From Apostichopus japonicus (lineage: Eukaryota > Echinodermata > Holothuroidea > Aspidochirotida > Stichopodidae): DNA of 64,000 bases. Under the pieces are notes generated by a model. It was not told the DNA's origin. It saw nothing but the letters and a program-made list of their open reading frames with translations, and searched no databases. The position numbers and the translations under genes were made by a program. Position 1 is the stretch's first letter, and the number at the start of each line of letters is the position of its first letter. Positions 1 to 64,000 of this stretch are shown one piece after another. The stretch is from contig NC_092564.1 in NCBI RefSeq assembly GCF_037975245.1, forward strand, positions 15,007,984 through 15,071,983, in the 5' to 3' direction.

Positions 1-3000
1 GTGTATCTTATCGTGGCAGAAACTTGGCCACGAATGTAACGGCCTATGTCGAAACTTCCGGAAGTGAAGTCGTCTTTAAGTTACCTATTTTGGCACTCAT
101 TGTCTTTCTGATTGTGCTCTTTTATTGGTGATTGCTAAAGCGTGTGGAAGACAGCTACATTGTGAGGCCCGAGGTTACAGAGCAAGAACCAGAGATCTGC
201 GTACAGCAAACAGGACAGAAACACAAAATGGCCGAAGTGAGTGTATGATATTTCATCTTGTAGGATTACTAATAGACTTAACAAACGCTACATCTTCACA
301 AATATTGTTAACATCTTATATTTCTAATTCCAAACTGTTGTTTTCTGTAAGTTTGTAAGTCTGAAGTTAGGCTAAGCCTTTGTTGTGCTAACAACAATCC
401 AGCAAGTATATTTGATCTCAAGTGTATGTATTAATGGACACAATTTTTTTGTAACGCAGCCTGCTGTGAATAAATAGCACATGATTGATATTCATAAAAT
501 TGATGGAGAAAATTATACCAAACACCTTTTCGGTTTCCATGCAATGGACATAACATCTTTGATCCAATTAAAATAGATAAGGTCAGCGCGCGAAAATGAA
601 ATATTTCTGCCTTAACTATAACAAAAGATAACTATATTTCCTTAAATGTATGATATATTGCTATGTATAACCATATTTTGTGTTCGTGATTGCTTACGGC
701 AATACCGAGGCGGAAAGAGTAAGGGGAGGGAGTGAAGTCGGTGCAGCACGAAATGAAGTGTTTACCCCAAAACTATAATCGCTCTGAAAATGTCCATATT
801 CTTTCACAGATGAAGAAAATATACCCGTAACACGTCAGAAAACACAGAGGTAAAAGCCCTCGATATTCAATACTTTACATTACTAAGCAAGTCTCTCAAT
901 GTCTCTACTTCATCAAGGCACCTTTTGAAGGGAGGGAGACATAACGAAGTGGACTTCATTAATTTGGTGATACAATTTCAAAAATTCAAGACCTCCATTG
1001 CCTCATTAAACAGTTTGCACTTTCCTCAAACTGAGAGTTTCAGTCTAGAATATGGATAGGTCTTCCGATTGTAAAGACGTGGACACTCACATTGTATGTT
1101 TAAATATGACAATTGCCTTGTATTGTTTTCATCCCAGGCTAATCATATTCTTGTTTTCTTCATGATTTGCCTTCAAGGTCAGTTCTTCCCAACTTGCCAG
1201 ATGAGATTAATACTTCACAACTTGAAAGAGAAATCGAGACATGTAGGTTTATGAAAATTATTCATTAACGTACAATAAACCTGAAGTGGCCAAAGTCATA
1301 TTGTACACAAAGTTTCATATGGGATATATGAAACAATTTGAAACGACTCATTGAAAAAAGAAAAACGATATAACGCGTTTTGATTTTGAATGTGTAAAGC
1401 TCATTCTAGGAACTAGTGACTAGTCTACAGATAGGGATGTTCAAATAAACATTTTCAACGTTTTCTCGGCGAAGGACGATTGTGGGGGGAAAAACGAAAA
1501 ATAAAAACCAAATATTCAAAGTAGAAAGATATTCGTTTAGTCAGGGTAGTGAGGTGTCATTATGTATATAATATCTTGATTTCACTACTTTTGACATGGA
1601 ATCATAAATGCATAGGTAAATTATTGTCAATGACTGTGGAATTACAGCGATTATGGACTAAAGTTAAAAGGATCGTTCTCGATGTTACCTAAGTTTATTA
1701 AATAAACTGCCATGGTCAACTTAATTGATGTGTCCTACTAAGTGAATAGTGACAATCTGTGTGCATGGTTTTCAATGCTATTGATGGCAATAAATCTTAT
1801 TAGATTATTTTGCAATGTCACTTATTGCATGATGTTCAAATGTTTTATTCTAGTGATATTGAAATGTTGTTACATTTATTCTACAAGAGAAGATGACCAT
1901 GTGCCTGTTTACCTTTCTTTTAGACTACTCTGCAGTGACAACAGACACTCCGGGAAGTAATCGGTTATTTAACGAAGACGATATTTGTCTTATATTAAAG
2001 ATGAAGACCGGGACACTTTACACGAGGTGGATGGGGACAATACCTTTCTCTCTTGGGGTCACCAAATGTGTAGTCCTAACAACCCTCTCTGATGGTAAAC
2101 TGATACATGATCGATTTATCTGATTTCAATAACTAGATGTATAGAACATAAATTTGTACCCTACACAATGATGACCAGGACCCGACTGGTGTGATAATTA
2201 GTTACATTTCAGTTCCAAGACGTATTACACTGCATGGTTGGGGCATTGTTGAGCCCTACTTTACTATTTAACAGCCAGTTTGGTGCTCCTTAACTGCAGC
2301 ATATACAAATGAGACTCCCCCCCTCCCCCAGCCCCATAGCATAGGGCTTAGGAAAGTCTTATTTCAACTCATTTTTTTATGACATGCTTCCGTGAAGAAT
2401 ACTACACGAGAAATAAAATATGCAGATATTAAATATTAAAAAAAAAATATTCTGCCAACAAATATGGAAGTGAGCCACAGGTTTTCACAGTTGCCACCTA
2501 TCATAATTATGTCACAGTGTCTGAAATTGGTCAGTCATGTTATATCGTTTCGAAAAGAATTTACTCACGTTTACCTAAACCAAGGCATATTACCAATACT
2601 TTCACTTTCTTTCTCGTATTCGTAGAAAGAGTTGTCAAACACAGAGACATCCACTGGGATAAATTTGTGCAAACGTCTTTAGACCTACCTGTGACGAATC
2701 ATGTCACGAACATTGAAGGAATTGGGATCGTATATAGTAAGTGCTTATTCTTTCTATTTCAGTATTTGCTTTATTTGCAGCCGCCGTAGGTTTTTTCTGC
2801 ACCTGATCTTTATATTCAGAGATGTGTGAAGAAAAAGACATGTTATGCTTCTTGCATGCCGGGAAGAGATCATCAGGCCTGATGAGGGCTGGTGTCAGGG
2901 CGTGTGGCTACAGCACCGTGACCTGAGGTCAATTATGGTGGCGCTGGAAATATGGGAAAAGGATAGTTTGTTCTCAATTTCGTAAAATAATTAACGAAAA

Positions 3001-6000
3001 TGTGGGTGCAATTTGTTTGCTTGTCATGTGAAACATCTACACAATTAACTTCTTATGTAACTATCTCTTCTTTGTAGATCAAATAAATATGATAACTGAG
3101 CATCTTGCGTGTAAAACGTTAGATAATTTCTTGACCTTTGACCCAACCTCACGACAGGGAATTGAGAGGAGCGTCACGTCAGTGCGAGATGTTATGAAAC
3201 ATTTGTCAGGAGTGCTTGAAGGAATGGAAGTTATTAAATCCTACGGGGTGAGTTTCGTCCGTGACTGACAAATTATTGAGTTGAGCCAGTTTGTTTTCGC
3301 TGCAAACTCAGTAATCAATCTTAGCTCCGTATACAAACGGATATGTAGATGCTGAATGTGTCTCTTTATGAGTTTTAGATCTTGCCTTGTGATTAAATTG
3401 TGTCTAACCTTGCGGGAATGCTTGTTACGATTACATTAATTGAACGTAGTTGTTGATTTTGGTAGAGCAAAGGGCTCGTTCCTCCGAGGTCCCTGGCTGA
3501 AATCCCGTTCTGCTCGAAATTTTATTTACCCGGTTCGAGTTTCGAAGTCAGTTCTCCGTCGTTCATTTAGTTTTGTAAAATTTAGACCAATGTTAAAGAC
3601 CCATGGTTGGAGTTACGATGAATTGTTTACTACATATCCATGATGTCACCTCCCCAGCTAATACAACACAGTAAGCATAAACTATTAGTTGTTTACAATA
3701 TAGAAACCGGTGTCATGATCTCTATCGTTCTTAACAGCTTAAATGATCTTTAGTTACTAATTTAGTATCAGTCTAAATTTTATCGGTGTAAAACTATCGT
3801 CGACTTTATACTCTTCACATCTCGATCTATGATTTTGTATTTATTCCCCCTTAAGCTCCGTTGAAATGCAGTATTGATTAATATCTCTTCCCGCTGGGCC
3901 ATCGTGTCATTTTATTTATGTTTCCTCGATATTGCTGGAAAATGGACGATTTCTGTCATTATTGGTAGTCATTAAAATGTATAAATGATTCCATTCGGCC
4001 ACAGTTTCTTCATCCTTGTTTCTCAACGAAGAAGATTTTATACACCAAACAGGGACAATGTAAGTTGTATGACTTCTGTCTTGCAGAGGATGCACCAACG
4101 ATTTGCGCCCACAAGAAATCAGAGGTAAACCTGTTGTTTCCCTTCATTGTTCTGCTGGTGCTAAGTGCGTCTCATTATGCAGACGAAATGAGTCGAGTCT
4201 TTATAACATCTTCTCACATAATGTTTGGCTAAGGAAAAACGTTTCAAGTAAAGGAAGTAGCCTGAAAGGAAATATGAAATTATTCATTCATAATCAAGGA
4301 GGATGGGTCAGGCGGGCACCTCAAAAATGCTCGTTTTCATAAATAACTTCTCGTTTGTAATTTAAATAATCCTTCTTTATAATTGTATGATTTCTTTATA
4401 TTATTTAAACTACTCTTTTGCTAAAAATAAAGAGAATAAGAAAGAATTTAAATGTACCCGTTTGTTGACGAACATATACAAATAATGTATAGCATTGCTA
4501 AGAATGAAATGACAATTTATTTTTGGTTTGGAAATCTTTTACATTTCATTGACTTAATATTGTTTATGTTTATGATTCCGGTGTAATGCAATGCCTTGAA
4601 AGAACAGCTGTTCTCATCTCACTGTTTCTTCCTTTAACATTCCTTTCTTTCCTCTTTTTCACAACTGTCCTAACTTCTTGTTTTGTTTGTAGATGAAATC
4701 GGTGACGTTGAACCAGTTCGCTCCAGAAGCTTTCTACGGAAATGAATATTCAGCAGAGAGTGATGTCTGGTCAACAGCTGTTGTTATATGGGAAATTAAT
4801 TCAGCTGGTGAAAAGCAATCAAATAAAACTATCATAAAAATAAAAATACACACACTTTGTACATATTATATCGATCAAATAGTAGGCGAGCAAAAAGAAG
4901 TAAAATCAGCTTCTTCGCGTATACCTTACTTTGCCGTAACACCAAAATGCTACAATGTGAAACTATATACCGATGCTATAGCGAATGTATATATACTGTC
5001 ACGCATATATAGGAGTAGTAAATAATCATTGACGTACTCACGACTAAAAAATGAAGATCCACGAATTTGATACCAGTTCGACTTCAGTTTATCATTTATT
5101 TGGCTTTTGATCTGGCGACGGTAACATTTCCAAACCCACAAGTTAATTCAGAGGTTCAGAAGATTGATAAAAGTGAAATATACTAAAGAGAGCTCGCAGT
5201 GTTAAGTTGGCACGACTCGATTAGCTGTCTTGATACCAGAAAGTATGTTGTAACTAGGATAGTTAGGACCACTGCTATCTGCACAAATCAACGAAGTTAT
5301 AATGTTTAAGTAATTAAGAAAACCGAAGTAAGTGAATGCTTCCTTTGCAAAGGCTTGTTTTATTTTCAAACACCTTTTACAAAGGTAAGATGAGAGTAAT
5401 AATTTAGAAACATTAAAGGTTCAACTACTGCAACGTAAGGATATCAGTATTTGTTTGCTTTTTAGGTTATAAACCTTTCCCAATTAATGAGGAATACAAG
5501 CCAGGGGATGTCATTCCCATGCCAAAGACGCCATGGCCGGAGAAATATCTGCAGTTAAGGTAGCTTTATATGGATTATTAGTTACAAATGTCGATTCTAT
5601 ACTGGCATTTCCAGGAACTCAACCATTACTTCATATGTCTGCAGGTTTTACACTTTTTTGTATCATTTCTAATACTTCTGTTATCACTTACTGGCTGCTA
5701 CCATTTTTGACGACGAATTACACGAACATTAATCAACGAATTTAGGAAATAAACCCACAGCTGATAGAATGTCACTTTCCGCATTGGAGTAGTGAGAGGA
5801 GAAAAGGTTCCCTATACTGCTTAGTATCATTCAAATTAGACACGATTTATCTACATCTGGTCTCCTTCCCCGACCCCCACCTCTTACTGTCTTACATCAT
5901 GGTCCAGGTATACTATATTTCTTTTGTCTCTTTTTTGAGGTCAGGTGAGACATTTGCTGAAGAATTTAGAATGATTTTTTCGACTTTCGAATGACTTTGT

Positions 6001-6419
6001 TATTGTTCCACAGAAACACGCTTTTATTTGAATGCTGGAGTGAAAACATGTCCCTTCGACCATCTATACACCATCTGAGGGATTCTTTTAAAACGGTACT
6101 TATTTTAGATTACAACAGTAAACAGTATTTAAGGAAACAACTTGACATCCTTGCTCGTTTTATCCTGTCTGCATGGCAGAAATGTTCGTACTTAAACTAT
6201 CACGGTGATATATCAAGTTGACGTTATCAAACCCAGAAAATATAAAGAAGGAACAATGTCTGCTACAAAGTATTGATATAACAGGTTTTCCGTCTGTTTT
6301 ATTTTTCTCGACAGATTTTTGATAAGTTAATAGACAATAGCCTCTATGAGATACCGGTATCATCTTTGTATACAAGGATGATTTCTCCAACTGACGACTG
6401 CGTGGAAGGGAAAGAATGA
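1..6419 (+). CDS. Ig-domain pseudokinase receptor, copy A (5' end outside window, frameshift in membrane exon)
   Basis: Exons inferred by splice sites, phase and match to copies C and D: 1-236 (3' part of exon 1), 810-849, 1178-1242, 1924-2094, 2626-2736, 3078-3247, 4005-4124, 4693-4807, 5466-5559, 6014-6095, 6315-6419 (TGA). Exons 2-11 have the same lengths as in C and D and every junction keeps frame. They encode a juxtamembrane linker, a kinase-like domain (HPCF in place of HRDL, DFC in place of DFG, then FAPEAF, SDVW, CW-x6-RP) and a 34-residue tail with YEIP and YTRM. Exon 1 starts inside the last Ig domain (CDS frame from base 3) and has two extra T near 120-123 relative to C, giving an in-frame TGA at 129-131 within the membrane helix. 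The tail has Cys where C and D have the third tyrosine (DDCV versus DDYV). Either a decaying copy or a sequencing error in a T run; the intact downstream exons leave both open. Confidence 0.8.
3450..3521 (+). repeat. tRNA-derived relic in intron 6 of copy A
   Basis: The segment has a D-arm-like TTGGTAGAGC and a degraded T-arm-like stretch. The equivalents in copies C and D keep GGTTCAAATCCC, the B-box form. The acceptor arms do not pair, so this is an old tRNA pseudogene or SINE head that predates the duplication. Confidence 0.35.
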
Positions 6420-8538
6420 TAGAAGAAATACGCCTCAAGTTAGCAATTGATATATTCCAAAGCATTGCCTTTCGTTAAGCATTCCGGCACGTCTTGTATG
6501 CAAAGAATTAAATAGACGCACACCGTAACTACGTAAAACAGTTTGATTAACTATTACTTCCATGTGTTACAAACAGGCAAACAGGCCAGGCTCAACAGTC
6601 ACGGTGACTTATGAACGTAATTCAAGATTCATTATTCATACTTATTATTAATTTTCAACTTTCAAAGACGTCCCGAAAAGCTTTGCAAAGTGGGAAAGGA
6701 AATGGGCAGAATCGAAGCAATTGGCGGTACGGCTGGTTCATTGATCCCGGGCCCTAATGTCCAGGGGCCCCCTATATAGGTTTGATCCCAACCTTTTGTG
6801 CCAAAGGATATAACGACCGCACGTCAGTCATGTTTCTGCATGAAAACGTGAATGACAGCCAACTTTGTCTACGTCTTATTCTGTCGTATTTCATTAATAA
6901 CTGATGTTTTTAGTTGACAACTTCCACTGTGGGTGTCAACTGCTTTCACTCAAGACATTTGTACAGTGCAGTTAGTAAAGCACATATGTTCGGCAATCTC
7001 TGTGGACATCTTTTCTAATTTATATAAAATAGCTTTGTACATGCTAAGGGCGCCCATGAGATGAGATTTTGTAGAAAACGCCTGAATATACAATTTTATA
7101 CTTTGATGCAGCTAGTACACCTTACTATAGGTCTCCAGCCAGCATCTCCTGCATCCAATTAGGATCTGGATGGGTTGGTTTTAAATCGGCACTGTTGATA
7201 TGTAAATAAATTAACTTCACAGAATGTATTCTGAGACTTATTAAGCAAATACAATTTCACTGGCACCAAAAACTTGAGTAAAACTTGACTGGGAACAGTA
7301 AAAAAAGAGGGGCTGTTGCTGTGGGGTAGGGGTGTTTAACTTTAGTGAAATGGGGTGAGTAATACAATATGGATGAACTGTACAATTTTTTACAGTGAAG
7401 AAAGTCTATATCAGTAACAATATCATTAAAATGAAGTATTTTGGCCTGAAAATTTCCCAAGATTTGAATACATATACTGTTTCGATGACAATTGTTCACT
7501 GTCTTGATATCTATAACCTACTGTAAGCATTTAATTGGTATTGTTATCTTTTGTAAATGTTAAGTTATAGTAACAAATGGTATTCGTCATAATTGGGGAA
7601 TGATAATATAAAGCAACTCTTAATCATTTGAATGAGAAGAAACCATGATCATAGAAAGATTCCAAACGCGATCTTCAACTTATTGGTTTTAAGTGCAGAA
7701 CACATTCCCTGCATGCGGGGATGTAGTACAGACTGTATAGGCTCTCCTGCAATTAATGCGGGACATGGTTTGATATGGGAGAAATATTACATATGTTTGA
7801 GGTATGTTTCTATTCCATGAGTGAATTGCGTTTGGTATCAAAAGAATAGTTCAGATCAAATCTAAGCATTCTGGTGAAATTTGCATTCATTCCATTGTAC
7901 AGTGTTTTAGATATTCACAGTTGAAGTTGCTACTTTTCGTAACAACGGTGAACTTATAGCAAACAGGTGTGACGTCATTGTTGCACACTGATCAATAGTG
8001 TTTTGTTTTTGTTTAATATTTATGTCGAATTTTATAATCCACAATTAGATGCATATATAATGTGAATGTACTGCCGATTCACACATAGATTACAGTAACT
8101 ACTGTAAATCTTAAAGTTTTGTACCACAGTAAAAACTGGATCGTGCTGACAAATCTGATAAATCGGTAGCATGTGCTATTAAGTTTACAGTATTGGTGGC
8201 CAATGATGAAGCTCGGAAAAGACATTCCGATCAGAATTGATCTTCTTCAAAGTTATACTACATTTGTGATGTATCATTATATTCTAATTATTAAGTTGAA
8301 TGAATATTTGTAACGGCCAACCTTAATAATCACGTAGCCTACTTACAACACACTCAAACTCACCTCTCGAAAGTCACTTTCCCCTCACAGCTCATACTCA
8401 TGAAGAACAAGTGTTTGTGAAGCACTTGTGCTTGTTGTGAGATTATTTCTTTGGGTTAGTGTACTTCCTGTCAGGGGATTATAAAATTATGAGTTATAGT
8501 GAGGAAATACTCTCAAACATAATTTCATTTACCATACT

Positions 8539-8826
8539 GACCGGTGCTGTGGCCGAGTGGATAAACGCGGTGGCATTTGAAGCAATGAGGCTTAGCAATC
8601 GGAAGGTTCGGGGTTCGATTCCCGGCCGGGTCATAGTAAGGTGGGTTTTTCATCCAAGAGCAATCTACTCTTTCCTCATCTGAAATGACTTTCTAAATTG
8701 AAAAGATTCCAAATTTGAGTTCAAATGTTGAATTGGAAGCCAGCCGACGTGTAAGTTGTAATCAATAAGCCCTTGCTGGTTTGTCCCACATTTGTGGTCG
8801 CTTAAGCGTCGTAAAAATAAAAATAA
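8539..8826 (+). mobile_element. tRNA-derived SINE, spacer A-B
   Basis: The head has an A-box (TGGCCGAGTGG) and B-box (GGTTCGATTCCC) typical of a Ser/Leu-type tRNA. A roughly 190-base non-tRNA body follows and ends in an AAAAT-type tail near 8811-8826. The acceptor stem pairs imperfectly, so it is not a working tRNA gene. A near-identical copy sits at 61042-61329 in the same spacer context; the spacers before C and between C and D lack it. Confidence 0.75.
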
Positions 8827-9877
8827 CTGCTGAACTGCTGATTTGAGAATGAGGCAGTTAATGTTTACTGCTTCTTCAATGATATCACATGTTGTTATTA
8901 CGGTATTTACTCTCCGTATTTGTGCAATCTAGGCTTAACCTGTCACAATGGCATGAAGAAGCCCTTTTGGAACATCTATACCAAATGGTTCGCTGTGTCA
9001 TATTATACCATCATTTGAAACCGGATTAATATATGATAATATAAATATTTGCTCAAACACGTTAAAATTTGTTACGTGTTATTCTATACAATGAGTGCAG
9101 ATATGAACGAAAGAAGCTGATTAAAAGTAAACCAGATAAAAAGTAACCCGGACATTAATTACGGACGTTCCTAATTGTTTCAAACATACTATAACAGCAA
9201 GCTCAAATGGTTTCAATTACCATTGGAAGTAATACACGGAAGTACATGAGTCATATTGCAGTGTACGTTAACGTACTTTACTTTGTAAACTGACACGATG
9301 TTTGTTTACTTTTTTCTTTCTGAACGATGTTATAAAATGTAATTAGAATCAAACGAAACTGAAAGATTTTCGACATTCATGTAGCGATTTGGGTGATCAT
9401 TCTGATATAGCCATAGTAACATCAGTTGCGTTTGTGTACGTGATACTTCCTGTATGCATTGTAATCCAAGAAATGTAAACTATAATCAAAACTGAATTAA
9501 AATCACATAGTATTGATTTTAAATTGCACAGATATTGTCCAAAACGTCGACATGTAACCGAGCTTATCCTACCGTGTATACTTTACTATACAGATCTTTG
9601 CCAACAGGGCTGTAGTCAAGTCCAGAACATCCGAGTCTATAGCCAGTCTGAGTCCAATTAAACATGGCCGGAACCAACCATACACCGAGTCCAAGTACAC
9701 ATGACACTAAGAATTATATTCATTTGATCTTTTCCTCACCTTCCCCCACTCACCCTTCTTTCCCACACCGTAACCATAAATATGGTCCTATAACGTGCTC
9801 GGTAATATTATATAAGTATTAGGGCCAGGGTCAGACATTCACCTCTTCCAGCTATGCTAACCATAGGTATTGCGGTA

Positions 9878-10457
9878 AATAATAATAATAATACATAATT
9901 TTTATATAGCGCCAAACAACCTATGAAATAATTCTCGTAGCGCTTAACAAAATAATAACAATTATAACATATATGCTTTGGTGAAGAGATACGTTTTGAG
10001 TGCTGATTTGAAACTGTTCACAGTATTGCACATTTTTATATGTCTGGAAGTGAGTTCCACAGGCACGGTGCACTGGATGCAAACGTTTTCAAACCGTAAG
10101 TCTGTGTTTTTACTCTAGGGATGAGCAAATCAGTGATGAAATAGAGCGAAGTGAGGATGTGGATGATGATGGTCGGAGCTGAAACAAGTTGGTGAGGTAG
10201 CTTGGTCCTAGATTGTGCATATATTTGAACACCATCAGAAGTAGTTTGTTGTTGATTGCTTCACGTATCGGAAGCCAGTGGAGTTCGATCATGGTAGGGG
10301 TAATGTGATCATACTTCCGAGTTCTAGTAACGAGACGTGCGGCGGTGTTTAGTACGCGTTGTAGCCTGTCAAATTTTACAGCCGGTAATCCATACAGAAT
10401 ACTATTGCAGTAGTCGAGCTTCGACGTAACGTTGTAGTCATCGTGTAAACATCCAAT
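9878..10457 (-). mobile_element. Non-LTR retrotransposon 3' remnant (CR1/L2-like), internally deleted
   Basis: The minus strand encodes the C-terminal part of a LINE reverse transcriptase: TSKLDYCNSILYGLP, a DRLQRV...AARLVTRTRKYDHITP block, then ELHWLPIR. The 3' end on the minus strand is a TTA-repeat tail at about 9878-9893, usual for CR1/L2-type elements. The matching copy at 62360-63608 retains another 815 bases; here these are missing between GACGTAACG and TTGTAGTC. Non-functional. Confidence 0.8.
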
Positions 10458-10711
10458 CATTAACCAGTTTTCCTACAAACAGTTGAGATAAAAACGGAAT
10501 TCTGAGAAAAAGCGTTGAAGTTTTTAGATAAAACGTGGTAAAACTTCCTGAAAACCGCAATTTTCTTCTCAAACCCGTCGCTTAAGAGGTGGAGTTGCTT
10601 CTTCGCCGCATTGTGAACCCCTCACCCTCCCCCTCCCCTCATCTTGTGGGTGAATGGGATATCCAATTCATGCAGCGGCGCCTTTAATTTTGTCATTCTG
10701 GCATGCACGTA

Positions 10712-11339
10712 AGGAACGCCATTTTTTAACATTTATTCAGATTACAGATATCTCTAATTCATTTTCGGATATCTGTAATATATTTTCAGATACCTCGAAT
10801 TCATAGCCAGATATCTCGAGTTCATTTCCAGATATCAATAATTTAAAACATCTTGGAGATGTCAGAAATTGAATTCGAGATATCAAGAACTCGATGTTGA
10901 GATATTTAAATTGAATAAGAGATATCGGTAATACAATTAGAGATATCTGAAATTGAATTAGAGATATCAATAGTTCGAATGAGGGATATCCAAAATTGCA
11001 TTAGAGAAATCAAGAATTAGATTTCAAGATATCCAGAATTTGAATTCGTCAAGTCAATTTTGGATAACTCGAATTCAATTCGTGATATCTTATATAATGT
11101 TTCCCAATCTTGATATCTTTCATTTATTTTTTGATATCTTTAAATCAATTTGATATATCTTAAACAAAAATTAAAAATATCGAAAATGCAATTTCTAAGA
11201 TCTCAAGTTGAATTTAAGATATCTGAAAGAATTAAAGATTTCTTCAATTCAATTCCAGATATCTGATAATAATTCCAGATATCTCGAATTAAATTGAAGA
11301 TATCTGTAATCATTGAATAAATGTTAACATGGCGTTCCA
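10712..11339. mobile_element. MITE-like element built of GATATC-centred tandem repeats
   Basis: Terminal inverted repeats of about 40 bases (AGGAACGCCAT... at left, ...ATGGCGTTCCA at right, both running into AACATTTATTCA and GATTACAGATATC) flank a degenerate array with a 21-22 base period. Each unit carries GATATC or a one-base variant and an AATT-rich spacer. A TA dinucleotide flanks both sides (10710-10711, 11340-11341). The equivalent site before C has no insertion. It ends about 270 bases before the B start codon, so it borders the promoter. Confidence 0.75.
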
Positions 11340-11340
11340 T

Positions 11341-11610
11341 ACTCACGGCATTGCTGAAACATGTTTCCATTCAATGACTTTTCACCTTCAAAACTATGAC
11401 GTCATAATCAAGGCACAATAAATCCGTCACCGTGTGTTCAGAGGCTCGAAGAATCATCAGTCAATATCGGACACTTGCGGTATCTGTATTATAATATTCA
11501 ATAAAGAGATTATTCGTTTTGTTGTAGAAATTAACTATACGAGTATCTGACATGGTAAGAATCTTTTTGATCCAGGAATCATCTGCTGACATTACACGAG
11601 CTGCTTAGTT
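11341..11610 (+). promoter_or_regulatory. Conserved 5' flank of copy B with TGACGTCA
   Basis: This block matches the 5' flanks of C and D closely. It contains a palindromic CRE/ATF-type TGACGTCA at 11398-11405, a GGACACTTGCGGTATCTGTA line, a CAATAAAG at 11499-11506 and the common leader GATCCAGGAATCATCTGCTG before the ATG. Conservation between duplicates may reflect recent copying rather than function. The start codon has G at -3 and +4. Confidence 0.5.
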
Positions 11611-13032
11611 ATGGAGAGGAGAGGAAAAATCTGGTTTGTTGGAATCATTGCTAGCAGGCCAATTCAAATAATGTTTTTACTAGTCAATTTAGCAAACTTA
11701 GTTATGCTTTGCTTGGGAGAGGAAACTATTGTGATAAATAAATTATGGAAGGAACATATAATCCGATCAGAGGGACAAACAGTGACCTTACGCTGTATAA
11801 GTAATGGTAATGTCACAATGTTCCGAATAGAGACACTAAAGAACGACAGTCAGGCAAAGATTGTGATGAATTCATCGCTGCTTGAGGACTTCACTGGCAG
11901 TTATATTTTCCACTCCACGAAGAATGGATCAGACTTAATTAATGACTTAACTATTAAAGATGTCACCAGGGATTTTAACGGTTCCTTATTTCGATGCGTG
12001 GACCATATTACGTTCAATCCACAGGAGCTTTCATTGAGAGTGCTATACAGTCCAAGACGTGAATATCCACAGTGTACATCCAGTTCTACCTATCCAATAT
12101 ATTTCACTGATCAAATTGGTGAACCTTTTGATTTAACCTGTATCTCAGAAGAAGGAAATCCGAGAATAAAACTCTCCTTACAAAACACGCTGACACTGAT
12201 AAACAGTTCGTCCGTTACTCTTGGAGAGAATAAAACTCATCGATATGTTGAATTGAATGCTAAACTCGATAGTAAATGGAACAACAGTATGTTTTATTGT
12301 TACGTTGTACAATCTTCTCCAGGGATGGTTGATTATAGTGCTAATTGTTCATTTGGTCCAATACAGTTTGTGGATGAATTAACTATCATTACGAATACAT
12401 CGAATGTGTCATTTAAAGAAGGAAAGAAGATTATGTTTTCTTGTAAGAGTAATTTTGATGCTGCTTACAAACAATGGAACATAGTAGATATTCCGAAACA
12501 TGTTTCGTATTCCAGTTCAAATGATTCAGATTTGATATACTTAGAAATAGATGTTAGTACTTTGACAAAAGATACCCTAATAACATTAGACTGCTTTGTA
12601 TCTTATCGTGGTAGAAATTTGACCACGAATGTAACGGCCTGTGTCGAAGCTTCTGTAAATGAATCAATCTTACCTATTCTCGTTACCTTAGCCGCACTCT
12701 CAATGGTGCTCTCAATTTTACTAAGTATCGTCGTAATGAAAATAGTGAATAAAAGTCAGAAAAAACAAAATTATAACATAGATATATCAATAGACGGCTC
12801 TAATGACAGCATAGAAGGACACACATACACTACACCAGAAGAGAGTCAGTTAAATACAGGTTTACATATTGACAGATTATCTGTAGAGGAAAATCTTGAT
12901 TACGAAGAAATACCGACAGTAGCCTGTGACATGATACCTAATGTTGTATATGAGCCATGTTCTGTGGATGCATCATCATCAGCTATTCTAGATGAGAGGA
13001 TTCAGGGACCACAGCAAGGTAACTCGTCATAA
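11611..13032 (+). CDS. Ig-domain receptor with ITIM-like tail, kinase-less (copy B)
   Basis: A single 473-residue frame. Residues 1-36 form a signal peptide with hydrophobic core IMFLLVNLANLVMLCLG. Three Ig-like regions follow, with Cys pairs near 62/129, 177/230 and 278/328, extra Cys at 155 and 246, and many N-glycosylation sequons. The ectodomain is almost the same as in C and D up to VEAS (about 348). The rest differs: membrane helix about 353-376, then a 97-residue tail with YNID (388), YTTP (406), LDYEEI (429-434) and VVYEPC (445-450). LDYEEI fits the ITIM pattern [SIVL]xYxx[ILV] and also contains YEEI, the preferred Src-family SH2 ligand. No kinase exons follow; transposon-rich DNA lies downstream. 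Likely a plasma-membrane receptor. A donor-like CAAG|GTAACT at 13014-13021 could allow splicing to further exons. The inhibitory role is inference. Confidence 0.88.
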   Translation: MERRGKIWFVGIIASRPIQIMFLLVNLANLVMLCLGEETIVINKLWKEHIIRSEGQTVTLRCISNGNVTMFRIETLKNDSQAKIVMNSSLLEDFTGSYIFHSTKNGSDLINDLTIKDVTRDFNGSLFRCVDHITFNPQELSLRVLYSPRREYPQCTSSSTYPIYFTDQIGEPFDLTCISEEGNPRIKLSLQNTLTLINSSSVTLGENKTHRYVELNAKLDSKWNNSMFYCYVVQSSPGMVDYSANCSFGPIQFVDELTIITNTSNVSFKEGKKIMFSCKSNFDAAYKQWNIVDIPKHVSYSSSNDSDLIYLEIDVSTLTKDTLITLDCFVSYRGRNLTTNVTACVEASVNESILPILVTLAALSMVLSILLSIVVMKIVNKSQKKQNYNIDISIDGSNDSIEGHTYTTPEESQLNTGLHIDRLSVEENLDYEEIPTVACDMIPNVVYEPCSVDASSSAILDERIQGPQQGNSS

Positions 13033-13043
13033 TGAGGACATAA

Positions 13044-13166
13044 TACAACGAAGAAACAATGGAAGATGTCAAAGTTAGAGAAAGTCATACAAGTAACGGT
13101 AAGGAAAGTCACAATAACCTTGATTTCGAGACATATTACACGGACAGCGACGCTGATAATTTGTGA
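13044..13166 (+). other. Coding-like tail segment just past the stop of copy B
   Basis: A frame open from 13044, with an ATG at 13059, runs to TGA at 13164-13166 and is rich in Asp, Glu, Asn and Ser, with NLDFETYYTDSDADNL near its end. It lies 11 bases after the B stop in a different frame. Its composition resembles a receptor tail, and ETYY recalls the IETYY junction in the juxtamembrane exons of A, C and D. It may be a lost end of the B tail, or chance. Confidence 0.3.
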
Positions 13167-15900
13167 AATGGACTAGCATTTAGCTTACGTTCGGTCTATA
13201 CTTATAATGCAATGTGGGACATTGACGGTATGGTGATGTAGAGAACATAACAATATGATCAAGATCACATGTTGAAACACAGCGAACGGCAGAGAAAGAT
13301 TAGTACACAGCAACAAAAAACATCGCGCGGAAAACATTATTTTCGAAGAAAACCCGCACAGACAGACCTTCAGTGAAATACAACCTTTTACATGGAAAAT
13401 AATACACCGTATAACTGAGTAAGTAGGATGAGTATGTTTCTGTGAGTACTCATTTTAAGATAGAATTTAGGACATTTCCATATATACAACTAGATAATCG
13501 ATGATGTAACAACAGAGAACAGAACAGAAAGATCGGAAAACAGTAACATGCGAAATGGTAATTGCCAAGGAGAGTTAGGCATAATAATTATAATAATAAC
13601 AGTATTTTCGGGAAACACCAGACTGAGAGACAACAACGATATACAGTCGTTTACTTGTGATGTCACAATTAATGTTGTAGTCTTGTCATATTAGTACCAT
13701 GGTGAGTCTAAGTATTTCTCTAATTTTCTACATCTGCCTGTCTATAGCCTTTTTGCAGTCTGTTATACCAACATGCAACATCTACATAAACATTTAATGA
13801 AGAGCGGAAATGAATACAAAATACAATTAGATATTCCTAAATGACATAAATTACTATATCTTTGTTTCAACGTAAATGTAATTAGTACAATAGGAAAGTT
13901 ATTGAAAAAATAAATGGTGACATTTAGCTCACTCTTTATATTATAGTCACAAAACAAGTAGCAGCCTGGCAGATATAAGTAAACTAATACAAACTATAAT
14001 AGCTTTGCAAATTAACATCATCATTTAGGCTTCATGTCAGTCTGTACAACCACGTAGTTGCTAGCACTTAAAACTTGATTTACTTTACATCGCTATTGTA
14101 AAATTATAGGCCTATCCAAAAGTGAGTCCTAGCAGGTCGAACGTCAAAGTAGGTCATTATACTTACTACATCGAGCATTGGATATCGGACTATTAAGAGA
14201 ATTATAGTTAATCATGCCATATTGTCTTTTAGTAGGGTTTTCACATGTTAGGGATTAAATAATCTTCCGGGGTTACTAGGCTGAACGGTTTACTTATTAA
14301 TTAAAGCTAACAACTAATTGAAGATATACACTTGAAAGACAATATATAACCCTCTCAATTGTAAGCAGTTAAAATAATTGTACTTCAGAGGTCGGTAAGT
14401 GAGTTAACAAAACGTGTACAAACTTTTACAACTAGATTCCTATAGAAGCCATACAAATATCATATTTAATAGTGACTCCGTTAGTTTCATTTTAATTGAT
14501 AATATACTAAACTGTTCATCATATATAGTCTAATAAAGCATCGTTTCTATTGTTAATACGAGCAGCAATCTGTCAGCAATGTCAAGCACAGGTTAAGAAT
14601 TATTGTACCTATTTACGAAAGCTAAAGGGGCTAATGATATGTGAAACATAATAACAGTTTTCTGGTCAACTTTGACAGACAGTGTCGACAATATACATTG
14701 TACCTGTAATTCTTGCAAATGGGGATTTTGAATGTTTCTACCAAATGCGCTGCCATGTCGACCGTAATGCGCGTAATATATACTGTCTAAAGATCGCCAA
14801 AGATTGCGTAATGAGTTATGAGTGGTAAATGCCATACTAGCTAGACAATGTCACATCATGTTAGTTGGGAATGTACAGGTGCGCCTCCCTTAGAGAAAAT
14901 TCGCAGTGATTTCAGAGACTTCTGCGTGTTAAGTTTCGCGGAATTACATAGGATTGATTAATTTTGGGCCTGTCTAGAGATTTCTATTTTGTCTTTTGTC
15001 ATCATTCTACACAAAAAAAAGAGATTTGTTACTTTATACAAGCTAATTATAGACATGATGGGTATTCTACTAGACGTTACTGATATTTCCGTTGTGCTGG
15101 TTGCTATGGTGATTTAGTCTGTCAATTTTAATCTTATCCTTACATTGTAGATTTTTTCTTTTTCAATTGTAATAAAGTATTTGCCTGAATATCCACCAGT
15201 AAATGACACTATCGATTTACTTTAATGTCACGTCTACTCCACAAATATATGTTATGGACAGAAGTATCTTGGAATGTATCTTGGGAAGGTATTGGCTATA
15301 CATCCGTATAATTTATGTTGATATCGTCTTATAACCTAATTTTGGCTTGAATCAACTTTTGAAATGTTAATTAATTCTAACCCATCGATTGTTGAATTTC
15401 TGGTGTTCCTCTCGAAATTTCACAGTCTCTCTCCGAGGTGAATAATGTCCTCATTTTGTTTTACAAACCTTTGGGGCCTAACTTCAGTCATAAAATGACA
15501 TATCTCTTTTTGCTTGGCCCTCTGCTACAGCGTCACTCTTTTTAACCTCAATTGTTTTAACATTAAATCCAAGTAATAATTCTAGAAATATCTCGGGATT
15601 TGTCTTTCCCACCGTAAGGGTGACTGTTTTTCCGTTTGAATTACCAACGAAGGCCAAAAAGGCCATGGCTGACGTAATTTCCAGGATAGCCTTGGTGCCC
15701 TACAAAAACACCTACCATCAAAGGCCACAAAGGCTGTCGTGCCCAAATTCTTTGGCCGTAATTTAGCCGCTGTGCCCTTTCACTTGAGTGCAATGCCAAA
15801 TAGATTCATAAGAAGACCATATGAGATAAAAATCAGATAATATCAAACTATGAGTCATGCATGCATGTGTCTTTTCATAGTTAATTTTTACATTATTTTA
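13167..15900. other. AT-rich stretch without recognised gene
   Basis: No supported gene. Short frames on both strands have no recognisable domain. Near 15484-15666 the minus strand is open for about 60 codons beside GGCCTTGGTGCCC-type repeats and belongs with the repeat around 15640-16605. Confidence 0.5.
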
Positions 15901-16605
15901 CAGGGATGTGCCCACGCCCCGCCAAGCACTAGAATTACCGCCCAGCACTGTCTTAAAAATCGTGAATCCCGCCCAGCAGTATTTTCATCTAAAATCCCGA
16001 CATTCCTAACAATATATTCAACATAAATTGGGCCTAGCCTATGCCAAAATCATACAGACTAATAATGCATCAGTTACGCATGCGAGAAACATGACTTACG
16101 GCTCTCAATCGGTCCCTTGTAAAATCTCTTTGAAAACAAACTAATAACTTTTACCAGGTACGTAATATATTTCACTATAAAAAAATTAAAAATGTAAATT
16201 GTTAGCAAAACTACTACTTGTGTATGTGCTTAAAAAGCTACACAAGTGCCAGCATTCGGCATCCGAGCACCTTCAAAAATCGACAAATTTCTCAAAGGGG
16301 AGAGGGACACCCCTCCCTCTTAAACCCCTCCCCCAGGACGGCGATCAGTATACCCGGCACTCAGGAAATCCTGGGCACATCCCTGAAATTAGCAGAGTTA
16401 AAAAAGAGGACAAACCAAAAGTATGTGTAATGTGTTCTGCTGCATACTCATAAAATCACATTAAGCTAATACTGATGTTTTTTGGCTGTTTAGCAACAGA
16501 ACTTTTTGGCCTTGGTGCCCTACTTGATGGCCTTGGTGCCCTCCCAAATTCATAAGTCACAGAAGCCAAATGTCCTTGCCCTCACCAAGCCTTATTTCCA
16601 GCCCT
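15640..16605. repeat. Unclassified repeat with GGCCTTGGTGCCCT units, split by an insertion
   Basis: Variants of (G)GCCTTGGTGCCCT occur near 15690, 16508 and 16530 on either side of the element at 15901-16385. The shared phrase suggests that one repeat was interrupted. Termini and family are not clear. Confidence 0.35.
15901..16385. mobile_element. Small DNA transposon (MITE) with 14-bp inverted repeats
   Basis: It begins CAGGGATGTGCCCA and ends TGGGCACATCCCTG, perfect inverted complements 485 bases apart. There is no coding capacity. The flanking 8-mers do not match, so target duplication is not visible. CA...TG ends and size resemble hAT-type MITEs. Confidence 0.65.
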
Positions 16606-17027
16606 GACCTACCTAAGCTTTCCCGCATTGCAAATCTTCTTTAACTGTGGTTTTTGAGAGACCTCACTCCAATTGGTAAGATTATCATTATCAAAACATT
16701 TGCAATTTCCCAACTTGTATATTTATTTACAGAACTCCCCAACCCTCCTGCTTATTTTTTTTTAAATACCTTAATAAGCTCTTTTATAAATTATTTAGAA
16801 CAATAAAACAGATAAGGTAAATATATATGTCCTCTGTAATGCTAACAGTTAGGGAAGTGTAAATATGATTGATCTCCATGTTTTTGCCAACAGTTAAAAG
16901 ACAAAGCTTGGTAAATATGTACATTAAACGAACATTTTAGACCTTGGAAAGTACTCTTTAATTATGTCTGTACGCAAATATGGCAGTGAATCTCTTTGTT
17001 TCTTATTAAGGTGATATTATCACATCC

Positions 17028-17224
17028 ATGACCTTTGACCTCCACTAAAAACAATGGGCTACTGGTACCCCGTGGGGTCCTCCTGCTCAAAAACTATGGA
17101 GTTGTTACGACCTTCCCCCCTTTAGATATCGCGTTTACGACGTTTGTCACCGTTTCACCCCTGGTGACCCCAAATGACCTTTGACCTCCACCAAAAACCT
17201 TGGGCTACTGGTACCCCGTGGGGT
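17028..17224. repeat. Direct repeat pair of about 51 bp
   Basis: The phrase ATGACCTTTGACCTCCAC, then GGGCTACTGGTACCCCGTGG, occurs at 17028-17078 and again at 17174-17224, 146 bases apart, with few differences. Probably part of a dispersed repeat family. Confidence 0.6.
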
Positions 17225-17402
17225 GATGTTTGGGCTCTTTTGAATTTCTCAGTACCTGAAGCGTATGTTGCTAGCCAGTTTGTGTTAAAGAGCAGTTTCC
17301 TTAGAATTGTATTGTTTATTTTGATGTTTTGAAAGAAAATAAGGTGTATTATATTGGTGAATTTTTCACCGATGATGGTCACATTTATTTTGTCGTATCA
17401 AA

Positions 17403-17807
17403 ATGTTGTTATTAAGCATAATATTCCAAATTTCCCTATCACCTATTACTAGGGCATATAATTTCTTAAATATGTATGAACGCCTACAGTATAAAATTCT
17501 CCTTACAAACCAGAACCACACATTTTGTATACAGATCTTTTTTTCACGAATAACGCTCCCACCCAGCGGAGGAAGGTATCCACGTCACGAGTTTAATTGG
17601 AATTCTATTTTTGTTATTCCGTATATAACGTTTATATTAGTCAGGGAGCCTAACATTAAATATTTCAGTTTCGTTTCCTGATTAGGTTTATAGGCTCAAA
17701 TCATTATCTATTCCGTATAAAAGTACATGATTTCTGCTCTCTGTTCCTTTTCTATTTGTAGCTCTGAAAGTGAAACTTTAGAGCACCTTTTCTATTTTGT
17801 CCATTAG
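17403..17807 (+). mobile_element. Decayed non-LTR retrotransposon C-terminus
   Basis: Two broken frames resemble the end of a LINE ORF2: RLQYKILLTNQ near 17490, and LCSF...CSSESETLEHLFYFV at about 17739-17804, like the common 'LC.FC...ETLEHLF..C' ending. Their spacing is wider than in an intact element, so insertions or frame breaks are present. A 3' flank with AATAAA near 18260 may be the element's end. Confidence 0.45.
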
Positions 17808-18972
17808 TAACATAGCAACAAAATGCAACTTACACTAACCGTATATTAGGAAAAAAAGTGTTAATATAGATTAATTAATTGTATACTTCAGAGATGTAGT
17901 TCGAATAAACAGCCCTATTAACTTCTTTGTTATGCATGCAAAGTGCTTCATGTTTTACAGGCAAGAACATGGTTTCATATGCAATGACTTTTTGTTTAAA
18001 GATTAAGGTCATTTTTTGAGCTTGAACACTTCTTTCTCACCAAGCAAAAGTAATTTGAAAATGGTTGAGAAGTACAAGTCTTTCTTCAATTGCTTTTAAT
18101 TTGCGGTACTGTGTGTTTGTGTCTCACATCCTGTTTTAAAATGTCTTATGTTTTCATATTCTTACAATTGTTTGATTCTGTACGTTTTAGGTTTTCATAT
18201 ATTAATGTTTGTACATCACATCCTGTTTAATACGAGCATGCAATTACCCTCGTGGTTTAATAAAGTTGATCTAATGTAATCTAAATAATTTTCTTTGCTT
18301 TCTTGTTCACTCCTACGGATTTTATGTCTGTCTACGGAGCTTTTGATCACTATACTACGTGTAAGTTGTAAGACTTATTCTTTGCAAACACCTCACCATA
18401 TATGGTTTTTATGTATGAAAAGTTTTGTGAAGAAAGACATCAAATAAAAGAGATGCAAGAAGAAAACTTTTGATATGTTACTTTGTATTGTATGTATATG
18501 CCTTCACGAGTTTTTCTTGGTATGTGTGTCTATTTTATGTTTTGACTATCGTCTCATACAATATCAGGAGAAATAAAAAAAAATTTAAAAAATAGTAAAA
18601 AATTCTAAATGTTGATTTACCAAAAAACAATTATTTTCGTTTTAAACAATTTCATCTGAAAGGCATACTGGTAGTTTTAAATTTAACACATTGGCATCTT
18701 ATATGTAGGGTATTAGTTAAGAACAATATTCCCATTTTCAATATTGGAATGATTGGTTTTAGAAGTCATTCAAATAAATGCAAAGTCGTTGGTTGTACAA
18801 GAGTTAATAGAGATAACATTCAGGTTATAATTAAAAGATTACATATTGTTATTCAAGGTATATATATCATGATTTAAAAGTAAGGCTGAACAGGAGGGGT
18901 GGAGATAGTGGCAGTTTCTTCATGTTTTATAATTAACAAAGTGCCCTTTGTTATTAAAAAGTGCCCTTTTTG

Positions 18973-19025
18973 TTCCAACATTGAAATATTTGTCCTCGGA
19001 AGGCACAGAGGACCCAATGTTGGAA
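18973..19025. repeat. Compact perfect-stem hairpin
   Basis: TTCCAACATTG (18973-18983) is the exact inverted complement of CAATGTTGGAA (19015-19025). Inside, GTCCTC (18992-18997) pairs with GAGGAC (19008-19013). It lies beside a C-rich transposon-like stretch. It may be a transposon end or a structured RNA; nothing shows transcription. Confidence 0.5.
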
Positions 19026-19565
19026 AGTTTTATGCAGCATTGTGGTTTCCACACATCCCAGTGCCCCCCTTCGGCTCGCCCCCTCCCCTTCCCCGTCCGT
19101 CCAGATTGAAGCCTTTCCGTCCGCCCTGAAGTTGAATCGACCTTGATGAGTGACAGAGGGTTGAAACCATGTTGTAATTCGGTGAAATCACATGACATCA
19201 CCTGAATCTCTGGTTTGTACTTATAAATATCGACATGTAACTCCACATGATAAAACACTTACTCTAAAACCGGAATCACTACTGTACCGCTCATCAGAAC
19301 ACAAAGAATATGTGAGATAGGTGAACTCATTGATCACATTATCATGGCCGATATTTACTTGACATTAGTCTTAGAAATTCTGATGAGGATATTGACAACC
19401 TTCAACTGTCAGCCAAAGAATGTAAGAATAATATTTGTTATAAGTAATTGTGTAATCTGGATAGAAGTTTCCCTCTGAACAGGTTTAACAGAAAAATATG
19501 TTATGATTCTCCAAGGTTTAGTCATATTTCCAATTCTTTTTTCTTCTTTCTTGCTCTTCAAACAG

Positions 19566-20043
19566 GTCATTGCGTTCATGTGTACCAAATATTTACGCTG
19601 TAAAATATGTACGCAACAAATGCATTTTGCATGTTAATGGCAATAAGGGTAAGTATACAAATTTTAAACTAAAATGCATTATTATAGAATCGTCCTTTGA
19701 ACGAATGAAGGAAAGTTTTCTTGATTCCCCAAAAAAAAATGAGAATTCATTCTTCGAGATACCCTTTACGACTCTACACAAGTGCTGAGGATATGTTTGG
19801 ACTGCTCCTTAAATATCTGAACGAAATCTGGCTCGTCAAGTTAACGAATCGAATGTATCTAATATTATCAAGCAATTCTAAACTAAGTTGAAACAGCTGC
19901 TTTTCCTATTATCAATATATCTATTTTTTATAGTTCGTAATATGATTACTGAACAAGATATCCCATATCATCGGATATGGTCGCAAATGATTGGTCGCAT
20001 GTCAGAGGATGAGGAAGTATATCAGACAATATGGAATGATTAG
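19566..20043 (+). other. Candidate orphan exons ending in a tyrosine-bearing tail
   Basis: An acceptor-like pyrimidine run and TAG precede 19934, from which a frame reads to TAG at 20041-20043 and ends in SEDEEVYQTIWND. A candidate upstream exon at 19566-19648 ends AAG G|GTAAGT in phase 1, matching the phase at 19934 (G plus TT gives GTT). No domain is recognised and no upstream exon joins cleanly. The charged, Tyr-containing end looks like a receptor tail. It could be the last exon of a further array member or of copy B, or chance. Confidence 0.3.
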
Positions 20044-20715
20044 CCAAGGTAATCCATGCGCAGCTTATACTCACTCCGTGACGATGTATTCATAAAATCA
20101 GTTAATATTACTTTTTCTTATGAGGAAATGCTCCGTATAGAATTTCCCATGTTAGATAATACTGCTTGAGTCTTGTGAAGTAAGCACGCTTGTTTCTCTT
20201 TATAAATGTCACGTATACAGTCGTTCCGCCTTCGCTACTTAATTAACTTCAGTCTGTCGTCATAAAATACATTTAAGAAACTGAGTTTGCTTTGTTTGTA
20301 TTTTGTTGTTGTTGTAAAAATCTGTGCGAAAGTTTACTTTCGTTTAATATGCTAAATTCTTCCTTTTTTTGATTGTAAAGTCCTTGACATGCATGGCCGA
20401 ACGTTACCACGAGACATTATAAAAATTATAATTATTATATAATTACTCACTGTGAAATAGCACGGCTACGAGCCTACGACTTAGTACGAGGCTTATGCAA
20501 TGCATTAGGGTGGTCTATTTTTAGATTTGTGCTTATCATATCCACACTGCAAGCCTGCAAGTTGTCAACTGTCACTGAACGTTAGTATTTAGCACTATTT
20601 TGTTAGATCCAAGTTCAATTTCTATGGTTTAATCTAAAAATAATTATTCCACGGATAACTTATCATGAAACCAACTACGCGAGCGTCAAAGAAAGAAGAA
20701 AGGAGGGGTTGGGGA

Positions 20716-22334
20716 CAGTGGCGTCGCCAAGGGGGGGAGGGGGGAAGGGGGCACGTGCCCCCTGGAAACCTAGTGCCCCCCGAGTGCCCCCCCATCTGAG
20801 ATTTGGGTTGGTAAACAAATATATATATATTTTGTTATATTCAACTCCCATCATCTGAGTTGGTTTTTCACAAAGACAAAGAAGCACAGTAATTCGTATT
20901 TTCTTCAAATGAGCTGCGAAAAATGAAAAAGTTTATCCTTGACCGTCGGATATCGAAGTCGTAACCCGCGCCATCACAACAGGTGTCGATATTTACATTG
21001 AATGTGTCAGTGTGAGAATGTGAGGGTCCGCAGGCACCATACCTGCCTATATTTGTGGACCCATATATTAACCCTGTTGTGTAGGGGGTGCAGAGGTCAT
21101 TTGAGGTCAGATGCTTCTAGGAACAAAAGGCGAATGTTCACACCTGCATACTGAGCCATACTCGATGTGTGATCAAACTTTGGATTGCATGGTGAGATCC
21201 CTGATAGGAGCCAATAACGATGCTGGAACCTGTTACATCTTAATAGATAATGGGAGAAAACAAGAAGGACAAGAAAGGAGTCGGGGGTCATGCACACATT
21301 AATTCAACAAATGAAGGTTCTATTGATAGGGTTAGGCATGATATCGACAGCATGTGGTTCATATCCTCTGCAAAATTCTGCGCGTTGTTAAAATCATTAC
21401 CTCAAAAATAGCAATTTCCGGAGATATCTTCAGATCGAATTTAGCATCAAATGTGGCACCATTTTGCATCTAGCCCATCCTCCGTATGCGAAAGTTTTCC
21501 ACCCCCTCCCCCTTAGACCCCTCCCCCAGGACGGCGATCCGTATCCACCTAAGTGCCCCCATCAAATGCTGGTGCCCCCCCTGTGCCCCCCCAGACTGAA
21601 AAGTCTGGTGAAAATTTTCGAGATACCGTGTTTACAAGCCAGGCGTCACACACACACACACACACGCACACACATGTTTGTGTTTCATTCACACCGAGGA
21701 CCCCATTGTATTTTCCATTGTTCAAATCCACGTACCCTAACTTTAACAATACCCCATACAATAGAATTCTTCCGAGGACGTGGTGATTCTTTAGAAATCA
21801 CAACCGAGGACCTGAAATTCTTTTGTTCAAGTCCTCGGTCAGATAGCAAAACAAACGCACCCATACACACGCACATACACACACACCCACTCTCCGCCTG
21901 CATAAATGCATAGGTTATGATTTCATCGAAACCAAAAACACGGCTGCAGCACAGCCAGAACAGGGAAATTCATTGTTTTGAACGATGAGTCATGTAGCTC
22001 GCAAAGCGGACGTGTATAGCCGCTGGTGTGGCGTGAGCACTCACACATTCAATGTAAATATCGACACCTGTTGTGATGGCGCGGGTTACGACTTCGATAC
22101 CCGACAGGAAGGATAAACTTTTTCATTTTTTCGCAGCTCATTTGAAGAAAATACGAATTACTGTGCTTCTTTGTCCTTATGAAAAACCAACTCAGATGAT
22201 GGGAGTTGAATATAACAAACTATATATATTTTTTTACCAACCCAAATCTCAGATGGGGGGGGGGCACTCGGGGGGCACTCGGTTTTCCAGGGGGGCACGT
22301 GCCCCCTGCCCCCCCCCCCTTGGCGACGCCACTG
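20716..22334. mobile_element. DNA element with very long (about 295 bp) inverted repeats
   Basis: The left end CAGTGGCGTCGCCAAGG and right end CCTTGGCGACGCCACTG are inverted complements. Complementarity extends inward over 20716-21010 and 22040-22334 with small differences, including AACTCCCATCATCTGAG and its inverse. The 1-kb middle has no recognisable transposase and holds a CA microsatellite and a CCCCTCCCCCAGGACGGCGA phrase also seen near 16324. Flanking 8-mers differ. Confidence 0.7.
21647..21674. repeat. CA dinucleotide microsatellite
   Basis: A CA run of about 14 units with one G interruption, inside the long-inverted-repeat element. No function is evident. Confidence 0.9.
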
Positions 22335-23869
22335 CATTCTATGTGAACGTACTCATTCAGTTGCCACTGATCAGGCGTAAGCTGTTGGAAACGTTATGAC
22401 TGCTTTTGATCTGCGTGGCAATCAAGTAGCAAATTAAGTCTAAGTTGCAGGGAGACTTGTGACAGTGGTGATCGTCAGTTGGGGAAGATGGTTCAGTCCG
22501 GGGGATTGTGCATTCATCCGGGGAAGCCAATGAACACTACTACGGGTTTTCCCTTCCGCCCTTTTTTTCAACCTAAAAAAAAAAATTATCATCAAAACCT
22601 TGCGTTTAGCCTGCTACTTTTATAATCATATAGACCTAAATCATCGTCTAAATTTGCGACGAAATGGATCATTCGACGATCATGCTGTATTGCTTACATT
22701 CTGGGCAAGGATTCCCAAACCACCAATTCATAGGAGACGTCTTGAAGGACCGCAGGGCGCGCAGCTCCTTCCATTTGAAACTCATTAGTTCGCTTTTGGT
22801 CCTCCCATACAGATACAGGTCCGTACCTTAATCAGTCAGTGAGTTTATTATTAGCCATAGTTAGCACTATCTTGTGTTTAGAGCTACTTATGTAGACCTT
22901 TTAAAGTTATAATCCGAATATGCCTAAGACTGTACTATATCCAGTGTAAAATTTGTAATTTGTTATTTTCTAGAGGAGGACCCCCAGATCACCTCTATAT
23001 GCTTCAACAACCCCAGTGCAGCCCACCGAACTAAAATCCTACATTCGTCCCTGTCGTTTCACAAAATTCAGCTCATACTTTAATCAGTCGGGGCAATTTT
23101 GAACACCCCCCCCCCGCCCATACACACACACACCTTGGAAATCCTGTGCATGCCACTGGATTGTCATAGCGCTACCATTTTCCAAGCATTAAGATGAAGC
23201 GCCGCTGCATAGGTATAAATTTTAATAAAACTTTCAGTATGGCTAAATTGTCAAAATATGTATATCTGGCGAAGCGTAAAACAGTTGACAGTTTATGGTC
23301 CTATGATGTAAATATCCGGATGGGTGAAACTGGAACTATTACTGTATATTGTCAGAAGTATTAAATCATAGGCCTATATTTCTAACTAAAGCAACTGTCA
23401 AACAAAAACCAGACATTTAATTTGGAAGCAAAATCAAAATAGAAGGTACCGTTCAGTAGAAAAAAGTTATAAGCCTAAACAGCTTCCAAGTTAATTCAAT
23501 ATTTGAGTTGTCAACAAAATCGTATAAATGTGTGCGTTACTTAAGTCTAAAAGAGGCCAATTTAATCACTATATCAATGCAGTGTTAACATTATAAAACG
23601 ACAAAGAATAATATAACAATAATACAGACGATGGAATTAAAAAGATACATAGCCTTTGTGAGCACATTACGATTCATTCTAAAAAGTGTTTGAACATTAA
23701 GAGGATTTGGGTTCATTGCTGGCCTCTTTGTAATTTAAGTAAGAGGGATGCAGGGGAGGGGAAGGAGGGCCCGAAACTTAGTTTCCAGTTATGAAGGATT
23801 TGTGTGTTACCTCTGTAGTCTATACTGATTCTCTCTACATCAGTCGGTAGATATGATATATATATATAT
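22335..23869. other. Stretch without recognised gene
   Basis: No supported coding region. It contains a poly-C run near 23108-23118 followed by GGAAATCCTGTGCATGCCACTGG, which looks like one end of another hAT-like element; I did not find its partner end. Confidence 0.5.
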
Positions 23870-23914
23870 CAGGTGCGTATCCAGGGGGGCGTTGGGGGCG
23901 CGCGCCCCCCGGGT

Positions 23915-24036
23915 AAGGAAAAGAGGAGAGAAAAAAAGAGAAGAAAACAGGGAAAAGGAGGGAGAAAAAGAAAAGGAGGAGAGAAAGGAAGGGAAAAGAA
24001 AAAGAAAAAAGAGAGAAAAAGGAGAAAAGGAGGGAG
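23915..24036 (+). repeat. Long homopurine tract
   Basis: All A or G on the plus strand except one C at 23948; 88 consecutive purines at 23949-24036. Such tracts can form triplex (H-DNA) structure. Lies within a transposon. Confidence 0.9.
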
Positions 24037-24699
24037 TAGAAGATAGCCAAGACCTCGGGAAGAGAAAGAGGAACAGTCATAGTTAAAGCGCTGATCCCAA
24101 TTATATACACAGGGTAGCCAGTGACAGATCAAGGATTACGGAGGTGTGCGCCTCACCCTACCCGTTACACCGACAACTCCATTTTTGACGTTTCCATTTT
24201 TCCTCTCTCACTAATGTATCTATATAAATACTATATATGGTCTATCATAACGCGTGTGTGTGTATGGACGCCTTAACAATTGTACAATTGTGCTATATGG
24301 AACCAACTGTGGCTGGTCTTGAACTCGATCGAGTCGTCGGGGAACATGACGCATTTCGGGAAGGGGGCGACCGCCCCCCCCCCCGAGCAAATTTTCTTTA
24401 CGACATCGCTAGTAATTTCAAAATAGACAATGCTTAGATGCAACTTACAAGGCCTGGGAAGTGTCATTTCCAGCGATCTGGGAGGCATTTTCGGCCAAAA
24501 TTTTTCTTGTACGCTTCGCGCCAACTCATGGTGGCGCTTCGCTTAGATAGTTTGCCTACAGGCTTCGCCCCTCCCTTGGCAATTACTCGCTACACGCCTG
24601 TTCGAATATGTAAAGCAAAGAGCAGATATAACATGATATCAGTGAGCAAAAATGCATGTTCCACGATGAACAGCCTCAAAAACTGTCTATGTGTGTAGT

Positions 24700-25143
24700 C
24701 AAAGGCGTAGGAGCCAAATTGGATTTGGGGCTGTAACGACTTGCCCCCAAAAAAAAGCCAAAATTTTTCGCGCGCAAAGCGCGCGTTTAACATGTCGATG
24801 CCAATGTCATATAAGCAAGCATCAGTCATTACATTGCATGGCATCGTGTGCCTTAAAGATCCGTGAAAGTTGCATAGTATACCGCCGGATGCTAATGTAA
24901 ACAACCAAATATCTTAGGTAGATGGAGAAAAAGCATATAGATCCATTTATGTCAAAACTCTCTTTTACAGTAGTAATGTCGGCCAAGCTTACAACTTTAT
25001 TTTAATTACCAAGGAGATCATTTTTAAGCTATTCATTGCTATTTATTTTTCTTTCAGTAGGTGCCCGAAAAAATGGGAAAAATTTGGTTGCGTGAAGGGG
25101 GGAGGGGGCTGCAGCCCCGCCTCCTACGGGACCTACGCCTATG
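24700..25143. mobile_element. Nested hAT-like MITE with intact 8-bp target duplication
   Basis: It starts CAAAGGCGTAGG and ends CCTACGCCTATG (one mismatch as inverted repeats). TGTGTAGT flanks both sides (24692-24699 and 25144-25151). It is inserted in the 23870-25821 element. A related end in inverted orientation lies near 29890-29993. Confidence 0.75.
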
Positions 25144-27501
25144 TGTGTAGTGTTCGGTTTCGATATACCTGATATCGCAAATATCTGCTATTTGTCATTT
25201 CCGAAACCAAGTTTTATAATAGCCATTATAAGAGGTTGCAATATTTCTACACCAAGAAATTAACTGTGTCGGAATTTTCCAAAATTTCCTCACCAACGTT
25301 CTTCATCATACTTTCCTCTACTCGTGCAATTTTGACCTGTCTGTCAGGGGTTAAAGGAGGTTTTTCTATATTGGTTGTCCATAGATAGAATTTTGTGCAA
25401 CATTATGGGTATGTTTTCAAGTGATTTTTATTCACGAGGAATGTGAATTTTCAAATTCTCAACAAATAATGGGCTTAAAACCTTGAAAAGTGGGGCTTTC
25501 GGATATTGTGGGCCGTGACGTAGAATCACCTACAAAAGCAATGATCCATAGGATATGCAATGAGGTCGAACATGATGTGTGACTGATGACAATCTTCAAA
25601 AAGGTTATGGATGGGGAAAAAAACTTTTGGGAAATACTTGGTTCTCAGGCAAAAGTGTACATCTGGTTGCTCATTTTCAAGCCCGAGAAGTGCCATTTCC
25701 GGTGATCTGGGGGGTATCAAAACCAGAAATTTTCTTGTACGCTCCGCGCCAACCGATAGTGGCGCTTCGCTTAGATAGTAATTCGCGCCCCCCGGGTTAG
25801 AAAATCCTGGATACGCGCCTGTATATAGTGTAAAATATAGTATTGTAATGATAAAATTGTAAGTTTGTAAGTAATATCAAACTGAAATGTGGTAACCTTA
25901 GTCTTGTTAACGGCAGAAAACGACTAATACTTATAGTCTGTTCAAACGTTAGAGGCACAAGCAAGTATAACTCCCCCCCCCCCCCCCGACTGAATAAAAC
26001 TAAGGGGTGTATCCATACAGTGTAGAGTGAGGAGGCAGATGTATATATCACTCCCCCCACTTTGCAAGAAGAGGAGGGTAGGGGAACCCTCTGCCCCACC
26101 CAGTTACTACGCCTATATGTGCATTCCTGGTATTGATCAAACGTGGTTAACATAAGCCTATACTGCTGATTCGAAACGATTCACGGAATTTGTCTGAAGT
26201 GCATAACTACGACAACACTGTAAACATTAGTTAGTCACGAATGGCAAAATTCTAGTCACAGTGACTAGATTTAGCTAGTCATTACCAATTCATTGGTTGC
26301 AGACCAATTTGCATGGTCGCTCGACTAACATAAATTAGTCACATAAATTTGTACGAACTTTTTTGACACTCACTATGCATATCATGTATGTAAGCGTGAC
26401 GAGAATGTTCTAGTCTTCTGTTTGTTTACTTTCTATAACCTTCAGCTTTGACCAATGACGTCATTATTTTTATCCAATCATCGTACCGTAGAATACCGTG
26501 TGCTCAGCTGATCAGATATCCAAAAATCAGACGACGACCGGCGATTACATGTATACTGTATGCACGTACGTGGTACGTCGTACGTCGTACATTGCGGTCA
26601 TTGCCTAACTGCAGATAGAACAGGGCTATCAACAAAATAAGAAGATTCATAATCATTTAACAAATTGTCAGAAGCAGTTTCAAATTGTCGCCAGTTAGGT
26701 AAGTTCAATCACAACTGAAATTCTAATAAATAATAATTGACACAATTGACATAATGTTCAATGAAGGTTTGAATATCCGCTATATGTTAGGCTGGAAAGT
26801 ATGGGTAAAATTATTACGGTAGGCCTTAGTAAGCTAAACTGTTGCTAACGCTAGGACGAAGCTAGGCTAGGACTAGTAGGAGCTTAGTCTTCCTAGTGTA
26901 GCCCACATGCGCTCGTAGATGAATAGTACTGTAGTAGCAGTAATACACACTTATATGACATATTTTATATAAATGTGTATTATTAGCTAGTACACTAGGC
27001 TAGGCCTATATTCTATAATGTTACGAGCGCCTGTGGTGTACTAGGCTAGCCTACGTCAAGTTTCTAGACACCACTTCGTCTACCACCAACCCGGTCTGCA
27101 TTTCGTGCACTCTAAACTGAAGATCTTCAGAGTGGAACTTACCCTCTGCCAGGGGCGTCAATCCGATTTGAAACGTGGGGGGGACGGAATCGATCCGAGT
27201 ATTCCGGCCGTAAGTACTATCTAAGCGGAGCGCCACCATCGGTTGGCGCGAAGCGTACAAGAAAATTTTTCTTCTGGCAAACCCTCAGATTGCAGGAAAC
27301 GGCACTTCCCGTGCATTATGGCAGAAAGCAACACCCCTAAAATTGATAAAAATGTCCGGCAATTTTTTATTTTGGGAAATATTCTCGAAGGAAGTGATCG
27401 CCATTTATTCCTAAGTTTACCAATTCCTCGTCTCCCAGAAGCGCCCAACATTTAAGATATCGAAACATTTTCGTGTTGGCTGATCCATGATCACCGCCCA
27501 T

Positions 27502-28150
27502 CAAGGGCGGCGGAAGCACTTTTAATCTGGGGGGGGGGGCACCGACATAAAAGGGCACTTTGCAGCAATTCGATTGGACTGATTCAGCCTTATATATTTA
27601 GTACCCTTTACAACTCTTATTGTATTATCTTATTTGTACACACATCACTCCATCAACGCCCCCCCCCCCTCTCAAGGAAAATATGCATACTAGCACTGCA
27701 ATATCCAATGTGCAAATTGGGAAACAAGGAACAAGTTTTCTTTTGAGACAAAATGAGGCGAAATCATGCTAATTGCTAATGTAGGAATCTTCCGAATTAG
27801 AGTTTATTTCTTGTTAATATCTTAACAAATTTGTTTCATTCGAAATAGCTTTGAGTTTGACCCACAGAAATTCACTAAGAGTCAGAAGCGTAGCCAGGAG
27901 TTGCAAAGTTGTATGCACGACTATCTGAGCGGAGCGCCACCATCGGTTGGCGCAGAGCGTAGTAGAAAATTTTTGGTTTTACAAACCCCTCAGATGGTCG
28001 GAAAAAGGCCCTTCCCGAGTGTTCATTCTGGTTCCCTGGCCTCTTGCTAACTTGAGAATCCTCAATTTTTATGTAGAAAATGGGCACATTTTTAACCTGG
28101 GGAAAAGTTTGGGCACGTGCCCCCTGTGCCCCCCGGTTCCGCCGCCCTTG
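27502..28150. mobile_element. hAT MITE (CAAGGGCGGCGGA family), nested copy
   Basis: It starts CAAGGGCGGCGGA and ends TCCGCCGCCCTTG, with CCGCCCAT duplicated on both sides (27494-27501, 28151-28158). It is the same family as 40475-41133 in opposite orientation. At 649 bases it has no transposase of its own and may be mobilised by a hAT source in trans. Confidence 0.88.
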
Positions 28151-28566
28151 CCGCCCATGCCCGTGAGAAGTGGTGACTGGGTGAAGAAAAAGCCATGCCG
28201 TTTGAAAACATGGGCAGAAAAAGTGAAAGTAGCGAAACCTAAGGTAAAACGCGCGATAACGAAGTGATTATTTTCCAGGTTAATTGAGACTGTATCAAAC
28301 GCGAGCTTAGGACAAACATATTCAAAGGTAATGGCATTACTAATCCCGATATGTCGTCTTTGAGGTGTGTGGAAAATCCGCAACGACCATCAAAGAGCAA
28401 TTGAATATTTAGTCTACTTTTCGATTTCGAAAACACTTTCTTTTTTTTAAATTATGACAAAATTTTATGACACCTTTGATTTTTTTTCGGGGGGGGGGGG
28501 CCTGTGCCCCCGGGCCCCAATGGGCACGACGCCACTGACCCCAGGGCCTCAGATATAGGCCCATTG

Positions 28567-28927
28567 CAGGGGTGGGCAACCTTTTGAATGAATGGGCCAG
28601 ATTTTAGGAGTGAAAGATTGACAGGGCCGCACCTAACCAACGGCCTGCTGCTGATTTCAAACCTTTGATTCCGAGGACGTTCAAGCAATAGGTGTGTGTA
28701 CTTAATCTGTATTCACAAAACCATAATGTCAATACAGTCCTGTTGATAATTAATGGTGATAATAGATCAACCTGACAGCATCATAAGTGCAGATAAATTC
28801 TAAGCAGCTAGCTCGTTTTTGGTGATGATGCAAAATAGATTGATTTTTTTCTTTTTCTTGAGACATCTCACGGGCCGCAAAAAAATCACTGGCGGGCCGC
28901 ATGTGGCCCGCAGGTTGCCCACCTCTG
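28567..28927. mobile_element. hAT/Charlie-like MITE
   Basis: Ends CAGGGGTGGGCAACC and GGTTGCCCACCTCTG are inverted complements with one mismatch, 361 bases apart, with GGGCCGC-rich subterminal sequence. CAGGGGTGGGCAACC-type ends are known from hAT/Charlie elements. Flanking 8-mers do not match. Confidence 0.7.
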
Positions 28928-29434
28928 GTCTATCGGAACGATGTCCCAAAATTTCCCCGGACATATAGGTGAAGGAAGCTATCCGCCGCGACTGCATGTG
29001 AGTTTCTCGACTTTCTGTCCTAGGAGTCATACCACAAAATGGTGCATTTCCTCATACGCCATTATTAATAATTTAAATAACTAACTAATAAGGCACAGCC
29101 CATATCCGAGTTCGTATAGCGAGCTTAGCGCAAATTTGGCGCCAGCATGTTAAACCAGGTTGCTAGGTCTACGAGAATACATTTACATGAAATTTGAAAA
29201 CAAGGATAGCAAGACAAACAACTTTTATTATGTTTCAGGACCTCACACATGCGCATGTATCGTCAGACTTAGAATAGGTCCCATGTGAGTGGTGGCTAAA
29301 GTGATGAAGGCATGAAAATAAATCAGTAGTTGTTCGTTGGAGTCCCCAAGCAAGTTACCTCGGTTGCTAGGTGGATTTGCATCTGGTTATCGGGTGAATT
29401 CTGGTCGGAGCGTACTATGTAACCACCATGTACT

Positions 29435-30292
29435 CAGGGACGTAGCTAAGGCCTGATGATTGGGGGGGGGGGGGGGTGTAGTGGCTGAAAATCGGTTTTG
29501 AAGCCAGAAAATTCCAACTGCTGCTTTGTACCCCCACCCTCCCGCTACTCGTCAACGATACGGTCAGTGCCAGTCAGAAAACCCAATCCTTCGCGACTGC
29601 ACTTCTGTTACGAACTTGTTGCGATACATTTGTACCCACTGGCACTCATTTCAAAAACTTATTGCCCCCCCCCCCCCACCCCAACCAAATATTTTTGTGA
29701 AATTCGGGCAATATGCTGATAGCTTTTTTGATAATTTGCAATGTGTTTTTCAGTGGTTATACTGATATTATTATTACCCAACAATTATCACCAATACGGA
29801 AGGGTAATAAGACGGAAAATGATTGTGTGCTATTTGCATACGATGTAAAAACCGATGCATGCCTGTATGATATGCACATGATCATGTGTGATGCGCGCGT
29901 AGCGCGCGAAAAATTTTGGTTATATTTATCGGGCAAGTCGTTACACCCCCCCCCCCCCCCCCCCACAAAACAAATTGGGCTCCTACGCCTATGACGGTAG
30001 CTCTATTAGGCATTTTTTTTGTAGTATTCAAAATCATAAGAAGTTTTGTACGGTGGAGTATAAGAATCGCGAGAAACAATTTCCCAAAGTGGCAAGGAAA
30101 ACGTGGTAAATATGACCGGTTAAAGGTCAATTTTGACCGAAATTTAAAAAAAAATTTACATGAAAAGGCCTAGATAAGCTAGAGTGCGACAGTCGGAAAT
30201 TCCGACTGTCGCACTCCAATTTTCCAACTAGCGTCAGTTTTACCATGGCTTGGGGGTGAGACACACCCACACCCCCTCTAACGACGTCCCTG
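29435..30292. mobile_element. Possible DNA element with CAGGGACGT ends
   Basis: CAGGGACGTAGCTAAGG at the left and CCTCTAACGACGTCCCTG at the right are imperfect inverted repeats. The right end overlaps the 3' end of the hAT transposase frame, suggesting that it cut that gene. No target duplication seen. Confidence 0.4.
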
Positions 30293-30620
30293 CGCGATGA
30301 ATATGGAACACGATCACATGGTTCAGCCTCTGTTGAGTCATGGTGCTCCGTAGCCTTGTCTTCAAACGCCTCAGAGCACTAAAAGATCTCTCGGCTTCCG
30401 TCGAACTGGCAGAGGAGACGAGGAGCAACCGCAAGAGAGCTTCGACTTCACCAAACATAGCCCGTACCACTGGATTCATCAACTTGAATATTTGTCCATA
30501 CCCTTCAACCGACAACGAATTTAACTGGCCTCGAAATAAAGGCAGACTAAGCTTAAGATTGTTGGAGAGCTCAGGGTACCAACTCACGAGATCTGGGTGG
30601 AATTCTCCATTCAGCAACAT
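30240..30620 (-). pseudogene. hAT transposase fragment, C-terminal dimerisation domain
   Basis: The 126-codon minus-strand frame contains LLVSSASSTEAERSFSALRR followed by LKTRLRSTMTQQRLNHV, the hallmark of the hAT C-terminal dimerisation region (PF05699 type). The zinc-finger and RNase-H-like catalytic parts are missing, and the frame runs into a neighbouring element after FHIHR. An intact hAT transposase is several hundred residues long, so this is a non-functional remnant. Confidence 0.85.
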
Positions 30621-30801
30621 TGAGTGATATTCGAGGATATGAATCCTAAGATGTGTAAGCCGTAACCAAATAGAGCCACGACACTACTCTTTTTCCAAAT
30701 GTGTGGGGGGACATTTGATATTGTTTCAACCATCCATCGAAATGTGGGGGGGACGTGTCCCCCCGTCCCCCCCCCCCTGGATTGACGCCCATGCCCTCTG
30801 C

Positions 30802-33800
30802 TCATGTAGTCTTAAGTACATGGTACTCTTATCTTAGGATTTTTTTGCTAAAGTTGGAAGTACCTTGTGTTAAACTAAGGACAAAAACTCAGTTTCAATG
30901 CATGAAATACCCATAATGTTGTTAGCTTAGGCCTAGGCATAAGGTTCATAGTGGCCGTAAGTGGCGCTATGTTAGTATCCTACTTCCTAGACCAAGTCTA
31001 CACCAGCTGTAGCACAATGTTCTAGGGTTCTGTATCCTAAGTGGAGTGGCTGCTGAGTGCTAATATCCTGGACAGAGAATGTTTTGAGTCTTATTTAGCA
31101 TATGTGCATCAAGGGGATTTGAGCCTACTCAGCCTATCATAAATTTTCTGTTGTTTGTCAATTTTCAGAGAAAGATAATGTGCCAAGTCCTCAGCATTCA
31201 CAGCTATATACTTTGAATGGTTGTTGTATCAATGGACTCAACTGGTTAGATGAGGTAACAACAAATTCCAAACAACTCTGACAGCAGAAATAGATATCCT
31301 GATACATCATGGGAGATCTACTGTAGTAACTATAGGAACCAGTGCTTGCCACCCATGGAGAATAAGGTAATTTGACATTGTTGTTCTTTGACGAGCAACA
31401 AATTTGAATGTTTTATCACAAATTATGCCCCCTATCTACCTCTTGTTCTAATACCTGTCTTTAATATATTGTAACAACCTATGCATAAAGCTTTAAATGG
31501 ACTGGATATGTTATTGAGGTGAACTGTGTATCTAGATAGCATTTCAGTAAGCTTTCCTTTAGACTACTGTACATACTGTTACAGTTAGGCTGTGGTTTAC
31601 AAATCCCAATGATCCAGTTTTGGCAAAGAACACCTTCAAGTTAATTCTCTTATTCTTAGTAACTTAACAGTTGCACTGGAGTGACAGGCAGTATCAGTTT
31701 AACATGTTCCAAACAGTTTAGGAATACATTGGGGTGTGTCCTGTAGGTCAGTTTGGGAGGAATCAGCCGGCTGAGCTAAACAAAAGTAGTTTTCATCACA
31801 TTTCAGAGCCAGAGACGAAAAAGCCCTCCCCGCTGACCCTTCTCTGGATGATGTTTCTGCATGTATGGCAAGCCAGACGAGACCAAGTGGACTATGACCC
31901 GGATACCAATAAAACCTGCAAGAATTCAAAAATGCACCCAACTTGGTCAAGCTTATCAAAATTGGTGACTGGAAATGTTGTTGCAGACGTAGACCTGGTT
32001 ACTGCTTACACAGTATTGCTCATATCATGTGTATTTACACACTGCACAGTGCATACTGAAATCTCTGAAAAGACATCTTTATGGACCAAAAATGATAATT
32101 GCATAGAATTCTGTTGTGGTTTTTAATGTGACGACTATAAAAAAGTATCAATTTGGTATGAAAAAAATTCATCTCTCAATTAAGGTGGCATACTCCTTTT
32201 AGAGTCTATATCCATCCCCTCGATCGTTCTCCTTCAGGTAAGTGCCAAATGCAGCGGAGAACATCTTTTTTGACCTGTTATCAATCATAATCTAGTTTTT
32301 TGTGGCTTGCATGTTGGAGAACATGAATGGAAGTACATGTGGTGAGAAAATTGAGGCAGTTTTAGACCCCTTTAGGCTTCCCAGGAGTAGCGTAGGAAAA
32401 CTGTTTGCCACTGAGTGAAGAGGTTTGTTAACAAGTGACGAAAACTTCCGGCTCGAATAGCAAAATATCTACATGGTCATGATACAGAAAATTGTTAGTG
32501 CCATGAAAGGCCAACTGGTCAGCTATCCGGTGATAGGTAGCATTGAGCCAGTGAAAACTTCTATCTAGACTAAGAGACCACATCACTTTTGTGATTTAGT
32601 GTGTAAGTCAATGGGGCTTTTAATGGGCGTATGCTACCTTAAATATAAGGAACAATCTGTGATATACAGTGCGCATTATGCAATCAGTGAAATAACCACA
32701 GTACGTAAAGACATACAGAAGTTGTGGTGGAATGGTTAGGGCACTGAACACAGGATTCCATGATCGTGGGTTCATGTAACAACCTGGTCGATACGTATGT
32801 ATCTTTAATGAAGACACTTAATCTCAATTGCCTCTCTTTGCCCAGGTGTATAGGGTACCCCGGGAGGTAATTAAAAAATATAGCATTTGCACCGCTTTAT
32901 GGCTGCAATGATATGGGATCTCCCCTGGGGAACATGTAGATGTTGCTAACCATATTGAGCATAATGTGTGATATGTGTTACCAAGGACCATAGATAGTGT
33001 TCCATGAATACTGTGCCAATGTTGCAATGTAAATGGCTAATTTACATTACATTTACAGAGTGTGGCTATGTTACATACTTAACCAAATGCATTTAGGCCT
33101 TTGTTACTTGACCACACTGTATGTCAAAAGTGAAAAAGGAAGGATATTTTTTTGTGTAATGCAAAGAGATAGTTCACTTGAGTATTCAGCATTGATTTAT
33201 AGAAAAAACTGTGGTGAGTCATAAACCAAACTTATGACAAATAATTTCTCAGCAGAAATTGTAGCATATAGCCTACATACACATAATACCGCACACCGGT
33301 TATATTCAATAATGCACACTGGTCATACTACTAGTATGCTATAGTGCATGCCTAAGCCCCACATAAGTGTAGTGTATAAGATCATTGTTTGTGTACTTGC
33401 GCACACCTTTGGGATCAAGCAAAGTTCAAATTATCAGCAAATGATGTTTGATATATCGGGCAAGTCTTTAATTTGGACTTCAGTGTACTTGGAAAAAATT
33501 ACAATCATTAAATGGGGTTAGTGTGATTGAATGTGGGGACTTCATTTAAAATGTACCCCAAAAATTGACCTACAGGGTAAGTTTCTACCATTCAAGACAT
33601 AGCTTATAGTTTGTGATAAAGTACTTCTAGAAATGTTTTAACTACTTTGTTTTCTTTTCACCCTAATGTTGCTTCAAGGATAATAACATATTCGACTTAC
33701 ATGTTCTGCATTAATATTGTACCATCACATCCATGGTCAGAAACTCATAATAATATCACTTCCAAGTTCCTAATTCGAGATGATAATTATAAGGATATTT

Positions 33801-34480
33801 TCTGGCCCTTTTTAACAGCTAAGGTTATATAGAGCTACTCATGGCCTTTTTATACCATTTGATTTGACATGGGGTATTATTTTTAAAAATAAATTTATAA
33901 ATAAGATATATTATTTTGTGTATATTAAATATATGTTATATATATTTATATTTATATTTAAATATTAATTAATATAGGCTAAACTTCTATTTTTATATTT
34001 GAGCTGTGCACTCGCAATTTTTCCCTTTTTCTGTCTGTCCATATCTCTTCCATGCTGCTATTTTGATGAAACTGATGAAGCCCATAATGATGCATGGTCA
34101 GTGGACAATAAGGGCCTTTAAGAAATTGTAGGTATAGGTCCTCAGGGGGTCAAATTGTTTGAAAACTGTTGAGCATTGCCAACTTAATGGCTAAGCATTT
34201 CAAAGTAATCCCATAAGTATTTTCAAGATGTTTTGTGGGAAAAGATTTTGACAATTTTGTAAAAATAAGTTTTCCCAATTGTCCCATAAATATTTATTTT
34301 AGTTTTAAATGTTCTTAAACCTTTAGTGTTTGTTACTGTTCTTTATGAGATGACTTTTAAATGGAATGCTGATTTGTCACATTTTGCATTAATACTGAAT
34401 GTTAATAAAAATTTCCATGAAACTTATAATTTGTGTCACTATCTCATTTCTTAACTAAAAAGTACTTAATCTTAAACTAG
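30802..34480. other. Interior of the 8.5-kb element, no recognised gene
   Basis: Apart from the SINE at about 32695-33010 I recognise nothing. The longest open frame (31734-32126, plus) has no known motif. The AT-rich block at 33880-33990 is low complexity. Confidence 0.5.
32695..33010 (+). mobile_element. tRNA-derived SINE (second family)
   Basis: A degenerate A-box (TGGTGGAATGGTTAGGGC) and B-box-like GGGTTCATG are followed by ATTGCCTCTCTTTGCCCAGG and GTGTATAGGGTACCCCGG. That body is characteristic of a SINE group common in marine invertebrate genomes. Much decayed. Confidence 0.6.
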
Positions 34481-34714
34481 TCTTGTGACCTAAATAAGTA
34501 GTCACAGTTGCAATGACTAATATTTTTGGTCACTGGACTAAGCTTTGGTCGATAGAGGCATCGTAGTAGGACTAATTTTAATTAGTCAGAAAACTTGATT
34601 TAATTAGTCACAAAACTAATGTTATATAGTCAAATGACTAGAAGAAACTGGTCGATAGAGGCATCGTTGTGACTAATTTTTTTTAGTCATATTGACTAAC
34701 TATTGTTTACAGTG

Positions 34715-37639
34715 AAGGCACATTTCACGGTACGGCAATTACTATATGCGAGAGAAAGTAGCAGGATTTGTTTGTTAATTACACAAAACAGTTGTTAAAG
34801 AAATAAAACAGGCAAAGACATGAGCCTGTTGGACCTCATTTAGATACCTTTTCACAAATATGACGATGGGAGTGATACGTTTGCTCAAATAGTCTGAACC
34901 AACATTTACGGCCCTGGACATTTGGGCCCGGTTCAGTGAATCGACTGAACCGCATATTTTGTTACGCCTGTAAGGGCTCAATATTTTTTGTCAAGGAACA
35001 GAATCAACTGTTATTTCACTCCGAATGTATATTTGTTGCACGTTGGTTACCTTCTCGGCACATTGTTTGAATAAACATTAATGAAACCAGTACTATACCC
35101 GACTAGGGTGTAATCTGTACAAACGGTAAATTAACTATGTGACACAGACCTAATAATGTGACTATAGAGTTTACATGAAGGTTAAAAGAATGCTTCTACG
35201 GCATCTCCTGAATCCAAATTACATTTGGATAGGTTGAGTTTAATTCTTTAAAATCCAATACGATATGACCTCAATGTGTAACACGGTTTGGTGGTAGTGG
35301 GGGGGGGGGCGGGAGGGGGGTGTTGACTAGGTATACAAATGGATTACGTAATAATTTGGGAATGATAATATAAACTGAAGAAAGCCATCTTTAGACATTT
35401 GACTGAGAAATAGTCTGTATCGAAAGATACCGAAAGCGATCTTAAACGTATATCGGTAAGAAAAGAACATTCACAGCTTAGGATGTAGTACATCTTGTAT
35501 AGGCTCTCCTGCAATGAATATGGAGAGTGTATGGATTAATAGAGAGATATTAAATATGTTTGAGGAATGATTTTATTCATGAGTGAAATGCGTATTAATT
35601 GTATGTATTTGTGACTAATGATGAAGCTCAGAAAAGACGACCCGATCAGAATTTATACTTTTCAAAATTATACTACATTTAGGTTAGTTTATTTGTTCTA
35701 ATTATTCAGTTGATTGAATATTAATATTTGCAACGAGCTACCTTAAAACTCACGTGCCTATGACACACTCAAACTGACCTGTCGAAATTCACTTTCCCCT
35801 CAGAGTTCATACTATTTGAAGAACAAAGTGTTTTTGAAGCAATTGTTCTTGGAGTAAGATCATTTCTTTGTAAGAGCACTTTCTGTCAATGGATTATAAA
35901 GTTATGAGTTATAGTGCAGAGATACTATATCAAAAATTGTTTCATTTGAAAATGTGGCAGTTAATGTTTACTGACTCTACAAAGATAGGAAGATGATTAA
36001 ATTAAGGAGTAACCCGGACACTAATTACGGACGGTGATACTTGTTTCGAAAATACTATAAACAATGATTTCAAATGTTCTTTTAATTACTATTGAAAGTA
36101 ATACACGGAAGTACATGTGTCACACTGTAGTGTACGTCAGTGTACTATATATAGTTGCTGGATTTAAAAGAAAATCAATGTTTACTTAATGGTGTGATAA
36201 TAGGTTCACTGCATAATTAATAAAGTCAGCCGATGTAAGCGTGTGAGTTTTGATCTATTGATACCATTTCATTACGTTCATAGAAGTTTAACGCGAAACA
36301 AGAGTTCCACAATTTCGCCGGATACAATAACTAGAATATAAGAAACAGCAGTATGATTTGTAAAACTTGTTTATCTCATGTGGAATCTTATGACGGCTGT
36401 TCTTTGATCCATGACATAGGAGATACACTTGAGCAAAAATCTGTCGGATCAGACTTTGGTAATCCTTAAACAACAGACGATCGGTGAGCAACTGCAGGAT
36501 CCTGCAGTGTCAAGGAACTCATCAATCTAGCAAGAAAATCTTTTTTTAATATGAAATTATTATCAAAGAATTAGACAAATGTGTAGTAAGCCGAGGTCTA
36601 TGGATGTTTATGTTGACATTTATTGATGAATAGTAACGTATCGAATGTAGTAGATGAGGTCATCCATTATTGGATCAAACATTTTTCAAAAATATCAATA
36701 TGAGATGAAACTTTTATAAGAAATAAAACAAAAGTTTGTTTTTAATTGATGGAGTTAGTTAAATGTGTTCTCGGAGCGACCGTATCATCCTCCATCTTCA
36801 TTCCAGCCATCCGACGCCAGGAAAGATTTTCGACCTTGGAGTGCCGCTTGAAGTTCCCGAGTGATCTCATCACTGATTTATTCACCGCAACTTCAGGGAG
36901 GTGTATGTGGTAAGAGGCAGCAACAGGCCAGTAGTATAGTAACTTAAGGATTTGTTAATGTGTATGTGATGCACTGCTGGCTGAATGTGACTGTATGTAT
37001 ACTTGTTAGTTTTTGTGTGTGTGTTTATTCAAGAAATGTAAGCAGGAAATAAAAATATAGTTCTTTTACATATTATTGATATAAAAAGTACACATTTTGT
37101 CCAAAACTTCGACACGCAACCGAGCATACCCTTCAACATAGATTTGCTACCGTGTGGACTTTACTATAGATCATTGCGAACAGGGCTAGGAAAGGGTAAG
37201 TCATTCATCTCTTCCAGCTGTGTCTACAATAGGTATTTTAGTAAACAGACAGACAACGTATAAACAGATGTATATGTTAAAAACGTAAGAGCAGTCATAT
37301 TAATATTTAGCAGTTATTGCTTATTTGTGCTCTAGGATCATCCTAGCCGCGGCCAACCAATCATTAACCAGTTTACCATACAAACATTTGAGATTAAAGG
37401 GAGGTTTGAGATAAAGCGTCAAACTTTTGAGATAAACCGCCAAAAATTCCTCGACAACGTCATACGTTTCCTGAAACCGCAATTTTCTTCTCACACCCGT
37501 CGTTCTCAAGTCGACGTTTGGGTTGCTACCCCCCCCCCCCCCCATTGTTACTCCTCTAGTTGGCGAGTGGCATGTCCAATTCAGGCAACGGCGCCTTTAA
37601 CGACACGCGAAGGATAATTCGGCTTATTTTGTCATTCTG
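34715..37639. other. Spacer upstream of copy C
   Basis: From about 35190 it matches the other spacers (for example the CATCTCCTG line near 7143), marking re-entry into the duplicated unit. The part 36170-37060, including AACGCGAAACAAGAGTTCCA, matches 49200-50060 before D and is not seen before B. It lacks the SINE, LINE and GATATC element found before B. No gene seen. Confidence 0.65.
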
Positions 37640-37921
37640 GCACACACGGCATTGCTCAAAACTGTTTCATTTCAATGACATTTGACCTTTGAAACTGTGA
37701 CGTCATAAATCAAGTCACAACAAATGTGTCACCTTATGTTCAGAGGCGGGGCTCACAGAAATCATCAGTTAATGTCGGACACTTGCGGTATCTGTATCTT
37801 ACTTTTCAATAAAGAGAGCGTCGTTTCGTTTTACAAATTGTCTATACGAGTCACTATCTGACAGGGTAAGAATCATTTTGATCCAGGAATCATCTGCTGA
37901 CATTACACGAGCTGCTTAGTT
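37640..37921 (+). promoter_or_regulatory. Conserved 5' flank of copy C with TGACGTCA
   Basis: Same block as before B and D, with TGACGTCA at 37698-37705, CACTTGCGGTATCTGTATC, CAATAAAG near 37808 and the shared leader up to the ATG. The CRE/ATF-type site lies 213-224 bases before the ATG in all three copies. Confidence 0.5.
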
Positions 37922-40900
37922 ATGGAGAGGAGAGGGAAAATCTGTTTGTTTGGAACCATTGCCGCCAGTCCAATTCAAATAATGTTTTTCCTTGTCAATT
38001 TAGCAACCTTAGTTATGCTTTGCTTTGGAGAGGAAACTATTGTGCTTGATAGAATATGGAAGGAACATATAATCCGATCAGAGGGACAAACAGTGACCTT
38101 ACGCTATATAAGTAAAGATAGTATCACAATGTTCCGAATAGATACACTAAAGAACGACTATAAGGCAAAGATTGTGATGAATTCAACGCTGGTTGAGAAT
38201 TGCAATGACAGTTTTATATTCAACTCCACAAAGAATGGATCAGACTTTATTAATGACTTAACTATTAGAGATGTTACCAGGGAATTTAACGGTTACTCAT
38301 TTCTATGCGTGGACCATATTACGTTCAATCCACAGGAGCTTACATTGATAGTGCTATACAGCCCAAGACGTGAATATCCACAGTGTACATCCAGCTCTAC
38401 ATATCCAATATATTTCACTGATCAAATTGGTGAACCTTTTGATATAACCTGTATCTCAGAAGAAGGAAATCCAAGAATAAACCTCTCCTTACAAAACACG
38501 CTGACATTGATAAACAATTCGTCCATTACACTTGGAGAGAATAAAACTCATCGATATGTTGAATTGAATACTAAACTCTATAGTGAATGGAACAACAGTA
38601 TGTTTTACTGTTACGTTGTGCAATCTACTACAGGGATGGTTAGTTACAGTGCTCATTGTTCATTTGGTCCAATACAATTTGTGGATGAATTAACTGTCAT
38701 TACGAATACATCGAATGTGTCAGTTAAAGAAAGAAAGAAGATTATGTTTTCTTGTAAGAGTAATGTTGATTCTGCTTACAAACAATGGAATATAGTAGAT
38801 ATTCCGAAACATGTTTCATATTCAAGTTCAAATGATTCAGATTATATTTACTTAGAAATAGATGTTAGTAATTTGACTAAAGATACCCTAATAACATTAG
38901 CCTGCTTTGTATCTTATCGTGGTAGAAACTTGACCACGAATATAACAGCCTATGTCGAAGCTTCTGGAAGTAAAGTCATTTTTCCGTTGCCTGTTTTGGC
39001 ATTCATTGTCTTTCTGATTGTGCTCTTACTGGTCATTGCTAAAACGTGTGGAAGACAGCTACATTGTGAGGCCCGATGTAATAGAGCAAGAACCAGAGAT
39101 CCGCGTACAGTAAACAGGACAGAAACACAAAATGGCCGAAGTGAGTGTATGATATTTCATCTTGTAGGATTAGTAATAGACTTAGCAAACCTTACATCTT
39201 CATAAATATTTTTAACATCTTATATTTATAATTCCAAACTATTGTTTTCTGTAAGTTTGTAAGTCTGAACTTAGGCTAAGCCTTTGTTGTGCTAACAACA
39301 AGCCAGCAAGTATATTTCATCCCATGTGTATGTATTCATAGACACAATTTTTTTGTAACGCAGCCTGCTGTGATTGAAAAGCACATTGATTGCTATGCAT
39401 AAAATTGATGGAGTTAATCATACCAAACACCTTTTCGGTTTCCATGCAATGGACATAACATCTTTGATCCAATTAAAATAGGTAAGGTCAGTGCGCGAAA
39501 ATGAAATATTTACTGCCTTAATATATAATAAAAGATAACTATATTACCTTAAATGTATGATATATTACTCTGTATAACCATATTTTGTGTTCGTAATTGC
39601 TTAAGGTAACATCGAGGTGGAAGGAGTAAGGGGAGGGAGTGGAGTCGGGTAGCACGAAATGAAGTGTTTACCCAAAAACTATAATCGCTCTGTAAATTTC
39701 CATATTCTTTCACAGATGAAGAGAATGTACCCGTAACACGTCAGCAAACACCGAGGTAAAGCCGTTGATATTCAATACTTTACTTTACTAACTTAATCTA
39801 GGCATGTCTCTACTTCATCAAGGCACATTTTGTAGGGAGGGAGACATAACGAAGTGGACTTAATTAATTTGGTGATACAATTTCAAAACTTCAAGACCCC
39901 CATTGCCTCATTATACAGTTCGAACTTTAACCAACTGAGAGTTTCAGTCTAGAATATGGATAGTTCTTTCTATTGTAAAGATTTGGACACTCACATTGTA
40001 TGTTTAAATATGACAATTGCCTTGTATTGTTTTCATCCCAGGCTAATCATATTGTCATTTTCTGTATGATTTTCCTCCAAGGTCAGTTCTTCCCAGCTTG
40101 CCAGATGCGATTAATACTTCACATCATGAAAGAGAAATCGAGACATGTAGGTTTATGAAAATTATGTTTGATTTGCGTTTTGATTTTGAATGTGTAAAGC
40201 TCATTCTATGAACTAGTGACTAGTCTACAGATAGGGATGTTCAAATAAAAAATTTCAACGTTTTCTCGCCGAAGAACAATTATGGGGGAAGAAACGAAAA
40301 TGAAAACTAACAAGTTCAAAGCTGAAGGATATTCGTGTAGTCAGGGTAGTGAATGAGGTCTGATTATGTATTTAATATCTTGATTTCATTACTTTTGACA
40401 TGGAATCATAAATGCATAGGTAAATTATTTAAAAAGACTGTTGAATTACAGCGATTATGAACTAAAGTTAAAAGCAAGGGCGGCGGAACCGGGGGGCACA
40501 GGGGGCACGTGCCCCGCCCCCCCACTTTTCCTCAGGTTAAAAATTTGCCCATTTTCTACATAAAAATTGAGGTGTCTCAAGTTAGCAATTAGAGGCCAGG
40601 GAACCAGAATGAACACTCGGGAAGGGCCGTTTCCGGCCATCTAAGGGGTTTGTAAAACCCCAAAATTTCTTGTACGCTCCGCGCCAACAAATGGTGGCGC
40701 TCCGCTCAGATAGTCGTGCATACAACTTTGCAAATCCTGGCTACGCCCCTGACTTTTAATGAATTTTTGTTGGTCAAACTCAAAGCTATTTCGAATTGAA
40801 AAAAAGAATTGTTAAGATATTATCAAGAAATAAACTCTAATTCAGATGATTCCTACATTAGCAACTATATGTTTTCACCTCATTTTGTCTCAAAAGAAAA

Positions 40901-43900
40901 CTTGTTCCTTGTTTCCCAATTTGCACATTGGATATTGCAGTGCTATATGCATATTTTCCTTGAGGGGGGGGGGACGTTGATGGAGTGATGTGTATATGCA
41001 AATAAGATAATACAATAAGAGTTATAAAGGGTACTAAATATAATGCTGCATCAGTCCAATCGAATTTCTGCAAAGTGCCCTTTGATGTTGGTGCTCCCCC
41101 CCCCCCAGATTGAAAGTGCTTCCGCCGCCCTTGGTTAAAAGGATCGTTCTCAATGTTACCTAAACTTATAAAAATGATGTTCACATATTTCATTCTAGGA
41201 ATATTGAATATTGTTTTTTTCTACAAGAGAAGATGACTATGTGCCTGTTTGCCTTTCTTTTAGACTACTCTACAGTAACAACAGACACTTCGGGAAGTAA
41301 TCGGTTATTTAACGAAGACGATATTTGCCTTATGTTAAAGATGAAGACCGGGACACTTTACACGAGGTGGATGGGGACAATACCTGTCTCTCTTGGGGTC
41401 ACCAAATGTGTAGTCCTAACAACCCTCTCTGATGGTAAAGTGATATATATATAATCGATTTATCTGATATCAATAACTAGATGTATAGAATTAGATTTGT
41501 ATCCTACACAAAGATGATAAGGACCCGGCTGGTTGGTGCGATATTTTATAATTATAATTCCAAATCCAATTATTACACTGCACGGTTGGGGCATTCATAA
41601 TAAATTACTATTTTACAGCCAGTTTGGTGCTCCTTAACAGCAGCATAAACAAATGTGACCCCCCCCCTCCCATCCCAGAGTATAGGGCCTAGGCAAGTCT
41701 TAATTCAACTGATTTTCTATGACATGCTTCCGTGAAGAATACTACACGAGCAATAAAATATGCAGATATTAAAAAAAAAAAGTTCTGTCAACAAATATTG
41801 AAGTGATTCACAGATCTTCAAATTTGTCACATATGTTACATTGTCTGAAATAACGTTCAGTCATGGTATATCGTTTCGAAAAGATTTACTCACGTGTACC
41901 TGAACTAAGGCATATTACCAATATTTTCACTTTCTTCCTCGGATTCGTAGAAAGAGTTGTCAAACACAGAGACATCCACTGGGACAAATTTGTGAAAACG
42001 TCTTTAGACCTACCTGTGACGAATCAAGTCACGAAAATTGAAGGAATTGGGATCGTATATAGTGAGTGTTTATTCTTTCTATATAAGTTTTTGCTTTTCT
42101 TTTTCAGCAGTTGTAAGTTGTTTCTGCACCCGATCTTAATATTAAGAGATTTGTGAAGAAGAGAAACATGTTATGCTTCTTGCATGCAGTGAGAAAAAAC
42201 ATTAGGCCTGACGCAGTGCATAGTGTCAGGGCGTAGGGTTACAGCACCGTGACCTGAGGTCGATGATGGTGGCACGGGGAATATGAAGAGGGACATAATA
42301 TGGGAAAAAAGGTGTCTTCTCATTTTCGTAAAATAATTTACGAAAATGTGGGTGCAATTTGTTTGCTTGCCATGTGAAACATCTACACAACAACATGTTA
42401 CTCTTGGTAACTCCACAAGATCTAAGTGTTTTAATGTGAACTAACTTCTATAGTAACTATCTCTTCTTTGTAGATCAAATAAATATGATAACTGAACATC
42501 TTGCGTGTAAAACGTTAGACAATTACTTGAACTTTGACCCAACCTCACGTCAGGGAAGTGGGAGGAGCGTCACGTCAGTGCGAGATGTTATGGAACATTT
42601 GTCAGGAGTACTTGAAGGAATGGAAGTCATTAAATCCTACGGGGTGAGTTTCGTCCGTGACTGACAAAATATAGAGTTGAGCTGGTTTGGTTTCGCTGCA
42701 AACTCAGTAATCAATCTTGGTTCCGTGTACAAACGGATATGTAAATGCTAAATGTGTCCCTTTATGAGTTTTATATCTTGCCTTGTGATTAAATTGTGTC
42801 TAACCTTGCGGGAACGCTTGTTACGATTACAATAATTGAATGTATTTGTTGATTTGGTAGAGCAAAGGGCTCGTACCTCCGAGGTCCGTGGTTCAAATCC
42901 CGTTCTGTTCGAACATTTATTTACCCGGTTCGAATTTAAAAGTCAGTTCTCCGTCGTTCATTTTGTTTATAAAATTAGTTGACATTTCTTTTGTTAAAGA
43001 GCCATGGTTCGAGTTTCGATGTATTGTTTACTACATATCTATGATGTGACCTTCCCCCCAGCTTATACAACACAGTAAACATAAACTATTAGTTGTTTAC
43101 GATATAGAAACCGGTGTCATGATCTCTATTGTTCTTAACAGCTTAAGTGATCTATAGTTACTAATTAAATATCAGTCTAAATTTTATCGGTGAAAAACTA
43201 TCGTCGACTTTATACATCTTCACATCTCCATCAATGATTTTGTATTTATTCCCCCTTAAGCTCCGTTGAAATGCAGTATTGATTAATATTACTTACTGTT
43301 AGACAATAGTATCATTTTATTAATGTTTCCTCGATATTGCTGAAGAAACCCGACGATTTATGTCATGATTGGCAATCATGAAAATTATATCAATTCCAAT
43401 CCGCCACAGTTTCTCCATCCTTGTTTCTCAACGAAGAAGATTTTATACACCAAACAGGGACAATGTAAGTTGTATGACTTCTGTCTTGCTGAGGATGCAC
43501 CAACAATTTGCGCCATCAAGAAATCAGAGGTAAACCTGCTGTTTCCCTTAATTGTTCTGCTGGTCCTAAGTGCATCTCATTACGCAGACGAAATGAGTCG
43601 AGTCTTTAAAACTTCTCCTAATATAATGTTTGGCTAAGGAAATTTAAAGTAAAGGAAGTAGCCTGAAAAGAAATATGAAATTATTCATTCATAATCAGGG
43701 ACGACGGGCCAGCCGGGCACATGCCCTTCCAGTTTGGGGGATAACTTCAAAAATGCTCGTTTTCATAAATTACTTCTCGTTTGTAATTTAAATACCCCTT
43801 TTTATAATTTTATGCGTTCTTTATATTATTTAAACTGCTCTTTTTGCTGAAAATTAAAAGGAAAGAAAGAATTTAAATGTACCCGTTTATTGACAAACAT

Positions 43901-45840
43901 ACAAATAATGTATATTATTGCTACGAACGCACTGAGAAGTTAATCTTTGTTGGAAATTTTTCATTCTTCACTGATATAAAATTGTTTTTGTTTATTATTC
44001 CGGTGTAATTCAATGCCTTGAAAGAACAGCTGTTCTCATCTCACTGTTTCTTCCTTTAACATTCTTTTCTTTCCTTTTTAAAAAAAAATAAAACCTGTCC
44101 TAACTTCTAATTTTGTTTGTAGATGAAATCGGTGACGTTGAACCAATTCGCTCCAGAAGCTTTCGACCGAAATGAATATTCAGCAGAGAGTGATGTCTGG
44201 TCAACAGCTGTTGTTATATGGGAAATTATTTCAGCTGGTGAAAAGCAATCAAATAATACTATCATGAAAATAAAATACCAACGCTTTGTAAATATTATTC
44301 GATCAAAAAGTATGCGAGCATAAAGAGGTCAAATCAGCTTCTTCGCTATACCTTACTTTGCCGGAACACCAAAATGCTACAATGTGAAACTATATACCGA
44401 CGCTATAGCGAATGTATATATACTGTCACGCATATATAGGAATAGTAAATAATCATTGAGGTACTCACGATTAAAAAATGAAGATCCACGAATTTGATAC
44501 CAGTTCGACTTCAGTTTATCATTTATTTGGCTTTTGATCCGGCGACGGTAACGTTTCCAAACCCACAAGTTAATTCAGAGGTTCAGAAGATTGATAAAAG
44601 TGAAATATACTAAAGAGAGATCGCAGAGTTAAGTTGGCACGACTCGATATTCTGTCTTGATACCAGAAAGTATGTTGTTACTAAGATAGTTAGGACCACT
44701 GCTATCTGCACAAATCAACGAAGTTATAATGTTTAAGTAATTAAGAAAACCGAAGTAAGTGAATGCTTCCTTTGCAAAGGCTTGTTTTATTTTCAAACAC
44801 CTTTTACAAAGGTAAGGTGAGAGTAATAATTTAGAAACATTAAAGGTTCAACTACTGCAACGTAAGGATATCAGTATTTGTTTGCTTTTTCAGGTTATAA
44901 ACCTTTCCCAATTAATGAGGAATACAAGCCAGGGGATGTCATTCCCATGCCAAAGACGCCATGGCCGGAGAAATATCTGCAGTTAAGGTAGCTTCATAGG
45001 GATTATTAGTTACAAATGTCGATTCTATACTCTCATTTCCAGGAACTCAACCATTACTTCATATGTCTGGTTTTACACTTTTTTGTATCATTTCTAATAC
45101 TTCTGTTATCACTTACTGGCTGCTACCATTTTTTGACGACGAATTACACGAACATTAATCAACGAATTCAGGAAATAAACCCACAGCTGATAGAATGTCA
45201 CTTTCCGCATTGGAGTAGTGAGAGGAGAAAGGGTTCCCTATACTGCTTAGTATCATTCAAATTAGACACGATTTATCTATATCTGGTGTCCTTCCCCGAC
45301 CCCCAACTCTTACTGTCTTACATCATGGTCCAGGTATACTATATTTCTTTTGTCTTTTTGAGGTCAGGTTAGACATTTGCTGAAGAATTTAGAATGACTT
45401 TTTCGACTTTCGAATGACTTTGTTATTGTTCCACAGAAACACGCTTTTATTTGAATGCTGGAGTGAAAACATGTCCCTTCGACCATCTATACACCATCTG
45501 AGGGATTCTTTCAAAACGGTACTTATTTTAGATTACAACAGTAAACAGTATTTAAGGAAACAACTTGACATCCTTGCTCGTTTTATCCTGTCTGCATGGC
45601 AGAAATGTTCGTATTTATACTATCACGGTGATATATCAATGTGACGTTATCAAACCCAGAAAATATAAAGAAGACAATGTCTACTACAAAGTATAGATAT
45701 AACAGGTTTTCCGTTTGTTTGTTTTTTCTCGACAGATTTTTGATAAGTTAATAGACAATAGCTTCTATGAGATACCGGTATCATCTTTGTATACACGGAT
45801 GATTTCTCCAACTGACGACTACGTGGAAGGAAAAGAATGA
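37922..45840 (+). CDS. Ig-domain receptor pseudokinase, copy C (intact, 11 exons, 763 aa)
   Basis: Exons: 37922-39140, 39716-39755, 40082-40146, 41264-41434, 41951-42061, 42474-42643, 43410-43529, 44123-44237, 44894-44987, 45437-45518, 45736-45840. All junctions keep frame, 2,292 coding bases. Signal peptide 1-36; three Ig-like regions to about 348; membrane helix 352-373; basic linker; kinase-like domain about 455-729; tail 730-763. Kinase features: single Gly (471) in the loop, Thr494 for the VAVK Lys, Leu517 at the likely alpha-C Glu, HPC at 595-597 for HRD, Lys602 for the catalytic-loop Asn, DFC at 615-617, APE at 642-644, SDVW at 655-658, CW-x6-RP at 709-718. The activation segment lacks tyrosine. 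The tail has YEIP (740), YTRM (748, a YxxM PI3K-type site) and DDYV (758). Ig1 has Tyr62 for the usual Cys and a new Cys94. Probably a signalling scaffold receptor without phosphotransfer; ligand unknown. Confidence 0.88.
40475..41133. mobile_element. hAT MITE in intron 3 of copy C with perfect 8-bp target duplication
   Basis: It starts CAAGGGCGGCGGA, ends TCCGCCGCCCTTG, and GTTAAAAG is duplicated on both sides (40467-40474, 41134-41141). The empty site GTTAAAAGGATCGTTCTC is present in copies A (about 1664) and D (about 53630), so insertion followed the duplication. The duplication fits the hAT pattern nTnnnnAn. Confidence 0.93.
42846..42916 (+). repeat. tRNA-derived relic in intron 6 of copy C
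   Basis: TTGGTAGAGC and GTGGTTCAAATCCC have D-arm and T-arm/B-box form, with a CTCG/CGAG stem around an anticodon-like loop. The acceptor stem does not form. Shared with A and D, hence older than the array. Confidence 0.4.
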
Positions 45841-48800
45841 TAGAAGAAATACGCCTCATGTTAGCAATTGATATATTACAAAAGCATTGCCTTTCGTTAA
45901 GCATTCCGGCAAGACTTGTATGTGAAGAATTCAATGGACGCATATCGTAACTATGTAAAACAGTATGATTAACTATTACTTCCATGTGTATACGGCGGGC
46001 AAACAGCTCAACAACGGTGACTTAGGAACGTAATTCAAGATTCATTATTCATACTTATTATTTATATTCGACTTTCAAAGACATCCCAAAAAGGTTTGCA
46101 AAGTGGGAAAGGAAATGGGCAGAGGCGAAGCAATTGGCGGTATGGCTGGTTCATTGAACCAGGGCCCTAATGTCCAGGGGTCTCATATACAAGCTTGATC
46201 CCAACCTTTTGTGCCAAAGAATAACGACCGCATGTCAGTCATGTTTCTGCATGAAAACTTGAATGAGACCCAACATTGTCTATACGTTGTATTCTGTTGT
46301 ATTTCATTAATAACTGATGTTGTTAGTTGACAACTTCCACTGTGGGTGTCAACTGCTTTCACTCAGACATTTGGACAGTGCAGTTAGTAAAGCACATAGG
46401 TTCGGCAATCTCTCTGGGCGATACGTTGCCCTAAAAGAGTAAACCACTTATTTCATGCCGGAAGGACGTAATATCGGCGATATTCTGCAGAAAAATCTCC
46501 CGAAATATTTCTTTTAGATCTCGAATCCCGAGTCCTTGTAAGTGTAATACCGTTGATGTTTTTATCACGTTTGTGTTACATTTTTCTTTATACAATGCTT
46601 TGATGTTTGGCACCTATAGACTTGCGGAAACTGCAATTTCACGCATCCTTTGTTGACGACAACTTTGTTTGATTTTTAATTTTGGCGGTAAAATATTTAC
46701 TGAACAATATTTAGGACAAACAAATAAATTAAATCTTCTGATTTTTAATGCGTTGGATTAACAAAGTCGCGCATTGAAATTGTGTTTTTTAGACTATTGT
46801 GTGGGAGCTATTTATCCTTTGCATCGGGATATATTTAATATCGCAAATAACCTTCGAACTACAAATGTGGGAAGGGCGACATGGCTCCCTCTCTCGCTGA
46901 ATTGACGCCCATGTTAACCATTGTACATCACACACAACATTACATCGTTCTTACACTACAAGGTGACAGTGACCAGTAATTGCGTTGTATGGAAAGGAAC
47001 GGATTCTGTCACAAAAGTAATTTAAGTTTAAGAAAACTGTATATCTACTATTGGCGACTATAACAAATGTTGGTGAAGATTGTTTTCATTTATCATGATA
47101 TATGTCAATTTATATAAACAGCTTTTAGATGATAAAGGCGCCCATGAGATAAGATATTGTCGAAACTTTTATATCAAAATGTCTACTTTTTGTAAATTCA
47201 GTGTCTTAGCTTTCTGTCAAAATTCGCAATCGAAAAATACGATGATCTTGTAATTTTTTGCAAATAAACACTTTTTCGTGTTCTCCACGACAAAACTGAA
47301 ACTATTTTCTTATTAGATATGGGGAAATACTTCATTTCTCTTGTTTTAAATTACAAAGCAGGCGTCCCCGGTAATGAGCGACTATATGTGCTTAGGAAAC
47401 GCCTGAATATACGATGATAAACCATGATGCTGCTAGTACACCTGACTATAGGTCTTCATACAGCATCTCCTGCACACAAATAGGGTTTGGATGGGTTGGT
47501 TTAAAATCGGCACCGTTGATATTTAAATAAATAGATAAAGGTCACAGAATGTATTCTGAGACATATTAAGCAAATACAATTTCACTTGCACTCAAATACT
47601 TGAGGAAATAAGAGGAACAGTAATTGCTGTTGGGTAGGGTGTTTAACTATAGTGAAATAGGGTAAGTAATACAATATGGATGAACTGTACAGTTTTTACA
47701 GTGAAGAAAGTACATATCAGTAACAATATCTTAAAATGAAGTATTTTGGCCTGAAAAGTTCCCAAGATTTGAATACATATACTGTTTCGATGAGAAATGT
47801 TTCCTCATTCAATGTCTTGATATCTATAACCTAAGCAATTCATTGGTATTGATATCTTTTTTGAATGTTAAGTTATAGTAACAAATGGTATTCGTCATAA
47901 TTGGGGAATGATAATATAAAGCAACACTTAAGCATTTGAATGAGAAGAAACCTTCATAGAACTTATTGGTTTTAAGTGAAAAACACTTTCCCTGCTTAGA
48001 ATGTAGTACAGCTTGTAGGCTCTCCTGCAATTAATACAGAGAATGGTTTGATTATGGGACAAATATTAAATATATTTGAGGAATGTTTCTATTCCATGAG
48101 TGAATTGCGTTCGGTATTAAAGAATAGTTCAGATCAAATCTAAGCATTCTGGTGAAATTTGCATTTATTCCATTGTACAGTATTTGAGATATTGACAGCT
48201 GAAGTTGCCACCTTTCGTATCAAAGGTAACTTATAGCAAACAGGTGTGACGTCATTGTTGCACACTGATCAATAATGTTTTGTTTTCTTTAAAATTTACG
48301 TCTTATTTTTAGACTCCACAATTAGATGCATCCATTATGTGAATATACTAGTACCATAGGTATTGGTATTTTAAAAACTTCACATCCCCTTTAAATAAAC
48401 TAGTAACCTATATCCCATCCAAGGTCAAATCAATAGACTGAAAATCAAAACATTATTTGTCAGTGGGAAACTATGACATCACACCTGTTTGCTTCAAGTT
48501 TACTTTTAGTAGAATATCAGATACCTTCAACTGTCAATATCTCAAAACGGTACATAGGAATTAAATGCAAATTTCACCAGAATGCTTAGATTTTGACCTG
48601 GACTTTATTCTTTTTACTGTGCAAGTTGGTGGCCAATGATGAAGCTCGGAAAAGACACGCCGAACAGAATTGATCTTATTTAAAGTTATACTACATTTGT
48701 GATGTATCATTCTATTCTAATTAATAAGTTGATTGAATAATTGTAATGGCCAAACTTAATAATAACGTAGCCTACTTACAACACACTCAAACTCACATCG

Positions 48801-50549
48801 CGAAAGTCACTTTTCCCTCACAGTTCATACTCATGAAGAACAAGTGTCTGTGAAGCACTTGTGCTTGGTGTGAGAGTTTCTTTGTGTTAGTGTACTTTCT
48901 GTTAGTGGATTATGATAAAGTTACGAGTTATGGTGCGGAAATTCTCTCAAAAATAGTTTTACTTGAGAATGAGGCAGTTAATGTTTAATGATTATACAAA
49001 GATGGGAAGCTGATTAAATTTTGAAGTAACCGCTTACACTTCTTACGGACGGTGATAATCGTTTCGAAAATAATATAAACAATGATTTCAAGTGTTTTTT
49101 AATTACCATTGAAAGTAATACACGGAAGTACATGTGTCACACTGTAGTGTACGTCAATGTATATACTATAGTTTCTGAATTTAACAAAATTTCTAATATT
49201 ACTTAATGTGTGATAAAAGGTTCCCTGCATGCATAACTAACAAAGTCAGCCAAGGGAAGCATATGAGCTTCGATCTATTGATACCATTACATTACGTTCA
49301 TAGACGTTTAACGCGAAACAAGAGTTCCACAATTTCGTCGGATACAATAACTAGATATAAGAAAGAGCAGTATGATTTGTAAAACTTGTTTATCCCTGTG
49401 GAATCTTATGACGGTTGTTCTTTGATCCATGACATAGGAAATACACTTGAGCAAAAATCCGTTGGATTAGACTTTGGTTATCCTTAAAGAACAGATGATC
49501 GGTGAGCAACTGCAGGATCCAGCAGGGTCAAGGAACTCATCAATCTAGCAAGAAAATCCTTTTTTAATATGAATTATTATCAAAGAATTAGACAAATGTG
49601 TAGTAAACCACGGTCTATGGATGTTTGTGTTGACATTTATTGCTGAGTAGTATCGTATCGAATGCAGTAGATGGGGTCATCCATATTTGGGTGAAACATT
49701 TGTCAAAAATATCAACATGTGATGAAAATTTTATAAGAAATAAAACAAAATTTTGTTTTTGATTGGTGGAGTTGAATGTGTTATCGAAGCGATTGTATTA
49801 TACTCCGTCTTCATTCTTGCCATCCGACGCCAGGAAAGATTTTCGACCTTAAAGTGCCGCTTGAAGTTCCCGAGTGATGTCAACACTGATTTATTCAACG
49901 CAACTTCAGAGAGGTGTATGTGGTAAGCGGCAGCAACAGGCCAGTAGTGGTAACATAAGGAATTGTTAATGTGTATGTGGTACCTGCTGGCTGTATGTGA
50001 CTGTTTGTGTACTTGTTAGTGTTTGTTTGTGTATTTATTCAAGAAATGTAAACCGGAAATAAAAATATAGTTCTTACACATATTATTGATATACAAAGCA
50101 CAGATGCTGTCCAAAACTTCGAGATGCAACCGAGCATACCCCTCAACATAGATTTGCTACCGTGTGGACTTTACTATAGATCATTGCGAACAGGGCTGGG
50201 AAAGAGTAAGCCATTCATCTCTTCCAGCTGTGTCTACAATAGGTATTTTAGTAAACATACAGACAACGTATAAACAGATATATATGTTAAAAACGTAAGA
50301 TCAGCCATATTAATATTTAGTAGTTATTGAAACCGCAATTTTCTTCTCACACCCGTCGTTCTAGAGTCGACATTGGGTTGCTACACCCTCCCCCCCCCCC
50401 CAAGTTGTTACACCTCTAGATGGCGAGTGAAATGTCCAATTCATGCAACGGCGCCTTTAATGACACGGGAAGGATAATTCATCTTATTTTGTCATCTGTC
50501 AAACATGGCATTGCTCTTAACTGTTTCATTTCAATGACCTTAGAAACTA
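45841..50549. other. Spacer between copies C and D
   Basis: No gene seen. Most of it aligns with the other spacers. It lacks the SINE and LINE of spacers A-B and after D, and shares 49200-50060 with the spacer before C. It contains an inverted repeat around 48121-48612. Confidence 0.65.
48121..48612. repeat. Inverted repeat with arms of about 160 bp
   Basis: The arm at 48121-48282 (AAATCTAAGCATTCTGGTG ... AACAGGTGTGACGTCATTG) recurs inverted and diverged at 48448-48612 (GACATCACACCTGTTTGC ... CACCAGAATGCTTAGATTT). Spacers A-B and after D hold one arm only. It may be a dispersed palindromic element or a second insertion of a related repeat. Confidence 0.65.
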
Positions 50550-50769
50550 TGACGTCATAAATCAAGCCACAACAAATGTGTCACCTTATGTTCAGAGGGC
50601 CCACAGAAATCATCAGTTAATGTCGGACACTTGCGGTATCTGTATCCTACTTTTCAATAAAGAGAGTGTCGTTTCGTTTTACAAATTGACTATACGAGTC
50701 ACTATCTGAAATTGTAAGAATCATTTTGATCCAGGAATCATCTGCTGACATGACACGAGCTGCTTAGTT
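50550..50769 (+). promoter_or_regulatory. Conserved 5' flank of copy D with TGACGTCA
   Basis: TGACGTCA at 50550-50557, the CACTTGCGGTATCTGTATCC line, CAATAAAG near 50658 and the common leader. Same arrangement as in B and C. Confidence 0.5.
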
Positions 50770-51822
50770 ATGGAGAGGAGAGGAAAAATCTGTTTTGTTG
50801 GAACCATTGCTGCCAGTTCAATTCAAATACTGTTTTTCCTTGTCAATTTAGCAAACTTAGTTATGCTTTGCTTCGGAGAGGAAACTATTGTGATTGATAC
50901 AGTATGGAAGGAACATATAATCCGATCAGAGGGACAAACAGTTACCTTACGCTGTATAAGTAAGGGTAATGTCACAATGTTCCGAATAAAGACACTAAAG
51001 AACGACAGTAAGGCAAAGCGGATTGTGATGAATTCAACGCTGGTTGAGAATTACACTGGCAGTTTTATATTCAACTCCACAAAGAATGGATCAGACTTTA
51101 TTAATGACTTAACTATTAGAGATGTCACCAGGGAATTTAACGGTTACTTATTTCGATGCTTGGACCATGTTATGTTCAATTCACAGGAGCTTACATTGAT
51201 AGTGCTATACAGTCCAAGACGTGAATATCCACAGTGTACACCCAGTTCTACTTATCCAATATATTTTACTGATCAAATTGGTGAACCTTTTGATACAACC
51301 TGTATCTTACAAAACGGTAGTCCAAGAATAAACCTCTCCTTACAAAACACTCACACACTGATAAACAGTTCGTCCGTTACTCTTGGAGGGAATAAAACTC
51401 ATCGATTTGTTGAATTGAATGCTAAACTCGATAGTAAATGGAACAACAGTATGTTTTATTGTTACGTTGTGCAATCTTCGCCAGGGATGGTTAATTACAG
51501 TGCTAATTGTTCATTTGGTCCAATACATTTTGTGGACGAATTAACTATCATTACGAATACATCGAATGTGTCATTTAAAGAAGGAAAGAAGATTATGTTT
51601 TCTTGTAAGACTAATGTTAATGCTGCTTACAAACAATGGAACATAGTAGATATTCCGAAACATGTTTCGTATTCCAGTTCAAATGATTCAGATTTGATAT
51701 ACTTAGAAATAGATGTTAGTAATTTGACAAAAGATACCCTAATAACATTAGACTGCTTTGTATCTTATCGTGGTAGAAAGCTGACCACAACTATAACGCT
51801 TCGGCAAGTGAATTCATCTTAA
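50770..51822 (+). CDS. Secreted-type Ig ectodomain frame of copy D
   Basis: The 350-residue frame has the family signal peptide and three Ig-like regions with canonical Cys at position 62 and an extra residue (KAKRIV). Relative to C, 13 bases around VEAS are missing and about 6 are gained nearby, so the frame ends at TAA 51820-51822, before the membrane helix. If expressed as read it would give a soluble ectodomain. It may equally be a disabling mutation. Confidence 0.75.
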   Translation: MERRGKICFVGTIAASSIQILFFLVNLANLVMLCFGEETIVIDTVWKEHIIRSEGQTVTLRCISKGNVTMFRIKTLKNDSKAKRIVMNSTLVENYTGSFIFNSTKNGSDFINDLTIRDVTREFNGYLFRCLDHVMFNSQELTLIVLYSPRREYPQCTPSSTYPIYFTDQIGEPFDTTCILQNGSPRINLSLQNTHTLINSSSVTLGGNKTHRFVELNAKLDSKWNNSMFYCYVVQSSPGMVNYSANCSFGPIHFVDELTIITNTSNVSFKEGKKIMFSCKTNVNAAYKQWNIVDIPKHVSYSSSNDSDLIYLEIDVSNLTKDTLITLDCFVSYRGRKLTTTITLRQVNSS

Positions 51823-54800
51823 TGTTACTTGTACCTATTTTGACATTCATTGTCATTCTGATTGTGCTCTTACTGGTCATTGCTAAAACGTGTGAAAGAC
51901 AGCTACATTGTGAGGCCCGAGGTTACAGAGAAAGAACCAGAGATCTTCAGACAGTAAACAGGACAGAAACACAAAATGGCCGAAGTGAGTGTGTGATATT
52001 TCATCCTGTAGGATCAGTAGTATAGACTGAGTAAACGCTACATCTTCATAAATATTTTTAACATCTTATATTTATAATTCCAAACTGTTGTTTTCTGAAA
52101 GTTTGTGAGTCTGACTTAGGCTAAGCCTTTGTTGTGCCAACAACAAGCCAGTAAGTATATTTGATCTCATGTGTATGTATTCATGGACACAAATTTGTTG
52201 TAACGCATCCTGCTGTGATTAAAAACCACATTGATTGCTATGCATAAAATTGATGGAGTTAATCATACCAAACACCTTTTCGGTTTCCATGCAATGGACA
52301 TAACATCTTTGATCCAATTAAAATAGGTAAGGTCAGCGTGCGATATAAAAAAGATAACTTTGTTACCTTAAATACCAGGCGGAGTGTATAGCCTAGTGGT
52401 TAACGCCGGCGTCTCCCAGTCATGAGATCCCCGGTTCGATTCCCCGCCGACATCAATGTGTGTCGTCTGGCAAGGGTGTTGTTCAATAACAACTTCCTGA
52501 CATGGACGTCAAATGGATGTGTGCCGAGAGATTGGCTTCGGTCAGCTTGCGAGTCTACAAGCCTCCATGGCTTCTTTCGCGAGTTCCTGCTTGCGGGAAG
52601 ATCACATATACATACATACATACAAATGTATATATATATTACTATGTATAACCATATTTTGTGTTCGTAATTACATACCGTAATCTAATTTCGAGGTGGA
52701 AGGAGTAGGGGGAAGGAATGGAGTCGGTGCAACACGAAATGAAGTGTTTACCTCAAAACCATAATCGCTCGGTAAATTTACGTATTCTTTCACAGATGGA
52801 GATAATATACCCGTAACAAGTCAGCAAATACAGAGGTAAAGCCTTCGATATTCAATACTTTACTATACTAAGTTAAACTAGGCAAGTCTCTACTTCATCA
52901 AGGTACCTTTTGTAGGGAGTGAGTCTTAGGGAGACATAACGAAGTGGACTTAATTAATTTGGTGATACAATTTCAAAAATTCAAGACCTCCATTGCCTCA
53001 TTATACAGTTCGAACTTTCCTCAAACTGAGAGTTTCAGTCCAGAATATGGATAGTTCTTCCGATTTTATATTTTGTATATGGCATTTGTTTTGTATTGTT
53101 TTCATCTCAGGTGAATCATATTCTTATTTTCTTTATGATTTTCCTCCAAGGTCAGTTCTTCCCAACTTGCCAGATGAGATTAATACTTCACATCATGAAA
53201 GAGAAATCGAGACATGTAGGTTTATAAAAGTTATTCATTAACGTACAATAAACCTCAAGTGGCCAAAGTCATATTGTACACAAAGTTTCATATGGGATAT
53301 ATGAAACAATTTTAAACGACCTTAAAAGAAAAACAAAAATAACGCGTTTTGAGTTTGAATGTGTAAAGCTCATTCCCTATCTGACTAGCTGAGGAACTTG
53401 ACATAGAGATGATCAAATAAACATTTTCAACGTTTTCTCGCCAAAGAACAATTATGGAAGAAAAAAACGAAAAATAACAAATTCAAAGCTGAAGGATATT
53501 CGTTTAGTCAGGGTAGTGAGGTGTCATTATGTATTTATTATCTTGATTTCATTACATTAGATATGGAATCATGAATACATAGGTAAATTATTGAAAAAGA
53601 CTGTTGAATTACAACGATTATGAACTAAAGTTAAAAGGATCGTTCTCAATGTTACCTAAACTTATAAAAATGATGTTCACATATTTCATTCTAGGAATAT
53701 TGAATATTGTTTTTTCTACAAAAAAAGATGGTCATTTGCCTGTTTGCCTTTCTTTTAGACTACTCTACAGTAACAACAGACACTTCGGGAAGTAATCGGT
53801 TATTTAACGATGACGATATTTGCCGTATGTTAAAGATGAAGACCGGGACACTTTTCACGAGGTGGATGGGGACAATACTTGTCTCTCTTGGGGTCACCAA
53901 ATGTGTAGTCCTAACAACCCTCTCTGATGGTAAACTGATATATATAATCGATTTATCTGATATCAATAACAAGATGTATAGAATTAGATTTGTATCCTAC
54001 ACAAAGATGATTAGGACCCGACTGGTGTGATATGTTATAATTGGTTACATTTCAATTCCAAGAAGGATTACACTGCATGCTTGGGGCATTTTGAATATAA
54101 TACTTTACTATTTCACAGCCAGTTTGGTGCTCCTTAACAGCAGCATATACAAATAAGACTGCCCCACCCATCCCCAGAGTACAGGGCTTAGGCAAGTCTT
54201 ATTTCAACTGAGTTTTATGACATGCTTCCGTGAAAAATACTACACGAGCAATGAAATATGCAGATATTAAAAAAAAGATGTCATGACAACAAATATTGAA
54301 ATGAGTCACTGATCTTCAAAGTTGTCACCTATAATATGTTACATTGTCTGAAATATCGTTCAGTCATGTTATATCATTGCGAAAAGATTTTACTCACATG
54401 CACCTAAACTAAGGCATATTACCAATATTTTCACTTTCTTCTTCGTATTCGTAGAAAGAGTTGTCAAACACAGAGACGTCCACTGGGATAAATTTGTGAA
54501 AACGTCTTTAGACCTACCGGTGACGAATCATGTCACGAAAGTTGAAGGAATTGGGATCGTATATAGTGAGTGCTTATTCTTTCTATTTCAGTATTTGTTT
54601 TAATTTTCAGCCGTTCATACTTTATTCTGCAACTGATCTTAATATTCAGAGATGTGTGAAAAAGAGAAACATGTTATGCTTCTTGAATGCCGGGAAGAAA
54701 TCATCAGGCCTGATGAGTGCTGGTGTCAGGGCGTGGGGTTACAGCACCGTGACCTGAGGTCAATGATGGTGGCACGGGAAATATGGAGAGGGCCAAAATA

Positions 54801-57800
54801 GAGGGAAAAGGATAGTGTCTTCTCATTTTCGTAATATAATTTACGAAAATAATTGATGAAAATGTGGGTGCAATTTGTTGGCTTGCCATGTGAAACTTCT
54901 ACACAGCAACATGTTACTTTTGGTAACTCCACAAGATCTAAGTGAATAATGCGAATTAACTTCTAATGTAACTATCTCTTCTTTGTAGATCAAATAAATA
55001 TGATAACTGAGCATCTTGCGTGTAAAACGTTAGATAATTACTTGACCTTTGACCCAACCTCACAACAGGGAAGTGGGAGGAGCGTCACGTCAGTGCTAGA
55101 TGTTATGAAACATTTGTCAGGAGTACTTGAAGGAATGGAAGTCATTAAATCCTACGGGGTGAGTTTCGTCCGTGACTGACAAAATATAGAGTTGAGCTGG
55201 TTTGGTTTCGCTGCAAACTCTGCAGTAATCAATCTTGGTTCCGTGTACAAACGGATATGTAAATGCTAAATGTGTCTCTTTATGAGTTTTAGATCTTGCC
55301 TTGTGATTAAATTGTGTCTAACCTTGCGGGAACGCTTGTTACGATTACAATAATTGAATGTAGTTGTTGATTTGGTAGAGCAAAGGGCTCGTACCTCCGA
55401 GGTCCGTGGTTCAAATCCCGTTCTGTTCGAACATTTATTTACCCGGTTCGAATTTAAAAGTCAGTTCTCCGTCGTTCATTAAGTTTATAAAATTAGTTGA
55501 CATTTCTTTTGTTAAAGAGCCATGGTTCGAGTTTCGATGTATTGTTTACTACATATCTATGATGTGACCTTCCCCCCAGCTTATACAACACAGTAAACAT
55601 AAACTATTAGTTGTTTACGATATAGAAACCGGTGTCATGATCTCTATTGTTCTTAACACCTAAGTGATCAATAGTTACTAATTAAATATCAGTCTAAATT
55701 TTATCGGTGAAAAACTATCGTCGACTTTATACATCTTCACATCTCCATCAATGATTTTGTATTTATTCCCCCCAAAGCTCCGTTGAAATGCAGTATTGAT
55801 TTATATCACTTCCCGCTGAGCCATCGTATCATTTTATTTATGTTTCTTCGATATTGCTGGGGGGAAAAACAACGATTTATGTCATTATTGGCAGTCATGA
55901 AATTCACTCATTCATGAAATCTATTTCATTCGGTCACAGTTTCTTCATCCTTGCTTCTCAACGAAGAAGATTTTATACACCAGACAGGGACAATGTAAAT
56001 TGTATGACTTCTGCCTTGCCGAGGATGCACCAACGATTTGCGCCATCAAGAAATCAGTGGTAAATCTGTTGTTTCCCTTCATTGTTCTGCTGGTCCTAAG
56101 TGCGTCTCATTATCCAGACTAATGAGTCGAGTCTTTATAACATCTCCTTATATAATGTTTGGCTAAGGAAATATGTTTCAAGTAAAGGAAGTAGCCTGAA
56201 AAGAAATATGAAATTATTCATTCATAATCAGGGACGGCGGGCCAGGCGGGTACATGGGGCACATGCCCTTCCAGTTTGAGGGGATAACCTTAAAAATGCT
56301 CGTTTTCATAAATTAATTCTCGTTTGTAATCAAATTCCCCTTCTTTGAAACTTGTATGCGTTCTTTATATTATTTAAACTTTTTGCTGATAAGAAAAAGA
56401 AAGAATTTAAATGTACCCGTTTGTTGACGAACATATGCAAATAATGTATAGCATTGCTAAGAATGAAATGACAATATATTTTTGGTTGGAAGCCTTTTAC
56501 ATTTCATTGATTTAATATTGTTTATGTTTATGATTCCGGTGTAATGCAATGCCTTGAAAGAACAGCTGTTCTCATCTCACTGTTTCTTCCTTTAATGTTC
56601 CTGTCTTTCCTCTTTTTTTACACCTGTTCTTACTTCTTGTTCTGTCTGTAGATGAAATCAGTGACATTGAACCAATTCGCTCCAGAAGCTTTCTACCAAA
56701 ATGAATATTCAGCAGAGAGTGATGTCTGGTCAACAGCTGTTGTTATATGGGAAATTATTTCAGCTGGTGAAAAGCAATGAAATAAAACTATCATGAAAAA
56801 TAAAAATACACACGCTTTGTATATATCATATCGATCAAATAGTATGCGAGCAAGAAGAAATAAAACCAGCTTCTTCGCGTATACCTTACTTTGCCGTAAC
56901 ACCAAATGCTATAATGTGGAAGTATATCGATGCTAAACAATATAGTGATTTTTTCCAATTACATATAAACGCTGCAAATTTATACTGCCAGGCTATCAAT
57001 TCAGATTCAGATTAAAACAGTTTCAGTGTAATGTAACTATACATTACTACTAAAGTGTTTCTTTGATTGGCTATCAATTCTGTGTAATATATTTGATAGA
57101 AGTGTGTTAAGTTTACACCCGGGGAACAATTCCTTTAAAGCCAACATATTTTACAAAGGTAAGATGAGAGTAATCATTTAGAAACATTAAATGTCCACCA
57201 ACAACGTTAGGATATCAGTATTTGTTTGCTTTTTCAGGTAATAAACCCTTCCCAATTAATGAGGAATACAAGCCAGGGGATGTCATTCCACTGCCAAAGA
57301 CGCCATGGCCGGAAACATATATGCAGTTAAGGTAGAGATGAACTATGCCCTTACTTCATATGTCTGGATTTGCACCTCTTTGTATCATTCTTAAAACTTC
57401 TGTTATCACTTACTGGTTGCTATAATTTAAGTCGACGAATTACATAAATATTAATCAACGAATTTAGGGAAGGAACCCACAGGGATAGAATGTCATATCT
57501 CTCCGCAGTGGATTAGTTGATGGTGAGGATATAAGGTTCCCTAGACTTTGTCTCCTTATTTGGAGGTGACGTTAGATATTTGCTGAAGAATTTAGAATGA
57601 TTTTTGCGACTTTCGAATGCCTTTGTTATTGTTCCACAGAAACACACTTTTATTTGATTGCTGGAGTGAAAACATTTCCCTTCGACCATCTATTCACCAC
57701 CTGAGGAATTCTTTTAAAACGGTAATTATTTCAGATTAAAACAGTAAACAGTATTTAAGCACACTATTTGACATCCTTGCTCGTTTTATCCTGTCTGCAT

Positions 57801-58043
57801 GGCAGAAACGTTCGTACTTATAATATCACGATGATATATCAATGTGACGTTATGAAACCCAGAAAATATAAAGAAGACAATGTCTACTACAAAGTATAGA
57901 TATAACAGGTTTTCCGTTTGTTTGTTTTTTCTCGACAGATTTTTGATAAGTTAATAGACAATAGCTTCTATGAGATACCGGTATCATCTTTGTATACACG
58001 GATGATTTCTCCAACTGACGACTACGTGGAAGGGAAAGAATGA
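50770..58043 (+). CDS. Ig-domain receptor pseudokinase, copy D (frameshifted before membrane helix)
   Basis: Exons: 50770-51984, 52796-52835, 53151-53215, 53759-53929, 54455-54565, 54989-55158, 55940-56059, 56652-56766, 57238-57331, 57640-57721, 57939-58043. Exon 1 is 1,215 bases, so it is out of phase by a net -4 against copy C; exons 2-11 match C in length and keep frame. The membrane segment is intact in the shifted frame (from 51822). The kinase-like region has the same lost catalytic residues (HPC, DFC) and the same YEIP, YTRM, DDYV tail. Exon 7 ends in GTG where A and C have GAG. Intron 1 carries a SINE, and part of intron 8 (about 56930-57150) is unlike A and C. Retention of ten clean exons argues that the frame break is recent, an assembly error, or tolerated. 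Confidence 0.82.
52378..52630 (+). mobile_element. tRNA-derived SINE in intron 1 of copy D
   Basis: The head has an A-box (TAGCCTAGTGGTTAACGC) and B-box (GGTTCGATTCC), then a non-tRNA body and a CATA-repeat tail. Copies A and C lack it at the same place (TTAAATGTATGATATATT), so it entered after duplication. Confidence 0.8.
55364..55435 (+). repeat. tRNA-derived relic in intron 6 of copy D
   Basis: Equivalent to 42846-42916, with TTGGTAGAGC and GTGGTTCAAATCCC. Confidence 0.4.
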
Positions 58044-61000
58044 TAGAAGAAATACGCCTCAAGTTAGCAATTAATATATTACAAAAGCATTGCCTTTCGT
58101 TAAGCATTCCGGCACTTCTTGTATGCGAAGAATTCAATGGACGCATATCGTAACTATGTAACACAGTATGTTAAACTATTACATCCATGTGTATACGAAC
58201 AGGCAAAAAGTTCAACAACGGTGCCTTACGAACGTTATTCAAGATTCATCATTAATACTTATTATTTATATTCGATTTTCAAAGACGTCTCAAATAGGTT
58301 TGCAAAGTGGGAAAGGAAGTGGGCAGAGACGAAGCAATTGGCGGTTTGGCTGGTTCATTGATCCAGGGCCCCTAATGTCCAGGGGCCCAAGTATAGGCTT
58401 GATCCCAACCTTTTGTGCCAAAGGATATAACGACCGCATGTCAGTCATGTTTCTGCATGAAAACTTAAATGAGACCCAACATTGTCTATACGTTTTATTC
58501 TGTTGTATTTCATTAATAACTGATGTTTCTAGTTGACAAACCACTGTGGGTGTCAACTGCTTAGACATTCGGACAGTGCAGTTAGTAAAGCACATATGTT
58601 CGCCAATCACTCTGGGCGATGCCTTGCCCTAAAAGATTAAACCACTTATTTGATGCACGGAAGGACGTAATATCGGCGATAATCTGCAGCAAAAGCGCCC
58701 GAAATATTTCTTTTAGATCTCGATTTCCCCGAGTCCTTGTAAGTACTAATACCGATGAAGTTTTCATCAATTTTGTGTTACATTTAATTATACAATGCTC
58801 TGATAGTTGACACATATAGACTTGCGGAAACTGCAATCTCACGCATCCTCTGTTGACGACAGGACATTTCTAATTTAGGCGGGAAGATATTTACTGAACA
58901 ATATTAAAGACATAAACAAATTAATTAAATCTTCTGATTTTTAAAGCTTTGGATTAACTAAGTAGCGTATTGAAATTGTGTTTATTATACCATTGTGTGG
59001 TAGCTACTTATCCTTTGCATCGGGATCTATTTAATTCGAACTACAAATGTGGGAAGGGGGACATGGCTCCCTCTCTCGCTGAATTGACGCTCATGTTAAC
59101 CATTTTACCGCACACACAACAGTCCATCGTTCTTACACTACAAGGTGCGCACAGTGACCAGTGATTGCGTTGTATGGAAAGGAACGGATTCTGTCACAAA
59201 AGTAATTTAAGTTTAAGAAAACAGTATATCTACTATTGGCGACAATAGCAAATGAAGGTGAAGATTGTTTTCATTTATCATGATATATGTCTTTTAGAAT
59301 TTATATAAAATAGCTTGTTAGAAGCTAAGGGCGCCCATAAGATGAGATATTGTCGAAACTTTTATATCAAAATGTCTACTTTTTGTAAATTCAGTGTCTT
59401 GGCTTTTTGTCAAAATTTGAAATCGCAAATTACGATGATCATGTATTTTTTTGCAAACAACCACTTTTGTCGTGTTCTCCACGACAAAACTGAAACTACT
59501 GTCAACTCTTATTAGAAATGGGAAAATACTTCATCTCTTTTGTTTTTAAATTACAAAGCAGGTGTCTCAGGTGATGGGCGACTATATGCGCTAAGGAAAC
59601 GCCTGAATATACAATGATAAACTTTGATGCTGCTAGTACACCCGACTATAGGTCTACAGACAGCATTTCCTGCATCCAAATTGGATATGGATAAGTTGGT
59701 TTTGATATGTAAATAAATAATTAAATGTCACAGAATGTACGTTGAGACTTGTATAGCAATTACAGTTTCACTGGCAGCAAAAACTCGAGGAAGACACGAG
59801 GAACAGTAAAAAAAAAAGGGGGGGATGGCGATGCTATGAAGAGAGGTGTTTAACCATAGTGAAATGGGGTAAATAATACAATATGGATGAACATACAGTT
59901 TTGTACAGTGTAGAAAGTATATATCAGTAACAATATTATTAAAGTGAGGTATTCTGGCCTGAAAAGTTCCCAAGATTTGAATACATATACTGTTTCGATG
60001 AGAAATGTTTCCTCATTCAATGTCTTGATATCTATAACCTAGGCATTTCATTGGTATTGTTATCTTTTTTGAATGTTCAGTTATAGTAACAAATGGTATT
60101 CGTCATAATTGGGGAATGATAATATAAAGCAACTCTTAATCATTTGAATGAGAAGATACCTTCAGAGAAAAATTCCAAAAGCGATCTTCAACTAATTGGT
60201 TTAAAGTAAGACCACATTCCCTGCTTAGGATGCATGTAGTGCAGCTTGTAGGCCCTCCTGCAATTAATACGGAGAATGGTTTGATATGGGAGAAATATTA
60301 AATATGTTTGAGGAATGTTTCTATTCCATAAATGAATTGCGTTCGGTATAACAAGAATCGTCCAGGTCAAATCTAAGCATTCTGGTTAAATTTGCATTCA
60401 TTCCATTGTACAGTGTTTGAGATATCGAGTTGAAGTTGCCACCTTTCGTACCAACGGTGAACTTATAGCAAACAGGTGTGACGTCATTGTTGCACACTGA
60501 TCAATAATGTTTTGTTTTTGTTTAAAATTTATGTCGAATTTTATAATCCACAATTAGATGCATCCATAATGTGAATGTACTGCCGATTAACACATAGATT
60601 ACAGTAACTACTGTAAATCTTAAAGTTTTGTACCACAGTATGATCGTGCTGACAAATCTGATAAATCGGTAGCATGTGCTATTAAGTTTACAGTATTGGT
60701 GGCCAATGATGAAGCTCGGAAAAGACATTCCGATCAGAATTGATCTTCTTCAAAGTTATACTACATTTGTGATGTACCATTATATTCTAATTATTAAGTT
60801 GAATGAATATTTGTAACGGCCAACCTTAATAATCACGTAGCCTACTTACAACACACTCAAACTAACCTCTCGAAAGTCACTTTCCCCTCACAGCTCATAC
60901 TCATGAAGAACAAGTGTTTGTGAAGCACTTGTGCTTGTTGTGAGATTATTTCTTTGTGTTAGTGTACTTTCTGTCAGCGAATTATAAAATTATGAGTTAT

Positions 61001-62359
61001 AGTGAGGAAATACTCTCAAACATAATTTCATTTACCATACTGACCGGTGCTGTGGCCGAGTGGATAAACGCGGTGGCATTTGAAGCAATGAGGCTTAGCA
61101 ATCGGAAGGTTCCGGGTTCGATTCCCGGCCGGGTCATAGTAAGGTGGGTTTTTCATCCAAGAGCAATCTACTCTTTCCCCATCTGAAATGACTTTCTAAA
61201 TTGAAAAGATTCCAAATTTGAGTTCAAATGTTGAATTGGAAGCCAACCGACGTGTAAGTTGTAACCAATAAGCCCTTGCTGGTTTGTCCCACATTTGTGG
61301 TCGCTTAAGCGTCGTAAAAATAAAAATAACTGCTGAACTGCTGATTTGAGAATGAGGCAGTTACTGTTTACTGCTTCTTCAATGATATCACATGTTGTTA
61401 TTACGGTATTTACTCTCCGTATTTGTGCAATCTAGGCTTAACCTGTCACAATGGCATGAAGAAGCCATTTTGGAACATCTATACCAAATGGTTCGCTGTC
61501 TCGTATTATACCATAATTTGAAACCGGATTAATATATGATAATATTAATATTTGCTCAAAAACGTTAAAATTTGTTACGCGTTATTCTATACAATGAGTG
61601 CAGATATGAACGAAAGAAGCTGATTAAATTTCGAAGTAACCCGGACATTAATTACGGACGTTCCTAATTGTTTCAAACTATAACAGCAAGCTCAAATGGT
61701 TTCAATTACCATTGAAAGTAATACACGGAAGTACATGGGTCATATTGCAGTGTACGTTAACGTACTTTACTTGGTAAACTGACACGATGTTTGTTTACTT
61801 TTTTCTTTCTGAACGGTGTTATAAAATGTAATTAGAATCAAACGAAACTGAAAGATTTTCGACATTCATGTAGCGATTTGGGTGATCATTCTGATATAGC
61901 CATAGTAACATCAGGTGCGTTTGTGTACGTGATACTTCCTGTATGCATTGTAATCCAAGAAATGTAAACTATAATCTCAACTTTATTAAAATCACATATT
62001 ATTGATTTTAAATTGCACAGATATTGTCCAAAACGTCGACATGTAACCTACCGTGTATACTTTACTATACAGATCTTTACCAACAGGGCTGTAGTCAAGT
62101 CCAGAAGATCCGAGTCTATAGCCAGTCTGCGCCCAATTAAACATGGCCGAAACCGAGACTACACACCGAGTCCAAGTACACATGACACTAAGAATTATAT
62201 TCATTTGATCTTTTCCTCACCTTCCCCCACTCACACTTCCTTCCCACACCGTAACCATAAATATGGTCCTATAACGTGCTCGGTAATATTATATAAGTAT
62301 AAGGGCCAGGGTCAGACATTCACCTCTTCCAGCTTTGCTAACCATAGGTATTGCGGTAT
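58044..62359. other. Spacer downstream of copy D
   Basis: Aligns with 6420-9877, including the same SINE. No gene seen. The GGGCCCCTAATGTCCAGGGGCCC-like inverted phrase near 58366 is shared with A and C spacers. Confidence 0.7.
61042..61329 (+). mobile_element. tRNA-derived SINE, spacer after D
   Basis: Near-identical to 8539-8826, with the same A-box, B-box (GGTTCGATTCCC) and AAAAT tail. Shared position shows that it was copied with the spacer rather than inserted twice. Confidence 0.75.
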
Positions 62360-63608
62360 ATAATAATAATAATACATAATTTTTATATAGCGCCAAACAA
62401 CCTATGAAATAATTCTCGTAGCGCTTAACAAAATAAAAACAATTATAACATATATGCTTTGGTGAAGAGATACGTTTTGAGTGCTGATTTGAAACTGTTC
62501 ACAGTATTGCACATTTTTATATGTTCTGGAAGTGAGTTCCACAGGCACGGTGCACTGGATGCAAACGTTTTCAAGCGGTTAGTCTGTGTTTTTACTCTAG
62601 GGATGAGTAAGTCAGTGATGAATTAGAGCGAAGTGGGCGTGTGGATGATGGTCGGAGCTGAAACAAGTTGGTGAGGTAGCTTGGTCCTAGATTGTGCATA
62701 TATTTGAACACCATCAGAAGTAGTTTGTAGTTGATTGGTTCACGTATCGGGAGTCAGTGGAGTTCCACATGGTAGGGGTAATGTGATCATACTTCCGAGT
62801 TCTAGTAACGAGACGTGCGGCGGTGTTTACTACGCATTGTAGCCTGTCAATTTTACAGCCTGGTAATCCATACAGAAAACTATTGCAGTAGTCGAGCTTC
62901 GACGTAACGAATGCATGGACAAACTTTATACATGAATCTCTGTCGAGGTACTTTCTGATGTGACCAATGTACCGGATACTAGACAGGGTGCTTCGGCAAA
63001 CGTGTTGAATATGTCGATCCATTGTCATGTGATTATCAAAAATGACACCAAGATTGCGGAGATGATCAGTGTAGTTGATACTGGTGTCACCGACGGAGAC
63101 GAGGGGAATGGTGTGTGTTGGCCTAAACCGAGACTATACATATGTATCACTGCTGTCTTACTATCATTCAGTTTTAATTTGTTTGTTAACAACCAACTTC
63201 TTATATCTGACAAACAGTATTCCAAACGTTGTAATTCTGAGGAGTGGTTGTCACCAAAGCTTATATATAGCTGGCTGTCGTCGGCATAACACATGTAAGA
63301 AAGTTGGTGTCGGCGCATGATATCACCAAGGAGCCCCATGTGTAAACTCAACAATGTCGGACCCAATACAGATCCCTGTAGTACGCCCCACTCTAATGCA
63401 TGTGTAGCAGAGAGGTCATTGCCTAACTGGACAGCTTGTGATCGAGCCATTAGGTATGATTCTATCCATTGCAGGACTTTTCCATTGAGACCGTAACGGA
63501 ATTGCAGGCGATTTACTAGTATGACATGGTCAAGCGTATCAAAAGCCGCACCTAGGTCCAGCATTATAAGGACGACATGGCGGCCAAGGTCCAGCTGCTG
63601 CAGAATAT
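62360..63608 (-). mobile_element. 5'-truncated non-LTR retrotransposon (CR1/L2-like)
   Basis: The minus strand encodes reverse transcriptase motifs in order: MLDLGAAFDTLDH, GVLQGSVLGP, YMCYADDSQLYIS, then KLKLNDSKT, and in another frame SKLDYCNSFLYGLPG and ARLVTRTRKYDHITP. The frame breaks near 63025, and the endonuclease and upstream part are missing. The 3' end has a TTA repeat near 62362-62377. An inactive insertion also present, internally deleted, at 9878-10457. Confidence 0.85.
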
Positions 63609-63921
63609 ATAGACGGACCTCGCATAAACAGATTAAGATGTTACAAATATAGACGTAGCCGGATTAATATTTAGTAGATATTACTAATGTATTCTCCCGG
63701 CTCCTCCTATTAGTGGCTTCTCCGTTGTAGTCATCGTGTAAACATCCAATCATTAACCACTTTTTCTACAAACAGTTGAGATAAAAACGGAATTCTGAGA
63801 AAAAGCGTTGAAGTTTTTAGATAAAACGTCAAAACTTCCTCAATGTCTTAGGTTCCTGAAAACCGCAATTTTCTTCTCAAACCCGTCGCTTAAGAGGTGG
63901 AGTTGCTTCTTCGCCGCATTC

Positions 63922-64000
63922 TGAAATAATTAAAGATTTCTTCAATTCAATTCCAGATATCTGACAATAATTCCAGATATCTCGAATTAAATTGAAGATA
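63922..64000. mobile_element. Right part of a second GATATC-repeat MITE (cut by window end)
   Basis: The last 80 bases match 11222-11302, including TCCAGATATCTCGAATTAAA. The left terminus and most of the array are missing: sequence equivalent to about 10608 is joined directly to sequence equivalent to about 11222. In copy B this position lies 309 bases before the ATG. Confidence 0.7.

What the first reader, a model, noticed from the sequence alone, without database searches (positions are those of the whole stretch)
37922..45840. Tandem family of Ig receptors whose kinase domain has lost its catalytic residues
Copies A, C and D encode Ig ectodomain, membrane helix and a tyrosine-kinase-like domain in which the VAVK Lys is Thr, HRD is HPC, the catalytic Asn is Lys and DFG is DFC, while APE, SDVW and CW-x6-RP persist. 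The same losses in all three copies imply that an already dead kinase was duplicated and kept. I know of no named family with this set of motifs.
Basis: partly seen in the sequence, partly recalled or inferred. Interest (0 to 1): 0.88.

Follow-up and report, generated by a model that had tools for sequence, protein, structure and literature searches.

The report
Large family of dead kinase receptors
In what is probably a sea cucumber genome, a tandem set of immunoglobulin-type cell-surface receptors carries a tyrosine-kinase-like domain without its catalytic residues, and it is one branch of a family of roughly ninety similar genes that selection has preserved, probably as docking platforms rather than enzymes.

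Summary
The motifs are real. Copy C (37922-45840) has 11 exons with GT/AG borders and encodes 763 aa: Ig-type ectodomain, membrane helix, tyrosine-kinase fold (PF07714, E 1.3e-26) with VAVK Lys>Thr, HRD>HPC, Asn>Lys, DFG>DFC. Two corrections. First, of the three window copies only C is intact; A and D are frameshifted in exon 1. In the whole 150-kb array two of six pseudokinase-type copies (K1, C) are open. Second, it is not a local family: 58 further loop exons reading HP[GA][LF][ST]TKK lie on nine other contigs, none with a stop, 57 of 58 with Cys at the DFG glycine. Tail-exon hits raise the estimate to roughly 90 loci. Selection is purifying (array dN/dS 0.15-0.46; dS saturated or nearly so between branches). 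A tail YEIP-x4-YxxM stands in 20 of 20 tails fetched by similarity. The array genes look like chimeras: the same Ig head also sits on a single-exon receptor with a short tyrosine tail (copy B). Best reading: ErbB3-like, trans-phosphorylated docking co-receptors. Loss of catalytic residues is shown; the signalling route is inferred. Published A. japonicus papers report receptor-kinase and 'Fgfr' expansions; whether these are the same genes is untested.

The parts
37922..45840 (+). Copy C: intact 11-exon gene, 763 aa, Ig-type ectodomain + membrane helix + pseudokinase + Tyr tail; exons 37922-39140, 39716-39755, 40082-40146, 41264-41434, 41951-42061, 42474-42643, 43410-43529, 44123-44237, 44894-44987, 45437-45518, 45736-45840
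37922..39140 (+). Copy C exon 1: signal-peptide-like start, Ig-type ectodomain, membrane helix
   Evidence: the Ig assignment rests on the near-identical copy B
41264..41434 (+). Copy C exon 4: degenerate glycine loop (KTGTLYTRWMG) and Thr in place of the VAVK Lys
43410..43529 (+). Copy C exon 7 (120 nt): HPCFSTKK and DFC in place of HRDLAARN and DFG
44123..44237 (+). Copy C exon 8: APE and SDVW retained
45437..45518 (+). Copy C exon 10: CW-x6-RP retained
45736..45840 (+). Copy C exon 11: C-terminal tail NSFYEIPVSSLYTRM (YxxP and YxxM)
1..6419 (+). Copy A (its ATG lies outside, before the window start): kinase exons open, 2-nt insertion in the membrane helix of exon 1
50770..58043 (+). Copy D: kinase exons open, frame-shifting indels at the ectodomain/membrane-helix border of exon 1
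11611..13032 (+). Copy B: single-exon receptor, 473 aa, same Ig head, different membrane helix and a short tyrosine-bearing tail (with LDYEEI)

Best explanation
Copy C is a member of an old, dispersed family of receptor tyrosine pseudokinases. The family shares the loss of the VAVK Lys, the HRD Arg-Asp, the catalytic Asn and the DFG Gly, and the altered domain has been multiplied to roughly 90 loci under purifying selection (shown by sequence; the exact number is an estimate). In the C4 array this pseudokinase tail is joined to the Ig head of a single-exon receptor family, giving paired receptors: the same head on a pseudokinase tail (A, C, D) or on a short tyrosine tail (B) (the shared head is shown; the joining event is inferred). 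Most likely the pseudokinase cannot phosphorylate; it acts as an ErbB3-like co-receptor that an active partner kinase phosphorylates on the conserved C-terminal YEIP and YxxM tyrosines, which then recruit SH2 proteins such as PI3K p85 (inferred from motifs). The diversified Ig heads suggest recognition of variable ligands, possibly immune (inferred, weakest step).
For: Catalytic residues replaced in 6 of 6 array copies and in 8 of 8 relatives with larger gene regions read. Of 28 places that I chose from the hits, 27 gave a matching loop, all 27 with HP[GA], Lys for Asn, and DFC; L031 gave none. 58 pattern loci: 58 of 58 no stop and AG acceptor, 57 of 58 GT donor 120 nt on, 57 of 58 Cys at the DFG Gly. 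Exon borders with the expected phase were found in the relatives that were spliced. dN/dS 0.145-0.46 over 15 array pairs; against five relatives dS is saturated or near it with dN 0.27-0.61. YEIP-x4-YxxM in 20 of 20 tails fetched by similarity; 42 of 58 loop loci have a tail hit 0.5-8 kb downstream on the same strand. B and C share 89.8% nucleotide identity from about 270 nt before the ATG to near the ectodomain end. Control: 16 of 16 kinase exons read from other tyrosine-kinase genes of the same genome, 12 of them from expanded sets, keep the catalytic Asp, Asn and DFG.
Against: No transcript or protein data. Only C and K1 are open in the array, so this branch may be decaying. One relative (C16a) has an in-frame stop in exon 6. 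The tails were found with queries that hold YEIP and YxPM, so 20 of 20 is not an unbiased count; 16 of 58 loops had no tail hit and three of eight relatives (C12h, C16b, C12i) showed no recognisable exon 11. The DFG Asp is retained in 55 of 58 loops, and the residue aligned with the alpha-C Glu is acidic in most members, so nucleotide binding is not excluded. The single ITIM-like motif of B could be chance.
Confidence: 0.55

Rival explanations
1. The pseudokinase is an allosteric activator or dominant-negative partner: its kinase fold dimerises with an active receptor kinase and switches it on or off, the tail being secondary.
For: C-lobe landmarks are invariant across the six aligned members (SDVW, PE of APE/PPE, CW, RP), and other kinases of the genome keep their catalytic residues. 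HER3 allosterically activates HER2 (abstract of PMC8889928 in the listing).
Against: No dimer interface tested; no partner known; the conserved tail is not explained.
Confidence: 0.25
2. The C4 array is mostly decaying: its pseudokinase copies are relics of recent duplication, and only the single-exon B-type receptors function there.
For: Four of six pseudokinase-type copies carry a frameshift or nonsense change (K2, K3, A, D), while four of four B-type copies have open frames of 480-481 codons, stop to stop.
Against: C and K1 are open throughout; dN/dS among array copies is 0.145-0.46, though this may partly reflect earlier constraint; the wider family is constrained.
Confidence: 0.15
3. The domain still transfers phosphate by an unorthodox mechanism, as a few proteins once called pseudokinases do.
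For: DFG Asp retained in 55 of 58 loops; the position aligned with alpha-C Glu is mostly acidic; purifying selection.
Against: Lys of beta 3, Asp of HRD and Asn of the loop are all replaced, and the glycine loop is degenerate.
Confidence: 0.05

Closest known systems
HER3/ErbB3 (receptor tyrosine pseudokinase)
   Same: Membrane receptor with a kinase fold lacking essential catalytic residues; tyrosine-bearing tail for SH2 docking (the ErbB3 YxxM motifs are recalled, not from a call).
   Different: HER3 keeps VCIK, HRN-x4-N and DFG (table passage of PMC13259870); here T, HP[GC]-x4-K and DFC. The ectodomain is Ig type. Roughly 90 loci instead of one gene.
PTK7/CCK4
   Same: Ig ectodomain (recalled), one membrane helix, receptor pseudokinase.
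   Different: PTK7 has VLVK, HKD-x4-N and ALG; it does not share this signature.
FGF receptors
   Same: With the family profile, most of the best solved-structure matches are FGFR1-4, after one EGFR construct; with copy C alone the best are Fes, Eph, EGFR and FGFR. Ig ectodomain (recalled).
   Different: FGFRs have the intact catalytic loop and DFG (FGFR1 rows of the alignment); this family does not. No tree was built, so descent from FGFR is not shown.
Reported A. japonicus 'Fgfr' and 'tyrosine-protein kinase receptor' expansions (PMC6018497, PMC5638244)
   Same: Same probable species; expanded receptor-kinase genes; 38 'Fgfr' genes, described as activated during gut regeneration (passages).
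   Different: The passages seen treat the genes as receptor kinases; 'pseudokinase' occurs 0 times in either main text. Gene identity could not be matched; the HGD-type clusters are an equally possible match.

Membership tests
Protein tyrosine kinase fold (PF07714) | Profile match above curated cut-off | tested here: met
   Copy C 93.9 bits, three relatives 89.6-104 bits, cut-off 23.1
Active receptor tyrosine kinase | VAVK Lys, HRD Asp, loop Asn, DFG | tested here: not met
   Thr/Ser, HP[GCA], Lys, DFC in copy C, array copies and relatives
Receptor tyrosine pseudokinase | Membrane receptor with kinase fold lacking essential catalytic residues | tested here: met
   Spliced copy C; hydrophobic helix after the ectodomain
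Receptor tyrosine pseudokinase | Absence of phosphotransfer shown biochemically | not testable with these tools
   Needs purified protein
PTK7/CCK4 | VLVK, HKD-x4-N, ALG motif set | tested here: not met
   Compared with the table passage in PMC13259870
ErbB3-like docking receptor (works like) | Conserved tail tyrosines in SH2-docking context | tested here: met
   YEIP-x4-YxxM in 20 of 20 tails fetched by similarity; 16 of 58 loop loci had no tail hit
ErbB3-like docking receptor (works like) | Trans-phosphorylation by an active partner and PI3K binding | not testable with these tools
   Needs experiments
Paired or inhibitory immune-type Ig receptor | Same Ig head on two tails, one with an ITIM-like motif | tested here: inconclusive
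   Shared head shown; LDYEEI in 4 of 4 B-type copies, but one motif could be chance; the motif definition is recalled

The most novel reading that the evidence does not exclude
Sea cucumbers have evolved a receptor system of roughly 90 catalytically dead kinase tails that serve as interchangeable phosphotyrosine docking modules under diversified Ig heads, with paired short-tail receptors in the same array. Part of the 'Fgfr/receptor kinase expansion' credited with regeneration would then be non-catalytic.
Probability: 0.35. Interest if true: 0.86.

Novelty: new variant of a known kind. Interest (0 to 1): 0.73.

Why it matters
Humans have eight receptor tyrosine pseudokinases (abstract of PMC13259870, listing). 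One animal genome with some tens to ninety loci of a single receptor pseudokinase family, sharing the same losses and under purifying selection, would be an unusual natural experiment on what a dead kinase does. It also bears on published claims that link expanded sea cucumber receptor kinases to regeneration or to the nervous system (passages of PMC6018497 and PMC5638244).

Tried and rejected
Rejected: (1) sequencing error or chance as the source of the motifs: they recur on other contigs. (2) A C4-only event: same calls. (3) A general decay of expanded kinase sets in this genome: 12 exons from such sets (clusters on C17, C18, C19, C21; dispersed copies on C4, C14, C20) and 4 other kinase exons keep Asp, Asn and DFG, 16 of 16; two of the dispersed copies have a stop beside it. 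(4) My first reading that the alpha-C Glu is lost: the profile alignment puts mostly acidic residues there, so the claim was dropped. Led nowhere: structure prediction of the ectodomain (mean pLDDT 35.5; no fold search was run). A shared membrane helix between array genes and relatives was not found convincingly. No phylogenetic tree was built. Other echinoderm genomes could not be searched here; this is the largest gap. Rows dropped before counts: C16a (in-frame stop), C11a (no exon 9 found) and C12i (exons 6, 9, 11 not found) were left out of alignment A2 and of the dN/dS with relatives, which hold C plus 5 of 8 relatives. Exon 5 was left out of the array dN/dS because K1 exon 5 is 15 nt shorter, and exon 11 was cut to 84 nt. 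In the tail pairing the six C4 tails and three weak hits near C12:9.86 Mb were left out. The splice borders were chosen by the expected phase, so the shared phases are partly imposed.
Full report
WHERE IT IS. The window is C4:15007984-15071983 of a 671,581,487-base genome in 35 contigs. The total size and two contig lengths (C16 46,036,110; C23 18,203,763) fit the Apostichopus japonicus assembly of PMC10344927 (671.60 Mb, 23 chromosomes of 18.21-46.02 Mb, 34 scaffolds; passages). The species name is therefore an inference.

THE OBSERVATION. Copy C begins with ATG at 37922 and ends with TGA at 45840. Eleven exons joined at GT/AG borders give 763 residues. Pfam finds the kinase domain (PF07714 93.9 bits, cut-off 23.1; PF00069 60.4 bits). 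A profile of six members aligned to EGFR puts Thr on the VAIK lysine. The glycine loop is degenerate (K-x-G-x-x-Y-x-RWMG; one relative, L108, lacks part of this). Copies A and D have exons 2-11 of the same lengths as C, but A carries a 2-nt insertion in the membrane helix and D frame-shifting indels just before it.

THE ARRAY. The Ig exon finds 10 copies on C4 between 14.926 and 15.073 Mb, one of them (K3) in pieces. Six are followed by pseudokinase exons: K1, K2, K3, A, C, D. K1 and C are open throughout (K1 with a 15-nt shorter exon 5 and a changed C-terminal end, 764 codons); K2 has one stop, in exon 8; K3, A and D are frameshifted in exon 1. Four are single-exon receptors with a short tyrosine-bearing tail (B and three outside the window), all with open frames. 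B and C are 89.8% identical in DNA from about 270 nt before the ATG to near the end of the ectodomain, after which membrane helix and tail differ.

A GENOME-WIDE FAMILY. A protein search with the pseudokinase domain hits many other contigs (its counts are lower bounds). Of 28 such places that I fetched, 27 gave a loop exon and all 27 read HP[GA], Lys at the Asn position and DFC; L031 gave none. A degenerate pattern for HP[GA][LF][ST]TKK[IMV] matches 58 places on C3, C11, C12, C13, C15, C16, C17, C18 and C19, with 0 for the reversed control. All 58 were read: 58 of 58 have no stop and an AG acceptor; 57 of 58 have a GT donor exactly 120 nt on (L074 has GG); 57 of 58 have Cys at the DFG glycine (L070 reads DFY); the Asp is kept in 55 of 58 (others EFC, YFC, NFC). 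HPG and TKK belong to the pattern and are not independent; frame, borders and Cys are. For scale, the strict canonical pattern HRDLAARN[IMV] has 27 matches; it misses many canonical loops, so this is no census. Tail-exon searches give hits near 42 of the 58 loops, none near 16, and 27 tail hits that were the partner of no loop. Four of these 27 were opened and all four hold a loop that differs slightly from the pattern (SSKK, TTRK, STRK, SLKK), each with HPG and DFC. The estimate of roughly 90 loci (58 + 27 + 6) rests on this. It includes 23 tail places not opened, and some tails may be second exons of one gene (two lie 1.5 kb apart at C12:1.307 Mb); directly read loops are 58, the 6 array copies, the 4, and 2 outside the pattern (L033, L035).

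STRUCTURE OF THE RELATIVES. Eight relatives were read over about 13 kb each. The kinase exons that were found stand in the same order; in one (C12i) exons 6, 9 and 11 were not found, and exon 9 or 11 is missing in three others. Seven were spliced with borders of the expected phase. Thr (seven) or Ser (C12i) stands for the lysine, HPG (seven) or HPA (C16a) for HRD, and DFC for DFG in all eight. C16a has an in-frame stop in exon 6. Upstream exons of two (C18a, C16b) score above cut-off as C2-set Ig domains. No exon resembling the C4 ectodomain at better than E 0.46 was found in the eight; the upstream part of C17a reads N, so that one was not testable. So the C4 genes combine a head otherwise found in single-exon receptors (58 of the 90 matches lie on C11) with a tail otherwise found under other Ig exons. 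The simplest account is a chimera; the direction is inferred, with only weak similarity of the B tail to C11-type tails.

SELECTION. Among six array copies, exons 4 and 6-11, dN/dS is 0.145-0.46 over 15 pairs. Between C and five relatives dS is saturated or near it while dN is 0.27-0.61. Across 55 distinct loop exons mean pS is 0.63 and mean pN 0.19. The dead domain has been held as a protein for a long time.

CONTROL. Other tyrosine-kinase genes and expanded sets exist here. Sixteen of their exons were read: 16 of 16 keep the catalytic Asp, Asn and DFG; eight, from C17, C18, C19 and C21, read HGD for HRD, and three dispersed copies read DRD. The losses are specific to this family among the sets looked at.

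HOW IT MAY WORK. Shown: catalytic residues replaced, fold recognisable, selection maintained. The last exon typically reads IFE.L...SFYEIP-x4-YxxM: 20 of 20 tails fetched by similarity hold YEIP-x4-YxxM, as does copy C; five of eight relatives have it with YE[IVT]P and three showed no such exon. YxxM is the docking motif of PI3K p85 SH2 domains and YxxP of Crk/Nck-type SH2 domains (recalled). Inferred: an active partner phosphorylates these tyrosines, as with HER3. Allosteric control of a partner is the main rival.

KNOWN AND NEW. The eight human receptor pseudokinases have other motif sets (table passage, PMC13259870). Full-text searches of the held open-licence library for pseudokinases with sea cucumber, echinoderm, sea urchin kinome and lineage-specific expansion listed nothing of this kind; echinoderm hits there concern MLKL, RIPK, KSR3, venus kinase receptors and general kinome evolution (listings; passages of PMC8662651 only). 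Two A. japonicus genome papers report expanded tyrosine-protein kinase receptors (PMC5638244, passages) and 38 Fgfr genes that mostly form their own clade and are activated in gut regeneration (PMC6018497, passages). Neither main text contains 'pseudokinase'. With the family profile the best solved matches are mostly FGFRs, so part of that reported expansion may be dead receptors; gene lists were not available, and the HGD-type clusters fit as well. An expansion of receptor-kinase-like genes is thus already in print; their catalytic death, the shared signature and the paired heads were not found in print in these searches. Subscription papers, such as the sea urchin kinome paper of 2006 (seen only as a reference), were not read.

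Noticed in passing
G000:C11, 25.9-28.3 Mb (six fetched: L052, L054-L057, L059): Large set of single-exon Ig receptors (58 of the 90 matches are on C11; some genes give two). The six read have open frames of 435-508 codons, short tyrosine-bearing tails, and 27-32% identity to the array ectodomain.
   Followed up: partly
G000: C17 13.2-13.6, C18 8.7-14.3, C19 8.8-9.1, C21 8.5-13.5 Mb (L112-L119): A second expanded tyrosine-kinase set keeps catalytic Asp, Asn and DFG but reads HGD instead of HRD in all eight exons read.
   Followed up: partly
G000: C4, C9, C14, C19, C20 (L120-L123 read): Dispersed near-identical kinase exons reading LI[HD]RDLAARN; three of the four read have DRD for HRD and two of four a stop in the activation segment; they look like a repeated or decaying set.
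   Followed up: no
window 63025-63663 (-): Open frame resembling a non-LTR reverse transcriptase (by eye, not searched).
   Followed up: no
window 30240-30683 (-): Open frame resembling the C-terminal part of a hAT-type transposase (by eye, not searched).
   Followed up: no
window 13100-37800: About 24 kb between copies B and C without any match to the copy C exons, so the spacing in the array is uneven.
   Followed up: no
L038 (upstream of C17a): About 5 kb read N (gap or withheld), so the ectodomain of that relative could not be read.
   Followed up: no
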